From Cryobacterium sp. Y82 (GTDB lineage Bacteria; Actinomycetota; Actinomycetes; Actinomycetales; Microbacteriaceae): DNA of 64,000 nucleotides. How positions within the stretch are numbered: position 1 is the first letter of the stretch; every line of letters starts with the position of its first letter. The position numbers and the translations under genes are program-made. Of this stretch, positions 1 through 64,000 are shown one piece after another. Below the pieces are notes generated by a model. It saw only the letters and a list, made by a program, of their open reading frames with translations. It was not told the origin of the DNA and did not search any database. Location of the stretch: assembly GCF_002929495.1 (NCBI RefSeq), contig NZ_PJJJ01000037.1, forward strand, positions 62,001 to 126,000. The letters are read 5' to 3'.

Positions 1-2
1 CG

Positions 3-215
3 GTGCTCCCCCTGATCGTCGCGGGTGGTGCGGTCGCCGCCTCCCTGCTGTTGTGGCGCCTCGTGCGCGACCTTCCGGTGCTCCGCTATGGTTTCGTTGT
101 GCCGGCCTGGTTCTCCGGTCGCGCTTCTGCCGGAAACGTAACGGCGCAAGCGGCAGCATCCGTTTCGGCTGAGTCGGCAGAATCCCCAGAGCGGATGCTG
201 CCACGCAGCGATTAA
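3..215 (+). CDS. C-terminal end of a membrane protein, cut by the window edge
   Basis: Only the last 70 codons or so are visible; the gene begins before the window. The visible part starts with one hydrophobic helix (about the first 20 residues), followed by a basic and aromatic stretch and a polar Ala/Ser/Glu-rich tail ending in LPRSD. This fits the last transmembrane segment and cytoplasmic tail of a polytopic protein. Because it sits at the edge of a polysaccharide locus, a flippase, polymerase or acyltransferase is possible, but no diagnostic motif remains. It ends 32 bases before the next gene on the same strand, so the two may be co-transcribed. Confidence 0.5.
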   Translation: MLPLIVAGGAVAASLLLWRLVRDLPVLRYGFVVPAWFSGRASAGNVTAQAAASVSAESAESPERMLPRSD

Positions 216-247
216 GACGAGCTCGCCGGCGACAGCGCGCGCTGGTC

Positions 248-781
248 ATGCTCACCGGCCTGGTGCTGCTGATCATGGGACTTGCAGCCGTCACCACTCT
301 TACCGTCATGTTTCCCCGCGAGGACCCAGCAAGCCCGGCCGACGCCATCGTTGTTCTCGGAGGACTCGGCAGCGCTGCCGTGGTTGCGAAGGCCGTGGAC
401 CTCGCCGAAACCGGGTACAGCGAGAGGATTTTCATTTCAGACGCGTTCGGCGGCGACACTCGCCCGGCAAATTTGTGTGCGCGCGCCGTTCCAGTACCTG
501 GCACGACGATCCAGGTGCAGTGCTTCGACGCGCACCCAACGACGACCCGCGGTGAAGCCGAAGCGATCGCCGCGTTCGCGACTGCCCAAGGGTGGAATCG
601 GGTGATCGTGGTCACCTCGAGCTACCATGTGAGCCGAGCCCGAGTGCAGATCAGCCGGTGCTACGCCGGTTCCCTCGCTGTGGTCGGTGCCCGGCAGCCG
701 ATGGATCCGCTGAAATGGGCTTACCAGCTCGTCTACCAGACCGCCGGTTTCGTCAAGGCGTGGATTACGCCGGCTTGTTGA
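248..781 (+). CDS. YdcF/SanA/ElyC-like DUF218 protein, membrane-anchored
   Basis: The protein has 177 residues with one N-terminal transmembrane helix (about 3-22) and a DUF218 domain from residue 31 on. Family motifs are visible: AIVVLGG (33-39), the TRGEA segment (100-104) and SSYHVSRAR (124-132), which in this family form a Rossmann-like pocket. SanA/ElyC/YdcF proteins are linked to envelope integrity and to polysaccharide or lipid-carrier metabolism, but their exact reaction is mostly unknown. The ATG at 248 is the first reasonable start after the previous stop. The 3' end overlaps the end of the convergent acyltransferase gene by 17 bases. Confidence 0.82.
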   Translation: MLTGLVLLIMGLAAVTTLTVMFPREDPASPADAIVVLGGLGSAAVVAKAVDLAETGYSERIFISDAFGGDTRPANLCARAVPVPGTTIQVQCFDAHPTTTRGEAEAIAAFATAQGWNRVIVVTSSYHVSRARVQISRCYAGSLAVVGARQPMDPLKWAYQLVYQTAGFVKAWITPAC

Positions 782-1289
782 CCTGGAACCCCTCAGCGAT
801 CGAGTCGACCCGCTGGCGGTACGTCTGGCCGACCATGTCAGCCTCGGCCGGCCATGCGGCAAGCCCCGCGTGGAACTCGGGCCAGTCCTTGATCGGCCGG
901 GCCGGAACGCCGGCCACGATGGTGCCGTCCGGCACCGATGCGGTGACCACCGACCCGGCTCCGACCACGCACCGGTCGCCGATTCGAACGCCCGGCAGCA
1001 CGGTGACGCCAGCGCCGATGAAGACGTCGGAGCCTACCTGAATCGGTGCAAACCGGTAACGGCGGCCGCGCTCATCCCGGTAGAGCCAGCCGGATCCGTC
1101 ATGGGTGACGAACGTCACGCCGGAGCTGATGGTCACGCGGTCACCGACCGAGATGAGCCACGGTTCCGTCGTGATGATGTCGGAGAGGATGCGGCATCCG
1201 GCACCGATCTGCACGCCCAGGGCACGCATGGCGTAAACCCGGCCTCGGGTGCTTCGTTGAAATCTGTAGGTCAGGCGGGAAAATTTCAC
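765..1289 (-). CDS. Left-handed beta-helix (hexapeptide) O-acyltransferase
   Basis: This is a WbbJ/LacA-like acyltransferase of about 174 residues. The hexapeptide ladder is clear in the second half (GAGVTVLPGVRIGDRCVVGA) and ends with the usual cap AGVPARPI. A likely catalytic His sits in FVTHDGSG. Such enzymes move acetyl groups from acetyl-CoA to sugars, and the polysaccharide locus next door suggests a glycan substrate. A GTG at 1301 would add four residues, but its purine stretch lies too close. The GTG at 1289 has GGAG six bases upstream and is preferred. It is divergent from the polymerase gene. Confidence 0.8.
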   Translation of the reverse strand: MKFSRLTYRFQRSTRGRVYAMRALGVQIGAGCRILSDIITTEPWLISVGDRVTISSGVTFVTHDGSGWLYRDERGRRYRFAPIQVGSDVFIGAGVTVLPGVRIGDRCVVGAGSVVTASVPDGTIVAGVPARPIKDWPEFHAGLAAWPAEADMVGQTYRQRVDSIAEGFQVNKPA

Positions 1290-1483
1290 CGGAAACTCCA
1301 CTTCCTTGGTGGTTCAGGCGTTCAGCGACCCGCTCAAAGTATCGGTTTTCGAGCGATCCTGCTGGCGCTGAGGAAAATTCACGTGTTATCGTTGCGCCTG
1401 ATCACAAATCAGGGCTACAGCCAGATCTCGTTTACCCACTGCGCGACCACTATTGACTGCACGACCTCCCCCGAAGGCGGCCG

Positions 1484-2911
1484 ATGTTCGATTCCACCAT
1501 GCTGCGCCTGCGCCGCACGCCGATCATTCTCGTCGCGCTTGCTGCGCTGTTCGTGGTCGTGGCCAGCCTGGTGCTGCCACGCTTCGTCACCGAGCTTGGC
1601 ATCATTGTGCTTCCGCTAGCCCTGCTGGCTTTCGTCGCCGTCGTGACGCTGTTCCTGCTGCCGGCGCACATCCTTCCCGCTGTGGCATTGGCCACCTTCG
1701 CACTGGTTCCGGCCCGCATCCTGCCGCAGGACGGCCCGATCGGCGCCCTGCCGCTGACCACCATGATCATCGTCATCTGGGCCGTGCGTCGACTGCTCAC
1801 CGGCTCCGCCGACCGGCAGCCCGACGCTGTGCCAGCCCCCTTCCGGTCAGCCACCCGCTACTTCGCCCTGCTGTTTTTGGCCTGGTCGCTGTTCGCGCTC
1901 GTGCGCAGCACCGACCTGCAGGCAAGCCTTGGCTGGATCATCAGCTTCAGCGCTGGGGTGTTGCTCCCGCTCGCCATCCAAACCGCCAGTCGGGAGGCGT
2001 ACTGGATTCGACGGGTCTGGCTCGTGCTCGGAGCCACCCTCGGCGCATACGCGCTGATCGAGGGCGCGCTGCGCGCCAATCCGGTCTGGGGCACCCTGTT
2101 CAGTGTGCTCGGCCTCAGTGACAGCCAGCACTGGTCGGTGTATCGCGCGACCGCGTCGTTCGGGCATCCGCTCTTCGCTGGCTTGTTCTTTGCCGTGGCC
2201 TGCGCCCTCGCCATCGGCGTGTGGCTGCGGGAAAGTTCGAAACCTGCCCTCGCCGCCGCCGTGCTCAGCGGTCTCGGGCTCGTCGCCACCGTTTCGCGCG
2301 GCGCCATCCTCTCTGCGGCCATCGCCATCGCCTTCGCTTACGCGGTGTCGCTCGTACTTCGCGGCGACAAACGGTGGGGCAAGTTCGCGTTGCTCGCGGT
2401 GCTGATGGTCGTCGCTGTGGTCGGGCTGTTCCAGTTCGACGCTTTCACCGCCCGCAACAACTCGATCGAAGCCGAACTGTCTTCGCAGGCGCGTGACCTC
2501 GGTGTCTGGGTATCGATACAGGCCGCAAACTTCACCGGTTGGATCGGGTCGGGCCCGGGCACCTCGGGCATCACCGGGCGCCTGTTCGACGACGTGACCA
2601 TCGAGAACTCGCTGCTGCAACTGCTCATCAGCATCGGTCTGCCCGGGGTGGCGTTGTTCCTGCTCATGGTCGGTTCGGCCGTCGCTCATGCGCTCTCCCG
2701 CCGGGCGGTCGGAGCGGCAACCGCCCTGGTGGCGTACACGGTATGCATCGCCGGCTTCAACGCGATCGACGCCCTGCGCCCGATGCACCTGCTGCTCGGA
2801 TGCCTGCTTCTTCTCGCCTTGCATCCGACGCGAGCGGATGCCGCTGCCCCGCTCGAGCTCCGCAAAGGGCGGGAGACTCTTCGCCCCAAACGGGGGTATG
2901 CGCGGCTCTAA
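1484..2911 (+). CDS. Wzy-like O-antigen/exopolysaccharide polymerase (O-antigen ligase family)
   Basis: A 475-residue polytopic membrane protein with about 10-12 hydrophobic helices. The O-antigen ligase/polymerase (Wzy_C) pattern is present: TASFGHPLFAG near residue 223, SRGA near 270, and a long outer loop with GSGPGTSG near 355 followed by an ENS(L) segment. Wzy proteins link lipid-carried repeat units outside the membrane. It heads an operon with glycosyltransferases and a flippase, which supports polymerase over a lipid A-type ligase, as Gram-positive cells lack lipid A. GAAGG lies about six bases before the ATG. The C-terminal tail is basic. Confidence 0.8.
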   Translation: MFDSTMLRLRRTPIILVALAALFVVVASLVLPRFVTELGIIVLPLALLAFVAVVTLFLLPAHILPAVALATFALVPARILPQDGPIGALPLTTMIIVIWAVRRLLTGSADRQPDAVPAPFRSATRYFALLFLAWSLFALVRSTDLQASLGWIISFSAGVLLPLAIQTASREAYWIRRVWLVLGATLGAYALIEGALRANPVWGTLFSVLGLSDSQHWSVYRATASFGHPLFAGLFFAVACALAIGVWLRESSKPALAAAVLSGLGLVATVSRGAILSAAIAIAFAYAVSLVLRGDKRWGKFALLAVLMVVAVVGLFQFDAFTARNNSIEAELSSQARDLGVWVSIQAANFTGWIGSGPGTSGITGRLFDDVTIENSLLQLLISIGLPGVALFLLMVGSAVAHALSRRAVGAATALVAYTVCIAGFNAIDALRPMHLLLGCLLLLALHPTRADAAAPLELRKGRETLRPKRGYARL

Positions 2912-2980
2912 CGCGTTCGCAGCGCGCGCGCTACGCTAAACCGAAAGATTCTCAGTTTCGCCGGTCGTTTTCACCGGCCC

Positions 2981-4015
2981 GTGACAGATATGGGCGTGAT
3001 GAATACAGGCACGACACACATCACCGTGTTGCAATCCTTGAGCCCGCCCGACGGCACCACCCGGTACGTCAACCAAGTGGTCGAGGGGGCGCCCGATGCG
3101 GTGACCATGCGCTTCTTCACCTGGCGCACCGCGCTGCTCGGCCGCTACGACGTTCTTCACGTGCACTGGCCGGAGTTACTCATTCGCGCGCCGCGCCCTG
3201 TGAAGGCACGGCTGCGACGCGGGGCGCTGTACGCGCTGCTGCTGCGGGCCCGGCTGCAGCACATTCCTATTGTGCGAACCATGCATAACCTGGCCCCGCA
3301 CGAAGCCGGCGCGGGTGCCGAGACCCGCGCTCTCGACGCGCTCGACGCACGCACGGCGCTGGTCATCCGCCTGAACCCAACCACGCCTGTGGAGCCCGAA
3401 TCCCGGGCGGTCACCATTCTGCACGGCCACTACCGTGACCGCTTCAGCGACATGCCGCGGCCCGATTCGATCAGTGGGCGCATCCTCTATTTTGGGCTCA
3501 TTCGCCCGTATAAGGGCGTCGAGACCCTTCTGCAGGTGTTTCGGGCGCTGCCGGGACCGGACCTGACGCTCCGCGTTGTGGGGCGGCCATCGAGCGGTCT
3601 CGGCGAGATCATCACGGCCGAAACCGCACAGGATGCACGCATTAGCTCGGTGCTGCGCTTCGTCTCCGACGAAGAATTGGTGGTCGAAGTCGGCGGGTGC
3701 GAGCTGGTCGTGCTGCCTTACCGCGAAATGCATAATTCCGGGGTATTGCTCGTGACGCTGTCGCTCGATCGCCCGGTGCTCGTGCCGTCGACGCCCTCGA
3801 ACCGGGCCCTAGCCGACGAGGTCGGGCCCGATTGGATCTACCTCTACGACGGCGAGCTCACGCCGGAGATTTTACGCGGCACCCTCGAGCGGATGCGCGC
3901 CGCCGGCTCCCCCCCGCGCCCGCGGCTCGACGATCGGGACTGGAATACCCTCGGCCTGCAGAGTTATCGAACCTACCTGCGGGCGCTGGAACTGGCCGGG
4001 CGGAGCATCCGTTGA
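2981..4015 (+). CDS. Glycosyltransferase, GT-B fold (GT4-like)
   Basis: A 344-residue protein. The N-terminal half has the motif VLHVHWPE, common in GT4-like and GumI-like mannosyltransferases, and HGHYRDRF follows in mid-protein. The C-terminal half has a nucleotide-sugar domain with ILYFGLIRPYKGVETLL and a P-Y-R-E segment (LPYREMHNSG) where GT4 enzymes carry donor-binding residues. It probably adds one sugar to a lipid-linked repeat unit at the inner membrane face; the sugar cannot be read from sequence. Several starts are possible (GTG 2981, ATG 2990, ATG 2999), none with a strong ribosome site. Its stop overlaps the next start (TTGA). Confidence 0.8.
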   Translation: MTDMGVMNTGTTHITVLQSLSPPDGTTRYVNQVVEGAPDAVTMRFFTWRTALLGRYDVLHVHWPELLIRAPRPVKARLRRGALYALLLRARLQHIPIVRTMHNLAPHEAGAGAETRALDALDARTALVIRLNPTTPVEPESRAVTILHGHYRDRFSDMPRPDSISGRILYFGLIRPYKGVETLLQVFRALPGPDLTLRVVGRPSSGLGEIITAETAQDARISSVLRFVSDEELVVEVGGCELVVLPYREMHNSGVLLVTLSLDRPVLVPSTPSNRALADEVGPDWIYLYDGELTPEILRGTLERMRAAGSPPRPRLDDRDWNTLGLQSYRTYLRALELAGRSIR

Positions 4016-6963
4016 CCGCGACGCTTCCGCCCGATGCGCCCGAAACACCTGAGCGGCCCGAGAAGCCACGGTCCACCGCCGGCCTGGGCCGCACCGCCGG
4101 ACGCGGCGCGTCGACGACACTGGTCGGCCAGCTCATCCGCATCGGCGTGCAGCTCGGCGGCATCGTCGTGCTTGGCCGACTGCTCGACCCGAGCGACTAT
4201 GGTCTGGTCGCATCGGTCGCCGCGATCATCGGCGTCGGCGAAGTGCTGCGTAACTTTGGGCTGTCGTCGGCCGCCATTCAGGTGCGCGACCTGAGTCGGC
4301 ACCAAAAAAACAACCTGTTTTGGATCAACAGCCTGATCGGGCTTGCGCTCATGCTGCTGGCGGTGCTCTGCAGCCCGCTCATCGCTACCCTGTACGGCGA
4401 CGACCGGCTCGTGCTCCTCACCCAGGTGCTCGCGGCCACCTTTCTGCTTAACGGCCTTGCCACCCAGTTTCGTGCAGACCTAAACCGCAATTTTCATTTC
4501 AAGGCCCTCGCCGGGTCGGAGATCGGAGCCCAGGTCGGTGGCCTCGCCATCGGCATCGCGATGGCGCTGAACGGTTTCGGCTACTGGGCCCTCGCCGGGC
4601 AGCAGATCAGCCAGGGCATTCTGACCATCCTCATTCTCATCCCAGTCACCCACTGGTTTCCCGGCTGGTATCACCGCACCGCGCCGATGCGTCACCTGAT
4701 CATGTTCGGGTCGAACCTGGCTGGCACCCAACTGCTCGGCTACGCCAGCCGCAACACGGACTCGATCGTGATCGGCGCGACCCTCGGTGCCGGGCCGCTC
4801 GGGCTGTACAACCGCGCGTTCCAGCTGCTGCTGCTGCCGCTCAACCAGATAAACGGACCATCCACCCGGGTGGCCCTGCCCGTGCTGGCTCGATTGCAGG
4901 ACGACCCGCCCAAATACGACCGGTTCATTCTGCTCGGGCAGACCATCATGCTGCACGCGGTCACCATCGTGCTCGCTTTCTCCTGTGCCCAGGCCCTGCC
5001 GATCATCAGCATCGCCCTCGGCAGCAACTGGCTCGGCTCCGCCCCGATTTTTCAGATCCTCGCCATTGCCGGGTTCTTCGAGGCCGCCGCCTACGCGACC
5101 TACTGGGTATTCCTGTCGAAGGGCGTTACCAAGCAAAACCTGTATTTCGCCCTCGCCACCCGGCCGCTGCTCGTCGTGTTCGTGCTGGTCGGCTCACTCT
5201 GGGGCGTTTACGGCGTGGCTGCCGGGTATTCGATCGGCGTTGCGCTGATCTGGCCGATCGGTCTGTTGTGGATCAGCCGGGTCACAACGGCGCCAGCGCG
5301 CGCCATGTTCCTGGCCGGCGTACGCGCCATTCTCGGCTATGGCTTCGCGACCGGTATCAGCTGGTCCGCCGTGCAGTGGATTCCGGTCGACCTGCCGTTC
5401 GCGCGCGTCGCGCTCGGCGGTGTCGCCCTGCTCGCGGCGATCGGCCTGGTCATGCTGGTCTGGCCGACCTTTCGCCGGGATGTGCGCTCGATCGCCCAGG
5501 CCCGAAGCTTTCTGCGCTCAGCGAAGTCGTCGAAAGACGGCAACGTCGACGCGACCGTCGACACCGACCAGCTAACGCCCACCCACCCCCCCACCCGTGC
5601 CCGAAAAGTGGGGCGCACACGCTTGCGCATAATCCGCCGGCTGGACCGGGTGGTGCACGGCTTGGCCGCAGCATCCACTGTGCCCTTCCTGCGCGATCGT
5701 GCCGCTCTGAAACGCGCGACCAACCGACTGCGCCCGTTCGACGCGGGCACAGAGCGCGCTCACGTGCTCGTCGCCCCGCCCGGCGAGGGCAATATCGGTG
5801 ATCAGGCCATGGTCGAAGCCTTTCTCGAAAATGTGACGGGACCAGTACAGGTACTCGTGCGGCGGCCGACCGACGTGCAAATTCCGTCGCAGCACGCCTG
5901 GCGGGCGCAACTCGTTCCGATTCCACACCTCATCTACGGAAAGGGGCCGGCGCACCGGCAGGCCATGGCAATGCTGGCTCCCGTACTGGGCGGCGCCCGG
6001 TCACTGAGCGTGATCGGCGCCGACATTATGGACGGCGCGTACAGCGTGCGTGCCTCCGCCCGCCGAGCGGATGTTGCGAGTCTGGCGCGCAGCGTCGGCG
6101 TCGAAGCGCGCATCCTCGGCTTCAGCTGGAACGGCCACGCCAACGTGGGAGTGCGGCGGTCGCTCGCGCGGGCCGGCCGTATGGGAACGCGGTTACAACT
6201 GCGTGACCCCGTCTCCAGCGCGCGCGCCCGCGCCGATCGATTCGACACCGTGGTCGACGTCGCCGATGCCGTGTTCGCGGCCCGGACCAACTCCGCCCTC
6301 GCCGTAACGGAATATCTCGGAGCCACGCCGGCCCGCTATGCCGTCGTAAATGCCAGCGCTCTGGTCGGCCGCAGTTTCGACCAGACCACAGAGTACGCCC
6401 GGATCGTGACGGCGCTGCTGGAGGCGGGGCTTCAGGTGGTACTGCTGCCGCACGTCGTGCGCACCAGCGGTGACGACGCTGCCGCCTGCCGGGCCGTGTT
6501 CGATCGGTTGACGCAGACTGATCGTCTGGCCCCGACAGACCGAGTGACCGATTCCCGCGTTGTTTTGGTGAATCGCTTGCTCACCCCGGCCGAAGTGCGC
6601 GGGTTGTGTGCCGGCGCCGAAATCGTACTGACCGGCCGCATGCACCTCGCCGTGCAGGCCATGTTCCACGGGGTGCCTGCCGTCGCGCTGTCCACCCAGG
6701 GCAAGGTCGCGGGCATGATGCGGCTTTTTGACACGCAGGAACTGTGCGTCGAGCCGGGCGTCGGCCTGGCCGGACGCATGATTCCGGTGGCGTTATCGGT
6801 GCTGGCCGATCGGGAGAGGTATCGCGACCGGTTGGCTGCGCGGCTGCCCGAGGTTCAGCGCCTGGCCGCCCTGAACTTCTCGGGCTTGCCGAGTGCTACG
6901 CATACCCATCCTTTTACCCTCACGGCCCCGAGCCCGACTTCCCACAGACAAGGCCCCGCATGA
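4012..6963 (+). CDS. Fusion of Wzx-type flippase and polysaccharide pyruvyl transferase
   Basis: The reading frame is open without a break for 983 codons from the TTG at 4012, which overlaps the previous stop. Upstream in-frame starts lie inside the neighbour and are rejected. Residues about 30-500 form a MOP-superfamily polysaccharide flippase with many transmembrane helices (N-terminal GRLLDPSDYGLVASV is typical). A basic linker with a Pro/Thr-rich patch (about 505-575) leads to a pyruvyl transferase domain: PPGEGNIGDQAM near 588 and the hallmark TGRMHL near 874-879. The flippase would export the lipid-linked unit and the second domain would add pyruvate ketals from phosphoenolpyruvate on the cytoplasmic side. 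I know these as separate proteins; fusion is unusual. The stop overlaps the next ATG (ATGA). Confidence 0.83.
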   Translation: MTATLPPDAPETPERPEKPRSTAGLGRTAGRGASTTLVGQLIRIGVQLGGIVVLGRLLDPSDYGLVASVAAIIGVGEVLRNFGLSSAAIQVRDLSRHQKNNLFWINSLIGLALMLLAVLCSPLIATLYGDDRLVLLTQVLAATFLLNGLATQFRADLNRNFHFKALAGSEIGAQVGGLAIGIAMALNGFGYWALAGQQISQGILTILILIPVTHWFPGWYHRTAPMRHLIMFGSNLAGTQLLGYASRNTDSIVIGATLGAGPLGLYNRAFQLLLLPLNQINGPSTRVALPVLARLQDDPPKYDRFILLGQTIMLHAVTIVLAFSCAQALPIISIALGSNWLGSAPIFQILAIAGFFEAAAYATYWVFLSKGVTKQNLYFALATRPLLVVFVLVGSLWGVYGVAAGYSIGVALIWPIGLLWISRVTTAPARAMFLAGVRAILGYGFATGISWSAVQWIPVDLPFARVALGGVALLAAIGLVMLVWPTFRRDVRSIAQARSFLRSAKSSKDGNVDATVDTDQLTPTHPPTRARKVGRTRLRIIRRLDRVVHGLAAASTVPFLRDRAALKRATNRLRPFDAGTERAHVLVAPPGEGNIGDQAMVEAFLENVTGPVQVLVRRPTDVQIPSQHAWRAQLVPIPHLIYGKGPAHRQAMAMLAPVLGGARSLSVIGADIMDGAYSVRASARRADVASLARSVGVEARILGFSWNGHANVGVRRSLARAGRMGTRLQLRDPVSSARARADRFDTVVDVADAVFAARTNSALAVTEYLGATPARYAVVNASALVGRSFDQTTEYARIVTALLEAGLQVVLLPHVVRTSGDDAAACRAVFDRLTQTDRLAPTDRVTDSRVVLVNRLLTPAEVRGLCAGAEIVLTGRMHLAVQAMFHGVPAVALSTQGKVAGMMRLFDTQELCVEPGVGLAGRMIPVALSVLADRERYRDRLAARLPEVQRLAALNFSGLPSATHTHPFTLTAPSPTSHRQGPA

Positions 6964-8192
6964 CACTCTCCGTGCAGACCCCGCCCGATTACGCGCGCGA
7001 GCATCCCTCGCTCCACCGCATCCTCTTCGTTATTCCGTCATTGCATGGTGGGGGGGCAGAATTCGTGGCCCGCACCTGGATGGGCTGGCTCGCCGACCAG
7101 GGCTACGAGGTGGCTGTCGTGCTCACCTCCGCTGAGGTGAAGCCGGAGTACCTGCCCGATGGTGTCGCGTCTTTCTCTCTATCCGGGCAACGCGGGCACC
7201 TGCAGAAGGCCACCGCACTGCGGCGCCGCCTGCTCGACTGGCAGCCCGACGTGGCGATATCGCTGCAGGCCCACCCGAACCTGGTGCTGCTGACGGCTGC
7301 TCACCTGATGCCAGCACGCCTGCGCCCCCGCGTGCTCGTGAGTGAACGCAACCTGGTGTCGCTCGGGCTGCCCGGATCGAATCTTGCCCACCGGGTGAAA
7401 ATCTGGTTTGCCAAGCGCCTGTATCCGTGGGCCGACCACGTGATCGCCATTTCGCATCCGGTCGCCGCTGAGATGATCGCGGCTTTCGGAGTGCACGGTG
7501 ACCGCATCACCGTCGTCGCCAACCCCGCAACGGCGAAACTACGCGGCACCCGGCGCGGGCAGGGCACGACGGGAGCGCACGTCCAAGTCGGGGGCGACGA
7601 CGGCACGGAACTCGTCGAGCCGGGGGGAACGACGATCGTGGCGCGATCCGAACGCCGTCCAGGATCAGCCAATGGCATTCAGATCGTGCTGGCCTGCCGG
7701 CTCGTGGCGCAAAAGCGGCCGCTGCTCGCCATCGCGGCCGCCGCCGAGCTCGCCCGTCGCGGCATCGTCGTCGAGGTCGTCTCGTTCGGCGGCGGTCCGC
7801 TGCTCGACGACGTACAGGCCGCAGCCCGGCAGGAAAACGTGACCTTTCACCATCGCGGCTGGGTCGAAAATTGGTTCGACCACTTCGGCGATAACTCGGT
7901 GGCACTGCTTACCTCAAGCCGGGAGGGTTTCGGCAACGTGCTCGTTGAAGCGGCCGCAGCCGGCTACCCCTCGGTTGCCGTTTCGGGGGCCCTCGGGGTA
8001 GCGGATGCGATTGTGCCCGGCATCACGGGCGAACTCGCGCTGTCCGCGCATCCAGCGGACCTTGCCGACGCCATTCTGCGGGCGGTGGATCTCCCCCTCG
8101 AGCACATCGAGCCCTGGCTGGCTCGTTTTTCGGAGGAAGCGAGCGGCAGCGACCTGGAACGGGTCTTGCTTCGGGTCGTGGAACGCGCATGA
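6960..8192 (+). CDS. Glycosyltransferase family 4
   Basis: A GT-B enzyme of 410 residues starting at the ATG that overlaps the previous stop. The N-terminal domain shows FVIPSLHGGGAEFV (about 22-35). The C-terminal domain shows LACRLVAQKRPLL and SSREGFGNVLVEA near residue 320, the E-x7-E donor-phosphate motif of GT4 enzymes. Between NPAT and the second domain is an insert of about 45 residues rich in Gly, Arg and Thr, longer than the usual linker. It probably builds the repeat unit of the polysaccharide in this operon. Donor and acceptor are unknown. It is coupled to the next gene by an ATGA overlap. Confidence 0.87.
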   Translation: MTLSVQTPPDYAREHPSLHRILFVIPSLHGGGAEFVARTWMGWLADQGYEVAVVLTSAEVKPEYLPDGVASFSLSGQRGHLQKATALRRRLLDWQPDVAISLQAHPNLVLLTAAHLMPARLRPRVLVSERNLVSLGLPGSNLAHRVKIWFAKRLYPWADHVIAISHPVAAEMIAAFGVHGDRITVVANPATAKLRGTRRGQGTTGAHVQVGGDDGTELVEPGGTTIVARSERRPGSANGIQIVLACRLVAQKRPLLAIAAAAELARRGIVVEVVSFGGGPLLDDVQAAARQENVTFHHRGWVENWFDHFGDNSVALLTSSREGFGNVLVEAAAAGYPSVAVSGALGVADAIVPGITGELALSAHPADLADAILRAVDLPLEHIEPWLARFSEEASGSDLERVLLRVVERA

Positions 8193-9238
8193 GAATCTTC
8201 GCTTCGGCTATGGGCCAGATCGATAACGTCGGCGATACCGTGCTGCGACGGGCCTTTCTCGATGCACTTCGAGGCGCCGGCGAACTGCAGGTCTTCGTCG
8301 GGGCCCGATCGGACTTTTACCTGAGCGGGCTCGGCCTGCACGACGAAGACCGGGTGTACCGCACCAACGCAGAATGGCGGCGCGAGATTTCGCGATCGAC
8401 TCTGCGGGAGGCATCCGTTTACGCCTTCAACGCCGGCGAAATGGAATTGCAGCGCGCCTATGCTCTGCGCTATCTGCGCCTCGCGCCCCACCTCGCGCTC
8501 AACCGGCTGCGCGGCGGGCATGCCGTACACGCCGGGTTCGGCGTGCGGCAGAAGACGGGCTGGCGCATTCCGGTGGCGGCGACACTGCGCCTGTGCGACC
8601 TCGTGGCCTGGCGTGACGCCTACAGCCGCGGCACAATGGGCCTGGGCCGCATCGCTCCCGACTGGGCCTTCGCTACGGGGGCAGAAGATGCCGATCTGCT
8701 CGCGTCAACCGCTTCTCGCCCGCTGCTGGCCGTGTCGGTGCGCTACAACGGGCGGCGCCCCGACGACACGTGGCTGGCGGCACTGCGCGGCCTGGCCGAT
8801 ACCCTCGAACTCGAGATCGTGACGGTGTCACAGATCGAACGAGACGGGCCCCTCGCCGAGGAACTGGCCGTCAAGCTCGGCGGCACGGCGCTGGTCTGGG
8901 ACGGTCCTGACCATCTCGCTCAGGAGCAGAAACTACGGGCGGTCTACCAGCGGTCACTGCTCGTGGTGAGCGACCGGCTGCACGCTGTCGTGATCGGCCT
9001 GAGCGAGGGCGCGCTGCCGCTCGTGATCGCCGATGCTGCCCAGTCGAAGGCGGCTCGCACCCTCGACGCGGTCGGCATCAAGGGCGCCACGATCGGCTGG
9101 ACTCTGCCCGACCCCGCGGCACTCGACCGCCGGGCGCGCGACGTGATCAGCCGCCGGGAGCCGATTCTGCGCCACGTCGTCGAGGCGCGCGCTTCCCTAC
9201 GGGAGCTGACCCGTTCTATTGAAAAGCTCACCGCATGA
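8189..9238 (+). CDS. Polysaccharide pyruvyl transferase family protein
   Basis: A 349-residue protein with the family's N-terminal motif (GQIDNVGDTVLRRAF, residues 9-23) and the C-terminal SDRLHAVVIGLSEGALP near 265. These enzymes add pyruvate as a ketal to sugar hydroxyls using phosphoenolpyruvate, giving the glycan negative charges. It resembles the product of 15951-17051 more than the fused domain at 5.7-6.9 kb. Both neighbours overlap it by four bases (ATGA), so translation is coupled within the operon. Confidence 0.83.
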   Translation: MRIFASAMGQIDNVGDTVLRRAFLDALRGAGELQVFVGARSDFYLSGLGLHDEDRVYRTNAEWRREISRSTLREASVYAFNAGEMELQRAYALRYLRLAPHLALNRLRGGHAVHAGFGVRQKTGWRIPVAATLRLCDLVAWRDAYSRGTMGLGRIAPDWAFATGAEDADLLASTASRPLLAVSVRYNGRRPDDTWLAALRGLADTLELEIVTVSQIERDGPLAEELAVKLGGTALVWDGPDHLAQEQKLRAVYQRSLLVVSDRLHAVVIGLSEGALPLVIADAAQSKAARTLDAVGIKGATIGWTLPDPAALDRRARDVISRREPILRHVVEARASLRELTRSIEKLTA

Positions 9239-10239
9239 CCGGGGCACACGTGGCGGGTTCGCCGGTTGTCAGCGTCATCCTACCGGCCTACAACGCCGCC
9301 GAGTTTCTGGAAAGCGCCATCGAACGACTCCTGGCCCAAACCATCGACAATTTCGAGATCATTGTGGTCGACGACGGCTCAACGGATACGACGGCTTCGA
9401 TCGGCCTGCGAGCGGCTGCAGCGCACGCCGCCGTTCATTACTTTCGCCAGGAGCAGAACGGCGGCGTCGCGCGGGCGAGGGCGCGGGCGGTGGCCGAGAG
9501 TCGGGGCGAGTTTGTGTGGTTCGTCGATTGTGACGACGAATGGGCGGACTCTGCGCTGGAGAAGCTCGTAGCGGCGGCCAGGTCTACGGGCGCCGACGTG
9601 ATCGTCTGCGGTGCGATGTATGTCTACTCCGGCCAACAGCGCCCGTTGGTTGCGCCACTTGTAAACGATCCGATCACCGGCGCAGAGGCTTTTGTGCTGC
9701 TGCTCGACGGCAAGCTGACCGGGCATCTCTGGAATAAGTTGTTCCGCCGTTCTCTCACGAAGGAGATCGAGTTCACCCCGACCCGGGTGCATTCCGACTT
9801 GGCCATGGTGGCCCAACTGCTCGCCGCCGCCGATCGCGTGGCGTTCATCAGCGACTCTCTCTATTCCTATGTTGTGCGTGGTGGGTCGATCATCCGCTCG
9901 GGGTTGCGCCGAGCCGAGTCGCTTCTGCTGGTGGAGCAGGCCATCACGAACGCGGCGATCACCCTGGATACCCGCATCATCGGTTCTAACTCGTACGGCT
10001 ACTTTCGGCTGCGCTACGTGCTGCTCTCCGGGCTGAAGGACGCGCTGACCGGGCCGTACGATGCTGAAGAGCGGGACGAGATCGTCTCCGAATTGCGTTC
10101 CCGCCTGACCTGGCGCCTCATACTGTTAGCCGCGCGCCGGCGCGATTGGAAACGACTAGCGCTGGCGGGCACGGCAAAGCTGAGCATTCCGCTGCATCAT
10201 CAGTTGCTGCGCCTGGCCGCCAAGCAGGGTGCCGCCTGA
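9235..10239 (+). CDS. Glycosyltransferase family 2
   Basis: A GT-A enzyme of 334 residues. VSVILPAYN (12-20), VVDDGST (44-50) and the metal-binding FVDCDDE (96-102) are the standard GT2 signatures. There are no strong membrane helices, so it is probably a soluble or peripheral enzyme. It starts at an ATG overlapping the previous stop and is the last gene of the rightward operon. The C-terminal third is basic and may contact the membrane. The sugar donor cannot be told. Confidence 0.88.
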   Translation: MTGAHVAGSPVVSVILPAYNAAEFLESAIERLLAQTIDNFEIIVVDDGSTDTTASIGLRAAAAHAAVHYFRQEQNGGVARARARAVAESRGEFVWFVDCDDEWADSALEKLVAAARSTGADVIVCGAMYVYSGQQRPLVAPLVNDPITGAEAFVLLLDGKLTGHLWNKLFRRSLTKEIEFTPTRVHSDLAMVAQLLAAADRVAFISDSLYSYVVRGGSIIRSGLRRAESLLLVEQAITNAAITLDTRIIGSNSYGYFRLRYVLLSGLKDALTGPYDAEERDEIVSELRSRLTWRLILLAARRRDWKRLALAGTAKLSIPLHHQLLRLAAKQGAA

Positions 10240-10411
10240 GCGGTGTCGTGAGTTTTGGCACGCATTCGCCAAGCCGTCAGCGGCGGCATTCGCTTCGTCG
10301 AGCGGTGACTTTCCGCCGCCGAACCGCGAGAGCTTAACGCTTTCAATCGATTTTTCCAGGAGCAACTCACGGCTCGGCGACGGTGGGTTCCAAAAACTCA
10401 CGGTTCGGCGT
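10240..10411. repeat. Intergenic stretch with two copies of the ACTCACGGCTCGGCG repeat
   Basis: Copies of a 15-16 base repeat lie at 10365-10380 (ACTCACGGCTCGGCGA) and 10396-10410 (ACTCACGGTTCGGCG). A diverged inverted form (GTGAGTTTTGGCACGC) starts near 10249. The same repeat occurs twice, with two inverted half-copies, at 46471-46580. The right-hand copy supplies the stop codon of the regulator remnant beginning at 10398. No gene is seen in 10240-10397. Confidence 0.6.
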
Positions 10412-10748
10412 TGATCGCGCCCGTGATCGTGCGCAGGAAGGCCACGTGGCCTCGAAAAGCCCCGCGGCCGGATTCGGTGAGCTGCACCCGGGTGCGCGGG
10501 CGACTGTCGACGATTCCCTTGATGATGTCGACGTAACCGGCGGCCTCGAGGATGCGCAGGTGTTTGCTGAGCGTGGGGTCGCTCACCTCAGTCGCCTTTC
10601 TGGGTGTTTTCACAGGAAAGTGAAACGGATTCGACTTTGGGCCTCGATAAGCTCGGAGCCACAGCTTAATCCGAATAGTCCCTACGATCTCGGTCCTCGA
10701 ACGCTGAAGACGCATCGCATCACGCAACGGCCGGGCAGTAACGGGCAC
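10398..10748 (-). pseudogene. Remnant of an HTH_34-type winged-helix regulator
   Basis: The C-terminal 60 or so residues match the usual pattern of small ArsR/MarR-like winged-helix regulators: SDPTLSKHLRILEAAGYVDI, then the wing with RPRTRVQLTESGR and a final helix. This core corresponds to roughly 10398-10600. Such proteins usually begin with a 30-residue domain (helices 1-2) before SDPTLSKHL. Here the upstream 50 residues are Arg-rich, unlike the family, and seem to be translated non-coding DNA. I read it as a truncated gene that has lost its N-terminus. An active protein with a new start is less likely. Confidence 0.55.
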
Positions 10749-10853
10749 AGACGAATCTTCACCCGGCTATATGCGACACGGCACCGCCAGCATCCGCGCA
10801 GAATCGCGCCCCAGCTGTTCGTTCGCGACCCCGACTCTCCGGAGGACCCCACC

Positions 10854-12380
10854 GTGCCCCTTCTTCGTAACCGTCACCCCCGCAAAGCCCTTTCCCGCAC
10901 ACCCGCCCGCCGCGCCATGCTCGCCGTTGCCGCCTTTACTGCCGTCACCGTCGCGGTTCTCGCGTCGCTGACCATCCCGAGCCCGGGCGGCGAAGCCACC
11001 GCCGCACCCACACCCACAGTTATCGACAGCTCCTCGGCAAAGATCAGCTACACCGGCTCTTGGCGCAGTACGCGTAACGCCGCCGACCGCGGCGGATCCG
11101 TAAAATTTCAGTCCAGTGCGGGCAGCGCGTCGATGACGTTTAAGGGAACCAGCGTCGCCTTCATCACACGCACCACGAAAAGCTCGGGAAGGAGCACCGT
11201 CGCAATCGACGGCAAGGTTGTCGCCACTGTGGACGGCTACTCCTTGAAAACCAAGCACAGGCAGACAGTTTTCAGCACGACGAGCCTGTCGGGCGGCACC
11301 CACACCATCAAGATCAGCCGCACCGGCAAGAGAGACGCTCGCGCGAGCGGCACGAACAGCATCGTCGACGCGTTCGTCGTAAACGCCACGTCCAGGCCAG
11401 CACCAGCACCAGCACCAGCACCAGCACCAGCACCAGTCCTTGCACCCGCGCCGTCGCCGACCGTGCACCGCTACGCCGACTGCCCCGCTGCCACGACGAC
11501 CGTGCACACCGTCGACGAGCTGAGGGAGGCCATCAACCGCGCCCGCCCCGGCACCGTCATCAGAATGGCCCCCGGAACCTATCGCGGTCAGATTGACATG
11601 CACGCCAACGGAACGGCGGCTGACCCGATCTGGGTCTGCGGCCAGCGCGACGCCGTGATCAACGTTGGGAGTATCCAGAAGAACCACGGCATCCAAATCA
11701 AGAATTCTTCTAATCTGGTGATCGCCGGCATGACCGTCACCAACAGCCTCAAGGGCATCAGCGTGATCGGCGGCACGAACGTGACGATCGCCGACACCCG
11801 CGTCGACAACATCGGCTACGAGGGCATTCACCTGCGCGCCTTCACAACCGACAGCACCGTGGTCGGAAATGTCATCTCGAACACCGGAATGCGCAGCGCG
11901 CCCTTTGGCGAGGGGATCTACATCGGTACGTCCGAAAACAATTGGTGCGACCAGACCGATTGCCAGCCCGACCGAACCGACGGCACGCTCGTTCTGGGCA
12001 ATCACATCAGCCTCACCGGGGCCCAGCCGATCGAAGTCAAGGAGGGCACTTCGGACGGCGTCGTTCGCGACAACGTGATCGACGGAGCCAACGGCATGAG
12101 CGCCGCCCAGGAGTGGGTCAAGGTCAAGGGCAACAACTGGATGATCGATGGCAACGCGGGCTCCAACAGCCCCCTGCACGGCTTCGCGGTCAACGGAAGC
12201 GTCGCTGGCTGGGGTCTTCACAACACCTTCACCGACAACTTGGGGGCGGTGAACGCCGGTGGTTACGCCTTCTTCATCCACGAGAAGGGCCGCAAGGGTT
12301 CCAGCGACACGGACGTGTCGTGCTCAAACTCGGTCACCCGCGCCGGAAAAGGGTTGACCAACATCGCCTGCACTCCGTAG
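10854..12380 (+). CDS. Secreted right-handed beta-helix protein with one N-terminal beta-sandwich module
   Basis: The GTG at 10854 has GGAGGA seven bases upstream and gives 508 residues. Residues 1-51 form a long basic signal peptide ending near ATAAP. Residues about 56-178 are a Ser/Thr/Gly-rich beta-sandwich that resembles carbohydrate-binding modules. A Pro-Ala linker (about 181-199) is encoded by a tandem hexamer. Residues from 206 on form a parallel beta-helix with repeated N-x-I/V rungs and paired cysteines (NWCDQTDCQPD), as in polysaccharide lyases, epimerases and depolymerases. Its place inside a polysaccharide locus suggests it trims or modifies that polymer outside the cell. The reaction is not known. 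It is a paralogue of the next gene. Confidence 0.8.
   Translation: MPLLRNRHPRKALSRTPARRAMLAVAAFTAVTVAVLASLTIPSPGGEATAAPTPTVIDSSSAKISYTGSWRSTRNAADRGGSVKFQSSAGSASMTFKGTSVAFITRTTKSSGRSTVAIDGKVVATVDGYSLKTKHRQTVFSTTSLSGGTHTIKISRTGKRDARASGTNSIVDAFVVNATSRPAPAPAPAPAPAPVLAPAPSPTVHRYADCPAATTTVHTVDELREAINRARPGTVIRMAPGTYRGQIDMHANGTAADPIWVCGQRDAVINVGSIQKNHGIQIKNSSNLVIAGMTVTNSLKGISVIGGTNVTIADTRVDNIGYEGIHLRAFTTDSTVVGNVISNTGMRSAPFGEGIYIGTSENNWCDQTDCQPDRTDGTLVLGNHISLTGAQPIEVKEGTSDGVVRDNVIDGANGMSAAQEWVKVKGNNWMIDGNAGSNSPLHGFAVNGSVAGWGLHNTFTDNLGAVNAGGYAFFIHEKGRKGSSDTDVSCSNSVTRAGKGLTNIACTP
11396..11441 (+). repeat. Tandem CCAGCA-type hexamer encoding a Pro-Ala linker
   Basis: About seven near-perfect copies of a six-base unit (CCAGCA) encode alternating Pro-Ala between the beta-sandwich and beta-helix modules. 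The unit is a multiple of three, so copy-number change would alter linker length without a frameshift. The paralogue downstream has only a short version of this linker. Confidence 0.85.
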
Positions 12381-12881
12381 CCGACCACGAACGACCCCCG
12401 CATGCCCGCTGGCGCTGGGGGGCCGTTTTTTCATGCGATGGCAGACGCAAAAACTTTGCAGAATGACAAACCTCAATGGTTTTGATTTGACTCTCGGCAC
12501 TTTCTCAGGAACGACGGATGCCCGCCCACGGTAACCCCGTAAAACCGCTAGAAAGCCCGACCCCCTTTCGCGGGCACCGCCCACAATGGGCAATAGTACT
12601 GATGAGAGCCATATCCTTGAGACCATCTCAGTTTTTCGCTCACGGTAGCTCGACTCGACGCTCACCCTGTCGCGCGCGCACACGCGAGGTAGGGCCGCAG
12701 CATGCGTGTGTTTTGTGCCCACAAACCCATTTACACACGGGTAACTCGCAGCAGCTCAGACGCTAATTGACGAAGTGATCACGGCAGCACGACCGCCGGA
12801 CATGACGAAGATCATCTGCGTCGGGACCATTCGGGTTCACGGACGTAACCATCCTGTCCATGAACATCCGGAAGGTCCCAT
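12381..12881. other. Intergenic region between the two beta-helix genes
   Basis: These 501 bases hold a terminator near the left end and presumably the promoter of the second beta-helix gene. No convincing coding frame is seen on either strand. The right half has several A/T-richer patches (for example around 12595-12640 and 12715-12775) but no promoter I can name with confidence. A GGAAGG sits seven to eight bases before the ATG at 12882. Confidence 0.5.
12391..12431 (+). terminator. Rho-independent terminator after the first beta-helix gene
   Basis: An ACGACCCCC arm pairs with GGGGGCCGT (one mismatch) around a GC-rich loop, followed by a run of six T. It starts 11 bases after the stop codon. 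Confidence 0.75.
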
Positions 12882-14777
12882 ATGTTGTTCCCCCGCATTT
12901 CACGACGTGCCACCATCGCGGCCGTCGCTATCGCCGCGCTGGTTCCGCTCACCGCCGTCATCCCCGGAGGCGTCGCTTCAGCCTCTGCTGCCACGGCTCC
13001 CGCCGGGACCACGGTCGTCGACAGCAACTCCCCTCAGGTGAAATATTCCGGTACCTGGCTCACGACGAGCTCGCCGTCGGACAACGGTGGATCCATCAAG
13101 TACGCCTCGACCACGTCGAGCGCTTCGCTCACCTTCACCGGTTCAACGGTGGCCTACGTCACGCGCATGACCAGCAGCTCCGGCACGAGCGATATCGCCA
13201 TCGACGGCAAGGTTGTCGCCACGGTCAACGGCTACTCGGCCACCGCAAAGTACCAGCAGAGCCTGTTCAGCACCTCGAGCCTTTCCAGCGGAACACACAC
13301 CATCAAGGTCACCCGCACCGGCCAGAAGGATGCGCGCTCCACCGGCACCAGCAGCATCGTCGACGCCTTCGTCACCCTGGCACCTGCCGGGACCACGGCA
13401 CCCGCACCAGCACCAGCCGCCACCTCTCCCATGCAAGCTCCGGCTGGTTCGACCACCTTCGAAGGTGACTCCGCGTCAGTCAAGTACAACGGCACTTGGC
13501 GCACGTCCGGCTCGGCCAGCGACTCGGGCGGCGGAGTTCAGTTCACCACTACGGCGGGCAGCGCCTCGTTCACCTTCCAGGGATCGAGCGTCGCCTTCAT
13601 CACCCGCCTCACCAGCAGCGCGGGCACAAGCACCGTCGCGATCGACGGCACGAACGTCGCCACGGTCAACGGTTACTCTCCAACCACCGCCTACAAGCAG
13701 AACGCGTTCAGCACCACCAGCCTCTCGGCGGGTACACACACCATTACCGTGACCCGCACCGGGCAGAAAGATGCCCGGTCCACCGGTACCAGCAGTATCG
13801 TCGACGCCTTCATCGTGTCGGCCGTGCCGAGCACAGCACCGACCCCGGTTCCGATCAGTACCCACCGCTACGCTGACTGCCCCGCTGCCACCGTCAACGT
13901 GACGACGGCCAGGGAGCTCATGACGGCCGTCTCCCAGGCCCAGCCCGGAACCGTCATCAAGATGGCCCCCGGCACCTACAACGAGCAGATCAATATGACC
14001 GCGAACGGAACGGCCTCCAACCCGATCTGGGTCTGCGGACCGCGCAGCGCCGTGGTCAACGTCGGCAGCATCCAGAACAACCACGGCATCCAGGTCTCCA
14101 ATTCCTCCAACCTCGTGATCGCCGGAATGACCGTCACGAACAGCCTCAAAGGCATCAGCGTCATCCGCAGCAGCAACGTCACCGTCGCGGACACGCTCGT
14201 CGACAACATCGGCTACGAAGGAATTCATTTGCGTGCCTTCACCACCGACAGCAAGGTCGTCGGCAACACGATCAAGAACACCGGCAAGCGCGACCCGTTC
14301 TACGGTGAGGGCATCTACATCGGAACCTCAGACGCCAACTGGTGCGCCCAGACCAACTGCCAGCCCGACAAGACCGATCGCACGCTGCTCATGGCCAACA
14401 ACATCAGCCTCACCGGCGCCCAGCCGATCGAGGTCAAGGAAGGTACCTCCAGCGGCATCATCCGCGACAACATCATCGACGGCGCCAGCGCCATGCCGCG
14501 CGCTGAGGAATGGGTCAAAGTCAAGGGTAACGACTGGAGCACCTACAACAACACGGGCAAAAACAGCACCATGCACGGCTTCGCGGTCAACGGAAGTGTC
14601 GCCGGCTGGGGCCTCCGCAACATCTTCTACGGCAACACCGCCCCGGTCGGCGCCGCCGGCTACGGCTTCTTCATTCACGAGCAGGGAACCAAGGGCACCA
14701 GCGGCACCAAGGTCTACTGCTCGAACACCGTCACGGCTGCCGGGTCCGGTTTTGCTAGCCAGGCCTGTATCTCCTAG
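12882..14777 (+). CDS. Secreted right-handed beta-helix protein with two N-terminal beta-sandwich modules
   Basis: A 631-residue paralogue of the previous gene. Residues 1-37 are a signal peptide. Two copies of the Ser/Thr/Gly beta-sandwich follow (about 42-168 and 185-310), each ending in the pattern GQKDARSTGTSSIVDAF. The beta-helix (about 327-631) is very similar to that of the first protein, including the HRYADCPAAT entry and the AQPIEVKEGTS and HGFAVNGSVAGWG segments. Likely a glycan lyase, epimerase or depolymerase acting on the surface polymer; catalytic residues cannot be named. The end overlaps the convergent GT4 gene by 23 bases. Confidence 0.8.
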   Translation: MLFPRISRRATIAAVAIAALVPLTAVIPGGVASASAATAPAGTTVVDSNSPQVKYSGTWLTTSSPSDNGGSIKYASTTSSASLTFTGSTVAYVTRMTSSSGTSDIAIDGKVVATVNGYSATAKYQQSLFSTSSLSSGTHTIKVTRTGQKDARSTGTSSIVDAFVTLAPAGTTAPAPAPAATSPMQAPAGSTTFEGDSASVKYNGTWRTSGSASDSGGGVQFTTTAGSASFTFQGSSVAFITRLTSSAGTSTVAIDGTNVATVNGYSPTTAYKQNAFSTTSLSAGTHTITVTRTGQKDARSTGTSSIVDAFIVSAVPSTAPTPVPISTHRYADCPAATVNVTTARELMTAVSQAQPGTVIKMAPGTYNEQINMTANGTASNPIWVCGPRSAVVNVGSIQNNHGIQVSNSSNLVIAGMTVTNSLKGISVIRSSNVTVADTLVDNIGYEGIHLRAFTTDSKVVGNTIKNTGKRDPFYGEGIYIGTSDANWCAQTNCQPDKTDRTLLMANNISLTGAQPIEVKEGTSSGIIRDNIIDGASAMPRAEEWVKVKGNDWSTYNNTGKNSTMHGFAVNGSVAGWGLRNIFYGNTAPVGAAGYGFFIHEQGTKGTSGTKVYCSNTVTAAGSGFASQACIS

Positions 14778-15954
14778 CAACACGGTCTGATCGTCGGTCG
14801 AGCGCAGCCTTCCAGCTGCGCTCGACCAACGGAAAGACAGCGGCAGCCGAATAGGCAGCCTCGAAGGCGGATCTGGCCAGATCCGCCTTCTTTGCGCGCC
14901 AGGCGGCATCCGTCATCGCGTGCCGCAGCGCTTCTTCGAGCGAGTCGACGTCGCCGGGTTCCACGATCACCCCCACACCGTTGGCGAGCACGGCCGGCAC
15001 GCCACCGACCCGCGTCGCCACGACACAGTTCCTGCGAGCCATGGCCTCGAGAATGAACATCGGCATGGCCTCGTCGCGAGAGGGCAACACGGCGATCGCC
15101 GAACGCTCGAGCAACTTCATCAGTGCCTCATGGCTGAGCGCCCCCACGAATTCGCCGCGCACCAGCGGTACGGCAGCCTGGTCACCGATGGGGCCGGCGA
15201 TCACCAGTTTCCAGAGCGGAAGCTCCGCCGCGAGCCGCTGCCACGCCGCCACGAGCACGTCGACGCCCTTGCGGGTGCTGACCGCACCACCGAACACCAC
15301 GAGCGGTTCGATGCCGCGGCGCACGCCGTCGGCGACGGCATTAGGCACGAGCACGACCCGCTCCCCCGGCACGAACTCGGCGGCCGCGTCGCGCGACTCG
15401 GCCGACAGTGTCAGCACCACGTCGGCCGCGCGTAGGACGCCCCCAACCAAACCGGGCCGTTTCTCGGCGAAGTCGGTAAAAGAACTTCCGTGCAGTTGAG
15501 CTACCGTGCTAAACCCGCGAGCGTGAGCGAGGGCGAGCAGCGCTCCTTCACGCGCGAAGGAACCCCCCTGCGAGAGGTGCGCAATCACGACGGTTCGCTC
15601 GGGCCGAGCCAGACGCAACACCTTCCAGAAAGCGGATACCGCAAGCACGGCCGCCCGAGCCCCACCACTGCCATCGCGCGAGGAAACCATGCGCAGGTCG
15701 AAATCGGCGAAGGAATGTGCCAGATAGCCGTTGACGACCTGACTCATGCCGCCGGCGACCTCGCCGCTGCGCCCAATATGCACCGCTGTCAGCCGTTCGG
15801 CCGGTGACGCCGCGACAAACGGGATAATCGGAACGAGGGCTGGCCCTGGCGTGGAGGCGGCGCGGGAGGCAGCAACCGCTGCGGCTGATGGCGACACGAT
15901 GGTGATCGGTTCCGTCTCGATCGGGTCGGTATCGCCCGCTTCTGCGAGGCTCAC
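14755..15954 (-). CDS. Glycosyltransferase family 4
   Basis: A 399-residue GT-B protein with an N-terminal extension of about 50 polar and Ala-rich residues. SGEVAGGMSQVVNGYL opens the catalytic part. QLHGSSFTDFAEKRPG follows, and the donor domain has FGGAVSTRKGVDVLV and PSRDEAMPMFILEAMA, the E-x7-E motif. It starts at a GTG that overlaps the stop of the pyruvyl transferase gene, so it is the last gene of the leftward operon. The substrate is unknown. A perfect 28-base palindrome lies inside its 3' end and probably ends transcription of the convergent beta-helix gene. Confidence 0.85.
   Translation of the reverse strand: MSLAEAGDTDPIETEPITIVSPSAAAVAASRAASTPGPALVPIIPFVAASPAERLTAVHIGRSGEVAGGMSQVVNGYLAHSFADFDLRMVSSRDGSGGARAAVLAVSAFWKVLRLARPERTVVIAHLSQGGSFAREGALLALAHARGFSTVAQLHGSSFTDFAEKRPGLVGGVLRAADVVLTLSAESRDAAAEFVPGERVVLVPNAVADGVRRGIEPLVVFGGAVSTRKGVDVLVAAWQRLAAELPLWKLVIAGPIGDQAAVPLVRGEFVGALSHEALMKLLERSAIAVLPSRDEAMPMFILEAMARRNCVVATRVGGVPAVLANGVGVIVEPGDVDSLEEALRHAMTDAAWRAKKADLARSAFEAAYSAAAVFPLVERSWKAALDRRSDRVARRYRPG
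14863..14897 (+). terminator. 28-base perfect palindrome acting as a terminator inside the convergent gene
   Basis: Positions 14863-14890 read GAAGGCGGATCTGG followed by its exact reverse complement, then TTTG. On the plus strand this is a strong hairpin with a short T-rich tail 86 bases after the beta-helix stop. It lies within the coding part of the leftward GT4 gene, encoding the segment around KKADLARSAFEAAY. Confidence 0.6.
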
Positions 15955-17051
15955 CGCGCGGTCTCGCTGGTCAGCACCTGGTCGAGCAGGCGACGCACGG
16001 TGTGTAATTCGTCCTGCGCCTCGGCCAGGCCGGCCAGGATGGCCACGCGGCGGCCGAGCAGGTTCTGCAGTCGTGCAGCGATCTGCGCAGCAGTCAAGCC
16101 CGCGCTGACAATGCTCACATCGTGCAGTCCGGCGGCCGCGAAGTGCCGGGCAATCTTGTCTGACTTTGCGTTGACGAGGAGCGCGGCCGGGACCGCTCCC
16201 TCGGTGAGGGCGCCAACGAGCACGTGTAGGCGGTCACTGACGGCGAGCGCCGCCCTCCGATACAAGTCACGCAATCGCTGCTCCTGCTCGTCGTGGCCGG
16301 TGCCGTTCCAGCGCAGCGCCTGGCCACCGAGGTCGGCGGCCAGCTGGCCACACTTGGTGTCATCGCGCAGAACCTGGGTGACACACCAGATTTGCAAGCC
16401 ATTGTCGGCCGCGACGGCGCGCACCCCGGCGAGCCAGGCGGCGCTCGGGTACTCGAGGTCGGAGCGCATCGACACCACGAGCACGTCGCGGCGCGCCGTG
16501 CCGCTTGAATCGGCACCGCTGCTGGCACCTGCGAAGGCCAGGTCGGGCATGATGCTGCCCCGGCCGAGATACCCGGCCGTGGCTGCATCCCGCCACAACG
16601 ACACGTTCGACAGCGCGATCGAGGGTCCCATCAGCGCACGCGGCAGCGGCGCGAAGTTGCGGCTGCCCACGCCGACCCGGGCGACTCGGCCGTGCCGGGC
16701 GCGCACGAGTGCGAGCACCGGCAGCATGGCGAGGTGCTCTTTCATGCCGACCACGGTCAGTTGAATCTCGCCGGGTTTGAAGACGTACGAGGCCTGGCCG
16801 CGGGCCGCGCTGCGAAGCGCCGCCGCGTACCAGCGCCGAAACGAACGATATTGCACGTCGCCCGAGGTGAGGCCGAGCCCCTCGGCATACCCGTCGGGTG
16901 CCTCGCCGACATAGACGTGCAGCGGGCCGCTCCCCCGTAGCCAGTCGAGCAATTGGCGACGCAGCAAAATGTCGCCGATGTTGTCATATTGGCCGCGAGC
17001 GGGGACAAATATTTCGCGCACCATCCGCTCGGCAGGTGCCCTCTGACTCAT
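15951..17051 (-). CDS. Polysaccharide pyruvyl transferase family protein
   Basis: A 366-residue protein with GQYDNIGDILLRRQLLDWL (20-38) and a C-terminal SDRLHVLVGALTEGAVP, the two family signatures. It is the third pyruvyl transferase domain in the locus and is closest to the product of 8189-9238. It probably adds pyruvate ketals to the polymer made by the locus. It overlaps both neighbours by four bases (ATGA upstream, GTGA downstream). Confidence 0.83.
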   Translation of the reverse strand: MSQRAPAERMVREIFVPARGQYDNIGDILLRRQLLDWLRGSGPLHVYVGEAPDGYAEGLGLTSGDVQYRSFRRWYAAALRSAARGQASYVFKPGEIQLTVVGMKEHLAMLPVLALVRARHGRVARVGVGSRNFAPLPRALMGPSIALSNVSLWRDAATAGYLGRGSIMPDLAFAGASSGADSSGTARRDVLVVSMRSDLEYPSAAWLAGVRAVAADNGLQIWCVTQVLRDDTKCGQLAADLGGQALRWNGTGHDEQEQRLRDLYRRAALAVSDRLHVLVGALTEGAVPAALLVNAKSDKIARHFAAAGLHDVSIVSAGLTAAQIAARLQNLLGRRVAILAGLAEAQDELHTVRRLLDQVLTSETAR

Positions 17052-18091
17052 CGGTCGCTGGGCAGCGGAATGCGCACACCGGTGTCGATGGCACGGCCGG
17101 CGGCGAAGCGGATGACGTCAGCCGTCAGGTCGGGCGAGTCAACGGCCTTGGCAATACCGAGGTATTCGGCGAGCTCCGCGATCTGCATCTGGTGGTCATC
17201 AACGTGTTCGCCGCGGTGCTTGCGTCGGGTCACGATTACCGGGAAAATGCCCAGCTCGAGCAGCCCCATAAAGGTACCGACACCGGCGTGGGTGATCACG
17301 ACGTCGGAGTTCAGGGCGACGGCCACGAACTGCGCGGTCGGCATCATCTGGTGTACCTGGCCGGGGAGATCGATGCGGTCGGTGGTGAAACCGAGTTGCC
17401 AGACGGTGCGCTCGTCGGCTAAACCACTCGCCAGCACGGAATCGACGAGGGAATCGAAACGGTACCCCTCGATGGTACCGAGTGTCACGAACAGACTGGG
17501 GCGTTCCGGTGCGGGCCGAATCAACGAATGGTACGTGGACAGCACGCTGGGGTGCGTTCGCCATCGGTTGGTCGCCCAGGCCGGATGCTGGGTGCGCACG
17601 CTGACCAGACGGCTGGCGGCGAGCATCCGCCCGCTGAGTGACGGCCCCTCGACACGGGAGACGCTCTCGATATACAGGCTCGGCACGCCGCTGATGGCGG
17701 CCTGCGGGAGCGCCGCAACGGCGAGACCGGCACCGGTACTCACTGCCCCCTCAAAAGTTTCGTGCTTGAGCACTTGGCGAACTATGCCGGCCGCGCGCAT
17801 CATGCCGAGGTAATCGCGCGGACGCACGTACGGCACATGGATGCGCCGCTGGCCGGCCAACAGCGACCGGCTCTGCACGGAATCAAAGGTGACCCAGAGA
17901 GAACTGGGCGAGGCCCCGAGCCCCGGCGCGAGCCGCACCAGCTGGGCCAGGTGCCCTCCGGTGGAAGCGACGAGCAGAAGCTTTCGTTGCGGGGAGGGCG
18001 ACGAATCGATCGGGTTGAACGAGTGCACGGACACTGAGGCTCCCTTCGGGTAAAGCCCTTGCAGAACTGCTTCGAACATGCCTAAACGCAA
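17048..18091 (-). CDS. Alg14/Alg13-like fused glycosyltransferase (GT28 C-terminal type)
   Basis: A 347-residue protein. The N-terminal half begins with STGGHLAQLVRL near residue 43, as in Alg14/PssD/EpsE-type membrane-anchoring subunits. The C-terminal half has VTLGTIEG near 211 and ITHAGVGTFMGLLELG near 275 followed by HVDDHQMQIA, typical of the Alg13/PssE catalytic unit. In many bacteria these are two proteins; here they are joined. Probable role: adding an early sugar such as glucuronate or GlcNAc to the lipid-linked unit. The first 25 residues may be extra, as an internal GTG is possible. Confidence 0.78.
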   Translation of the reverse strand: MRLGMFEAVLQGLYPKGASVSVHSFNPIDSSPSPQRKLLLVASTGGHLAQLVRLAPGLGASPSSLWVTFDSVQSRSLLAGQRRIHVPYVRPRDYLGMMRAAGIVRQVLKHETFEGAVSTGAGLAVAALPQAAISGVPSLYIESVSRVEGPSLSGRMLAASRLVSVRTQHPAWATNRWRTHPSVLSTYHSLIRPAPERPSLFVTLGTIEGYRFDSLVDSVLASGLADERTVWQLGFTTDRIDLPGQVHQMMPTAQFVAVALNSDVVITHAGVGTFMGLLELGIFPVIVTRRKHRGEHVDDHQMQIAELAEYLGIAKAVDSPDLTADVIRFAAGRAIDTGVRIPLPSDR

Positions 18092-18103
18092 TTGATGCTG
18101 GGC

Positions 18104-19579
18104 CTACCAGGTGACGCGGGTGGCGGTGACTGATGGGGCAGACTCACTATCAGGCGGGGTCGAACGACTCGAGTCGTTCTTGGCCGCGTCGATCGCTGGG
18201 GTGGCATGAGGCGCCGGGCGGGAAGAGGCTGCGAAGCCGCCGTCACGCACGAGGGCATCGGGACCGCGGGTGGGAACCATAGCCAGCACTACGCCGAGGG
18301 GCGTCGTGCCGACAGCTTTCAGGGCGTCGAAGGCGGCCAGCAGTTCGGGCTCGCGCACCCGGTTAGCGCCGACGACGAGAATGGTGCCGCCGGTCCAGCG
18401 ACTCAGCACGGCTGCGTCCGTCACCGCGAGCACCGACGGGGCGTCGAGGAGCACATAGTCGTAACTGCTGCTCAGCACATCGAGCACCGTGCCCATGGCT
18501 GTCGATCCGAGCAGTTCGCTCGGGTTAGTGGGGATCTTGCCCGACGACAGCACGGTGAGCGGATGCGCCGCGCCCCACGATTGCAGGGATTCCTTGAGCT
18601 GCACGTCGCCGCGGAGCACGTCGGTCAGTCCATGATCGGCGTCGAGTCCGAGGTAGTCGGCCAGCCGGGGCGTGCGCAGGTCGGCGTCGATGACGGCAAC
18701 CGTCGCGCCACTCTCGGCCAGCACGATCGCGAGATTGACGAGCGTGGTTGTCTTCCCCTCGCCCGAAACGGAAGAGGTTACAACGAGGCTGCGGCGGCCG
18801 GTGTCGGCGTCGGCGAAATCAAGGTTGGTGCGCAGCACCCGGAAGGCCTCGGCGCGAGCAGTGGACGCACCGTCGGGCGAGATGATCGCATTGGCGCGGG
18901 CTTCCAGCGGGATACCACCGAGCACGGGAACGACAGTCAGCCGCTCGATGTCGTCGCGGTTGTAGATGCGACGGTCAAGCAGCCCGAGGATCAGTGCGGT
19001 GAGCAGTCCGCCCAGAAGACCGATAAACAACCCGACGGCGAGGTTGAGGTAGAGCTGAGGCAGCGCGGGGTCGTTGGGGGCGACCGCGGGGTCGAGCACG
19101 CCTACTGTCACCGGGCTAGCACCGCCATCGGCGGGCTTTTCCAGCTGGTTGATGACAACGTCGGTGAAACTCTCCGACACGGCCTGCGCGAGCTGCTGGG
19201 CGGCATCCGCTGTGGAGGCGAGAGCGCTGAGTTCGATAACGGCCGAGCCGGGCTGGGTCGTGGCCGTGATCCGCTCGGCCAGGTCAACCGCACTCTCATT
19301 GAGTCCGAGTCTCGCGATCACCGGGTCGAGCACGCGGGGGCTCGTGGCGACGTCGAGGTAGTACGGCAGCTTCTGCACTACGAAGTTATTGCCCTGTACC
19401 AGGTCGCCGGGAGTTGACCCGTTTTGAATCTGCGCGGCGACGAATACGCGGGTGGAAGCCTGGTACTGCACGGGAGTTAGCAGCGCGGCGGCTGCTCCAC
19501 CGACCACGCCGAGCAGGGTGAAAGCAACGATGAGAATCCATCGCTTTCGGAGTATTCGAACCAGCCGTTTCAGTTCCAT
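18104..19579 (-). CDS. Polysaccharide co-polymerase / BY-kinase-like ATPase (Wzz-CpsD fusion)
   Basis: The ATG at 19579 has GGGGAG upstream and gives 491 residues; an ATG further up lacks support. Helices at about 14-34 and 175-200 bracket an outer Wzz domain. The cytoplasmic part has Walker A (SGEGKTTT, near 270), Walker A' (VIDADLRTP, near 300) and Walker B (YVLLDAPSV, near 371). These proteins set chain length and couple polymerisation to export. The C-terminal tail of about 45 residues is Ser/Pro/Asp-rich and has no tyrosine, so the usual Tyr autophosphorylation cluster is missing. It is the first gene of the leftward operon. Confidence 0.87.
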   Translation of the reverse strand: MELKRLVRILRKRWILIVAFTLLGVVGGAAAALLTPVQYQASTRVFVAAQIQNGSTPGDLVQGNNFVVQKLPYYLDVATSPRVLDPVIARLGLNESAVDLAERITATTQPGSAVIELSALASTADAAQQLAQAVSESFTDVVINQLEKPADGGASPVTVGVLDPAVAPNDPALPQLYLNLAVGLFIGLLGGLLTALILGLLDRRIYNRDDIERLTVVPVLGGIPLEARANAIISPDGASTARAEAFRVLRTNLDFADADTGRRSLVVTSSVSGEGKTTTLVNLAIVLAESGATVAVIDADLRTPRLADYLGLDADHGLTDVLRGDVQLKESLQSWGAAHPLTVLSSGKIPTNPSELLGSTAMGTVLDVLSSSYDYVLLDAPSVLAVTDAAVLSRWTGGTILVVGANRVREPELLAAFDALKAVGTTPLGVVLAMVPTRGPDALVRDGGFAASSRPAPHATPAIDAAKNDSSRSTPPDSESAPSVTATRVTW

Positions 19580-19684
19580 GAGCACTTCTCCCCGCATAAT
19601 CGACGCGTCGTGCTTCGGGTGCACGACGACAGGACCCTATGTTGGCATAAAAATCCTCACTTATGGACTGTCAGTCTCGAGGAT

Positions 19685-20596
19685 TTAATCAGTCCGTCTT
19701 GTGGAGTCAACTAAATTTTCGATCAGGAACTGACGAATACTCATTCTTGTGGCCTCGTCGAGGAGTTCCAATGCGTGTCTTTTACCGGATTTCACGTCTA
19801 AAGCGACGGGCACACCGACCCTTTTAAGCGCTAACGCCATGGCTTTGCCCTGTTCCACGGGAACCAGCTCTTTTTCTGAAATGGCGATGTAAAACGCCGG
19901 GTCGGTCTTGTCCACGGCGTACAACGGCGACGCCTCGCGGGAATTTGAACAGTCGGTGAAGTCGGAGCAGCCGAGGTATTGCAGAATGGAGTCAATCGCC
20001 ATTTTTGACGGGTCGCCAAGCAGGAGGCCGTTTTCGGTGAGGTCGACCGCCGGAGACATCGCCACGACCGCCGCGACCCGATCCCCGCCAGTGAGGCTGC
20101 CCGTGCCCTTGGTGCCGATCGAGGAGGCGATGATCGCGCCCGCGGAGCTTCCAAACAGTCCGATACGTTCGGGGTCGATGCCGAATTCCGCGACCTGAGC
20201 GCTCTCCCGAAGCCAGGCGAGCGCGTCGGTGACATCGTTCACCTGTGCCGGGTAGGCAAATTCGGGCGCCAGGCGGTAATCCACCGAAAAGGCGGCTATA
20301 CCCCCGTCGGCCAGCTCCGAGCAGAGCGCGTTCATACCGCCGAAGTCTTTGGTACCGCTGTCGAAGCCGCCGCCGTGAATGAGGATCATGGCGGCTGTGG
20401 GAGCTTGGGAACTCTTGGGCAGGCAGGCGTTCAGCAGCAGCTTCTGACCGCTTACCGTGCCGTACTGCAGGTCGTTCTGCAGCACGACCGAGTCGCTGTG
20501 CGTACGCGCGACGGGCGGGGTGGCGGCGCATCCGCTCAGCACAAGACCTACAGCGAGCAAACCAACGCATGCCTCGAGCGCACGACATTTTTTCAC
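19685..20596 (-). CDS. Lipoprotein alpha/beta-hydrolase (HSL-type esterase)
   Basis: About 303 residues with a lipoprotein signal (LSGC at 20-23), so it is anchored outside the membrane. It has HGGG (74-77), an oxyanion-hole motif of the hormone-sensitive lipase family, the nucleophile elbow GSSAG (149-153) and a likely catalytic His in GKRHALELL near 273. It probably removes ester-linked acyl groups; next to an acyltransferase gene it may deacylate the surface polymer. The GTG start overlaps the stop of the acyltransferase gene (GTGA), so the two are co-translated. Confidence 0.85.
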   Translation of the reverse strand: MKKCRALEACVGLLAVGLVLSGCAATPPVARTHSDSVVLQNDLQYGTVSGQKLLLNACLPKSSQAPTAAMILIHGGGFDSGTKDFGGMNALCSELADGGIAAFSVDYRLAPEFAYPAQVNDVTDALAWLRESAQVAEFGIDPERIGLFGSSAGAIIASSIGTKGTGSLTGGDRVAAVVAMSPAVDLTENGLLLGDPSKMAIDSILQYLGCSDFTDCSNSREASPLYAVDKTDPAFYIAISEKELVPVEQGKAMALALKRVGVPVALDVKSGKRHALELLDEATRMSIRQFLIENLVDSTRRTD

Positions 20597-21663
20597 AGCG
20601 GGTCGCCGTTGGAATGAGCCCGACGAGAGACCGACTTGGCCTGGCGTTTACGGAACGGACTGACCCAGAGGAACGAGAACCGACGCAGAAGCTTGGCCAG
20701 GTAGAGCGAGGCGACGAGCACAATGGCGGCGAGCAGGAACGGCAGGGCATTCCCGGCACGTTCGAGCCAGGGGGACTCTGCGAATGGTGCCAGAAGCGCA
20801 AGGGCGCTGGCCACGAGAAACAGGTGCAGTAGATAGATTTGAAAGCTGTATTGGCCGAGCGTGCTCATAAAGTTCAACCATCTCACTCGAACCAGCAGGG
20901 TGGCCAGGGTGACGCCCATCGCGACGGCAACCACGCTTTCGAGCAGGATCAACCCCGGAACGCGGGAAAGATGAAGCGGTACGAGCAGCACGGCGAGGCC
21001 GACGTAGGCAGCGACGAGCACAGTCGCGTGCCAGACGCGCACGCGGGCGGCCAGGCGATAAATGGCGTGGGGAAAGTAGACGGCGGTGATGAAGAAGATG
21101 AAGTTGGCGGCGACGCGGTCCCATCCGACGTTGTCGAGGTCGAGCACTCCCGGCGTTGTCGACAGCATCGCGACGACGCCGGCGAGAAGGAGTTGCAAAC
21201 TGATCGGCAGCTTACGAAGAAGCCATGCAAGCAGGGTGAAGATGGCCAGAGCCCAGATGAACCAGTAGCTGCTGGTGGGCCAAACCGGCAGCAGGACAAG
21301 ATTGAGCAGGTCGGTCGGGGACCGCTCGGTGCCGCGCAGGTGCGGCACCACGAGGTAGAACACGACCCGGATGACAGACCAGAGCAGGTATAAGTACACG
21401 AGCACGAGCAAGCGCCGACGCCAGAGGTCCTTCAGATTCCACGTGAGCATACGCCGCGCGGTGAGTCCGGCGACGAAGAAGAAAACCGGCATGGGAAAGT
21501 AGCTCAGCAGGAGGCGCAATCGTGGGGTGCTGCCGGCCAGGCCGAGGTCGTTCAGGAATAACGACGAGTGGTAGAGCACGACGAGAATAATCGCCGCACC
21601 CTTGGCGAAGTTGATCCACTCGCGGTTCTCGGTCTGTATCTCTTTCACAAGCGAAATGTACAC
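20593..21663 (-). CDS. Acyltransferase 3 family membrane protein
   Basis: A 356-residue protein with about ten transmembrane helices. The N-terminus REWINFAKGAAIILVVLYH matches the family's first helix with its conserved His, and PMPVFFFVAGLTARR holds the second hallmark. Members transfer acetyl or other acyl groups across or at the membrane to cell-surface sugars. There is no SGNH domain. The coupled esterase downstream suggests an acylation/deacylation pair. The likely substrate is the exopolysaccharide or a cell-wall glycan. Confidence 0.87.
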   Translation of the reverse strand: MYISLVKEIQTENREWINFAKGAAIILVVLYHSSLFLNDLGLAGSTPRLRLLLSYFPMPVFFFVAGLTARRMLTWNLKDLWRRRLLVLVYLYLLWSVIRVVFYLVVPHLRGTERSPTDLLNLVLLPVWPTSSYWFIWALAIFTLLAWLLRKLPISLQLLLAGVVAMLSTTPGVLDLDNVGWDRVAANFIFFITAVYFPHAIYRLAARVRVWHATVLVAAYVGLAVLLVPLHLSRVPGLILLESVVAVAMGVTLATLLVRVRWLNFMSTLGQYSFQIYLLHLFLVASALALLAPFAESPWLERAGNALPFLLAAIVLVASLYLAKLLRRFSFLWVSPFRKRQAKSVSRRAHSNGDPL

Positions 21664-21698
21664 GAGAAAAACTCAGGATGGTATCGCAGCCGGTATTT

Positions 21699-22709
21699 TT
21701 AGGGTCGATAGTCTGCGAGCGTGTCGGTCTGGAAAGCCTGCTGCAGGCGTGCCAGCGCGCCTCTATCGACATGGACGAAGGACTGCCCATCGTCGGATAT
21801 TCCAGTGCCGCTGGTGGGCAGAGTGAAAAATGTGAGGTCACTGCCCTGCAGGTCCCGAAGTTGCAGTTCGATGCCGGCCAGGAAGGCGAAGTCGAGGCCG
21901 TCGTCCACTGCAATCCACGGGGTGACCGCGGCGATCAGGTCAACCACGGTAGCGGGGTTGGTCACGGTGCGGGAGCTCATGACGGTGCTCAGCATGGCCT
22001 TGAAGAAACGCTGCTGGTTGCGCACCCGGGTAAAGTCACCGTCGGCGAAGGCGTAGCGTTCGCGCGAGTAGGCCAGCGCCTCGGTACCGGTCACGACCTG
22101 CTTGCCGACGGCGAAGGTGTGTCCCTTGATCTTGGAAGACTCAAACTCGACCGGGTTGTCTATTTCGATGCCGCCGAGGGCATCCGTTATGGACTGGAAG
22201 CCCTCAAAATCAATTACGGCGACATGGTCGATGCGGGTCTTGATCAAGCTTTCCACGGTCTGGACAGCGAGCGGCACCCCGCCCCAGGAGAGCGCGGCGT
22301 TGATTTTGGCCTGGCCGCGGCCGGAAATCTCCACCCAGCTGTCACGCATGATCGACATGACCCAGACCCCTTCATGATCGGCCGGAATATGTACGACCAT
22401 GATCACGTCGGAGCGCTGGCCGGTGAGGTCGCTAATCGAGGCATTGTGCACGCCGCGGCTGTCAGAGCCGAGCACGAGAATGTTCCGGGCCTCGGCGGCT
22501 ACCCCGGTGCTTGGAGCCGGACGCAGGCTGGCTGGCGGAAATACCTGGTCGATGGTCGCGACCTGGTCGTCGAAGGATCGGCTGAGTTTGTAGGCACCGA
22601 CCCCGCCCGCTCCGACACCGATAAGCACGAGGGAGAGCAGGCTGACGAGCGCGAGATGCCAGGCCTTTTTGCGTCGCGACTTTTTCTGGTGCCGGAGTGC
22701 GCTCTGCAC
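21699..22709 (-). CDS. LytR-CpsA-Psr (LCP) family glycopolymer transferase
   Basis: The GTG at 22709 has GGAGG seven bases upstream and gives 336 residues; the longer frame to 22769 lacks such a site. A basic tail and one transmembrane helix (about 17-40) precede the LCP domain with LGSDSRG (80-86), GQRSD (97-101), SIMRDSW (119-125) and KINAAL (135-140). LCP enzymes move lipid-linked glycopolymers onto peptidoglycan outside the membrane. Beside this locus it may attach the polysaccharide to the wall, or arabinogalactan- or teichoic-like polymers. Confidence 0.9.
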   Translation of the reverse strand: MQSALRHQKKSRRKKAWHLALVSLLSLVLIGVGAGGVGAYKLSRSFDDQVATIDQVFPPASLRPAPSTGVAAEARNILVLGSDSRGVHNASISDLTGQRSDVIMVVHIPADHEGVWVMSIMRDSWVEISGRGQAKINAALSWGGVPLAVQTVESLIKTRIDHVAVIDFEGFQSITDALGGIEIDNPVEFESSKIKGHTFAVGKQVVTGTEALAYSRERYAFADGDFTRVRNQQRFFKAMLSTVMSSRTVTNPATVVDLIAAVTPWIAVDDGLDFAFLAGIELQLRDLQGSDLTFFTLPTSGTGISDDGQSFVHVDRGALARLQQAFQTDTLADYRP

Positions 22710-22857
22710 GGTACAGCCTCCTGATGCCGCTTTCGGGAGCGGTGAGCACACCGTAGGCCGGTCACCCATTCAGCGGAATAGGGGACCTACCAGTCAGCCT
22801 CGAACTGGGGGTAAAAGCACTGCGGCTACACCACCGCCCACACCCGCTGACGCCACC

Positions 22858-22953
22858 GCGCATAACTCCTGCAATTTCACAGCGGCCACGAGAACCACCC
22901 CGGAATTATGCGGATGCAACTGCTCCCGTCGCGAAATTGCTTGAGTTATGCGC
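22858..22953. repeat. Long imperfect inverted repeat, 23-base arms
   Basis: The left arm (22858-22880, GCGCATAACTCCTGCAATTT plus CAC) and right arm (22931-22953, GCGAAATTGCTTGAGTTATG plus CGC) pair at 20 of 23 positions around a 50-base spacer. The spacer holds a weaker partial copy. It lies between the 3' end of the HAD gene and the 5' side of the LCP gene. It could be a terminator for the HAD gene or a small palindromic repeat element. Confidence 0.6.
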
Positions 22954-22978
22954 AGGAAGAGGGGCTGGGGCTCTGCGG

Positions 22979-23746
22979 TCAGACGGTGACGTAGCGCGGA
23001 ACCAGGTCTTCAAGCAGGGCGGCAGTGTCGCGCCAGCCTTCGACGGCGATGCATTCGACGCCGAGAACCTTGACCGGGTAGTCGTTGCCGTTCTCATCGA
23101 GGCGGTCACCGACAAACAGCATGTCGTCCAGATCGACACCGGTCAGGGTGGCCAGGCGCTTCATTCCGTAGGCCTTGTCGATGCCCTGCCGGGTGATGTC
23201 AACGGAGGTCGACCCGCCGGAGCGCACCTCAAGGTCGGGCAACAGCGCCTGCACGGCGCTCCGAAGGGCATTCTTCTTCTCGCCGGTCGGGTCCCAGGCG
23301 ATTTTGGAGGCGATCGGAGCCGCCTGGCCGAGCGCGGAGAAAGTGATCTGCGAGCCGCGATCTTCGAGGATCGGTCCCCAGGGGTCGCTTTCCCAGAAGC
23401 CGAGGTCGCGAGCGGTCTGCTCAACGGCTTCGAGTGCGCGAGTTTTCTGGCCCGCACTGAGGTTCTCGGCGTAGACCTGGTTCCAGCCCTGCGAGTCGCT
23501 GCGGTAGTACTGGGTGCCGCAGGTCGGCATGAGGTGCAGGCGGGCGAGTTTCTCCGGGCTGATCTCGGGCAGATTGTCAATGATCTGCGCCTGGAATTGC
23601 CCAAACTGGCCGCCGGAGATGACGCAGACCTCGGTGACGCCCAGCAGCTTGACCAGCAGGTCAATCATGATCGGGTCGAGCGCGGACTTGGACGGCGCGA
23701 GCGTATCGTCGAGGTCGAAGGCCACCAGGCGGGGAAGAATAGGCAT
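22979..23746 (-). CDS. HAD-IIB family phosphatase
   Basis: A 255-residue cytosolic protein with the HAD motif I FDLDDTLAPSK (9-19), a Ser motif II (VISGG) and motif IV GDRLDENGNDYP near the C-terminus. The cap is of class IIB, as in sugar phosphatases and eukaryotic-type phosphomannomutases. A role as a sugar-phosphate phosphatase or phosphomannomutase would fit the polysaccharide genes next to it, but the substrate is not determined by the motifs. The ATG is followed directly by the beta strand of the domain. Confidence 0.82.
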   Translation of the reverse strand: MPILPRLVAFDLDDTLAPSKSALDPIMIDLLVKLLGVTEVCVISGGQFGQFQAQIIDNLPEISPEKLARLHLMPTCGTQYYRSDSQGWNQVYAENLSAGQKTRALEAVEQTARDLGFWESDPWGPILEDRGSQITFSALGQAAPIASKIAWDPTGEKKNALRSAVQALLPDLEVRSGGSTSVDITRQGIDKAYGMKRLATLTGVDLDDMLFVGDRLDENGNDYPVKVLGVECIAVEGWRDTAALLEDLVPRYVTV

Positions 23747-23901
23747 CAGCCCACTCTATCGGCGCGGGCAGCCGGGAGCTGCTGCCGGGCGGGTGGACGG
23801 CCCATTCGGATTGCTCGTGTCGGCGGATGCGCTCACGTCGCAATGCCTGCCCGCAGTGACCCGCTGGCCCGAATAGCGGCGCGAGTTGTTAGCCTGAGCC
23901 G

Positions 23902-24525
23902 GTGCGTACTAACTTTGACCCCCGGAATCTGCCGCGTCACGACTTCTACCGCCTGCTGAATTCGCTCGTAGTGCCGCGGCCAATCGCGTGGGTGTCGAGC
24001 CGGTCGGCGGCGGGTGTCGACAACCTGGCGCCGCATTCATTCTTCACCGTGGCATCCGTTTCGCCGGCCATCGTTCAGTTCACCTCGGTGGGGGTGAAGG
24101 ACACCGTGCGCAACATTCTGGCGACCGGAGATTTCGTGGTGAATTTCACGCCGGAGTCGTTGTTCGAAGAGGTCAACGCAACCGGCACTGACTTCGGGCC
24201 GGCGGAGAGCGAGTTCGACCGCGCCGGACTCACCAGGGAGCGCAGCGTAACCGTCGCCTCCATGCGGGTGGCCGAGTCCCCGGCGGCGATCGAGTGCCGC
24301 CTGCATTCCACGCTGGAGCTGGGTGATTGCACGCTCGTGTTTGGCGAGGTCACGCACATCGCGGTGTCATCGACAGTGCTGGACGGGGAGCATCCGCTCA
24401 TTGAGCAGCTGCGCCCGTTGTCACGCCTGGGCCTCGACGAATGGGGAACCATCGGCGAGGTCAAGGCGATCCGGCGAATTCGTGCGAGCGACTGGCCCCG
24501 CGAATTTCGGCCGAGAGAGCGCTGA
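23902..24525 (+). CDS. Flavin reductase-like FMN-binding protein
   Basis: A 207-residue protein of the flavin reductase family (split-barrel). PRPIAWVSSRSAAGVDNLAP and SFFTVASVSPAIVQF in the first 70 residues form the FMN-binding face. Members either reduce flavin for monooxygenases or use bound FMN in other redox reactions. It starts with GTG and has no clear ribosome site. It stands alone between leftward genes, so the partner enzyme is unknown. Confidence 0.83.
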   Translation: MRTNFDPRNLPRHDFYRLLNSLVVPRPIAWVSSRSAAGVDNLAPHSFFTVASVSPAIVQFTSVGVKDTVRNILATGDFVVNFTPESLFEEVNATGTDFGPAESEFDRAGLTRERSVTVASMRVAESPAAIECRLHSTLELGDCTLVFGEVTHIAVSSTVLDGEHPLIEQLRPLSRLGLDEWGTIGEVKAIRRIRASDWPREFRPRER

Positions 24526-24652
24526 GCATTGCGCCCGAAGCGCATGATCACGCCGGGTTCAGCTAGCCGCTGCGCCGGTTATTGGAGCAGGCACCCCAAC
24601 CGGGTGCGGCAACGGTGAGTGCCACGTCAAGCGGATGCGCCGTTCGCTCCAG

Positions 24653-26860
24653 CTAGGCGGCTGGTGGAAACAGTGCCTCGGCGAGCAACGGACCGAGCTG
24701 GGCGCTCGCCTCGCGCACGAAGTGCTGTCCGTCGAAAAACACCGGCGTGTTGTTGATGAACGCCGGGCAACTCTCGTCGACGCAGAGCCACGGAACGATG
24801 TCCACGTACTGGGCGAAGTCACCGAATTGCTCGATCGCGTCCTGCTCGCTCGCAATGACCTTTTGGTAGAGGCTCGACGGGCTGTAGGCGCAATCTCCGG
24901 GGGTGCTCGTGAGGGTCTTGCACTCGGCGAACGGGGTGCTGGCCGGCGGCGGCGATAGCACAGCGACATGCTCGGTCGATCCCTGCAACGCCGTGAGCGT
25001 GTCGGCGGTCGCGACCTGCCACTCGGTGAGGGCTGCGGCTCCTTCGTTGCCGCTGGCGAGGCGCACGATGGATCCGGCCAGGCTCGACATGATGACAAGG
25101 TCGGGCGAGAGTCGGGCGACCTCGGCGTAGACCCAGGCATGGTGGTCGTCGCATTTGGCGGCCGAGGCGTCGGAGGCGCTCTTGGCGGCGACCGAGATGT
25201 TCACGGCCGGGCAGGAGAACATGGTCAGGGACCGCACGTTGTAGCCGAGCGGTTCGAGGGCGGAACGAATCGCGGGCATGTAACTGATCGCCATGGAATC
25301 GCCGAGAAGCACCGCCGTTTTGGTCGCCGCCGGATCGCCGTAGAGACAGTCGGCGGCGTTCTTCGCGCTGACTGAAAGACAGTCGTCGTCGACCCATTCC
25401 GGGGCGCCGGAGTTGTCGCCGAGCGCATCGAAAGCGGGGGTGGTCTCTGGCCAGGCCGTTGCAGCGAGAGCCGCAGCGATGGTGGCCTGCCGAGCGGCCA
25501 GCAGGGTGGCTGGCTCGGTGGTCGTCTTCACTCCCAGGTCGGCCGCTCCGAGCGGGGCTGAATTCGCGGACGGCCCGGATGGCGTGCCGCCCCTCAGTGC
25601 GATAAACGAGACAGAGACAAGAACGAGAGCCACGATCGCGAGGGCACCGATCCAAGCCTGGGCCGGGCTGATCCCGGTGCGGTGCTGGGGGGCAGGACGG
25701 CGCATCCGTTCTCGCTTTCGGGTGAGGGAGTTTTCGAGCCAGAGTGAGTGACGAATGGGGTCTTCAACGTAGTGAAAGGAAAACACCGAGAGGGCGACCA
25801 TGAGGAGGGCGGCGAGCGGCAGATAGAGCGGCGAATCCGTAGCGAAGATGGTGGCGAGCAGAATCATGACCGGAAAGTGCCAAAGATAGAGGGAGTAGGA
25901 GATCTTGCCGACATAGCGACTGACGGGGTTGGTCAGGGGGAACAACAGCCGCTGCTCAGGCTGCCCGATACCTGCGGCGATCACGAGGGCAGCTCCCGCG
26001 ACGGGTAGCAGGCCCCAGGGCGCTGGAAACGGTGAATCCCGGCTGATCAACACGAGGCTGGCGACGATGAGGGCGAGGCCGAGCCAGGCGATCGGGGGGC
26101 GCACGCGTAGAGGCAGCTTCGCCAGGCCGGGCGCGGCGGCGGCCACGAATGCGCCGATTCCAAGCTCCCAGGCGCGGGCTCCGGTGGAGAAGTAGGCGAT
26201 GGCGGGGCTCGTCGAGGTTTCGAAAAAACTCCAGGCCAGGAAGGCGAGGGTGATGACGCCGGTGGTCACAGCGACGAGCGTGATGAGTGCCCCTGCGCTC
26301 AGTGTGCGGCGGCCGGCGAGGGCGAAGATGACGATAAGCAGGAACGGCCAGACGAAGTAGAACTGTTCTTCCACCGCGAGCGACCAGTAGTGCTGCAGCG
26401 GGGAAACGGCGTTGGTAGCCTGCAGGTAGTCGGTGCCGACTGCGGCGAAGTGCCAGTTGGCCACGAACAGTGCCGAGTAGATTCCATCCCACAGGGTACT
26501 GAGGGCACGGGCGCTCGGAAGCACCAGAAATCCGACCGCCACGGTGACGACCAGCACGAGCAGTGAGACCGGCAGGATGCGCCGGATGCGCCGGCGATAG
26601 AAATCGACCAGGGAGATGCGACCCGTTCGTGCATGCTCCTTGAGCAGGAGGCTCGTGATCAGAAAACCGGAGATCACGAAGAAGATGTCGACACCGATGA
26701 ATCCGCCGGATGGCCAGCCGAGCAGGTGGTCGAAAATGACCACGACCACGGCGACCGCGCGCAGTCCTTCGATGTCGCCGCGGAAGGAGCGGGTGGCGGA
26801 TTTGCTGCCAGAGCGGTCGGGTGCGCGCTCGCGCCGCTCCGCGGTGGACTGAACGGACAT
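24653..26860 (-). CDS. Acyltransferase 3 with C-terminal SGNH domain (OafA-like)
   Basis: A 735-residue protein. Residues about 28-380 are the polytopic acyltransferase-3 domain with FRGDIEGLRAVAVVVVIFDH and GFIGVDIFFVISGFLIT. After one more helix (about 405-425) comes an extracytoplasmic SGNH hydrolase-like domain: VLLGDSMAISY near residue 517 (catalytic Ser) and FFDGQHFV near 708 (Asp/His). The two-domain form passes acyl groups through the membrane and onto sugars outside, as in OafA and peptidoglycan O-acetyltransferases. GGAGGA precedes the ATG. Confidence 0.9.
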   Translation of the reverse strand: MSVQSTAERRERAPDRSGSKSATRSFRGDIEGLRAVAVVVVIFDHLLGWPSGGFIGVDIFFVISGFLITSLLLKEHARTGRISLVDFYRRRIRRILPVSLLVLVVTVAVGFLVLPSARALSTLWDGIYSALFVANWHFAAVGTDYLQATNAVSPLQHYWSLAVEEQFYFVWPFLLIVIFALAGRRTLSAGALITLVAVTTGVITLAFLAWSFFETSTSPAIAYFSTGARAWELGIGAFVAAAAPGLAKLPLRVRPPIAWLGLALIVASLVLISRDSPFPAPWGLLPVAGAALVIAAGIGQPEQRLLFPLTNPVSRYVGKISYSLYLWHFPVMILLATIFATDSPLYLPLAALLMVALSVFSFHYVEDPIRHSLWLENSLTRKRERMRRPAPQHRTGISPAQAWIGALAIVALVLVSVSFIALRGGTPSGPSANSAPLGAADLGVKTTTEPATLLAARQATIAAALAATAWPETTPAFDALGDNSGAPEWVDDDCLSVSAKNAADCLYGDPAATKTAVLLGDSMAISYMPAIRSALEPLGYNVRSLTMFSCPAVNISVAAKSASDASAAKCDDHHAWVYAEVARLSPDLVIMSSLAGSIVRLASGNEGAAALTEWQVATADTLTALQGSTEHVAVLSPPPASTPFAECKTLTSTPGDCAYSPSSLYQKVIASEQDAIEQFGDFAQYVDIVPWLCVDESCPAFINNTPVFFDGQHFVREASAQLGPLLAEALFPPAA

Positions 26861-27148
26861 GTATATCCTCCGACTCGGGTTTCGGAACTGGTACGTATGC
26901 GGCCCGACTCTCGGGCACGCCCTGCGATTATGACGTAATCTCAGCTACCGGGGCAAACACGTCGATAAAGTTCTACGGGTCCAGACGAAAAGTTGCCTCG
27001 AAGACTGCGCCGCCACGACGAGTCCCGCCGATAAACGTCCCGGCTTATCGCGCTGGGTGCCGTTCCGCTCGTGCACACTCACCCGCTCTCAGCAAGAGCC
27101 GGTGTTCACTGTTTAAGGTTGAAGACCGACCTGTTCTGGAGGACTCCT

Positions 27149-27511
27149 ATGAAATGCCCAACCGACTCCGCCACCCTCGTGATGAGCGAACGCAGCGGCG
27201 TAGAAATTGACTACTGCCCGGAATGCCGCGGCGTCTGGCTCGACCGCGGTGAGCTTGACAAGATCATTGATCGTGCCGAAAAGGAATTTGCCGCTGCGGC
27301 GCCCGCTGCGGCTGCCAACGCGGCACCGGTGATTGTCGCTGTACCCCAGCAACAGCAGTATCCGGATGCCCGCACCCGGGCTCCGCAGTATGGCGAGCGC
27401 AACAACGACCGCGACCGCGGGTATGACCGAGACAGAGATCGCGATCGGGACAGTCGGGATGGTTATCGCCCGAAAAAGAAGGAAAGCTGGCTCGGAGACC
27501 TTTTCGGCTAA
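27149..27511 (+). CDS. Zinc-ribbon protein (zf-TFIIB type) with charged Arg-Asp tail
   Basis: The ATG at 27149 (GGAGG eight bases upstream) gives 120 residues. The N-terminal 40 residues carry the zf-TFIIB pattern: C3, then GVEIDYCPECRGVWLDRGEL with C23 and C26. The second cysteine of the first knuckle is replaced by Asp (CPTD). An Ala-rich hinge leads to a long Arg/Asp repeat (about 85-105) and a C-terminal ESWLGDLFG. The family is widespread in actinobacteria and its function is unknown; nucleic acid or metal binding is likely. Confidence 0.82.
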   Translation: MKCPTDSATLVMSERSGVEIDYCPECRGVWLDRGELDKIIDRAEKEFAAAAPAAAANAAPVIVAVPQQQQYPDARTRAPQYGERNNDRDRGYDRDRDRDRDSRDGYRPKKKESWLGDLFG

Positions 27512-27535
27512 ATCCCGAAGAATTGGAGTTAGTAG

Positions 27536-27613
27536 ATGACGTGGAACGATGCTCAAGTTAGTGCTGAACCAACTTCACCCGGTGGCTCGGCCTGTTCGCT
27601 GGGGGCAGCGTGA
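27536..27613 (+). CDS. Possible 25-residue leader peptide coupled to the next gene
   Basis: A short frame (ATG at 27536, GGAG about seven bases upstream) encodes 25 residues beginning MTWNDAQVSAEPTS. Its TGA overlaps the GTG start of the membrane protein gene (GTGA). It could be a small coupled peptide, or the true N-terminus of the membrane protein separated from it by a frameshift. Confidence 0.3.
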   Translation: MTWNDAQVSAEPTSPGGSACSLGAA

Positions 27614-28086
27614 CCGCAGCATTTGCGGTCACGCTCGCCGGGGTATCCGTTCTCATTCTGCTGGCGCGGCCGTTGCTGCCTCAGCTTCCCCTGGCCGGGC
27701 GCTCGGTCAGACTGTCGTGGGTGGACACTGTTCTGTTCCTTGGCGGCGTTGTCGGTCTGGCATTCCATTGCTTCGCCATGTTTTATCGATCTCTGTTCGA
27801 CGGGATCGGGCCGCTGGGCCCCCTGGTGGACATGGTCAATGAGATGAATGCTGCGAGCATCATCCTGTTCGTTGGCCCGGCGTTGCTGGTGCTGATCGGC
27901 TTGCGCCGGCACTATCGGGTGGCGCTGGCGGTGCTGGCGCTGACCCTGCTCTCGGTCGGGATCACCATGTATGCGGGGAGTCCGCTGAACGTGCATCTTG
28001 GCGCCATCTTTGTCGCTGTCGTCGCTCTCGCGGGCCATGTTGCGCTCTTCGTCATACCGCCGTGGCAACGGGCCGCGAAACCGTAG
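27610..28086 (+). CDS. Hypothetical four- to five-helix membrane protein
   Basis: A 158-residue hydrophobic protein starting at GTG 27610. Helices are visible at roughly 4-22, 40-60, 80-97, 105-122 and 130-150. There is no motif I recognise. The context gives little: a zinc-ribbon gene lies upstream on the same strand and a convergent exporter gene follows. Start choice is uncertain because a short frame ending in the same place has a better ribosome site. Confidence 0.6.
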   Translation: MTAAFAVTLAGVSVLILLARPLLPQLPLAGRSVRLSWVDTVLFLGGVVGLAFHCFAMFYRSLFDGIGPLGPLVDMVNEMNAASIILFVGPALLVLIGLRRHYRVALAVLALTLLSVGITMYAGSPLNVHLGAIFVAVVALAGHVALFVIPPWQRAAKP

Positions 28087-28113
28087 CGGGCGCGAGCACA
28101 CCGGGCTCCCGGG

Positions 28114-29151
28114 TCAGGACAGGTGCACGGCCCCCAGGGCGAGCGCTGCGATCAGTACCCACGACAGCAGCCCGACAGCGAGCGGCCGGCCACCCGTGCG
28201 CAGTAGCGTAATGAGGTTGACGGCCGTTCCGAGGGCAAAGAGTGCCATCGCCAGCAACCCGGTCTGAAGAACCTCGGCGGCATCCAGCACGGGCACGGGC
28301 AGGGGAATCAACGTGCGCACCAGCATTGCCACGATGAATCCAGCGACGAAAAGCGGAACGATGGGCGGGCGCTTCGCCACGCCCCTCCGAGTATCAGGGC
28401 TCGCCGCAGTAGCCATGAGGGCGGCATCCGCTTGTGCAATACCGCGCCCTGCTTGCAAGTGGCGTTCCACGACCGACGCAACCGCGACGATCGGGGCGAG
28501 CATGAGTACCCGAGTGAGTTTGACGACGAGGGCCACGGCGAGTGCGGATGATCCGGCGATTTGCGCGGTCGCCACGACCTGGCCGACATCGTGCACACCG
28601 GCCCCGACCCAGTGACCGAATTGTAGTGCGCTCAAGCCGAGCGGCTGCCACAGCAACGGCAACACGGCAATGGCGAGGGTTCCGCACAGGGTCACCAAGG
28701 CGATCGGAGTGGCCGTCTCTTCGTCTTTGGCCTTGACGACGCCGCTCATGGCGCCGATCGCCGAGGCGCCACAGATGCTGAATCCGGTGGCGATGAGCAG
28801 GGGTTGGTGCCCGGGCAGGTCGAACCAGCGGCCGAGGCCGAGAGTGCCGGCGAAGGTGAGCAGCACGATTGCGACGGTGGTGGCAATCGTCACCCAACCG
28901 AGCGCGGCAATGTCGACGAGGCTGAGTTTGAGACCGAGCAGCACGATGCCCAGCTGCATGAATGATTTGGCGGCGACGGACAGGCCGGGCGCGAGAGCGC
29001 CGGTGAGGCCCGGGCGCGCGGCGAGGATCTGGCCGACGACGATTCCGAGCACGACGGCGGTCGTGAGCAGGGGGATGCCCGGTATGGCGAGGTGCACGCC
29101 CCAGGCCGCGGTTGCGGCGAGGGCCGCGACGAGCATTCCCCGAAGCCACAT
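28114..29151 (-). CDS. YeiH-family putative sulfate exporter
   Basis: A 345-residue polytopic protein with about ten helices, matching the YeiH/Cons_hypoth698 family. Typical segments are GLKLSLVDIAALGW, SICGASAIGAMSGVVKAKDE and the later GAGVHDVGQVVATAQIAG. Members are annotated as putative sulfate exporters and some are induced by taurine or cysteate; the substrate is inferred. The gene appears monocistronic. A GGGCCC repeat cluster lies directly upstream (29190-29320). Confidence 0.87.
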   Translation of the reverse strand: MWLRGMLVAALAATAAWGVHLAIPGIPLLTTAVVLGIVVGQILAARPGLTGALAPGLSVAAKSFMQLGIVLLGLKLSLVDIAALGWVTIATTVAIVLLTFAGTLGLGRWFDLPGHQPLLIATGFSICGASAIGAMSGVVKAKDEETATPIALVTLCGTLAIAVLPLLWQPLGLSALQFGHWVGAGVHDVGQVVATAQIAGSSALAVALVVKLTRVLMLAPIVAVASVVERHLQAGRGIAQADAALMATAASPDTRRGVAKRPPIVPLFVAGFIVAMLVRTLIPLPVPVLDAAEVLQTGLLAMALFALGTAVNLITLLRTGGRPLAVGLLSWVLIAALALGAVHLS

Positions 29152-29189
29152 TGGTACGAGTCTAGGCGGCGCGGGCCCCGAACCTTGAT

Positions 29190-29320
29190 CGGCATCCGGG
29201 AATGCTCGGGCCCATGTTGTGATCGCGGGCCCAGCTTCTAAGCTGGGCCCGCGTTCATAAGGTGGGCCCGGTGCTGAACGCCCCGTTTACAAAGTGGGCC
29301 CGCGATCCGGGCCAGAGAAC
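29190..29320. repeat. GGGCCC palindromic repeat cluster, locus 1
   Basis: A 30-base perfect hairpin lies at 29224-29253 (CGCGGGCCCAGCTT, loop CT, then the reverse complement). It is followed by GTTCATAAGGTGGGCCC (29254-29270) and GTTTACAAAGTGGGCCC (29285-29301). Related elements occur at 33613-33674 and 46285-46350. The region separates the yeiH start from the end of the sugar dehydrogenase gene. Confidence 0.8.
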
Positions 29321-29341
29321 GCCCCGCACCGAGACTTCAGG

Positions 29342-30652
29342 CTACGGACGACCGAGGCCGTGGTAGGTCCAGCCGGCGGCACGCCAGGCTGCGGGGTCGA
29401 GAGCGTTGCGGCCGTCGATCACCGTCTTCGTTTTCACGAGCGCACCGGCCCACACTGGGTCGAGATGCCTAAACTCGGGCCACTCGGTGACGAGCACGAC
29501 GGCATCCGCTCCCCGCAGGGTGTCTTCGAGCGATACTGCGTACTGGAGCTGCGGATGCCGCGCCCGTGAGTTCTCGATGGCCTGCGGGTCAGTCGCCACG
29601 ACGTCGGCCCCCAGTCCGCGCAACTGCACGGCTACGTCGAGCGCCGGCGAATCACGCACGTCGTCGGAGTGCGGCTTGAAACTCAGGCCGAGCACCGCGA
29701 CCTTGGTGTTGTAGACGGAGCCGTCGAGCGCCCCGACGGTGAGATCGACCACACGCTGGCGGCGACGCAGGTTGATCTTGTCGACCTCCTTGAGGAAGGC
29801 CACGGACTCACCGCGTCCCAACTCTTCGGCGCGTGCGGTGAAGGCGCGAATATCTTTTGGCAGGCAGCCGCCGCCGAAACCAACGCCGGCGCCCAAAAAG
29901 CGACGACCGATGCGGCCGTCGTAGCCGATGGCATCCGCCAGCTGTGTCACATCGGCGCCGGTGACCTCGGCGATCTCGGCCATGGCGTTGATGAAGCTAA
30001 TTTTGGTTGCGAGAAACGCATTTGCGGCGACCTTGACGAGCTCGGCGGTAGCATAGTCGGTTACGACGAGGGGGGTGTCGGCGGCGAGCGCCGTGGCGTA
30101 GATCTCGTTGAGCAGCTTCACGGCATGCTCGCCGGGCGCGCCCGCGGCGACCCCATAGACGAGACGGTCCGGGCTGATGGTGTCCTGCACGGCGAATCCC
30201 TCGCGCAGAAATTCCGGGTTCCAGGCCAGCGAGGCCCCACTGCCAGCTTCGATGAGCTCGGCCAGGCGCGCGGCGGTTCCCACCGGCACCGTGCTCTTGC
30301 CCACGACCAGGTCGCCGTCGGACAGATGCGGAATGAGCGATTCGATCGAGGCGTCCACGTACCGCAGGTCAGCACTATAGCTGCCGGGCTTCTGCGGTGT
30401 TCCGACGGCAATGAAGTGCACCTGCGAGCCGGCGGCATCGGCTATGTCGGTGCTGAAACGCAGCCGTCCACTGTTCATGGCCGAGGTCAGAACCTCGGGT
30501 AGTCCGGGTTCGAAAAAGGGGGGCTTGCCGACGGCCAGCTGGGCGATCTTGGCGGCGTCGACATCGATGCCGACGACGTCGTGCCCCAGCTCGGCCATCG
30601 CCGATGCGTGCACGGCACCCAGGTAGCCGCATCCAATGACGGAAATTCTCAT
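29342..30652 (-). CDS. UDP-glucose/GDP-mannose 6-dehydrogenase family protein
   Basis: The ATG at 30652 (GAGAGGA upstream) gives 436 residues. The N-terminal Rossmann motif is VIGCGYLGAVHA, the central part has WNPEFLREGFAV, and the catalytic Cys sits in GFGGGCLPKD near 261. The C-terminal domain has GLSFKPHSDDVRDSPAL. The enzyme oxidises a nucleotide sugar (most likely UDP-glucose) to the uronic acid with two NAD+. UDP-glucuronate would feed the surface polysaccharide and could carry part of its charge. The extra 17 codons to 30703 do not match the family. Confidence 0.9.
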   Translation of the reverse strand: MRISVIGCGYLGAVHASAMAELGHDVVGIDVDAAKIAQLAVGKPPFFEPGLPEVLTSAMNSGRLRFSTDIADAAGSQVHFIAVGTPQKPGSYSADLRYVDASIESLIPHLSDGDLVVGKSTVPVGTAARLAELIEAGSGASLAWNPEFLREGFAVQDTISPDRLVYGVAAGAPGEHAVKLLNEIYATALAADTPLVVTDYATAELVKVAANAFLATKISFINAMAEIAEVTGADVTQLADAIGYDGRIGRRFLGAGVGFGGGCLPKDIRAFTARAEELGRGESVAFLKEVDKINLRRRQRVVDLTVGALDGSVYNTKVAVLGLSFKPHSDDVRDSPALDVAVQLRGLGADVVATDPQAIENSRARHPQLQYAVSLEDTLRGADAVVLVTEWPEFRHLDPVWAGALVKTKTVIDGRNALDPAAWRAAGWTYHGLGRP

Positions 30653-30824
30653 GTATTCCTCTCGGTCATCCCAGAGCATACTGGGCGCGGCACGTCGGCC
30701 CAATTCGGGGGTATCACCGAACGGATGCCGCAGCCCGGCCCGACAAGGTCAGCGCGCCGCCTGCGGGTCAGCGCGCCAGTCAGAGGTGGCGCCCCACCCG
30801 TAGCGGGCGCGGCGAAGCGCGCGA

Positions 30825-31712
30825 CTACGCCGTGCGTGCCAGCAGGTACGCGTTCAAGGCATCCGTCAGTGCCTGGTCGGCGGAAAACGCCTCACCGTCG
30901 AGGGCGACGACGGACACGGCCAGGCGCACGCTGGAGACGAGCCAGGCGGCATCCGCTTGGCGAAGTTCCTCGACCGTGACGTCGCGGTAGTCGACGGAAG
31001 CGCCCTGCGCGCGCAGGTAGTCGAACATGCTCTGCTGCGTGGTGCCGTGCAAAATAGCGCCGCTCGGCGCGGGCGTGACGTACTCGCCGCCTATGCGCAG
31101 CACGACGCTCGAGGTCGGGCCTTCCATGACGAAGCCGTCGGTGGTGAGAAAGATTGTGTCGTCGGCGCCGCGACGGTGCGCTTCGCGAATAGCCGCCATA
31201 TTTACCGCGTAGCTCAACGTTTTCGCGCCCATCAGCAGCCAGGGGGCTCGCTCGGCGACGCCCCGCGGGTAGCCGCGGTCGAGGGTGATCACGCGCACGC
31301 CATTCGCCCGCACGACGCTGAAGTCCGCCGCGGCGGCGGCGTGCAGCCAGGCGGTCGGTGCCGGACCGTGCTCGACGCCACGGCTGAGCACGAACTTGAG
31401 CGCGATTTCACCCCGCTGCGGAACGCGCGAGACCGCGTACGCGATCGCAGCGCGCCACTGGTCGGCGTTCGGCACCGGCAGCTCGCAGATGCGCGCGGAA
31501 TTGCGCAACCGGCTGATGTGCGGCTCAACCTCCTGCGGGTGGCCGTTGACGACGGCGAGGGTCTCGAAGACTCCATCGCCGCGCTGGGTGCTCAGCTCGC
31601 CTACGCGCAGTGCCGGGGCGGTCGAATCCATCTCACGGAACGTATCGGCGAAATCCTGCTGCAGCGAGTCAGCGGGCACAGGGTCAATCAACAGAGTGAA
31701 GGGCAGTCTCAT
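30825..31712 (-). CDS. pabC: Aminotransferase class IV, probable 4-amino-4-deoxychorismate lyase
   Basis: A 295-residue PLP enzyme of fold type IV. QRGDGVFETLAV near residue 43, the Lys-containing GAKTLSYAVNM near 163 and MEGPTSSVVLRIGGEYVTP match aminodeoxychorismate lyase and branched-chain aminotransferases. The length and lack of longer loops favour PabC, which makes p-aminobenzoate and pyruvate for folate synthesis. D-amino-acid transaminase cannot be excluded. No folate gene is adjacent, though glyA-folD lies in the same window. Confidence 0.78.
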   Translation of the reverse strand: MRLPFTLLIDPVPADSLQQDFADTFREMDSTAPALRVGELSTQRGDGVFETLAVVNGHPQEVEPHISRLRNSARICELPVPNADQWRAAIAYAVSRVPQRGEIALKFVLSRGVEHGPAPTAWLHAAAAADFSVVRANGVRVITLDRGYPRGVAERAPWLLMGAKTLSYAVNMAAIREAHRRGADDTIFLTTDGFVMEGPTSSVVLRIGGEYVTPAPSGAILHGTTQQSMFDYLRAQGASVDYRDVTVEELRQADAAWLVSSVRLAVSVVALDGEAFSADQALTDALNAYLLARTA

Positions 31713-31759
31713 GCCCCGAGCCTAGTTGGGCATCTGCTCCGGGCGCACACAAACGGATG

Positions 31760-31789
31760 CGGCCGCACCCGCCGAAACGGGTGCGGCCG
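31760..31789 (-). terminator. Hairpin after rskA
   Basis: Two perfect 12-base arms (CGGCCGCACCCG and its reverse complement) flank a six-base loop, five bases beyond the rskA stop. There is no T run, so it may work with Rho or as an RNA stabiliser. Confidence 0.55.
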
Positions 31790-31794
31790 GCACA

Positions 31795-32718
31795 TCAACT
31801 TTGGAACGCGACGATCGGGTTGGTCGTTGGCTGGTCGGATCCGCCGCTGGGCTCAACGGTTATGCCGACCTGGTCGCCGGCATGCATCGTGCCGTCGAGT
31901 ACCCGCCAGGCTGTGCTGTCGCCGCTTGAGTCGAAGGTGCCAGCCGGAGCGGCGCCCTCACCATTGATGTACCAAAGTTGGTAGTCCTGATCGCTTGGCA
32001 GCGCCGGCAAATTATCGACGAGCACCGCGGAGATTCCAAGCTTGTTCGACCAGACCAGGGTGGCTTCCTGGCCGTCGGCGGTTGTCGTGGCGGCACGCTG
32101 AGAATCGTCGGCCGCGTTGATCTGCGCGAGCCCGGAGGCCTGCTGGGACTCGAACTGGTTGGTGTTGAGCGTTTGGCCGAGCACGGTTCCGCCGACGAAC
32201 AGCGCAACAGCAGCAGCGGCGGCCAGCATGATTTGCGCCGGACGCTTGAACCACCGCACCTGGGCACGTTCGGTTGCCGTCGCCGAGCCGTGCGGACTGC
32301 TGGCTGCACCGTTGCTCGAGCGGATGTCCGTGACGGCCGACGGCGCGTCGGTAGACACGCCCCCGGCGGTCACCGGCGGTGTACCGGGCAAGCCGGGTGT
32401 GCTCGGAGCTGGGGTCGGCGCAACAGCGGAGGCCGCGGCCTCCGCCGGGTCGGGGCCAGCGGCGCGCGGCAGGGGCGGAAGCTGTGGGGTCGACGCGAGC
32501 AGGGACATGAGCTTGGCCTTGACCGCGGCTGAGGGCTGCACAGGGGCCACGGCGAGGCCGAGGGCCACGGCGGTGTCGCTCAACTCGGCAGCCTCGATGC
32601 GCGCCCACTCGGATTCAGCGAGATGTGCTTCGAAGGTAGCCGTGTCGTCGGCGTCGAGGGCGTGCAGGGCGTAAGCGCCGGAAAGATCTGCGGGGTACTG
32701 CTCGTTACGGCTGCTCAT
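31795..32718 (-). CDS. rskA: Anti-sigma-K factor RskA family
   Basis: A 307-residue protein. The cytosolic part starts with SGAYALHALDADDTATFEAHL, the anti-sigma helical domain. A Pro/Ala-rich linker leads to one transmembrane helix (near residue 165) and the outer RskA domain, with GISAVLVDNLPALPSDQDYQLWYI and a C-terminal TVEPSGGSDQPT. It holds its sigma factor inactive until cut by site-2-type proteases in response to redox or envelope signals. Its ATG overlaps the sigK stop. Confidence 0.9.
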   Translation of the reverse strand: MSSRNEQYPADLSGAYALHALDADDTATFEAHLAESEWARIEAAELSDTAVALGLAVAPVQPSAAVKAKLMSLLASTPQLPPLPRAAGPDPAEAAASAVAPTPAPSTPGLPGTPPVTAGGVSTDAPSAVTDIRSSNGAASSPHGSATATERAQVRWFKRPAQIMLAAAAAVALFVGGTVLGQTLNTNQFESQQASGLAQINAADDSQRAATTTADGQEATLVWSNKLGISAVLVDNLPALPSDQDYQLWYINGEGAAPAGTFDSSGDSTAWRVLDGTMHAGDQVGITVEPSGGSDQPTTNPIVAFQS

Positions 32719-33311
32719 GATGCCACGCCCAATTCGTCGCGAAGGCGGATCAGCCCGTCGCGGAGTCGCGTCTTCACGGTGCCCAACGGGATGTGGAGCA
32801 TGTCGGCGACCTCGCTGTGACTGAACCCGCCGTAATACGCGAGGCTCACAGCCTGACGCTGCAGCTGAGTCAATCGAGTCATCGCCTTCTCCACCCTTTC
32901 ATGTTCGATTCGTACTTCAACGGTTTCGGCCACGTGATCGTAGGCAACGGCCAGGTCACGGATCCCGATTTTGGTATCGCGGTCCCGTCCGGCCTGCGAC
33001 GACCGAATTCGGTCGACGGCCCGCCGGTGTGCCATGGTGAGAATCCAGGTGCTTGCACCACCACGCGTTGGTTCGTATCGCGACGCCGACTGCCAGATCT
33101 CCAGAAAAATCTCCTGGGTCACTTCTTCCGACTGCGCGTGGTCGACAAGCAGACGCTTGACCAGGCCAAGCACCCGCGGGGCGATCTGGTCATATAGTTC
33201 TCCGAAGGCCGATTGGTCGCCGTGGGCTACTCGAGCAAGCAGCTCCTCCTTGGTGGCAGGGGCTGCCGGCGCGAGGTCTCCGGCGGAATCAACAGTCATG
33301 AGACCTAGCAT
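32715..33311 (-). CDS. sigK: ECF RNA polymerase sigma factor SigK
   Basis: A 198-residue group 4 sigma factor. Region 2 includes LVDHAQSEEVTQEIFLEIW and YEPTRGGASTWILTMAHRRA. Region 4 includes LTQLQRQAVSLAYYGGFSHS and HIPLGTVKTRLRDGLIRL. Overlap with rskA by four bases and the RskA type of its partner identify it as SigK-like. ATGs at 33311 and 33299 are both possible. Targets cannot be read here; in mycobacteria SigK controls secreted antigens. Confidence 0.9.
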   Translation of the reverse strand: MLGLMTVDSAGDLAPAAPATKEELLARVAHGDQSAFGELYDQIAPRVLGLVKRLLVDHAQSEEVTQEIFLEIWQSASRYEPTRGGASTWILTMAHRRAVDRIRSSQAGRDRDTKIGIRDLAVAYDHVAETVEVRIEHERVEKAMTRLTQLQRQAVSLAYYGGFSHSEVADMLHIPLGTVKTRLRDGLIRLRDELGVAS

Positions 33312-33687
33312 GTCAGGTCTCGTCCCGTTCCATGACTAGGGTTCGGTGCGAAGTACCCATTGGATTGGTCGCTACGAGAATTAGCCCGCAAGAAAACCGG
33401 ATGCCCGCGGCCAGATTCGCGTCGCCGCGGCCGGAATGCAGAAGGTCGGGCCGCAGAGCACCTCTCGGCGCGAGGCCGCTCGAAGCGGCGAATAATGGAA
33501 CCCGGGATTACTGCGACCCGACCAAGTTCCAGTGTATTCGAACGGGGCGGTCGGCGTCGAATGTTCGCCCCTGGCGCACAGGGAATATGCGATTGCCGTG
33601 GCATCGCCCGACCGGACCCACCTTATGAAACTGGGCCCGGTTTATAAACTGGGCCAGGTTCCGGGCCTGGGCCCGAGCCGTGCGGGA
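33312..33687. other. Gene-free stretch upstream of sigK with repeat locus 2
   Basis: These 376 bases hold no convincing gene. They should contain the sigK promoter near the left end, which I cannot pinpoint. The right end carries the GGGCCC repeat cluster at 33613-33674. Confidence 0.5.
33613..33674. repeat. GGGCCC palindromic repeat cluster, locus 2
   Basis: GGACCCACCTTATGAAAC is followed by GGGCCCGGTTTATAAACTGG and then CCGGGCCTGGGCCC. The order is the same as in locus 3 (46285-46350) and reversed relative to locus 1. This copy is less perfect, with several mismatched or wobble pairs in the stem. Confidence 0.75.
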
Positions 33688-34317
33688 CTATTCGAGGGAG
33701 TCGCGGCGCCAGAGACGCGCACAGGCCGCGAACTCGGCGGCGGTCGTCGAGAAGCGCAACGCACGCGTGGTCAGCTCCGAAGACCGATGCGGCTCGGTCA
33801 GCTCGAGATCGTCGGCGATGCTCGTGGCCCCGACCGCCGTGACCCGGCAATAGGCGGCGCCGCGGTCCAGCGCCACCGCGAAGTCTCCAGTGAACAGTCC
33901 GCGGAGAATCTCGTCCGCCAGAGTCATGATCTCGGCTGGACCGGTGGGCACGGCAGCGCCGGCAACCAGCGGATCGATCGTTGCGGCAGCATCCGTTCCG
34001 CGTTGGTAGAGGTAGGCGCAACCTTCGGGGTCCTGCCGAATCAGCATGCGGATGAGGTAGATGCGCCAGAGAGCGCCCGGCAGGCTGCGCGGTGTGGCCC
34101 GAGACCACAGTTCGGCGACAGCGTCAAGGCCGTTTTCGTCGGTGTAGGCGACGAGGCGCTCGACCGTCTCGGGGTCGGGGTCTTTGCGCACGCGGTTCAG
34201 CAGGGCCTGCGCTGTCTCGTGGGCGACCCGGCTGATAGCGGCGGGATCGTCGCCACCCTGAAATGCCTCGAATTTGTTCGCAGAGAACAGGGTGGGCTTG
34301 TGGAAGTTGTCTGCCAT
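33688..34317 (-). CDS. Conserved actinobacterial protein of unknown function
   Basis: The ATG at 34317 has GAGGAG upstream (GAGGAGAACCGCC) and gives 209 residues. It is soluble and mainly helical, with FHKPTLFSANKFEAFQGGDD at the N-terminus and VERLVAYTDENGLDAVAELW in the middle. I recall close relatives in Microbacteriaceae and Micrococcaceae mislabelled as an RNA polymerase beta subunit, but nothing in it resembles RpoB. No catalytic motif is visible. It lies alone upstream of tRNA-Lys on the opposite strand. Confidence 0.68.
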   Translation of the reverse strand: MADNFHKPTLFSANKFEAFQGGDDPAAISRVAHETAQALLNRVRKDPDPETVERLVAYTDENGLDAVAELWSRATPRSLPGALWRIYLIRMLIRQDPEGCAYLYQRGTDAAATIDPLVAGAAVPTGPAEIMTLADEILRGLFTGDFAVALDRGAAYCRVTAVGATSIADDLELTEPHRSSELTTRALRFSTTAAEFAACARLWRRDSLE

Positions 34318-34418
34318 GGCGGTTCTCCTCGTTTCACTGTGCGCTCGGGTGGCGTTTTTCTCGTCGTCCACGCTATCGAGAAAAGCTGAGCGTGAATCCA
34401 CGGTAGATTAGAACCTAC

Positions 34419-34491
34419 GGGCCTCTAGCTCAGTTGGTAGAGCAAAGGACTTTTAATCCTTGGGTCGTCGGTTCGAGCCCGACGGGGCCCA
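34419..34491 (+). tRNA. tRNA-Lys (anticodon TTT)
   Basis: A full cloverleaf of 73 bases can be folded. The acceptor is GGGCCTC with GGGGCCC (one wobble), the anticodon arm is AAGGA-CTTTTAA-TCCTT with anticodon TTT, and the T arm is GTCGG-TTCGAGC-CCGAC. The discriminator is A and CCA is not encoded. Confidence 0.96.
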
Positions 34492-34510
34492 CATTACCCG
34501 CGCACGTGAC

Positions 34511-34559
34511 GCGAGACAGGCGCACTGAATCTCCACAAGATTCAGTGCGCCTGTCTCGC
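34511..34559. terminator. 22-base-pair perfect hairpin between tRNA-Lys and the convergent marR gene
   Basis: Arms 34511-34532 and 34538-34559 (GCGAGACAGGCGCACTGAAT plus CT, and its exact complement) flank the loop CCACA. It begins 20 bases after the tRNA and touches the marR stop codon. It could end transcription from both sides. There is no clear T run. Confidence 0.7.
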
Positions 34560-35065
34560 TAGCGAGGCCGGACGTGCTGCGATTGCAGGTCAAGATTCGC
34601 ACCTGCGTCCAATGCGCGCGCGGCGAAGTCGGCGGCTTCAAGCAAGTCCGTTGCGGCATCTGGTCCGAGTCTCTGCTGGAGCGTTTGCTCCCAGGCGACG
34701 ACGATCTGACGAATGCGCGCAAGTTTGTGACGGCCCCGGTCGGACACATGCACTGTGATTCGTCTGCGGTCGGCAACGGTCGGCAATCGAAAGGCGCAAG
34801 CCGTGTCCTCCAGCGCATCCACGATTCGGCTCAGGCTCGCGTTCGCCATACCCGATGCCTCGGCCAGCTCTCCCATCGTCGGCGAGTCAAGCCTCTCCAA
34901 AGTCTCTAAAATTCGCCACTGATCGGGCGTTGCGCTTTCTTCCGAAAGCGCAACTGTCAACCCGAGCGCGAGACGCCGTTCGAGGTTGGACAGCGTCCAG
35001 ACCAACTCCGCAAGTGGAGCCGCGAATTCCGGTCCCGGCCGTGCGCTGGGCGAGTCCTCGGCCAT
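34559..35065 (-). CDS. MarR family transcriptional regulator
   Basis: A 168-residue protein starting at ATG 35065; in-frame codons further upstream overlap the divergent gene. The winged helix spans about residues 30-110: TPDQWRILETLERLDSPTMGEL, the recognition helix MANASLSRIVDALEDT, and the wing with VADRRRITVHVSDRG (DRR is a MarR hallmark). It is divergent from the amide-use cluster with 61 bases between, so it probably represses or controls that cluster and itself in response to a small ligand. Confidence 0.85.
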   Translation of the reverse strand: MAEDSPSARPGPEFAAPLAELVWTLSNLERRLALGLTVALSEESATPDQWRILETLERLDSPTMGELAEASGMANASLSRIVDALEDTACAFRLPTVADRRRITVHVSDRGRHKLARIRQIVVAWEQTLQQRLGPDAATDLLEAADFAARALDAGANLDLQSQHVRPR

Positions 35066-35126
35066 TCCACTCCTTGGCAAGTACGTGCGATGAGACCTGG
35101 TATTTCTCAGGCATAATAATTGTCCT
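35066..35126. promoter_or_regulatory. Divergent promoter region, marR / amide-use cluster
   Basis: The 61 bases hold an interrupted inverted repeat, TGAGA-N9-TCTCA, with a nested CCTG-N8-CAGG, a fitting site for a MarR dimer. A CATAAT -10-like box lies about ten bases before the ATG at 35127, where no Shine-Dalgarno is seen, so that gene's mRNA may be leaderless. Confidence 0.45.
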
Positions 35127-36236
35127 ATGACGTCACCGGTCAGCATATTACTCCCGAGCGAAGTTCTGCTGAGCGGCCCCGATCCGCACGTGCTTCGACT
35201 GGGACTTCTTGCACCGCTGTCGGGCTTGCTGGGCGTGGCTGGCCCGGCGATCATCAACTGCGCAATCCTGGCCGGAGAAGAAATCTGTCTGGCCACCGAG
35301 ACAGTCATGGAACTCGTCCTGATCGATGCGGGCGGAATGCCCGACGCCGTCGCGCGCGAAGTCGACCTCCTGGTCGGAGCGGGGTTGGTCAATGGCCTGG
35401 TCGGAACCCACACATCTAATATTCGAGTAGCCGTGGAGGCGCGGGTGGCCGACCGAGTGCCCTACGTTTTCACTCCGCCGCACGAATTCAGTCGGGCCCG
35501 CGCAGGGAGCGTTTTTCTCGGCAGCGACCCCAAAGAACATCTGCGCCAGCCGATTGCCTGGTTGGCCCGGAACCGACGGATAACGCGATGGGCGCTCATT
35601 GGTAGTGACTATGTTTGGCCGCGCCAAGTACACCGAGCGGCGACTTCGGTGCTGCGGGAGCTCGGGCAACCCATCGTGTTGGACCGACTCGTGCCGATGG
35701 GCCACGTCGATGCCGCCGAACTCGTAGCGGCAACCCGACGCGCAGGCGCCGACGCGATCCTGGTCTCGCTGGTCGGGCGCGACGGCATCGAGTTTCATCG
35801 CGGAGTCACCGAACTGGATGCCGGCCAGTCTTTCGTCAGGCTGTGCACCGCCCTCGACGAAAATTGTCTAATCGCCGTCGGCGGCGACTCCAGTGGTGAA
35901 CTGTATTCCGCCATGCCCACTTTCTTGCAGCAAGGTGATGATCGACACCTTCGGCTGCTGGAATCCTACGTCGCACGCTTTGGGCTCACGGCACCCCTTC
36001 CAGGGGCCTACGCCGAGGGATGTTACGACGGCGTGCACGTGTTGGCGGCCCTCTGTAGGAGCGGCTTGCTCGCAGTGACCTCCGCTGCCAACGCGGCCGA
36101 ACAGTTATTTGCCGCAAGCTCGGGCGGTGCCGCGGGTGGGTCAGAGCTCGGATACGACCTCACGCGACGACCGATGCGCTTAGCGCGTGCGAATGACACT
36201 GATTTGGAGATTGTCGGGATGTCCAGCAGGGTGTAG
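35127..36236 (+). CDS. AmiC/UrtA-like amide- or urea-binding protein without a signal peptide
   Basis: A 369-residue periplasmic-binding-fold protein (Peripla_BP_5/6 type), with VLRLGLLAPLSGLLGVAGPA at the N-terminus, NGLVGTHTSNIRVAVEA and FTPPHEFSR in the first lobe and YAEGCYDGVHVLAALCR near the C-terminus. Transport-type members are lipoproteins, but this one starts with a short polar peptide and has no signal or Cys box. That points to a cytoplasmic sensor like Pseudomonas AmiC, which senses short-chain amides. The acetamidase and permease downstream support the idea. No AmiR-like antiterminator is seen; the MarR regulator may take that place. Confidence 0.75.
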   Translation: MTSPVSILLPSEVLLSGPDPHVLRLGLLAPLSGLLGVAGPAIINCAILAGEEICLATETVMELVLIDAGGMPDAVAREVDLLVGAGLVNGLVGTHTSNIRVAVEARVADRVPYVFTPPHEFSRARAGSVFLGSDPKEHLRQPIAWLARNRRITRWALIGSDYVWPRQVHRAATSVLRELGQPIVLDRLVPMGHVDAAELVAATRRAGADAILVSLVGRDGIEFHRGVTELDAGQSFVRLCTALDENCLIAVGGDSSGELYSAMPTFLQQGDDRHLRLLESYVARFGLTAPLPGAYAEGCYDGVHVLAALCRSGLLAVTSAANAAEQLFAASSGGAAGGSELGYDLTRRPMRLARANDTDLEIVGMSSRV

Positions 36237-36247
36237 CCTGATAAACA

Positions 36248-36261
36248 TTTCCACTTGGAAA
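36248..36261. promoter_or_regulatory. Short inverted repeat before the permease gene
   Basis: TTTCC-ACTT-GGAAA lies 34 bases before the permease start in an A/T-rich patch. It may be an operator or a small RNA hairpin in the leader. Confidence 0.3.
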
Positions 36262-36294
36262 CAATAACGTCTGTCGACGACGATTGGACCACGC

Positions 36295-37713
36295 GTGAAC
36301 GCCACGACCAACTCTGGTGGCTTAGCCACTTCCGGTATTGAACAATTTGGCTACAAGCAGGAGCTGAAGAGAACGCTGACTTTCAGTGACCTCATCATCT
36401 ACGGCCTGATCTTCATGGTCCCGATCGCACCATTCGCCATCTTCGGCGGAGTCTTCCACGACTCGGGCGGAATGCCGCCGGTCGCGTACATCATCGCGTT
36501 GATCGCCATGATGTTCTCGGCCAATTCGTACTCGCAAATGGCCCAGGCCTTCCCGATGGCCGGGTCCGTCTACACCTACGCCGGTCGCGGGATCAACCGC
36601 CCTGTCGGCTTCATCGCCGGTTGGATGATTCTGCTGGACTACATCCTCATTCCGACCCTGCTGTACTTTGTCGCTGCCATCGCGATGAATGGCATCATCA
36701 GCCAGATCCCAATTTGGCTTTGGCTGGTTCTCTTCGTTGCGCTCAACACGGTGATCAACTACCTGGGCATCCACCTTGCCGCCGTCGTGATCCGCGTCAT
36801 GCTGGTGCTCGAACTCTTGGTACTGGCCATTTTCCTGATCGTCGGCATCGTCGCCGTCTCGCAGGGCAAGGGCCAGGGCTTCAGCTTCGACGCTTTCTAC
36901 AATTCGGAAACGTTCTCCCTCCCCCTGCTATTCGGCGCCGCGTCCATTGCCGTGTTGTCATTTCTGGGCTTCGATGGAATCTCCACCCTGGCCGAAGAAA
37001 ACAGCGGCAGCAGCAAATCTCTCGGTCGCTCGATGATCGCCGCGCTCTGTCTGCTAGGCGTTTTGTTCATCGCGCAGACCTGGGTCGCCTCGATGCTGGT
37101 GGAAGACCCTGCAGCCCTTATCGCCAACGGCGACCCGACGGGAGTGGCCTTCTACGAGGCAGCCGCTGTCGCTGGCGGACCGTTCATGTACATCCTGACC
37201 GCAGCCTCGACCGCCATCGCCTGGGGTTTTGCCAATGCACTCGTCGCTCAGGCATCGACGTCTCGCCTGCTTTACGCGATGGCGCGCGACCGCCAGTTGC
37301 CCAAATTCCTCGCCAAGGTGAGCGAGAAGCACAGCGTACCGGTCAACGCAACATTTCTAGTCGCCGCGATCTCTCTCGTCCTGGGACTGTTCCTGACTGT
37401 TCTGCCAGACGGGCTGGGCGCCATCGCCGCTCTGGTCAACTTTGGCGCTTTGACGGCATTCCTGCTGCTGAACGTATCGGTCGTGTGGTGGTTCATCGTG
37501 AGGCAGAAATCCCGCCGCTGGTTCGTGCACCTGATTTTCCCGGTGCTGGGATTCGTGGTCCTCTCCTTCGTGCTCTACAACGCCCGAGTATCCGCCCAGA
37601 TCCTCGGCGTGGCCTGGCTGATCCTGGGAATCGTCGTCGCGGTCGTGCTCTACAAATCGGGTCGCATGACCAACCCTGTCCCCGTCGAGCCGGCACAGAT
37701 CAGGGTGAGGTAG
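36295..37713 (+). CDS. APC superfamily permease
   Basis: A 472-residue polytopic protein with about 12 helices of the amino acid-polyamine-organocation type. SDLIIYGLIFMVPIAPFAIFG is the first helix region. GSVYTYAGRGINRPVGFIAGW and FLGFDGISTLAEE are family landmarks. It starts at GTG. Only four bases separate it from the acetamidase gene, so it probably imports an amide, an amino acid or a related amine whose breakdown that enzyme starts. Confidence 0.87.
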   Translation: MNATTNSGGLATSGIEQFGYKQELKRTLTFSDLIIYGLIFMVPIAPFAIFGGVFHDSGGMPPVAYIIALIAMMFSANSYSQMAQAFPMAGSVYTYAGRGINRPVGFIAGWMILLDYILIPTLLYFVAAIAMNGIISQIPIWLWLVLFVALNTVINYLGIHLAAVVIRVMLVLELLVLAIFLIVGIVAVSQGKGQGFSFDAFYNSETFSLPLLFGAASIAVLSFLGFDGISTLAEENSGSSKSLGRSMIAALCLLGVLFIAQTWVASMLVEDPAALIANGDPTGVAFYEAAAVAGGPFMYILTAASTAIAWGFANALVAQASTSRLLYAMARDRQLPKFLAKVSEKHSVPVNATFLVAAISLVLGLFLTVLPDGLGAIAALVNFGALTAFLLLNVSVVWWFIVRQKSRRWFVHLIFPVLGFVVLSFVLYNARVSAQILGVAWLILGIVVAVVLYKSGRMTNPVPVEPAQIRVR

Positions 37714-37717
37714 CGAT

Positions 37718-38728
37718 ATGACAGTGCACCAGCTCGCTCCCCTCCCCGAACAGTATTCCTATGTGTTCGGCGGGCGCACCCCCCTGTTGAGTGTGCGCCC
37801 CGGCGACATCATCGAGGTCAGCACGGAGGACTGCTTTGGCGGACGGGTAACGAATCCGGGGGACGTTCCCAGCCAGATTGTGCCGTTCAACGAACTCAAT
37901 CCGGTCTCCGGTCCGATCGAGGTGGCCGGCGCAGAACCCGGTGACCTGCTGGCCGTACATTTCGTTTCCATCGTCCCGGCGCGCCAATACGCCATCTCGA
38001 GCACTTTCCCCCTCTTTGGCGCGCTCTCCGCGACGCACGAGACGGCGATGCTGCACGAGCCGCTCGAGGAGCGGGTGTGGTTCTATGACATTGATCTGGA
38101 TGCCTGGACGGCTACTTTTCGCGCGAAGAACTCGGACTACACGCTCGCTCTCCCGCTCGATCCCATGCACGGAACGGTGGGTGTCGCTCCGGCAGGCGGT
38201 GAGGTTCGGTTGGTCGTGACGCCCTCCACCCACGGTGGCAACATGGACACACCGGAAGCTCGCGCCGGAACAACTCTCTATCTTCCGGTCAATGTCGCCG
38301 GGGCGATGCTGTCGCTCGGAGATGGTCACGCGCGCCAGGGTGAGGGCGAGGTGTGTGGCACCGGACTCGAATCGGCAATGAACTCGGTGATCGCCCTCGA
38401 CCTGATCAAGGGCGGCGCCTCGGCGTGGCCCCGGCTCGAGAACGATGAATTCATCATGAGCACGGGGTCGGCGCGCCCACTGGAGGACGCGTTCCGGATC
38501 AGCCAAAAAGATCTCGTGAGCTGGGCATCCGATCTCACCGGTCTCGACACGCTCGATGCGTACCAGCTCGTCAGCCAAATGGGACTCGCGCCGGCCGCAA
38601 ACGTGTGCGATCCCAACTACACGATGGTGGCCAAACTGCCCAAGTGGACTTTGAAGGATGCACAGGCCTATGGCGGGGTGCACTCTCGGTTGCGCGCCGC
38701 GGCCGTGGAATACACTGCGGCACGGTAG
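37718..38728 (+). CDS. Acetamidase/formamidase family amidohydrolase
   Basis: A 336-residue protein of the FmdA/AmdA family. Motifs include LSVRPGDIIEVSTEDCFGG, NPVSGPIEVAGAEPGDLL, THGGNMDTPEARAGTTLYLP and GDGHARQGEGEVCGTGLE; the last hosts metal-binding and catalytic residues in this family. It splits formamide, acetamide or similar amides into ammonia and the acid. GAGGTAG lies before the ATG. It is the last gene of the cluster. Confidence 0.9.
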   Translation: MTVHQLAPLPEQYSYVFGGRTPLLSVRPGDIIEVSTEDCFGGRVTNPGDVPSQIVPFNELNPVSGPIEVAGAEPGDLLAVHFVSIVPARQYAISSTFPLFGALSATHETAMLHEPLEERVWFYDIDLDAWTATFRAKNSDYTLALPLDPMHGTVGVAPAGGEVRLVVTPSTHGGNMDTPEARAGTTLYLPVNVAGAMLSLGDGHARQGEGEVCGTGLESAMNSVIALDLIKGGASAWPRLENDEFIMSTGSARPLEDAFRISQKDLVSWASDLTGLDTLDAYQLVSQMGLAPAANVCDPNYTMVAKLPKWTLKDAQAYGGVHSRLRAAAVEYTAAR

Positions 38729-38895
38729 CCCTGGCGTCAAGATCCCACGGGTTCGACGCACACTCGCATGCGCTGATGATGTGTCGATGGCACCCGCATC
38801 AGTGCGACTGACAAAAAGTGACGCTGCCCGCAAAGTTTCGAATTCAGCCACCACGATCACGCCTGATCGGGCGAACGAATGTCGCGAGCCCGGCT

Positions 38896-39414
38896 TTAAA
38901 GCACGTACCGGTGGCGAATGTGGTGGCGATCACTGCTCGCCTGCCAAAATTCCACTTCCGTGGGATGCAGGGCAAAAAGCTGCCAATCGGGGTTGTCGCG
39001 GCCGTCGGCACCGGGACGCTCATCCCAGTCGCGAGCGGATGCCTCGGCCGAAAGCAGGGTGACCGCGCCACTAACGCGCACCTGACGACCAAATTTCGCC
39101 CAGTAGAAATTCATGGCGGCTTGCGGGTTTGCAGTAAGTTCCCGGCCTTTGCGGGACCCTACTGTGCTGGCAAAGTGCCAGGCTCCAGCATCGATGTTCT
39201 TCAAAATCATCATGCGGGACGATACCTGTCCGGTTTGGGTCGTCGTCGCGAGGCTGAAAGCGTGCGGCTGCAATACCCCGTCCGCGAGCGCCGCTTCGAG
39301 CCACTCGAGGAACAGGTCAACGGAATCGGCCGGTGCATCGGCTGGATCGAATTTCGGGAGATCGTTCGGAAAATCCGGGAGGGCCCGGAGGCGTTGGCTG
39401 AAGGATTCGCTCAC
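38896..39414 (-). CDS. Pyridoxamine 5'-phosphate oxidase family protein, short form
   Basis: A 172-residue FMN split-barrel protein. SLATTTQTGQVSSRMMILKN, STVGSRKGRELTANPQAAMN and the C-terminal EVEFWQASSDRHHIRHRY match PdxH/PhzG. It lacks about 40 residues found in PdxH between the barrel and the C-terminal segment (the SxQS-to-ESKF region of E. coli PdxH). It may be a true PNP oxidase of reduced size or a related FMN enzyme with another substrate. Confidence 0.8.
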   Translation of the reverse strand: MSESFSQRLRALPDFPNDLPKFDPADAPADSVDLFLEWLEAALADGVLQPHAFSLATTTQTGQVSSRMMILKNIDAGAWHFASTVGSRKGRELTANPQAAMNFYWAKFGRQVRVSGAVTLLSAEASARDWDERPGADGRDNPDWQLFALHPTEVEFWQASSDRHHIRHRYVL

Positions 39415-39504
39415 GCCGCGAGCTTACCCTCAGCTAAGAAAAATGAGCGTCAGAGCGCTGCGAGTGATCTACCCGGCTGGCATCGCCTCGAGCACCACCA
39501 CCAA

Positions 39505-40752
39505 TTACGCCGGGAGGTGTGCCGGACCCCCGCTCGACGGCACCCGCAACTCGCGCTGCACCAGCAGCGCAAGTTCGCGCAACAGCACCTGGTCGACTTC
39601 GGCGAGCGAGCGCGGGGCCGGGTCGAAGACGCAGAGCGATCCGATGCGCTCCCCCGACGGCGATTCGATCGGGAATCCGGCGTAGAAACGGATGAGCGAA
39701 TCACCGTGCACGAGCGGGTTCTGGCTGAACCGCTGGTCCTTTTGGGCGTCTTCCACCACGAAGGGTCCGTCTCCGGTAATCGTGTAGGCACAGAGCGAGT
39801 CAGCGCGCGGAATCTCTGGTGCTGCCACTCCGACCCTCGCCTTGTGCCATTGACGATCGTGGTCAATGACGCTGATCACCGCCGACTCGGTTTCAAAAAG
39901 TCGCTGAGCCAGAACGACGAGTTCATCGAACCGGGCCTCCGGCAAGGTGTCGACAATACCGAGGCGGTCGACGGCTGCCTGCCGGGTTCGTTCCCGGCTG
40001 GCAGCATCCGCTACCCGTTGACCGACGTGTTCCGCGTTGATACCGAGTCGTACCGCATCGAGGGTGTCGGCCATGGCATCGGCCAGCAGCACGGCCCAGT
40101 CCCGGTAGTCGGCTGGCGTGCGATGGCGGTCGGGCGTGAGCGTGGCAGCGGGTGAAAAGGGGAGAAAGGTGGTGCGCGGTGCCTCAGCGGCCACCTGCGC
40201 GCTGACCCGGTTGAGGTCTGCTGCGGAATGATCGGCGATGAATCCGAGCGGGAGGTTGAAGATCTCGATACTCCGAATCGGCGCGATCCCCAGAATGTAG
40301 AAGTAGGTACTTTGTGAGGTCTCACGTTGGAGCACCGTGAGTAGTTCTCCGAGTCGGGCGCGCCATTCGCGACGACTCACGAGTGTCAAAGCCTCATTGA
40401 CACCAAGTGTCAGCACGACGGCGTCGAAGCGGCTGAGGCTAGGCAGGTCCAGTGCGGGGAGCGCGTTCGCCGCCGTCATCGTTCGATTGGCCACGAGATC
40501 GATGTCTACTCCGCGACCGGTGAGCGCCGACAGCTCCCGGGCAAGCGAGCCGGGCAGGGCGAGTTGGTGGCTGAGCACACCCCAGCCAACAGCCGGTCCG
40601 CAGCCCAGAATGAGCACCCGATCGCTGTCGATTCCGGGAGCATGCGCCTGAGGCACATCGCTCGGCCGGGGCAGGCGGCGATCTTGACGCTCGGCGCATG
40701 CCGTCCACGCGCGCATCAGCGGCCGAACGGCCCACCGGGTCAGGTCGTGCAT
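39505..40752 (-). CDS. SGNH hydrolase-like domain fused to a GAF domain
   Basis: A 415-residue cytosolic protein with AAAGG upstream of its ATG. The first part (about 45-235) is an SGNH/GDSL-like domain: VLILGCGPAVGWGV at the nucleophile strand (Gly-Cys-Gly in place of G-D-S), then VVLTLGVNEALT with the conserved Asn, and no clear terminal DxxH. The second part (about 265-400) is a GAF domain with TESAVISVIDHDRQWHKA, SLCAYTITGDGPFVVEDA and GFPIESPSGERIGSLCV, close to GAF sensors of actinobacteria. The active-site change suggests the first part may bind rather than hydrolyse. The role is unknown. Confidence 0.75.
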   Translation of the reverse strand: MHDLTRWAVRPLMRAWTACAERQDRRLPRPSDVPQAHAPGIDSDRVLILGCGPAVGWGVLSHQLALPGSLARELSALTGRGVDIDLVANRTMTAANALPALDLPSLSRFDAVVLTLGVNEALTLVSRREWRARLGELLTVLQRETSQSTYFYILGIAPIRSIEIFNLPLGFIADHSAADLNRVSAQVAAEAPRTTFLPFSPAATLTPDRHRTPADYRDWAVLLADAMADTLDAVRLGINAEHVGQRVADAASRERTRQAAVDRLGIVDTLPEARFDELVVLAQRLFETESAVISVIDHDRQWHKARVGVAAPEIPRADSLCAYTITGDGPFVVEDAQKDQRFSQNPLVHGDSLIRFYAGFPIESPSGERIGSLCVFDPAPRSLAEVDQVLLRELALLVQRELRVPSSGGPAHLPA

Positions 40753-40852
40753 GTGGCGCCTTTCAAGAACAACAGAAAGACTTATTCTGCCCCGAATGGG
40801 GAAAGCCCAAATACTACGGCCGTGATTTTCAGCGACTTCCCGGACTGCCGGC

Positions 40853-42139
40853 TCAAATCAGTGCGGCCACCGCGTGCGCGAGGGTGAAAATGGCCAGTCC
40901 GGCGAGGGCACCAACCACGGTTCCATTGATTCGAATGAACTGCAGGTCGCGGCCCACCTGCAGCTCGATCTTCGCGGCTGTCTCTGCGGCCGGCCAGCGC
41001 TCCACGGTTTCGGTGATCACCCCGGCGATCTCGTGGCGATAGGTGGAGATGACGTGGCTGGCGGTGTCGGCGAGCCAGCGGTCAATACGGGAGCCGAGCG
41101 CGGCATCCGTCGCGAGACGGTCGCCGATGTCGTCCAGAGTCGAGCGGATGCCCACCAGCAGCGCGCTGGACGGGTCGTCGAGCGCCTGCGTGAGAGAGGT
41201 CTTGATAGCCTCCCAGGTGTCGCCGGCGAACTCGCGCAGCTTGGCATTGTCGAGAACCTCGGCCTTGAGATTTTCGACGCGGTTGATCATGGCCTGCTCA
41301 TATTGCAGGTCGTGCATGACCTCTCCCAGGTAGTCATCCAGGGCCTTTCGCACCGGATGCTTCCGGTCGTGGCGGGCGGACGCCACAAAAGCCAGTACCT
41401 CACGGTAGGCCTTGTCGTCGACGAGCTTGTCGATGAACCCGGGCATCCAGGTCGGCAGTCGCTGCGACACCACGCGGCCGAACGCTTCGGGGTGGTCGCG
41501 CAGCCACCCGTCGGCGCGGTCGAGCAGCAGGTCGACCGCTGCGTGCTGCTGGCCACTGGTGACCAGCCGTTCCCCCACCCGGCCGAGGCTCGGGCCCCAC
41601 TCCGGTTGGATCAGGTGCTCACGCGCGACAGATTCGATGAGGTTCTTGATGGCGTCATCACCGAGCAGGTTGAGCACGCCCTGGCCGGCGACAGCGAGCT
41701 CGCCGGTGAGCCTGTCGACGTTCTTGTCGTCGTTAAGCCAGGCGCCGAGGCGACGGGCTGGTTGTACCGATTCGAGTTTGCCACGGATGACCGCCTCGGA
41801 AAGAAAGTTGGTCTCGACGAACTCGCCGAGGCTTGCGCCGATCTCGTCCTTGCGGTTGGCGATGATGTTGGTATGCGGAATGCGCAGGCCCATCGGGTAG
41901 CGAAACAGGGCGGTCACGGCGAACCAGTCGGCGATCGCGCCGACCATGCCACCCTCGGCGGCGGCGCGCACATATTCGAGCCAGGGGTAGCGTTCCTGCA
42001 GAGCGAACGAGACGGTGAAGATGATGGCCATGAGGGAGAGCAGGCCAACCGCGAATCGCTTCATGCGGGTGAGCGCGGTACGGCGGGCTGTGTCGTTTGG
42101 GGATTCGGCGGGGGGTGCCGTGGATTTGCTCTGCGCCAT
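40853..42139 (-). CDS. DUF445 family membrane protein
   Basis: A 428-residue protein of the YjiN/DUF445 family. It has one helix near 28-48, the conserved stretch GGMVGAIADWFAVTALFRYPMG (about 62-83, split here as GGMVGAIADWF and AVTALFRYPMG), long helical cytosolic or outer segments and a C-terminal helix (GALAGLAIFTLAHAVAAL). Its function is not established. It is the upstream gene of the SGNH-GAF gene, 100 bases away on the same strand. Confidence 0.87.
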   Translation of the reverse strand: MAQSKSTAPPAESPNDTARRTALTRMKRFAVGLLSLMAIIFTVSFALQERYPWLEYVRAAAEGGMVGAIADWFAVTALFRYPMGLRIPHTNIIANRKDEIGASLGEFVETNFLSEAVIRGKLESVQPARRLGAWLNDDKNVDRLTGELAVAGQGVLNLLGDDAIKNLIESVAREHLIQPEWGPSLGRVGERLVTSGQQHAAVDLLLDRADGWLRDHPEAFGRVVSQRLPTWMPGFIDKLVDDKAYREVLAFVASARHDRKHPVRKALDDYLGEVMHDLQYEQAMINRVENLKAEVLDNAKLREFAGDTWEAIKTSLTQALDDPSSALLVGIRSTLDDIGDRLATDAALGSRIDRWLADTASHVISTYRHEIAGVITETVERWPAAETAAKIELQVGRDLQFIRINGTVVGALAGLAIFTLAHAVAALI

Positions 42140-42277
42140 ACCTTAAGCCTGCCCGATTGCATGGCAGAGTGGTGCTCATTCCTGCATGTTCCGCTCGGAA
42201 CCGTTCACGGGCACCTCGCCCGCGGCGACGAGCGCTGCAGTGGCAACGGTGCTCAGCGGTACCGGAACTGAGGTAGA

Positions 42278-42296
42278 TATACCCTAAGGGGGTATA
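42278..42296. promoter_or_regulatory. CsoR-like copper operator
   Basis: TATACCC-TAAGG-GGGTATA is a perfect 7-base inverted repeat with a 5-base spacer, matching the pseudo-palindromic sites bound by CsoR/RcnR-type copper repressors. It lies 40 bases before the copper ATPase start. Confidence 0.72.
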
Positions 42297-42335
42297 CTTC
42301 GTGAGTATCTTCAGATTCGGAATCGAGGAAATGAT

Positions 42336-44492
42336 ATGACACGGCCTGACTCGAACCACGGCACAGACGGCAGCACGGCTCACCTAAAGCCGGATCACGC
42401 GGCCATGAACCACGGCGGGCACGGCGATCATGTCGGGCAGTTTCGGCGTCTGTTCTGGACCATGCTCGTCATCGCAGTGCCCGTTGTGGCGTTCAGCCAC
42501 ATGTTCGCTGCCCTCGTCGGGTATGCACTTCCGGACATCGCGGGCGCCACCTGGATCTCCCCCGTGCTCGGAACCGTCATGTATGTCTGGGGCGGGCGAC
42601 CTTTCCTCGCCGGTGCGGTGTCTGAGCTGAAGACCCGGAAGCCCGGCATGATGCTGCTGATCGCCCTGGCGATCACGGTCGCGTTCCTTGCTTCCTGGGG
42701 CGCGAGCCTCGGCCTCATCGACGCCGAGCTCGATTTCTGGTGGGAACTCGCGCTGCTGATCGTGATCATGCTGCTCGGCCACTGGATCGAAATGCGCTCG
42801 CTGGCGCAGACATCCACTGCACTCGAATCGCTCGCTGCGCTGCTGCCCGATGAGGCCGAGCGGGTCGAGGATGATGGCCTCGCTAGCGAGCACAGTGTGG
42901 TGGTCTCACCGAGCGACTTGGTGCTCGGCGACCTCGTCGTGGTGAGGCCGGGCGGGCGCGTACCGGCCGATGGTCAGGTCACCGAGGGTACGGCCGACGT
43001 CGACGAATCGATGATCACCGGCGAGTCACGGCCGGTACGGCGCTCCCGCGGCGACCAGGTCGTGGCGGGGACGGTCGCGACTGATTCAGCCCTGCGGGTG
43101 CGGGTGAGCGCCGTCGGCGATGACACCGCGCTGGCTGGAATCCAGCGGCTCGTCACCGAGGCGCAGAACTCATCGTCACGGGCGCAGCGCATTGCCGACC
43201 GGGCGGCTGGCTGGCTGTTCTGGTTCGCGCTCGGCGCCGGTGTCGTGACCGCGATCGTCTGGACGCTGCTCGGCCAGCCGCAGGATGCCGTCGTGCGCAC
43301 GATCACCGTGCTCGTGATCGCCTGCCCGCACGCTCTCGGACTGGCGATTCCACTCGTGGTGTCGATCGCCACCGAGCGTGCAGCGAAGGGCGGCGTGCTC
43401 ATCAAGGATCGCCTCGCCCTTGAGAGCATGCGCCGGGTCACCTCGGTTCTGTTCGATAAAACCGGCACGCTCACTAAGGGCGAGCCAACGGTCAGCCACG
43501 TGGCCGTCGCAAGCAGCCACGCGGATGCCGCAGCGCGCGTTCCTCAAGTCCGCGCGGCTTCGGCGGACGCTAACCTGTTTTCGAGCGACGACGTGCTCGC
43601 GTGGGCGGCGTCAGTGGAAGGTGACAGTGAACATCCGCTGGCTCGCGCCATTGTGAATTCTGCGCGCGCGCATGCTCTGACCGTGCCGCGGGCGAGCGAC
43701 TTTCAGACTGCGGCCGCGGTGGGTGTGACCGCCCTGGTCGATGGGCACAGCGTGAGCGTCGGCGGGCCGAACATGCTCGACGAATACGGTGCGGCGCCGC
43801 TGGCCGAGACCGTGGCGTGGCAGAGCCAGGGCGCTATCATTTTGCACGTGCTGCGCGACGGCATTATCGTCGGCGCGATCGGCCTGGCCGATGAGATCCG
43901 CGAGGAGTCACGGCAGGCGGTGGATGCCCTGCACCGACAGGGCATCGAGGTCGTCATGATCACCGGCGACGCCCAAGCCGTGGCCCAGTCAGTCGCAACC
44001 GAGCTCGGCATCGACCGGGTGTTCGCGGGCGTGCATCCGGAGGACAAGGCGCGCAAAGTAGCAGAGCTACAGCGCGAGGGCCGCCGCGTAGCAATGGTCG
44101 GCGACGGAGTAAACGACGCCCCGGCGCTCGCGCAGGCCGACGTCGGCATCGCGATCGGCGCCGGGACCGACGTGGCGATCGCATCGGCGGGAGTCATTCT
44201 CGCGAGCGACGATCCGCGGTCGGTACTCTCGGTGATCGAGTTGTCGCGGGCGAGCTACCGCAAGATGAGGCAGAACCTCTGGTGGGCGGCCGGGTACAAC
44301 CTGCTGTCGGTTCCGCTCGCCGCGGGTGTGCTCGCACCGATCGGCTTCGTACTGCCGATGGAGATCGGGGCCCTGCTCATGTCGGTGTCGACCGTGGTCG
44401 TTGCCCTGAACGCGCAACTGCTGCGCCGCCTCGATCTGCGCCCGGAGGCGAGCGTGCGCGAGCGTGCAGCTTCGCAACCCCGAACGAGGTGA
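42336..44492 (+). CDS. copB: CopB-type copper-translocating P-type ATPase
   Basis: A 718-residue P1B ATPase. The first 30 residues are His-rich (HGTDGS...DHAAMNHGGHGDH) in place of a CxxC domain. TGES lies at 228-231, the ion-binding helix has CPH (about 330-332), the phosphorylation site is D374 in DKTGT, and the hinge GDGVND is at 589-594. CPH and a His-rich N-terminus define the P1B-3 (CopB) group, which exports Cu(II)/Cu(I). GAGGAA lies five bases before the ATG. The CsoR-like operator upstream implies copper induction. No csoR, copZ or copC gene is beside it. Confidence 0.93.
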   Translation: MTRPDSNHGTDGSTAHLKPDHAAMNHGGHGDHVGQFRRLFWTMLVIAVPVVAFSHMFAALVGYALPDIAGATWISPVLGTVMYVWGGRPFLAGAVSELKTRKPGMMLLIALAITVAFLASWGASLGLIDAELDFWWELALLIVIMLLGHWIEMRSLAQTSTALESLAALLPDEAERVEDDGLASEHSVVVSPSDLVLGDLVVVRPGGRVPADGQVTEGTADVDESMITGESRPVRRSRGDQVVAGTVATDSALRVRVSAVGDDTALAGIQRLVTEAQNSSSRAQRIADRAAGWLFWFALGAGVVTAIVWTLLGQPQDAVVRTITVLVIACPHALGLAIPLVVSIATERAAKGGVLIKDRLALESMRRVTSVLFDKTGTLTKGEPTVSHVAVASSHADAAARVPQVRAASADANLFSSDDVLAWAASVEGDSEHPLARAIVNSARAHALTVPRASDFQTAAAVGVTALVDGHSVSVGGPNMLDEYGAAPLAETVAWQSQGAIILHVLRDGIIVGAIGLADEIREESRQAVDALHRQGIEVVMITGDAQAVAQSVATELGIDRVFAGVHPEDKARKVAELQREGRRVAMVGDGVNDAPALAQADVGIAIGAGTDVAIASAGVILASDDPRSVLSVIELSRASYRKMRQNLWWAAGYNLLSVPLAAGVLAPIGFVLPMEIGALLMSVSTVVVALNAQLLRRLDLRPEASVRERAASQPRTR

Positions 44493-44596
44493 AACACAAC
44501 CCAATCGGATAGGGTCGATTTGCGCGGGGAACACGTCGGTACCCGATATGGCGCGGCGCACCGGAACAGGCGAAATCATTTCACAGTCATGGTCTG

Positions 44597-45015
44597 TTGA
44601 TTTACCTGAAACTCGACGAATCACCACTGTGGGGCAGCACCGGCAGTGACGCGCTCAGCAGCGTTCCCGGAGGTGCCGCACAGGGCCTCGCAGCCGAGCT
44701 CCTGCGCCGCTATCGAATCCTCTATGTGCCCACCCCCGGCGCCGTTCTCCCAATTGTTCCGCGCATCGACGCGATCGTGCCCGACGAGATCATCAAGGGG
44801 GTGGGGTACGCCCGTCTTCCCAGCGGCATTCTGGTCACGGTCGGAACCGCAACCTCTCCGGTGCCAACCTCCATCGCGCTGCCGAGGCGAGGGCTTTCAC
44901 CCTCGTTTTGGGCGCCATCGGTGCTCTGAGCATGCTCACATTCACGATGTCCCTGTTCTGGTTGCCTAGATTCCTGTTGCCAGGCTGGTTCAGAACTCTG
45001 AAGGAACTCAAATGA
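44597..45015 (+). pseudogene. Small gene with a probable frameshift, coupled to the next gene
   Basis: From the TTG at 44597 one frame reads like coding DNA, with high GC at third positions, through VPDEIIKGVGYARLPSGIL. It then turns into an unlikely tail ending at 44929. From about 44850 another frame gives AEARAFTLVLGAIGAL, a transmembrane helix with a basic end (FRTLKELK), and its TGA at 45013-45015 overlaps the ATG at 45012. A one-base indel near 44845-44875 would join both into a protein of about 138 residues. It may be a pseudogene, a sequencing error or a programmed shift. The family is unknown. Confidence 0.42.
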
Positions 45016-46253
45016 CGTTGTTCAGCGCCACTCTGCCCGACCTCGACGGATGGGAGAGCCTGTCGCACGAGGGTGCCGAGCGCGTGCTCGCCCTCGCGAA
45101 CACCGCCACTGGTGCATTTCGACCCAATATCGTTCTCACGTCGACGCCGTCGACCGCGCCGATCGAGGCCGCCTCCAGCGTCGCCATCGCGGCAATCCTC
45201 ACCGACCACCCCGGCTCGCAGATCATCGCGGTCGACCTGTGGGCCAAGCAGGCTGTGGACGGGCGCATGATCACGGCGAGTTACCCGCAGGGGGACCAGC
45301 AGATCGTCATCCAACGCTGGATTTGGGCGACCGGTCTGCGACACGTTAGCCTCACGGCATCCGCTGCGACGCATCAGTTTCTGGCCTGCGCGCCGACGCT
45401 GTCGTATGTTGCCACTGTGCTTGTACTGTCCGGCGAGATCAGCGCCACCCAGGTAGACGTCGACGCGGCCCCGAAACTCGACCGCGCTGCCACCTTGGCG
45501 GCCGGGGAACCGCTCGAACTTCTGGGGCGGGTTCCCTCGTTTCAGCCGTACACACCGCCGATACTCGAGATCTCCGAGGCGGCACAGGGTGCCCTGCTCG
45601 CTGCGCGCGCAACCGGTGCGTTGCCCTGGCGCTCCCCCGCCCAGGCAGAGCTTCGGGCCAACGGACTGCTCGAGGGCAACAGCCGCCGGCTCAGCCCCTT
45701 TGCCCTGCAGGTCGTGACTCACTGGGACGCCGGCGCCATCCAACTCGAAGCCAGCACGACCCTCGGCGGGGTCACCCGAAGCCTACGCAGCTGGACGCGG
45801 GGCGAGTCCACTCTGTTCGCCTTCGCCGCCACTTCGCAGAATGCACCCGATCCCGGTAGTTTCGCGATCGAGATGCGCCCGGTCGGCCAGACCGTCGACG
45901 TCATCCTGCGCTTTCTGGGTGTCGGGCCGACGTGGACACGTGCGACTCAGCCCGGGCATCTCTCGGTCAGGGCGTTGGATGAGCGTCTCGCGGCGGATGC
46001 TTCGGCCGTCCTGGCGCCGCCAACCGACGCCAACGACGCGTTTGAGCGTTTCTGGAACCAGGAGTGGACCGAACTTCGGGTTCGCTCGGTGCACGCGTCT
46101 GTTCGCGTCATCACCACTCCCTCGGCCGGTCTGCTCAGCGTCGGCTCTGCAGAGGCCGTGCCCGGCGAAGCGGTCATTCCAATCGCGGCTCTGCCGAGCT
46201 ACGCGCTCTACACCCACCTGCTCGAACTCTTCGAGACCGCGCTGCGCGGCTGA
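45012..46253 (+). CDS. Two-part protein of unknown function, N-terminus LpqN-like
   Basis: A 413-residue soluble protein. Residues 1-145 (GAFRPNIVLTSTPS, HPGSQIIAVDLWAKQ, RWIWATGLRHVSLTASAATH) resemble the small LpqN/LpqT-type fold of actinobacteria, without a lipoprotein signal. Residues 180-410 form a second unit (ALPWRSPAQAELRANGLL, LQVVTHWDAGAIQLEASTTL) faintly like the EspG chaperones of type VII secretion; this is a guess. No WXG100 or secretion ATPase gene is near. It is translationally coupled to the membrane-segment frame upstream. Confidence 0.5.
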   Translation: MTLFSATLPDLDGWESLSHEGAERVLALANTATGAFRPNIVLTSTPSTAPIEAASSVAIAAILTDHPGSQIIAVDLWAKQAVDGRMITASYPQGDQQIVIQRWIWATGLRHVSLTASAATHQFLACAPTLSYVATVLVLSGEISATQVDVDAAPKLDRAATLAAGEPLELLGRVPSFQPYTPPILEISEAAQGALLAARATGALPWRSPAQAELRANGLLEGNSRRLSPFALQVVTHWDAGAIQLEASTTLGGVTRSLRSWTRGESTLFAFAATSQNAPDPGSFAIEMRPVGQTVDVILRFLGVGPTWTRATQPGHLSVRALDERLAADASAVLAPPTDANDAFERFWNQEWTELRVRSVHASVRVITTPSAGLLSVGSAEAVPGEAVIPIAALPSYALYTHLLELFETALRG

Positions 46254-46284
46254 CACACGCACGCGAGCCGCGGCATCCGCTTGC

Positions 46285-46350
46285 CGGGCCCACCTCATGA
46301 ACACGGGCCCAGTTTCTAAACTGGGCCCGTGGACCGGGCCTGGGCCCCGT
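46285..46350. repeat. GGGCCC palindromic repeat cluster, locus 3
   Basis: GGGCCCACCTCATGAAC (46286-46302) abuts a 30-base perfect hairpin at 46302-46331 (CACGGGCCCAGTTT, loop CT, reverse complement), followed by CCGGGCCTGGGCCC. Compared with the hairpin at 29224-29253 two base pairs differ, and each change is compensated on the other arm. Confidence 0.82.
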
Positions 46351-46470
46351 CCACGGTGGGCGGCCGTGGCCGACGGTGTCGACCCTCACACCACCCCGTA
46401 GGGCTCAGCACGATCGGCTGGGTGCTGGTCGGCCTCCCCTTCCTCGCCGACCCGTGCGCTCGCGTCACAA

Positions 46471-46580
46471 CCCGTGAGTTTCATCTGCCGACCCGTGAGT
46501 CTTGCGCCCATTCAAACGATTCAGCGCTCCGAAACTCACGGCTCGGCGAACGTCGCGGGTGAATACTCACGGCTCGGCGA
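46471..46580. repeat. ACTCACGGCTCGGCG repeat cluster, second locus
   Basis: Two forward copies (46531-46549 with GAAACTCACGGCTCGGCGA, and 46565-46580) face two inverted half-copies (CCCGTGAGTTTC at 46471-46482 and CCCGTGAGTC at 46492-46501). The opposed copies can pair into a branched hairpin. The same unit is found at 10365-10410. Confidence 0.65.
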
Positions 46581-46615
46581 AAGGGGCGCGCTGACCGGAC
46601 CACCCGAACGGAAGC

Positions 46616-47572
46616 TCACCCCACGTTCAAACGGTGGCTCGCTTCGATGCGCTGGCCCCAGAACGTTCCCACGATGATCAGCACTGCACCGACTGCCCCA
46701 ATGAGGCCGAGGACTTCGCTGCCGAGCGACACCCCCACGAGCACCGCCCAGATCGGTTCGGTGCCCATGAGCAGGCTGGCCCTGGCCGCCGAGGTGCGGC
46801 GGATCGCCCACATCTGCGCCAGAAACGCGAACACGCTGCAAGCCAAGCCAAGGTAGAGCACGCCGATCCATGCAGCTACGTCGAAGATCGAGATTGCCGC
46901 GACGAGGCCGTGGATGTCGAAAGCGCTAAAGACGACCGCCCCGACGAGCGCCTGCAACAGGGTGAGGGTAATGGTGCTGTCACTTTGCCCACGGGTGAGA
47001 TGGCCCATCATCGTCACGTGCAGGGAGCGCACGAGCGCCGCCGCGAGAATGAGCAGGTCGCCCACATTCGGCTGGGCAAACCCGTTGTCGGAGACGAGCA
47101 GGGCAACGCCGACAACGGCAAGCACCGCGGCCACGAAGAATGGGCGCGGCAGCCACCGGCGGGCCGCGACCGATTCCAGCACCGGAGTGACAATGATCGT
47201 CAGGCTGATGATGAGGCCCGCATTCGTGGCCGACGTGAATGCTACGCCCTGGGTTTCAAGCCAGAGGATGCTCGCCTGGGTCACCCCGAGCAACACGCCG
47301 ACCCCGAGCGCGCGCCGCGACGGCAGTCGTTCGCGCCGCATCACCCAGACGATCAGCAGGGCGAGCGCCGCGACCAGAAAGCGCAGCGCGAGCACGGCCG
47401 ATACACTCGCCTGCTCGGTGAGCACCTTCGCACTGAGGTAGCTTCCACCCCAGACCGCGGCCACGAGCAGCAGCACAAGATCGACGCGATAGCGCCCGAG
47501 GTGCGGCAGCACCGTGCGGCCGGGCAGCGACGCTCGGCCGGGCAGAGTGCGGTGGGGTGGCGAGGTGGTCAT
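46616..47572 (-). CDS. EamA/DMT superfamily transporter
   Basis: A 318-residue protein with ten helices in two EamA halves. LLLVAAVWGGSYLSAKVLTE starts the first half and GVLYLGLACSVFAFLAQMWA lies in the second. Members export metabolites or amino acids. It is divergent from a LysR regulator with 72 bases between, so it is probably that regulator's target. A basic, Pro-rich tail of about 30 residues precedes the first helix. Confidence 0.85.
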   Translation of the reverse strand: MTTSPPHRTLPGRASLPGRTVLPHLGRYRVDLVLLLVAAVWGGSYLSAKVLTEQASVSAVLALRFLVAALALLIVWVMRRERLPSRRALGVGVLLGVTQASILWLETQGVAFTSATNAGLIISLTIIVTPVLESVAARRWLPRPFFVAAVLAVVGVALLVSDNGFAQPNVGDLLILAAALVRSLHVTMMGHLTRGQSDSTITLTLLQALVGAVVFSAFDIHGLVAAISIFDVAAWIGVLYLGLACSVFAFLAQMWAIRRTSAARASLLMGTEPIWAVLVGVSLGSEVLGLIGAVGAVLIIVGTFWGQRIEASHRLNVG

Positions 47573-47575
47573 GGG

Positions 47576-47602
47576 TTAATGGTGCTGGGCGGCATCCATT
47601 AA
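47576..47602. promoter_or_regulatory. Candidate LysR operator
   Basis: TTAATGG-N13-CCATTAA is a perfect interrupted palindrome in the 72-base divergent region between the EamA and LysR genes, fitting an LTTR recognition site. It lies close to the EamA start, so it may overlap that promoter. Confidence 0.5.
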
Positions 47603-47644
47603 TTCTAGAGGTCCTTATTTGAACGGATGCTTTAGCCTGAGCTT

Positions 47645-48550
47645 ATGGAATTGCGTCAATTGGCTGTGTTGCGGGAACTCGGCGAGCGCGGAAGCGTCGC
47701 AGCAGTGGCCCGTGCGCTGCACGTCTCGTCATCGGCGGTTTCGCAGCACCTCAGCGCCCTGCAGCGGCGAGCCGGCGTTCCCCTCACCGAGAAACGCGGT
47801 CGTGTGCTCGGATTGACGCCGGCCGGGGTGGCGCTCGCGCTGGCGGCTGCCGACGTATCAACGGCGATGGCGCGCGCCGATGAAGCCGTGGCGCGGTTTC
47901 AGAACGACCCGGGATTGCCGGTGACCGTGAGCGCGTTCCACAGTGCCGGTCTGGCCTGGTTCGGTCCGTTACTGAGCCGCCTGCACTCCCGTGGCGGGCC
48001 AACCGTGGGCTATGGCGACGAAGATGTGCCGCGGGAGCGCTTTGCTGCGCTCGTCGCCGACTATGACCTCGTCATTGCGCACCGGGTTCCTCATGATCCG
48101 GATTGGCCGAACACGGTTGCGGTCACGCCGCTGTTGTTGGAGCCGTTCGATGTGGCCGTGCCGGTCGGGCATCCACTCGCCGGTCGCGCGTCCCTGTCGG
48201 TCGATGATATTCGCCACGAACCGTGGGTCTCCGGGCACGTCGGTTTTCCGCTCGCGGAGGCGGTGAACGTGGTCGCCGCGGCGGCGGGTCAGCCACTTCG
48301 GATCGTGCATCGCATCAACGAGTTCTTCGTGGCGGCTTCGGTCGTGGCTACCGGAGCGGCTGTTGCGCTGCTGCCGCGGTACACGATGGCGCCCCGCGAG
48401 GGTGACGGCGTGGCGCTCGTGCCCTTTCGCGACCTGCCGGTGGCGCGGCAGATCGATGCATTGAGCCGCCCGGAGACCCTCGCCCGGGCATCTGTTCGGC
48501 GCGTGCTGGCCGAACTGGTCGTGGTGGCCGGGCAGCATCCACCGGCTTAG
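47645..48550 (+). CDS. LysR family transcriptional regulator
   Basis: A 301-residue LTTR. The N-terminal helix-turn-helix is MELRQLAVLRELGERGSVAA and VSSSAVSQHLSALQRRAGVP. The effector domain begins near residue 90 (VTVSAFHSAGLAWFGPLLS) and ends with LLPRYTMAP. It probably controls the divergent EamA transporter gene. Its stop overlaps the end of the convergent epimerase gene by four bases. Confidence 0.88.
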   Translation: MELRQLAVLRELGERGSVAAVARALHVSSSAVSQHLSALQRRAGVPLTEKRGRVLGLTPAGVALALAAADVSTAMARADEAVARFQNDPGLPVTVSAFHSAGLAWFGPLLSRLHSRGGPTVGYGDEDVPRERFAALVADYDLVIAHRVPHDPDWPNTVAVTPLLLEPFDVAVPVGHPLAGRASLSVDDIRHEPWVSGHVGFPLAEAVNVVAAAAGQPLRIVHRINEFFVAASVVATGAAVALLPRYTMAPREGDGVALVPFRDLPVARQIDALSRPETLARASVRRVLAELVVVAGQHPPA

Positions 48551-49512
48551 GCGAAAAAGTCGAACCCGGCGTGACGGATGCCCCAGCGCACGATCCATTC
48601 CTCCCCCGGTTGCAGCCAGTGCAGGCCAGCGCCGGAGTTGAAAGCATCGGCGGGTGCCGTCATCGGTTCGATGGCGATCGCCTGGCCGCGGATTGGCTCG
48701 GTGACTCCGGTGCGCACCGGAAAAACGCGCGGCGTGAAGACCTGTACGTAGCGCATATTCTCGTCGCCCCACAGGGTGACGCTGCGGCCATCCGGCGCGG
48801 TGAGGGTGTGTTCGCCGGGCGCGCCGGAACCGGGACGGGCCAGGCCCACCCCGCCGAAGCCATCATCGAGATCGAGATCGCCGACCGCGACGCCCCCGCG
48901 CAGGTCGAAGCGGGTGCCATCGACGGGAGTTTCGCCGGTCGGGTTGAGGCGGTCGTCTACGTCGATATGGGTTGCGGCGTCCACTCGCACCACGAGATCG
49001 CCAGTCGTTACGTCACCTATTTTCAGATACGGATGCGCTCCCACAGCTACCGGCGCCGCTTCGGTACTGACGTTGGTCAGCCGGTGTGTCACGTTCAGAC
49101 CGTTCGGAGTGAGGGCATAGCTCACCTCGGTGTCGAGGTGAAACGGGTAGCCGGACTGCGGAAAGACGGTCGCACCGAGCGTTACCGAATCGCTCTGCCG
49201 GGAGACCTCACGGTAGGCAGTGAAGCGCAGCAGCCCATGGATGGCGTTGTGGCGGGCCGGCTCGCTGAGCGCGAGTTGGCGGGTGACCTCGTTCTGAATC
49301 CATTTACCGTCGCGAATGCGATTGGGCCACGGCACGAGCACGATGCCGGCAGCCATGGGCGGTTGGGATGCCTCGGAAAAGCTCTCGATCAGGTCTATGC
49401 CGTTCACGGAATATGCCCGGAGACCTGCCGCCACCTCGGTCACGACGGCTCGGGACGTTCCGTTCGCGGTCTGCAAAGTCAGGTTGTATTGGATTCCGCT
49501 TGGTGCGCGCAT
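48547..49512 (-). CDS. Aldose 1-epimerase family protein
   Basis: A 321-residue beta-sandwich protein. LVPWPNRIRDGKW near 57, NAIHGLLRF with the first catalytic-region His near 90, GAHPYLKIGD with the second His near 155, and IAIEPMTAPADAFNSG with the acid Glu near 286 match GalM and YihR-like mutarotases. It interconverts alpha and beta anomers of galactose or a related hexose. It lies ten bases downstream of the DeoR gene on the same strand and beside galTK, so a galactose role is likely. Confidence 0.87.
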   Translation of the reverse strand: MRAPSGIQYNLTLQTANGTSRAVVTEVAAGLRAYSVNGIDLIESFSEASQPPMAAGIVLVPWPNRIRDGKWIQNEVTRQLALSEPARHNAIHGLLRFTAYREVSRQSDSVTLGATVFPQSGYPFHLDTEVSYALTPNGLNVTHRLTNVSTEAAPVAVGAHPYLKIGDVTTGDLVVRVDAATHIDVDDRLNPTGETPVDGTRFDLRGGVAVGDLDLDDGFGGVGLARPGSGAPGEHTLTAPDGRSVTLWGDENMRYVQVFTPRVFPVRTGVTEPIRGQAIAIEPMTAPADAFNSGAGLHWLQPGEEWIVRWGIRHAGFDFFA

Positions 49513-49521
49513 CCGTTTAGC

Positions 49522-50391
49522 CTAGAGCCGGTCTGGCGCACCATGCGCGATTTCGGGGAGCAAGACGGTCAGTCCGACCTCACGCAACGAATCCAGCATC
49601 GCCGGATCCGCAGCGGCATCCGTAATGAGGGTGTGGAAGGCGCTCAGCGGGCCAACCCGGCCGAGATGTACCTGACCCAGCTTGGATCGGTCGGCCACGA
49701 CAACCACCCGCTCCGCCGCGGTGAGCATGAGCGCTTTAATTCCGGCCTCCGGCAGGTTGATGTTGGTGACACCGCCCGCTATGTCGACGCCGTTACAGCC
49801 GATGAAGACCAGGTCGGCATGAACCTGGCTGAGCACCAGCCCGGCGAGCGGCTCGACCAGCGAATGCTGCAGCGGGCGCAGTGACCCTCCGGTGACGATC
49901 ACGGAGAACCGGGGGATGGCCCGTTCCAGTTCCAGGGCGATGCTAAGCCCATTGGTGATGATGACAACGTCATGCAGGTCGTCCCGAGCAACCAATGCAC
50001 GGGCAACCGCGTGGGTCGTGGTGCCCACGTCAAGAATCACGCTCTGCCCACTTTGCACGAGCCCCGCCGCGATCTGGGCAATTTGTTGCTTGGGAATAAT
50101 GGAGGCTTCCAGCGCTTCCTCGAACGAGTGCTCGCGTTGGGCGCGAAAACTTTCGCCATCGCCGGGAGAATGCACCGGCACCGCTCCGCCGTGCACGCGC
50201 CGAACAGCGCCCCGAAGTTCCAGGGCGTCAAGGTCGGCCCTGGCCGTCACTCCCGAAATGTTGAAGGCGTTCCGCAACTCGCTTACCCGCACGAAGCCGC
50301 GTTCGTCCACCAAGCGCTGCGCTTGCTCGCGGCGAACGTGAGCGGGAAGCGAATCGGGTATCGGGCTGCGCGTCGGTTCGGTCGCGGTCAT
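49522..50391 (-). CDS. DeoR family regulator of the galactose genes
   Basis: About 289 residues from the ATG at 50391. The longer frame to a TTG at 50433 is rejected because a TATAAT box overlaps that codon. The N-terminal helix-turn-helix has LVDERGFVRVSELRNAFNIS and VTARADLDALELRGAVRRVHGG, the DeoR signature. The C-terminal sugar-phosphate sensor has ILDVGTTTHAVARAL and FIGCNGVDIAGGVTN. It is divergent from galT-galK and in line with the epimerase gene, so it probably represses both until a galactose phosphate builds up. Confidence 0.87.
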   Translation of the reverse strand: MTATEPTRSPIPDSLPAHVRREQAQRLVDERGFVRVSELRNAFNISGVTARADLDALELRGAVRRVHGGAVPVHSPGDGESFRAQREHSFEEALEASIIPKQQIAQIAAGLVQSGQSVILDVGTTTHAVARALVARDDLHDVVIITNGLSIALELERAIPRFSVIVTGGSLRPLQHSLVEPLAGLVLSQVHADLVFIGCNGVDIAGGVTNINLPEAGIKALMLTAAERVVVVADRSKLGQVHLGRVGPLSAFHTLITDAAADPAMLDSLREVGLTVLLPEIAHGAPDRL

Positions 50392-50476
50392 CAAGCTAGT
50401 ATCGCTTAGTTTCTTTTGCTTTTCAATACGCAATTATAAGGTTTCGCTCGCACAAATTTGGTACTGTGACAGTGCC
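50392..50476. promoter_or_regulatory. Divergent promoter region, deoR-type regulator / galT
   Basis: A minus-strand TATAAT (50433-50438) serves the regulator gene with a leader of about 35 bases. Between it and the ATG lies an A-rich run, GAAAAGCAAAAGAAAC on the minus strand, resembling the repeated GAAA-type half-sites of DeoR proteins. The galT ATG has no clear Shine-Dalgarno. Confidence 0.5.
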
Positions 50477-51658
50477 ATGACGAATCCAGACACCCCCCGC
50501 CCGCACTTTGTCGCCGATGAGAAGATTGCGCGGCAGTTCAGCACTCTCGCCGACGGTCGCGATCTGGTGTATTTTGACGACCCCGACACTGCGCTGTCGC
50601 CGAATCGGGATCCCGACCTGCGTGAACCGGCCGTCCGGGCGACCACCGCGACCATGCGTCAAGATCCACTAACCGGCGAATGGGTCTCCATTGCCGCCAA
50701 TCGCCAAGACCGGGTGTTCTTGCCGCCCGCCAATCTCGACCCGCTCGCACCACAATCCCCCGGCAACGCCTCGGAGATTCCGAGCAACTACGACGTGGCC
50801 GTCTTCGAGAATAAGTCCCCCTCATTTGGTCCTCTCCTGGCGGATGCCTCCCCGGTTGACCTGGCCGATCTCGACCGCATCGGCATCGGTCGTACCCGCA
50901 CGTCCGTTGGCCGCTGCGAGGTGGTGTGCTTTAGCCCCGAGCACGAGGGCTCCTTTGCCAGCCTGTCGGTGATTCGAGCCCGAACCGTCATTGAGGCCTG
51001 GGCAGAACGTACCCACGTGCTGTCGCAGTTGCCGGGCGTCGAACAAGTATTCCCGTTTGAGAATAGGGGTGAGCAGATCGGGGTTACCCTGCGGCATCCG
51101 CATGGCCAGATCTACTCGTACCCGTATGTCACCCCCAGAACCCAGCGTTTGGTCGACTCGCTCGACCGCTATGGAGCCACCCTTTTCGCCGATATTCTGG
51201 CGAGCGAACAGTCCAGCGACCGGATGATTCTTCGCGGCGAACACTGGAGCGCCTTCGTGCCCTTCGCCGCGCGGTGGCCGATCGAAGTGCACATGCTCCC
51301 ACACCGCCAGGTACCGGACTTTGCCGAAACCTCCCTCGCCGAGCGCGATGAGTTGGCCGTGTTGTATCGTCGGCTGCTGCGCGGCATCGATGCGATCTAC
51401 TCGACCCCGACTCCCTATATTGCCGCGTGGCACCAGGCGCCGGTGCGGGTGCATCGGGCGGACATCCGTTTGATGCTGCAGCTGACCAGCCCGCGACGCG
51501 CCGAGGACAAGCTCAAGTTTCTCGCCGGTTCGGAGGCCGCCATGGGCGCTTGGATCGGCGATGTCACTCCAGAGGATGCTGCCGCCACGATTCGCGCGGC
51601 CGTCGCGCGCGCCGCCGAGGCGGACTCCGCCGCAAGTGGTTCGGGGACGCACTCGTGA
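50477..51658 (+). CDS. galT: Galactose-1-phosphate uridylyltransferase
   Basis: A 393-residue HIT-superfamily enzyme of the Leloir pathway. It moves UMP from UDP-glucose to galactose-1-phosphate. Landmarks are RQDPLTGEWVSIAANRQDR near 56, FENKSPSFGPL near 115, ENRGEQIGVTLRHPHGQIY with the catalytic HPH near 208, and VEVHMLPHRQVPDF-like IEVHMLPHRQVPDF near 272. The C-terminal region has PYIAAWHQAPVR. It overlaps galK by four bases (GTGA). Confidence 0.94.
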   Translation: MTNPDTPRPHFVADEKIARQFSTLADGRDLVYFDDPDTALSPNRDPDLREPAVRATTATMRQDPLTGEWVSIAANRQDRVFLPPANLDPLAPQSPGNASEIPSNYDVAVFENKSPSFGPLLADASPVDLADLDRIGIGRTRTSVGRCEVVCFSPEHEGSFASLSVIRARTVIEAWAERTHVLSQLPGVEQVFPFENRGEQIGVTLRHPHGQIYSYPYVTPRTQRLVDSLDRYGATLFADILASEQSSDRMILRGEHWSAFVPFAARWPIEVHMLPHRQVPDFAETSLAERDELAVLYRRLLRGIDAIYSTPTPYIAAWHQAPVRVHRADIRLMLQLTSPRRAEDKLKFLAGSEAAMGAWIGDVTPEDAAATIRAAVARAAEADSAASGSGTHS

Positions 51659-52860
51659 CCGTCCGGAATGCTGACGGCGCCGGCGCCGTCAGCGCGTTGG
51701 ATCGCGCGGCCCAGGCTGGCTTCCAGAGTCGGTTTCATCGATTGGCGACAGGCCTGTGGTCGGCGCCCGGCCGGGTCAACCTGATCGGTGAGCACACCGA
51801 CTACAACGACGGGTTCGTGCTGCCGCTCGCCATCGACCGGCGCACGGTCGTTGCGCTCGCGACCAGAACCGACCGAGTCGTTCGCGTAGCGAGTTCTTTC
51901 GCGGCCGAGACCGTCGAGGTTTCCCTTGACGAGCTGGTTCCCGAGAACCTCGACGGCTGGTCAGCGTACCCGCTGGGCGTGGCCTGGGCACTCGGGCAGT
52001 TCGGAGCGGACCTCGCTGTCATGCCGGGCTTCGAGGTCTACATCGACTCCGACGTGCCGGTAGGAGCCGGGCTGTCGTCGTCGGCAGCGCTCGAAAGCGC
52101 CGTCGCGGTAGCCCTCAACGACGTGTGGGATCTGAGCCTCGACCGTGCAACGCTGGCCCGTGTTGGCCAACTCGCCGAGAACCGGGTCGTCGGTGCCCCG
52201 ACGGGCATCATGGACCAATCGGCATCGCTGCTCGGCCAGGCCGACGCTGCGGTCTTTCTGGACTGCCGAAGCCTCGCGGCCGAGGTCATCCCGCTCGGAC
52301 TCAACCCGGCAGGCCTCGAGCTACTCATCATCGATACCCGGGTCAGCCACTCGCACGCGACGGGCGGGTACGCTGCCCGCCGAACGTCGTGCGAGGCCGG
52401 CGCCCGCGCTTTGGGCGTGCCGGCTCTGCGCGATCTCAGCCTGGACGATCTCCCCCGAGCGCACGCACTGCTCGACGACGAAACTTTTCGCCGAGTGCGT
52501 CACATCGTGACGGAGAACCAACGCGTGCTCGACACCGTGCAGATCCTGCGATCGAGCGGATGCACCGCGATCGGACCGCTGTTGGATGCCTCACACCGGT
52601 CGATGCGTGACGACTTCGAGATTTCAGCCCCCGAACTAGACGTGGCCGTGGACACCGCCCGGAGTGCAGGTGCCATCGGCGCGCGCATGACCGGCGGCGG
52701 CTTCGGTGGCGCCGCCATCGCCCTGACGCCGACCGACCGAGTGCCGGCCGTGACGGCCGCCGTGATGGCGGCCTTCGCCGAGCGAGGCTTTGCAACCCCC
52801 GACCTGTTCGTAGTGCACGCTGCCGATGGGGCAGCCCGCGACAGTGGCGAGCGCCCCTGA
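51655..52860 (+). CDS. galK: Galactokinase
   Basis: The GTG at 51655 overlaps the galT stop and gives 401 residues of the GHMP kinase family. GRVNLIGEHTDYNDG (39-53) is the galactokinase signature, PVGAGLSSSAALES (about 135-148) is the ATP-binding motif 2, and MTGGGFGGAAIAL near 344 is motif 3. It phosphorylates galactose with ATP. Frames extending upstream to 51427 overlap galT and do not match the family. Confidence 0.94.
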   Translation: MTVRNADGAGAVSALDRAAQAGFQSRFHRLATGLWSAPGRVNLIGEHTDYNDGFVLPLAIDRRTVVALATRTDRVVRVASSFAAETVEVSLDELVPENLDGWSAYPLGVAWALGQFGADLAVMPGFEVYIDSDVPVGAGLSSSAALESAVAVALNDVWDLSLDRATLARVGQLAENRVVGAPTGIMDQSASLLGQADAAVFLDCRSLAAEVIPLGLNPAGLELLIIDTRVSHSHATGGYAARRTSCEAGARALGVPALRDLSLDDLPRAHALLDDETFRRVRHIVTENQRVLDTVQILRSSGCTAIGPLLDASHRSMRDDFEISAPELDVAVDTARSAGAIGARMTGGGFGGAAIALTPTDRVPAVTAAVMAAFAERGFATPDLFVVHAADGAARDSGERP

Positions 52861-52934
52861 GCCGTTAGGTCCCGGGCTTCTCGGGGCTTCTCAACGGAGG
52901 GGGCCCCGGGAGCGGCTCGGCTAGGCTGACGCGT

Positions 52935-53477
52935 ATGACTACTGAGCGCGCCGCCCGAATCATTGCCCTGCCGAACACCCCGGCTCCGAGCATCGCTGAA
53001 ACCGCGTTCATCGCCCCCGGCGCCGTCATCGTCGGAAATGTCACCCTCGCCGACCGGGCCAGCGTCTGGTACAACTCCGTGCTGCGCGCAGAACTCGAGC
53101 CGATCACGATCGGGGCCGGTTCGAACCTGCAGGACAACGTCTCCTGCCACGTCGACACCGACTTTCCTCTCACTCTCGGCACCGGAGTGTCGGTCGGGCA
53201 CGGCGCCGTGCTGCACGGCTGCACGATTGAAGACAACGTGCTCGTCGGCATGGCCGCGACCATTCTGAACGGCGCCGTCATCGGCTCCGGATCGCTCGTG
53301 GCTGCCGGAGCCGTCGTGCTCGGTGGCACCGTCGTGCCGCCCGGATCGCTCGTAGCCGGTGTCCCCGCCAAGGTTCGGCGCCCCCTGACCGACGAGGAGA
53401 TCGCCAGCATCCGTCATAACGCAAAGAACTATCTCGAGCACACCGAGCTGCACCGCGCAGCCCTCGCCCAGCACTAG
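52935..53477 (+). CDS. Gamma carbonic anhydrase family protein
   Basis: A 180-residue left-handed beta-helix protein. Hexapeptide rungs run from FIAPGAVIVGNVTL on. SVWYNSVLRAE, QDNVSCHVD with the first metal His, and VGHGAVLHGC with two more His give the three-His metal site of gamma carbonic anhydrases (YrdA/PaaY type). The trimer may hydrate CO2, but many members have weak or no activity. It is a single gene; its 3' side meets folD tail to tail. Confidence 0.88.
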   Translation: MTTERAARIIALPNTPAPSIAETAFIAPGAVIVGNVTLADRASVWYNSVLRAELEPITIGAGSNLQDNVSCHVDTDFPLTLGTGVSVGHGAVLHGCTIEDNVLVGMAATILNGAVIGSGSLVAAGAVVLGGTVVPPGSLVAGVPAKVRRPLTDEEIASIRHNAKNYLEHTELHRAALAQH

Positions 53478-53505
53478 CTGCGAGTAAATGCCGCGCGTCC
53501 GTTGT

Positions 53506-53572
53506 GCCGGTAAACATGCGACACGCCGGGCCAGTTATGCTGAGGCGACGGCGTGTCGCGAAATTTACCGGC
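53506..53572. terminator. Long inverted repeat between convergent genes
   Basis: Arms 53506-53528 (GCCGGTAAACATGCGACACG plus CCG) and 53549-53572 (CGGCGTGTCGCGAAATTTAC plus CGGC) pair except for a small bulge in the middle, around a 20-base loop. It sits between the carbonic anhydrase and folD stops, so it may end transcription both ways or be a small mobile palindrome. Confidence 0.6.
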
Positions 53573-53595
53573 GTTAGCTACCTGCGGCCGAGCCG

Positions 53596-54480
53596 CTACC
53601 CCAGCAGGGACTGTTCGGCGGCCTTCACCACGTTGGAGAGCAGCATGGCGCGGGTCATCGGCCCGACTCCGCGCGGGTTGGGCGAGAGGTGCCCAGCGAC
53701 GGATGCCACGTCGGGGTGCACGTCACCGGTCAGCCGGCCCTTACCCGTGAGCGGGTCGTGCACCCGGGTGATTCCCACGTCGAGCACGGCAGCGCCCGGC
53801 TTGATCCAGTCGGCCTGGATCAGCTGCGGCACGCCAACAGCGGCCACGACGATGTCGGCGCGGCGCACCTCCCCGGCCAGGTCGACCGTGCGCGAGTGGG
53901 TCAGGGTGACCGTCGCGTCGAGGCCCTTACGGGTGAACAACAGGCCGAGCGGGCGACCGACGGTGAGGCCACGGCCGACCACGACGACCTTCTTGCCCAC
54001 GATCGGCACATCGTAGCGGCGCAGCAGCTCGACGATGCCGGCCGGAGTGCAAGGCAGCGGAGAGCGCAGCTCGCCCTCGATCCCGAGCACGAGGCGCCCG
54101 AGGTTGGTCGGGTGCAGGCCGTCGGCGTCTTTCGCCGGGTCGATCAGCTCGAGCATGGCGTTCTCGTTGTGGCCGACCGGAAGCGGCAGCTGGATGATGT
54201 AGCCGGTCACCTCGTGGCTGTTGTTGAGATCCTTGATCGCGGCGCGCACATCGGCGCTGGTCGCCGAGCCGGGAAGGTCGATGCGCAGCGATCCGATACC
54301 AACCTCGGCGCAGTCGCGGTGCTTGCCCGCGACATAGGTCTCGGAGCCCGGGTCGTTGCCGACGAGCAGGGTGGCCAGACCGGGTACCACGCCGTGCGAG
54401 CGCAGGGCAGCGATACGGCCCCGCAGCTCGGCCTTGATGTCGGACGCGGTCTTGACCCCGTCGAGTGTGATTGCCGTCAT
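53596..54480 (-). CDS. folD: Bifunctional methylenetetrahydrofolate dehydrogenase/cyclohydrolase
   Basis: A 294-residue FolD. Y49 and K53 in [11 protein letters not shown] are the catalytic pair, followed by [28 protein letters not shown] and [20 protein letters not shown], then the NADP-binding [16 protein letters not shown]. It interconverts methylene-, methenyl- and formyl-tetrahydrofolate. It lies 140 bases downstream of glyA on the same strand, so both are probably under the ZTP riboswitch. Confidence 0.95.
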
Positions 54481-54578
54481 GGTTCCCTACTGTTGTCGTT
54501 CGGTTCAGTTCAGTCGCTGGGACGGGGCCCGGGCCCCGCCCGATGGGGATGACCGGGTACGGGGCGGGCTGGGCGCGA

Positions 54579-54615
54579 GCGGATGCCGCCGGCCGGCCCG
54601 GCCGGCGGCATCCGC
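54579..54615 (-). terminator. 18-base-pair perfect hairpin after glyA
   Basis: GCGGATGCCGCCGGCCGG and its exact complement flank a single C. It begins six bases after the glyA stop, in the 140-base gap before folD. A second GC palindrome (GGGGCCCGGGCCCC) lies near 54526-54539. With no T run it may be a partial terminator or stabiliser that sets the glyA:folD ratio. Confidence 0.55.
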
Positions 54616-54620
54616 GAAAG

Positions 54621-55913
54621 CTACTGCTGCAGGCCGGAGTACAGCGGGAACGCCTGGGTGAGTGCGCCGACGCGGGCGCGGAGCGCAGGGATATCGGCGC
54701 CGGGCTTGAGAGCCTCGGCGATGACGTCGGCGACCTCAGCGAACTCCACGTCGCCGAATCCGCGGGTGGCGAGGGCCGGCGTGCCGATGCGGAGGCCGCT
54801 CGTGACCATCGGCGGGCGCGGGTCGAACGGAACCGAGTTACGGTTCACGGTGATCCCCACCTCGTGCAGGGCATCTTCGGCCTGCTGGCCGTTGATCTCG
54901 GAGTGGCGCAGGTCGGCGAGCACGAGGTGCACGTCGGTGCCGCCGGTGAGCACGTCAATGCCGTGTGCCCGCGAGTCGTCGGCGGTGAGGCGATCAGCGA
55001 GGATGCTGGCACCGCGCAGCGTGCGCTCCTGGCGTTCCTTGAACTCGGGCTCGGCGGCGAGCTTGAACGCGGTGGCCTTGGCGGCGATCACGTGCATGAG
55101 CGGCCCGCCCTGCTGGCCGGGAAACACGTTGGAGTTGAGCTTCTTGGCCAGGGCCATGTCGCGCGACAGGATGAAGCCAGAGCGCGGGCCGGCGAGGGTC
55201 TTGTGCACGGTACTCGACACGACGTCGGCATAGGGAACGGGCGAGGGGTGCAGGCCGGCGGCAACGAGACCAGCGAAGTGGGCCATGTCGACCCAGAGCA
55301 GCGCGCCGACCTCGTCGGCGATGGCGCGGAAGGCTTCGAAGTCGAGGTGACGCGGGTAGGCAGACCAGCCGGCGATGATGACCTTCGGCTTGCTCTCGAG
55401 CGCCTTGTCGCGCACGACGTTCATGTCGACGCGGAAGGTCTCCGGATCGACACCGTAGGCGACCGGGTTGTACAGCTTGCCGGAGAAGTTCAGTTTCATG
55501 CCGTGGGTGAGGTGGCCACCGTGGGCCAGCTCGAGGCCGAGGATGGTGTCGCCGGGCGTGGCAATGGCGGAGAGCACGGCAGCGTTGGCGGTCGCGCCAG
55601 AGTGCGGCTGCACGTTTGCGTAGGCAGCACCGAACAAGCTCTTGGCCCGGTCGATGGCCAGCTGCTCAGCGACATCGACGTACTCGCAGCCGCCGTAGTA
55701 GCGGCGCCCCGGGTAGCCCTCGGCGTACTTGTTGGTGAGCACCGAACCCTGCGACTGCAGCACGGCGCGCGGAACGAAGTTCTCACTCGCGATCATCTCG
55801 AGGTAGTCGCGCTGGCGGCCGAGCTCCTGCGCGAGCACGGCGGCGATCTCGGGGTCAACGACCGAGAGCGGTTCGTTGAAGGTTGACGTCAAAGCGGTGG
55901 CGGAATCAGGCAC
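54621..55913 (-). CDS. glyA: Serine hydroxymethyltransferase
   Basis: The GTG at 55913 has AAGGAG upstream and gives 430 residues. The family landmarks are [46 protein letters not shown], the PLP lysine in [14 protein letters not shown], and GQQGGPLMH. It converts serine and tetrahydrofolate to glycine and methylene-tetrahydrofolate, which FolD then uses. A ZTP riboswitch in the leader links its expression to 10-formyl-tetrahydrofolate shortage. Confidence 0.96.
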
Positions 55914-55940
55914 GGAGTTCTCCTTATATATATGGATGTT

Positions 55941-56020
55941 GCGGCCCAGGCGTGCGGCCACTAACCGTGTCAGTCGCTCCCCGATGGTGACCCATCTTCG
56001 TGCTACGCCAGTTGCGACTC
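55941..56020 (-). promoter_or_regulatory. ZTP (pfl) riboswitch upstream of glyA
   Basis: Read on the minus strand, the leader has the conserved aptamer parts in order: GTCGCAACTGGCG, a short linker, the hairpin GATGGGTCACCATC, GGGGAGCGAC (its GCGAC pairs back with GTCGC to close P1), and the 3' part CCGCACGCCTGGGC. This is the ZTP/ZMP aptamer pattern. A TATGCT -10-like box (56026-56031) sits just upstream. The glyA ribosome site follows the aptamer by about 20 bases, so control of translation is plausible; no separate terminator is seen. Confidence 0.92.
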
Positions 56021-56177
56021 CGCCAGCATATCAGCGGATGCCGTTGCCTGCGCCGAATCGCGGACGACAACGGCCAGAGCCACGCGAACGGATCGACCGC
56101 ATAGTGCGGGAATAGCTGCGGGCTGCCCGCCGTTGACATTGATATACATGCAGACGCATTGAATTTTGGAGGATGGT

Positions 56178-57272
56178 ATGCAGTTCGGAATTTTCACGGT
56201 CGGAGACAGGACCACCGATCCCACCACGGGCGAAACACCGACCGAGAACACCCGGATCAAGGCCATGCTCACCATTGCGCAGAAGGTCGAGGAGGTGGGC
56301 CTCGACGTCTTCGCGACCGGCGAGCACCACAACCCGCCGTTCGTTCCGTCGTCACCGACGACCATGCTCGGCTACATCGCGGCGAAAACCGAACGGATCA
56401 TCCTATCCACTGCGACGACGCTGATCACGACGAGCGACCCGGTGAAGATCGCCGAGGATTTCGCCATGCTGCAGCACGTCGCCGACGGCCGCGTGGACCT
56501 CACGCTCGGCCGAGGAAACACCGGCCCGGTCTACCCGTGGTTCGGAAAAGACATCCGTGAGGGCATCCCGCTGGCCCTGGAGAACTACGCCCTGCTCCGC
56601 CGCCTTTGGCGCGAGGATTTCGTCGACTGGGAAGGCCAGTTCCGCACCCCACTGCAGGGGTTCCAGTCCACCCCGCGGCCACTCGACGGTGTGCCGCCCT
56701 TCGTCTGGCACGGCAGTATCCGCAGCCCCGAAATCGCCGAGCAAGCCGCCTACTACGGCGACGGATTCTTCTCCAACCACATTTTCTGGCCCGCCTCGCA
56801 CACCGCGAAAATGGTGCAGTTTTACCGCCAACGCTTCGAGCACTACGGCCACGGCACCGCGGCACAGGCCATCGTCGGACTCGGCGGCCAGGTGTTCATG
56901 AGTAAAAACTCCCAGGACGCCAAACGTAGGTTCCGCCCCTACTTCGACAATGCGCCGGTCTACGGCAATGGCCCGAGCATGGAGGACTTCACCGCACAGA
57001 CCCCGCTCACCGTGGGCAGCCCCCAGGAAGTCATCGACCGTACCCTCGGCTTTCGGGACTACGTCGGCGACTATCAGCGCCAGCTCTGGCTGATGGATCA
57101 CGCCGGCCTGCCGCTGAAGACCGTGCTCGAGCAACTCGACATTCTGGGCGAACAGGTCGTGCCCGTGCTCCGCCGCGAGTTCGCGAAGAACCGCCCGGCC
57201 GACGTGCCAGAGGCCCCGACCCACGAGTCCCTGCGTCTGGCCGTCGTGGCTCCGGTGACCGCCGCGCGCTAG
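56178..57272 (+). CDS. LLM class flavin-dependent oxidoreductase (CE1758 type)
   Basis: The ATG at 56178 has GGAGG upstream (GGAGGATGGT) and gives 364 residues. It is a luciferase-like TIM barrel: FGIFTVGDRTTDP at the N-terminus, VFATGEHHNPPFVPSS near 45, VADGRVDLTLGRGNTGPVYP near 105, and VWHGSIRSPE near 175. These bind FMN or F420 and oxidise small molecules; the substrate is unknown. A TTGACA box near 56133 may be its -35 element. It is divergent from the glyA leader. Confidence 0.88.
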   Translation: MQFGIFTVGDRTTDPTTGETPTENTRIKAMLTIAQKVEEVGLDVFATGEHHNPPFVPSSPTTMLGYIAAKTERIILSTATTLITTSDPVKIAEDFAMLQHVADGRVDLTLGRGNTGPVYPWFGKDIREGIPLALENYALLRRLWREDFVDWEGQFRTPLQGFQSTPRPLDGVPPFVWHGSIRSPEIAEQAAYYGDGFFSNHIFWPASHTAKMVQFYRQRFEHYGHGTAAQAIVGLGGQVFMSKNSQDAKRRFRPYFDNAPVYGNGPSMEDFTAQTPLTVGSPQEVIDRTLGFRDYVGDYQRQLWLMDHAGLPLKTVLEQLDILGEQVVPVLRREFAKNRPADVPEAPTHESLRLAVVAPVTAAR

Positions 57273-57359
57273 TGGCACTCGCGGCACTCGTTGAGGAAGC
57301 AGGCACCCCGAGGTAGAGGTGCCGTCATCCCCCATCAGTGCCGCGAGCGATGCCGCCGG

Positions 57360-57692
57360 TCAGCGGTTCTTTAGCTCGTCGACGATGAGCAGGTCGGGCC
57401 TTCGGTGCTCGGTCTCGTAAGCAGCCCGGCCCACGAGGTGCGCGGCCATCGGCGCTGTCAGGGCTTGGAAGACGACGATCGCGACAACGAGGGTCACTGT
57501 GCCGACGGAGAAATTGTTGATCGCGACATCCGCTGTCACGGCCAGGAGACCGAAGATCTGCGGCTTGGTCGCCGCGTGCAGGCGCGACAGGACGTCGGGA
57601 AAACGGATGAGCCCGATTCCGGCGGCGAGGCACATGGTTGCGCCGGCGAGCACGAGAATCGCCGTGAGCACATCATGCAGCACGGCACTCAT
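57360..57692 (-). CDS. mrpG: Na+/H+ antiporter subunit G
   Basis: A 110-residue three-helix protein (PhaG_MnhG_YufB family). ILVLAGATMCLAAGIGLIRF and PDVLSRLHAATKPQ are the family's signature. It is the last subunit gene of the mrp operon, 37 bases after mrpF. GAGGTG lies before its ATG. The gap carries a partial copy of its own start region (ATGAGTGCCGT), perhaps from a small duplication. Confidence 0.93.
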   Translation of the reverse strand: MSAVLHDVLTAILVLAGATMCLAAGIGLIRFPDVLSRLHAATKPQIFGLLAVTADVAINNFSVGTVTLVVAIVVFQALTAPMAAHLVGRAAYETEHRRPDLLIVDELKNR

Positions 57693-57729
57693 TCGTGCAC
57701 CTCGCGTCGGGTCGGGTTCAAGACGGCAC

Positions 57730-57999
57730 TCATGCGCTGTCCCGGCCGGGCAGAAAGCGGGCGACGCTCAGCGAGCCGAGCACCGCGAACAGGGCCAGCA
57801 CGAGCAGCACCGGCAGGGTGTCGGTATGCCGATTCAGGGCCATCTCGGCGCCGAGTGCGCAGATGATCGTCGCGACGAGCACGTCGGAGGCGATGACCCG
57901 GTCGAGCACGCTCGGGCCGATGACGATGCGATACACCGAGAGCAGCGCCGCGATCCCGAACATGATCGAAGCGAGCACGGCCACAATCTGCAGAATCAT
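57730..57999 (-). CDS. mrpF: Na+/H+ antiporter subunit F
   Basis: An 89-residue protein with three helices, of the MrpF/PhaF family. YRIVIGPSVLDRVIASDVL (23-41) is the conserved loop and helix. The start is the ATG at 57999; longer frames upstream lie within mrpE. Two bases separate it from the mrpE stop. Confidence 0.93.
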   Translation of the reverse strand: MILQIVAVLASIMFGIAALLSVYRIVIGPSVLDRVIASDVLVATIICALGAEMALNRHTDTLPVLLVLALFAVLGSLSVARFLPGRDSA

Positions 58000-58001
58000 G
58001 A

Positions 58002-58598
58002 TTATCCCTGTTTGTTTTGGTCGGCGCGACGAGCATCGAGCCGGTTTGCGGGGATAACCCCGCGCATCCGCTCGACGTCTTCGCGAGAGCCGAAAGCGCG
58101 CACAATACGCCGCTCGGTGTCGAGTACCTGCCGCCGAAAACTCTCGATGTGAGCGGCGCTGTGCATGTTGAGCACGTGCAGGTACAAAATAGATGATTCC
58201 CGGTCGATGTCCACCACGATCGAGCCGGGCACGATCGACGTGGCGACGGCGGTCCAGGTGAGAATGAGGTCGCTGCGGGTGTGCAGCCGAATCGCCAGGA
58301 TTGCGTTCGACGCGATCAGCCGGGGCTTGACGGCCAGCCAGGACACGTCGATCGACGCCCGCACGATATCCAGAATGAGGCGCACGAAGAACACGACGGT
58401 GTGCAGCGGATGCACCCGCCCACTCAGTTGCACCGGCACCAGATAGAAAGCCACGGTCACCACGAGGCCCACGACGAACGCGACCAGCAGGTTGAGCCAG
58501 GAGAACTCGCCCCAGAGCAGCATCCACAGCACGATCAGGGCGATCAGTGGAGGAATCTGGTTGCCGATCGCTTCGAGGCGTTCGCGCGGTGTGGTCAC
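58002..58598 (-). CDS. mrpE: Na+/H+ antiporter subunit E
   Basis: A 198-residue protein of the MrpE/PhaE family. Helices lie at about 15-30 and 35-55. The conserved cytosolic part has IVRASIDVSWLAVKPRL, TSIVPGSIVVDID and LYLHVLN. The polar C-terminal region (about 150-198) is longer than in many MrpE proteins. The GTG start overlaps the mrpD stop by four bases. Confidence 0.92.
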   Translation of the reverse strand: MTTPRERLEAIGNQIPPLIALIVLWMLLWGEFSWLNLLVAFVVGLVVTVAFYLVPVQLSGRVHPLHTVVFFVRLILDIVRASIDVSWLAVKPRLIASNAILAIRLHTRSDLILTWTAVATSIVPGSIVVDIDRESSILYLHVLNMHSAAHIESFRRQVLDTERRIVRAFGSREDVERMRGVIPANRLDARRADQNKQG

Positions 58599-60202
58599 TT
58601 CACGCCACCCTCGAAGTTGGTGCCCACGTTACTGTCGGCGATGGAACCGGTGCCGCCAGGGAACACGGCGTCGATATAAGTCGATGGCGAGCTGATGTTG
58701 GCAGCGGCGCGGGTAGTCAAGTCGAAGATCGGCCCGGCGAAAACGCTGAGGCTGACGGTCAGCACGAGCATGGCGCTGGTCGCGCCGACCATGAGCGGTG
58801 AGATCGTCTTCTTGAGTACAAGCCCCGCGTCTTCAGGGTCTTCGGTGAGCGACATCGACATCGACGAGGTGTAATCCTCGACCTGCTTTTTGGGCCGCCA
58901 GAACGCCATGTTCCAGGCCCGGGCGAGGGCATACAAGGTGAGCAGCGAGGTGAGCGCGCCGACCGCGATCAGAACGTAGATGATTGGGTCGCCGACGATC
59001 GTGCCGGCCTGAAAGAGTGCGATCTTGCCGAGAAAGCCCGAGAACGGCGGAATACCACCGAGGTTGAGGGCCCCCAGAAAGAACAGAATAGCCACCAGCG
59101 GCGACGACCCCAGCAGCCCGCCGAGCCGCGACAGCGATGTGGTGCCGCCGACCCGGTCAACGAGCCCCGCTGCCAAAAACAGGGTCGTCTGAACGGTGAT
59201 GTGGTGCACGACGTAGAAGATGGTCGCGGCAATGGCGAGCGGGGTGCCGATCGCGATGCCGAACAGCATGTAGCCAATGTGGCTGACCAGCGTGAACGAC
59301 AGCAGCCGTTTGATGTCGGCCTGGGCGAGCGCGCCCAAAATGCCCACGAGCAGGGTCAGCCCGGCCACGATCATGAGCGGCATCGAGAACTGATTGTCGG
59401 GAAAGAACAGCGTCTGGGTGCGCAGGATCGCGTACACGCCGACCTTGGTGAGCAGCCCGGCGAAGACCGCGGTGACTGGCGCCGGCGCGGTCGGGTAGGA
59501 GTCCGGCAGCCAGAATGACATTGGGAATACGGCCGCCTTCACTCCGAACGCGATCAGCAGCAGCAGCCCGAGAACCAGCTGGATGTCGGCGGGGAGGTCG
59601 GGCATCCGCTCAGCGATCAGGGCGAGGGTGACCGTGCCGGTGGCGCCGTAGATGAGGGCGATCGCGCTGAGGAACAGCATGGACGACACCAGGCTCACGA
59701 CAATATAGGTGATGCCCACTCGAATGCGGGCGCCGGTGCCACCGAGGGTCAGGAGCACATAGCTGGCCGAGAGCAGCATCTCAAAACCGACATACATGCT
59801 GAACAGATCGCCGGCGACGAAGGCGTTGAACAGTCCGGCAGCCAGCACGAGATAGGTCGGGTGAAAAATCGAAACCGGTGTTTCGGTATCACCGTCAATG
59901 ATGCCCTGGCCCACCGCAAACAGCAGCACGCCGAGCAGCATGAGCGCCGAGATGAGCAGCATGATCGCCGAGAGCCGGTCGACGACGAGCACGATGCCCC
60001 ACGGTGCCTCCCAGCCGCCGACCTGCACCACGGCAGGGCCGAATCGGTCGACCAGTACGAGCAGCACGGCACTCATCACCATGGCGGCGGTGAGGCTCAG
60101 CACGCTGACCAGCACCTGCAGGCGGCGGCGCCGGCCGAGCATCAGCGCTATGGCAGCACCAAGCAGCGGCAGGCAGACGATGAGGGGAACGAGGGCGGTC
60201 AC
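58595..60202 (-). CDS. mrpD: Na+/H+ antiporter subunit D
   Basis: A 535-residue proton-translocating membrane protein of the NuoN/MrpD type with about 14 helices. GVKAAVFPMSFWLPDSYPTA holds a conserved Lys helix, and QADIKRLLSFTLVSHIGYML and GGIPPFSGFLGKIALFQAG are landmarks. Together with MrpA it forms the ion path. The GTG start overlaps the mrpC stop. The outer C-terminal tail ends in a Gly/Ser/Asn-rich stretch. Confidence 0.95.
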   Translation of the reverse strand: MTALVPLIVCLPLLGAAIALMLGRRRRLQVLVSVLSLTAAMVMSAVLLVLVDRFGPAVVQVGGWEAPWGIVLVVDRLSAIMLLISALMLLGVLLFAVGQGIIDGDTETPVSIFHPTYLVLAAGLFNAFVAGDLFSMYVGFEMLLSASYVLLTLGGTGARIRVGITYIVVSLVSSMLFLSAIALIYGATGTVTLALIAERMPDLPADIQLVLGLLLLIAFGVKAAVFPMSFWLPDSYPTAPAPVTAVFAGLLTKVGVYAILRTQTLFFPDNQFSMPLMIVAGLTLLVGILGALAQADIKRLLSFTLVSHIGYMLFGIAIGTPLAIAATIFYVVHHITVQTTLFLAAGLVDRVGGTTSLSRLGGLLGSSPLVAILFFLGALNLGGIPPFSGFLGKIALFQAGTIVGDPIIYVLIAVGALTSLLTLYALARAWNMAFWRPKKQVEDYTSSMSMSLTEDPEDAGLVLKKTISPLMVGATSAMLVLTVSLSVFAGPIFDLTTRAAANISSPSTYIDAVFPGGTGSIADSNVGTNFEGGVK

Positions 60203-60729
60203 CGCGCGTCCCCCCGATCAGAAGCGGATGCGGCGGCCCGGCCGGCAGCATCCTTCTTGTGGGAGACGGTGTCTTCGTCGCTCGTCGCGCCGTCACCGCG
60301 CTCGAACTCGTCGATCGATTCGGCGACTGCATCGTCGTCGTCTGAGGAGGAACGGAAGGTGGTGTCGGCGTCGTCGGCGCTCTCGGCGGCGTGTTCGTCG
60401 GTGAGGGTATCGCCCTCGTCGCCGAGCTGGGCCAGCCACCAGGACCGGTAGATGAGGGCGAGCAGCAGCGCGGTGATGCCGAAGTTGATCACGATCGCGG
60501 TGAGCATGAGCACCTGCGGAATCGGATCGACCATGTCCTCAACGCTCGCATCGGTAACGATGGGGGAACTGCCCGGTCGGCCGCTCATGATGAAGATGAG
60601 CAGGTTGGTGGCGTTGCCGACCAGCAGAAAGCCGATCAGCACCCGGGTGAGGCTGCGTTCAAGCATCACGTAGACGCCGGCCGCGTACATGACGGCCATC
60701 ACGATGACGAGGGTGAGGGAGGCGCTCAT
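60199..60729 (-). CDS. mrpC: Na+/H+ antiporter subunit C with long acidic tail
   Basis: The first 95 residues are a standard NuoK-like MrpC with three helices (MLERSLTRVLIGFLLVGNAT and VLMLTAIVINFGITALLLAL). The protein then runs on for about 80 residues rich in Asp, Glu and Ser (DEGDTLTDEHAAESADDAD, SSSDDDDAVAES) with a basic end. MrpC is usually about 110-140 residues. The tail is probably disordered in the cytosol. It overlaps mrpA and mrpD by four bases each. Confidence 0.93.
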   Translation of the reverse strand: MSASLTLVIVMAVMYAAGVYVMLERSLTRVLIGFLLVGNATNLLIFIMSGRPGSSPIVTDASVEDMVDPIPQVLMLTAIVINFGITALLLALIYRSWWLAQLGDEGDTLTDEHAAESADDADTTFRSSSDDDDAVAESIDEFERGDGATSDEDTVSHKKDAAGRAAASASDRGDAR

Positions 60730-63674
60730 CGGGTGACCTCCTCAATAGCCGTTGATGCGCCCTCTGGGGCGGTGTCCGGCCGCGGTCCGATCTCGTCGTT
60801 CTCGCTTTGCCGATCGATCTCGCTGCCGAGGCTGCGCAGAATGTCGTAGGTCAGGCCGATGACGACGAGGTAGACACCGATGTCAAAGATGGTCGAGGTG
60901 CCAAACGACAGGTCACCAAGCACGGGAACGGTCGCCGTGAAGTAGGCCGATTCGAGCGGGATACCGTCGGAGAACAGCGAGACGACGGCCATACCGACGG
61001 CGAGAATGACGCCGAGGCCGAGAAGCTTGCCCGGGTCGATCGGGGCGGCTTCGCTGAGCTCGTAGCGTCCGCCGGCGAGATACCGGGCCACGAGCGCCAG
61101 GCCTGCCAAAAGTCCGCCGGCGAATCCACCGCCGGGCAGGTTATGGCCGGCGAAAAGCAGGTAGATCGACACGATCATCGCGGGGTGGAAGAGCAGGCGC
61201 ACGAGCACTTCGATGAGAATCGACCGGCTGCGTGGATCATTTTTGCGCCCGGCGAGTAGAAAAGCCTGCCGGGTGACGGCGTGGCCCTCGCTCGAGAGTT
61301 CGGGATCGGCGACGACTCGGCGGCGGTTGGCCGCCGAGCGCAGGCTGCGGGATTCCTTCAGGCGCGGCACGACGGCGTTGCGACCCGAGACGAACAGCAG
61401 GCTCGCGACGCCGGTTGCGACGACGATGAGCACCGACACTTCGCCCATGGTGTCCCAGGCGCGTATGTCGACGAGCATCACGTTGACGATGTTGTCGCCG
61501 TGACCGTCTTCGACCGACAATCGGGGCAGGGCGCCGGCGATGCTCTCGAACTGGCGAGCGCCGAGCGCGATGAAGCCGACGGTTCCCATCACGAGGCCCA
61601 CGAGGCTGCCGATAAGCAGGCGGCGCTTGGGGCGCACCGGTTTGTTGTGCTGGGCGATGTTTGCGGGCAGGCGGCGCAGTACGAGCACGAAGATTACGAG
61701 GGTGATCGATTCGACCAGCGCCTGGGTGAGGGCGAGGTCGGGCGCGCCGTGAAAAGCGAACAGGACGACGAGGCCGTAACCGGTGACACCGGCAAGGATG
61801 ACCGCGGTCATCCGCTGCCCGACCCGGGCCGCCATGACCGCGCAGATGGCCATGATCAGCGCGATGAGTACCTGGCCGGGGTAGTCCCAGAGCACGATTG
61901 TGTCGGGCCAGGTGCGATTCACGAAGGCCGCAAAGCCGAGGGTGAGCACGAAAACGGTGAGGATGGTGCCGAGGTACTGCGGGAGCCCGCCACGCTGGGC
62001 AAAATGGGTGACCCGGGCCGCAAGACGGTCGACGCCGCGAATGGCCTTGCCGTAGCCGCGACCGGCATCGATAACGTCAGGAACCTTAGCCTGCAGCCGC
62101 AATACTCCGCGGCGAGCGCGGAACATAAGCGCTCCGAGCAGCAGAACAACTGCGCTCAGGTACAGCGCTGGTTCCAGCCCATGCCAGAGCGCCAGGTGAT
62201 ACGGCGGTTCGGTCAGGCTGCCAGCGCCCGGAACCGTGTCAGCGTAGGGCGCGAGCAACGGGTCAAGCACCGAGGCGAACAGGCCAAGGCCAATCGTCGC
62301 CACCGTGAGCACACCGGGGGCGAGAAGCGTGTCCCACGGGCTCGCGTGCAGCACCGTGACCGGCTGATCCTTGCGCGTTCCGAAAGCACCCCAGAAGAAA
62401 CGGATGCTGTAGGCCACGGTGAGAACGGATCCGACGGCGGTACCGACCAGCGCCGCAAAACCCCAGCCGGAACCGCCAACACCGGCGTCGAGCAATGAGG
62501 TGAACACGGCCTCCTTGGCGACGAAACCAAGTAGCGGTGGCAGGCCGGCCATCGACGCGACCGCCACGAGCGCGATAACGGCGAGCGCAGGGGCGCTGCG
62601 ACCGACCGCGCTGAGTTTGCGCCAGTCCCTTGTGCCGGCCCGGTGGTCGATGACGCCGACCACGAGAAAGAGTGTGGCCTTATACAACGCGTGCGCCAGC
62701 AGCAGTGCGGCACCGGCGAGCGCGGTGTCGCGGGTGTTGAACCCGATCGCGATCATGAGAAAGCCGAGCTGGCTGACCGTGCCGTAGGCGAGCAGCAGTT
62801 TGAGGTCATACTGGCGCAGCGCCCGCCAGGCGCCGACGACCATGGTCCAGACGCCAAGGGTGACGAGTACCGGCAGCCAGCCGTCGCTGTCGGCGTAGCC
62901 GGGGGCGAGGCGGGCGACGATGTAGATGCCGGCTTTGACCATGGCGGCGGCGTGCAGGTAGGCGCTGACCGGGGTCGGCGCGGCCATCGCTGCGGGGAGC
63001 CAGAAGTGGAACGGCACGAGCGCACTCTTGGAAAGCGCCCCGACCAGAATGAGCAGAATCGCCCAGGTGCCCATCTGGGTGGTCACCGGGTTCGCCACGA
63101 TATAGGCGAGGCTCGTGGTGCCGGAAGCGACCGAGATCATCACAACGCCGACCAGCATCACCAGGCCGCCGAAGGTCGTCACGATCAGGGCCTGCAGGGC
63201 GGCGCCGCGGCTCTCACGTTTGTGCGTGTAATGCCCGATCAAAAGGTAGGAGAGCACGCTCGTGATCTCCCAGAACATGAACATGATCACCAAGTCATCG
63301 GCGGTGACCAGCCCGTACATGGTGCCAGCGAAAGCGAGCAACAGCGCGGCGAACCGGCCGAGACTCGGCTCGTCATCGGTGAAGTAGCGGGCGCAGTACA
63401 CCAGTACGAGGGCGCCGATTCCCGTGACGACGAGGGCGAGCATCCAGGCCAGGGTGTCGACCCGAAAGGAGAGGCTGATGCCGAGCTGCGCAATCCACGG
63501 GATCGACTGGGTTACGGCCCCGCCCGTGGTGACCGTGGCCGTCTGGGTGAGCGTGTAGGCGAAGGCACCGGCCGGAAGCAGGGCGATCAGGTAGAAGACG
63601 CGGGTACCCAGATGCCGGGTGAGCCACGGCGTGAGTACCGACAACACGACGAATGCGAGAAGGAATGCAACCAT
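60726..63674 (-). CDS. mrpA: Na+/H+ antiporter subunit A with fused MrpB domain
   Basis: A 982-residue protein. Residues about 1-500 are the NuoL-like part with MFMFWEITSVLSYLLIGHYTHK, KSALVPFHFWLPAAMAAPTP and LLAYGTVSQLGFLMIAIG. The middle (about 590-780) holds the MrpA-specific DUF4040 region (FHGAPDLALTQALVES). The last 160 residues are an MnhB domain (HPAMIVSIYLLFAGHNLPGG). It anchors the Mrp complex, which expels Na+ in exchange for H+. GGAGG precedes the ATG. First gene of mrpA(B)CDEFG. Confidence 0.95.
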   Translation of the reverse strand: MVAFLLAFVVLSVLTPWLTRHLGTRVFYLIALLPAGAFAYTLTQTATVTTGGAVTQSIPWIAQLGISLSFRVDTLAWMLALVVTGIGALVLVYCARYFTDDEPSLGRFAALLLAFAGTMYGLVTADDLVIMFMFWEITSVLSYLLIGHYTHKRESRGAALQALIVTTFGGLVMLVGVVMISVASGTTSLAYIVANPVTTQMGTWAILLILVGALSKSALVPFHFWLPAAMAAPTPVSAYLHAAAMVKAGIYIVARLAPGYADSDGWLPVLVTLGVWTMVVGAWRALRQYDLKLLLAYGTVSQLGFLMIAIGFNTRDTALAGAALLLAHALYKATLFLVVGVIDHRAGTRDWRKLSAVGRSAPALAVIALVAVASMAGLPPLLGFVAKEAVFTSLLDAGVGGSGWGFAALVGTAVGSVLTVAYSIRFFWGAFGTRKDQPVTVLHASPWDTLLAPGVLTVATIGLGLFASVLDPLLAPYADTVPGAGSLTEPPYHLALWHGLEPALYLSAVVLLLGALMFRARRGVLRLQAKVPDVIDAGRGYGKAIRGVDRLAARVTHFAQRGGLPQYLGTILTVFVLTLGFAAFVNRTWPDTIVLWDYPGQVLIALIMAICAVMAARVGQRMTAVILAGVTGYGLVVLFAFHGAPDLALTQALVESITLVIFVLVLRRLPANIAQHNKPVRPKRRLLIGSLVGLVMGTVGFIALGARQFESIAGALPRLSVEDGHGDNIVNVMLVDIRAWDTMGEVSVLIVVATGVASLLFVSGRNAVVPRLKESRSLRSAANRRRVVADPELSSEGHAVTRQAFLLAGRKNDPRSRSILIEVLVRLLFHPAMIVSIYLLFAGHNLPGGGFAGGLLAGLALVARYLAGGRYELSEAAPIDPGKLLGLGVILAVGMAVVSLFSDGIPLESAYFTATVPVLGDLSFGTSTIFDIGVYLVVIGLTYDILRSLGSEIDRQSENDEIGPRPDTAPEGASTAIEEVTR

Positions 63675-64000
63675 GCGTCCTCCAGGCTTGTCAGGTCGGG
63701 GCGTGAAGATTTAGTCTACCCGCCAACAGACGGCACCCGAACGGGGAAGAGGGATGTCGGCGCCTCTCACAGCCGAGCTCAGGGGACCGCGGGGTAGGGT
63801 TACTTCATCCCCCCGGCCGACGTTGCCCGCCGCTAGAAGCGCGCGAGTGTACAGTTTCCGGCCACTTCCCGTGCCGCTCTCGACCGCTTCTTTGAATGCA
63901 CACTTGTTGTGTAGAAGTTGCTCCTGAGCGTCCGGCCAGCGAAATCGAGCACCGTTGTGAGCCCCTCCCGCGGCCAGAAGCCCTCCCCCACTCCCGCACC
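63675..64000. other. Gene-free stretch upstream of mrpA to the window end
   Basis: The 326 bases should hold the mrp promoter near 63700-63730 (minus-strand TAGACTAAAT is a possible -10 area). No convincing coding frame or RNA gene is seen in the remainder. A new gene may begin just beyond the window. Confidence 0.45.

Follow-up and report, generated by a model that had tools for sequence, protein, structure and literature searches.

Does a single protein of Cryobacterium sp. Y82 both decorate a polysaccharide unit with pyruvate and carry it across the membrane, and does joining the two functions make one depend on the other? The question is raised by a gene (4012..6963, + strand) of the window, the 64,000 nucleotide stretch of DNA analysed here. 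An earlier note had read in it a Wzx-type flippase and a polysaccharide pyruvyltransferase (PvT) in one uninterrupted frame, and had proposed that the fusion could act as a quality gate on export.

A flippase and a PvT domain in one reading frame

The gene encodes 983 aa from a TTG start, and reading of the window sequence gave zero internal stops. At both ends it overlaps its neighbours: the TTG with the TGA of the preceding glycosyltransferase gene (2981..4015), and its own TGA with the ATG at 6960 from which the following gene starts. Pfam matches were judged against the curated cut-offs, which all three exceeded: Polysacc_synt_3 at residues 53–344 (E 5.2e-73, 246.3 bits for a cut-off of 23), Polysacc_synt at residues 30–296 (E 4.5e-46, 157.9 bits for 28.2) and PS_pyruv_trans (PF04230) at residues 731–895 (E 2.2e-10, 41.3 bits for a gathering score of 25.3). 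The chain is divided into a flippase domain of the MOP/PST superfamily (4072..5511, +; residues 21–500), a linker (5512..5775, +; residues 501–588) and a PF04230 domain whose limits, taken from the alignment, are approximate (5776..6891, +; residues 589–960). The motifs reported earlier are present, GEGNIGDQ beginning at residue 591 and TGRMHL at residue 874. Across relatives with a measurable pattern, the linker is 64 to 126 aa long.

MOP/PST flippases of the Wzx or GumJ type have 12–14 membrane helices and both ends in the cytoplasm. A hydropathy scan of the flippase domain gave 13 peaks, and one further helix was probably missed at residues 266–311. Past the last helix, residues 483–540 contain 13 K/R versus 5 D/E, and from this charge pattern we infer that both ends are cytoplasmic. 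The N-terminal half is probably a flippase that translocates a lipid-linked sugar unit.

Neighbouring genes

Upstream, a Wzy-like polymerase gene (1484..2911, +; Wzy_C E 1.4e-6, under the Pfam cut-off) is followed by the glycosyltransferase gene GT4a (2981..4015, +). The GT4a product shares 48% identity with the protein encoded at the GumI position in the gum cluster of Xanthomonas, and its two Pfam matches, of 22.3 and 20.7 bits, are both under the cut-off. Downstream lie the glycosyltransferase gene GT4b (6960..8192, +), which overlaps the fused gene by 4 bases, PvTb, encoding a second PF04230 protein (8189..9238, +), and the glycosyltransferase gene GT2 (9235..10239, +). Three genes are found further along on the opposite strand: PvTc, encoding a third PvT-like protein without a Pfam match but with a weak match to CsaB (15951..17051, −; E 1.7e-6), a Wzz plus AAA (BY-kinase-like) chain-length protein gene (18104..19624, −), and a UDP-glucose/GDP-mannose dehydrogenase family gene (29342..30703, −), a possible source of UDP-glucuronate. 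The five residues scored below in the fused PvT domain are present in both PvTb and PvTc. Single-sequence searches of the PDB with two neighbouring glycosyltransferases gave weak matches or none.

Distribution and origin of the fusion

The same domain order, which the earlier note had proposed to seek in other genomes, was found at full length in 16 of the 57 genomes of this cold-loving genus, with an internal stop in none of the 16, and all three Pfam domains were found in 35 of 53 database relatives. This recurrence rules out an assembly or frameshift artefact, as well as chance. A close flippase (61% or more) is present in 19 genus genomes, 16 of which have kept the fusion; in two Cryobacterium MAGs, flippase and PvT are separate genes. 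The automatic names of three proteins (P0025, P0027 and P0028) already cite both functions. In titles and abstracts of the open-licence literature, a flippase-pyruvyltransferase fusion was not found among the matches listed, and the review PMC6801904 uses none of the words “fusion”, “fused” and “bifunctional”.

Separate neighbouring pairs were seen in Actinobacteria, Pseudomonas/Halopseudomonas and Thauera. Because 21 of the 27 separate flippase/PvT pairs overlap by four bases, the ancestral arrangement was probably two adjacent genes. Parsimony gave at least four changes between the fused and separate states, and the tree contains three fused groups, two of which hold several diverged members. 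An AU test, run with a quick tree and for a group picked after viewing the single-domain trees, rules out a single fusion event (p 7.8e-48). The fusion has more than one origin, and by these sequence comparisons would seem to have arisen at least three times among related genes. Distances in the flippase and PvT trees were correlated for 55 linked pairs (Spearman 0.65, the best of 300 shuffles reaching 0.23, with a shuffle that takes no account of relatedness). For nine unlinked pairs the correlation was 0.41, which was equalled in 42 of 300 shuffles. Repeated fusion and a conserved neighbourhood fit a functional link of pyruvylation and flipping, and the recurrence hints that both steps work hand in hand.

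The same data can be read as neutral operon fusion, in which a small indel joins overlapping neighbours, the halves work as if apart, and equal expression is the only gain. The four-base overlaps are in line with such a process, as are the variable length and sequence of the linker, the fusion of further neighbours (GT4a-like plus flippase in P0044, flippase plus GT4b-like in P0045) and the cases of split or loss (L020, L021, L017), which include the two MAGs and the PvT loss in strain Y11. However, the existence of three fused groups, two of which comprise several diverged members, and the retention in 16 of the 19 genomes are less easily explained in this way, and we regard neutral fusion as a possible but rather unlikely account.

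Natural loss of the PvT domain

In Cryobacterium sp. Y11 (one assembly), only the PvT domain has been lost, in frame, and the flippase is retained. A second copy of the PvT domain was not found in a search of the Y11 genome. The dN/dS of the Y11 flippase was 0.075, versus 0.086 in the others, both being pairwise values that include the time before the loss.

This strain bears on the quality gate of the earlier note, which in its strict form supposes that the flippase moves only units pyruvylated by its own PvT domain. In its favour, two Yersinia Wzx proteins are reported to flip poorly without the terminal dideoxyhexose (PMC6436433), and one Wzx to handle anionic units through a cationic lumen (PMC3412221). 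A strict gate is nevertheless improbable, since the Y11 flippase persists without a PvT domain, the two MAGs have the functions split, and a gumL-deleted Xanthomonas, according to PMC8778909, makes xanthan without pyruvate (0.06% pyruvyl) at a yield of 2.90 versus 3.05 g/100 g. The earlier note was right in placing in one protein two functions that are mostly separate in relatives, whereas an obligatory gate is not supported. The data are compatible with a flippase that prefers pyruvylated units in a graded way.

Active-site residues of the C-terminal domain

Five PEP or acceptor residues, taken from Pvg1p and CsaB, were scored in the PvT domain, a set that leaves the essential R207 of CsaB outside. 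D597 (5800..5802, +) is the counterpart of the acceptor-binding D106 of Pvg1p, and R731 (6202..6204, +) that of R217 in Pvg1p and R148 in CsaB. R876 and H878, in the segment R876-M-H878 (6637..6645, +), correspond to R337/H339 of Pvg1p and R306/H308 of CsaB, and K898 (6703..6705, +) to K361 of Pvg1p and K328 of CsaB. All five are conserved in 54/54 fused and 49/49 separate rows. With a profile of the domain, the top match among solved structures was Pvg1p (5AX7, E 0.0048), with the R-x-H site and the K aligned, the GD and RD segments of this alignment being each alone below significance. Single-sequence PDB searches gave one chance-level match for the domain and none for the whole fused protein. 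Median dN/dS was 0.084 for the flippase and 0.166 for PvT.

Membership of the CsaB equivalog TIGR03609 is ruled out (35.5 bits for a cut-off of 213.1), and so is orthology to GumL (E 0.003 across 53 residues), so that the acceptor sugar is not transferable from xanthan. The C-terminal half probably pyruvylates the sugar unit. That it is instead a substrate-recognition or glycosyl-transfer module retaining the fold, with no pyruvyltransferase activity, would agree with the low CsaB score and with the presence of PvTb and PvTc, which could pyruvylate in its place, but is very improbable given the five residues in 103/103 rows and the low dN/dS.

Proposed mechanism and significance

On balance we favour, as the probable role of the fused gene product, a bifunctional inner-membrane protein that does, in a kinetically coupled way, the final two steps taken on the cytoplasmic side in making an acidic exopolysaccharide. 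The neighbour fusions seen in P0044 and P0045 count in favour of this reading as well. The GumJ-like N-terminal half would flip the undecaprenyl-linked repeat unit, and the C-terminal half, on a flexible linker in the cytoplasm, would ketalate this lipid-linked unit with pyruvate from PEP. The terminal sugar that takes the pyruvate is probably added by the overlapping upstream GumI-like transferase. The tether would set a 1:1 ratio and keep PvT at the mouth of the flippase, so that most units would be pyruvylated just before flipping. Such a decorate-then-flip order would amount to kinetic coupling, with no absolute hold-back of units. More tentatively, and in our view unlikely, the PvT domain may pass the now more anionic unit to the flippase entrance, pyruvate speeding the flipping by structure-specific triggering and biasing export to finished units. 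If this were true, the recurrent origin would imply that a complex including the last glycosyltransferase generally carries out both glycan tailoring and flipping.

Whether xanthan is decorated before or after flipping was described as unsettled in a 2015 review (PMC4443731). For capsule A of B. fragilis, PMC6801904 gives evidence that pyruvate is added ahead of export. In the Cryobacterium protein too, the covalent joining of flippase and PvT, together with the predicted location of the PvT domain in the cytoplasm, the compartment of PEP, speaks for pyruvylation before flipping. The single protein, its natural split-gene versions and the domain-loss strain Y11 together provide material for testing whether flippases sense the completeness of their substrate, and may help in controlling the pyruvate content of thickening polysaccharides.

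Comparison with known systems

The window resembles the GumI-GumJ-GumK-GumL genes of Xanthomonas (a locus assigned as gum via GumK = 2HY7 and domain order) in that a GumI-like glycosyltransferase lies directly upstream of a GumJ-like flippase, with 48% and 48.5% identity, and a PF04230 protein belongs to the same cluster. The GumI-GumJ pair was adjacent in 8/8 Xanthomonadaceae loci with a flippase match. In the xanthan cluster, however, the flippase and the pyruvyltransferase are two distinct proteins, GumK lying in between, whereas here they are fused. A PF22059 (GumK) match was not found in the genome, in a search whose controls likewise gave no match, and blastp of GumK against those window genes that were included gave nothing significant.

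CsaB, Pvg1p, WbbZ and WcfO are also of the PF04230-type family, and Pvg1p and CsaB have the PEP residues in common with the fused PvT domain. In contrast to the Cryobacterium domain, which is far under the CsaB equivalog cut-off, these four are described, in the parts of the sources at hand, as stand-alone enzymes. The Kineococcus-type flippase-PvT proteins (P0031, and P0032, also labelled L101) have the same domain order at 43–45% identity, but form a distinct fused group in the tree and are annotated only as “oligosaccharide flippase family protein”.

An extra cytoplasmic domain on an exporter of lipid-linked glycans is known from mycobacterial MurJ/MviN, which has a C-terminal pseudokinase, and from Wzt, part of an ABC transporter, in which a C-terminal glycan-binding domain ties export to chain-end modification. 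These domains regulate or recognise, and none of them makes the modification, unlike the PvT domain proposed here.

One frame encodes a predicted flippase and pyruvyltransferase

The frame at 4012–6963 (+) runs for 983 aa without a stop, and the flippase models and PS_pyruv_trans (PF04230, the C-terminal pyruvyltransferase or PvT domain) are all over the Pfam cut-off in its product, which confirms an earlier note that had read both domains in one uninterrupted frame. The prediction of both activities, flipping and pyruvylation, has good confidence. The frame begins with a TTG that overlaps the stop of the upstream GT gene (GT4a, 2981–4015), the stop overlaps the start of the downstream GT gene (GT4b, 6960–8192), and 4-base overlaps continue through genes 6960–8192, 8189–9238 and 9235–10239; the fusion therefore lies within a tightly packed operon. 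The fused protein is single copy in the host genome, where PF04230 has two more matches (one in the locus, one outside) and PF01943 four additional, weaker ones.

An assembly artefact is excluded, because the full-length, stop-free fusion recurs in 16 of 57 genus genomes. Among the rest, Cryobacterium sp. Y11 (G034) has the flippase alone, two genomes (G042, G043) have the two parts as separate overlapping frames, and 38 gave no match or identity of at most 47%. In the family sample, with two candidates scored per genome, a stop-free match spanning both halves was found in at least 6 of 398 genomes, 5 of those within the genus. At E <= 1e-80, both halves were matched without a stop in 5 of 396 genomes of the order (2 outside the family) and in 1 of 396 of the phylum, the window's own. 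In databases, all three Pfam domains are present in 35 of 53 relatives, drawn from the best 8000 candidates by words in common, at 0.55–1.75 times the length of the fused protein. Both functions already appear in the automatic database names of three relatives; among the open-licence papers listed, no title or abstract described a flippase-PvT fusion.

Origin of the fusion

The fusion is real, conserved and has evolved repeatedly. After removal of duplicates (L062–L072), partial loci (L021, L024, L049), P0001–P0022 and P0043, 112 loci or proteins were classed as fused (30), adjacent in the same order (23), reversed (2), apart (9), flippase only (37) or PvT only (11), with a few genomes counted twice (e.g. 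L073 = P0024) and loci so short that a partner farther off may be hidden. Separate genes lie side by side not only in Microbacterium, Quadrisphaera and Rhodococcus but also in Pseudomonas/Halopseudomonas and Thauera; in 21 of 27 separate same-strand neighbours the start codon overlaps the flippase stop by 4 bases.

Four changes between fused and adjacent states are needed in the flippase tree, four in the PvT tree, and four in a joint tree of 46 rows, from which L073, nine of the Cryobacterium rows, reversed and apart pairs, and L034 with its long branch had been removed. A single clade of fused proteins was rejected by the joint tree (p-AU 7.8e-48). The first fused group is Microbacteriaceae including Cryobacterium, the second is Kineococcus-type (P0030–P0035, L100, L101), and the third is P0029, placed on a long branch (0.88) among proteobacterial pairs (support 100). 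The separate genes of a Cryobacterium MAG (L020) lie inside the Microbacteriaceae fused group at a support of 88–93 only and are unplaced in the flippase tree; they look like a later split of the fusion, one further fusion event being a possible alternative.

Flippase and PvT tree distances were correlated (Spearman 0.65 for 55 linked pairs, 0.58 for the 39 pairs that remain when Cryobacterium is represented by a single fusion, 0.61 for 23 adjacent pairs, each reached by 0 of 300 shuffles), and gave a non-significant 0.41 (42 of 300) for nine loci with genes apart; these shuffles take no account of relatedness.

The PvT half and other proteins of the locus

The PvT half looks intact, judging from its conserved residues. 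The best solved structure for its profile (25 sequences) is Pvg1p (5AX7, E 0.0048), via the R-x-H site and the K after it. Two more segments, each below significance alone, place the sites GD and RD. With the chain offset derived from R337, the alignment covers D106, R217, R337, H339 and K361 of Pvg1p. Their counterparts in the fused protein, D597, R731, R876, H878 and K898, are kept in 54/54 fused and 49/49 separate rows (the P and L sets overlap; P0001, L062–L072 and rows with <=250 aligned positions were dropped), CsaB R207, essential too, falling outside the five compared. As given in passages of PMC10435577, CsaB R148, R306, H308 and K328 contact PEP by docking, R148Q/K and H308A/R mutants are dead, and H308K/S and K328R are impaired; Pvg1p D106A is described there and in part of PMC10629545 as nearly without activity. 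Among 16 Cryobacterium sequences (120 pairs) the PvT had a median dN/dS of 0.166; the flippase, compared in 17 sequences (136 pairs), had 0.084.

The exopolysaccharide locus encodes three PvT-like proteins (4012–6963, 8189–9238, 15951–17051), each with the five PEP/acceptor residues, and several pyruvates on the polymer are possible. Pfam does not match the third protein in the window; at its Y11 position a PF04230 match passes cut-off. Two large, mutually similar proteins (10818–12380, 12882–14777), judged by eye to be secreted, to contain repeats and to have related modules at the N-terminus, have homologues adjoining the operon in Cryobacterium loci and are possible polymer-modifying enzymes. 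The protein at 24653–26860 joins Acyltransferase-3 to an SGNH domain, a combination known from O-acetylation enzymes. Priming transferase (PF02397) has only two genome matches (G000:C16:407143-407706, G000:C24:11736-12305), both outside the window; loading of the first sugar must therefore fall to a distant gene or to an enzyme of another type.

Among database relatives, P0047–P0051 are same-family flippases with a C-terminal phosphotransferase-like domain (APH, PF01636), which we take to resemble the MurJ-pseudokinase of mycobacteria. P0053 (1034 aa) and P0054 (1033 aa) each contain two stretches matching the flippase and are possible tandem double flippases.

Resemblance to the gum cluster

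Flippase-only matches of Xanthomonas sit within the gum cluster. In one such locus (L048), GumK (PDB 2HY7, E 5.8e-254; PF22059) is among the neighbours, together with a 264-aa PF04230 protein, a priming transferase, a WecG-type GT and an Acyl_transf_3 protein; GumI, GumJ, GumH and GumL were named by position and length, with lengths from a portion of PMC4443731. The window flippase is 48.5% identical to this GumJ, and GT4a 48% identical to the gene in GumI position. A GumI/GumJ-type pair adjoins in 8/8 Xanthomonadaceae loci, and a GT4a homologue lies directly upstream of the flippase also in L028, L034, L037 and L040. None of the other window GTs clearly matches GumH or GumK, the best E being 0.010. 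According to passages of PMC4443731 and PMC9737242, the last mannose of xanthan is added by GumI and then pyruvylated by GumL. GumL shows only a remote similarity to the PvT of the fused protein (E 0.003), so the logic common to the gum cluster is one of position and role, not of PvT descent.

Plausible coupling of pyruvylation to flipping

Averaged over 69 flippases, hydropathy gave 13 peaks, and an additional helix is likely within 266–311. The loops alternate in charge and the terminal stretch has 13 K/R versus 5 D/E, a pattern that fits the expected cytoplasmic C-terminus. PEP is cytoplasmic. The substrates of CsaB and WcfO are lipid-linked precursors in passages of PMC6801904. Together these would place the PvT domain well at the inner leaflet, to pyruvylate the lipid-linked unit right before flipping. 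The linker varies from 64 to 126 residues among relatives with a measurable pattern, which fits a flexible tether, not a rigid channel; judged against the separate pair of L020, it seems to combine the tail of the flippase with the native N-terminal region of the PvT. P0044 carries a GT4a-like domain (35%) ahead of the flippase, P0045 a GT4b-like one (52%) behind it; these neighbour fusions point to a last-sugar/pyruvate/flip complex.

Functional coupling, as the earlier note proposed, is plausible; its strict form, a flippase that moves pyruvylated units only, is not supported. The Y11 flippase frame (L017, 7716–9674) has no PvT domain by Pfam. Its last 24–25 bases recur where the gene ends in L002, L004 and L014, three of the five fused relatives compared; L010 and L011, the two with the closest flippases, do not share them. 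Given this common end, Y11, seen in one assembly, probably lost PvT from a fused ancestor. Genes beside the flippase are still present, and the genome (98% complete) shows no PvT-like genes beyond the other two of the locus. The median dN/dS of the Y11 flippase (0.075, 16 pairs) is close to the 0.086 (120 pairs) of the rest; such pairwise values blend the periods before and after the loss and are no proof of selection since. The tail left by the loss (L017:9507-9677) has a short tandem repeat encoding Ala-Thr repeats. Also against a strict gate, gumL deletion in X. campestris lowered pyruvyl from 3.86% to 0.06% with a yield of 2.90 vs 3.05 g/100 g (Table 2 of PMC8778909), so lack of pyruvate does not prevent a unit from being moved by a GumJ-type flippase.

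The flippase may instead have a graded preference for pyruvylated units. Some Wzx strongly favour units bearing the terminal sugar (PMC6436433), and the lumen of one is cationic, for anionic units (in a passage of PMC3412221). The site proposed here is unlike those of WbbZ, which acts at the polymer end, and Pvg1p, which acts in the Golgi.
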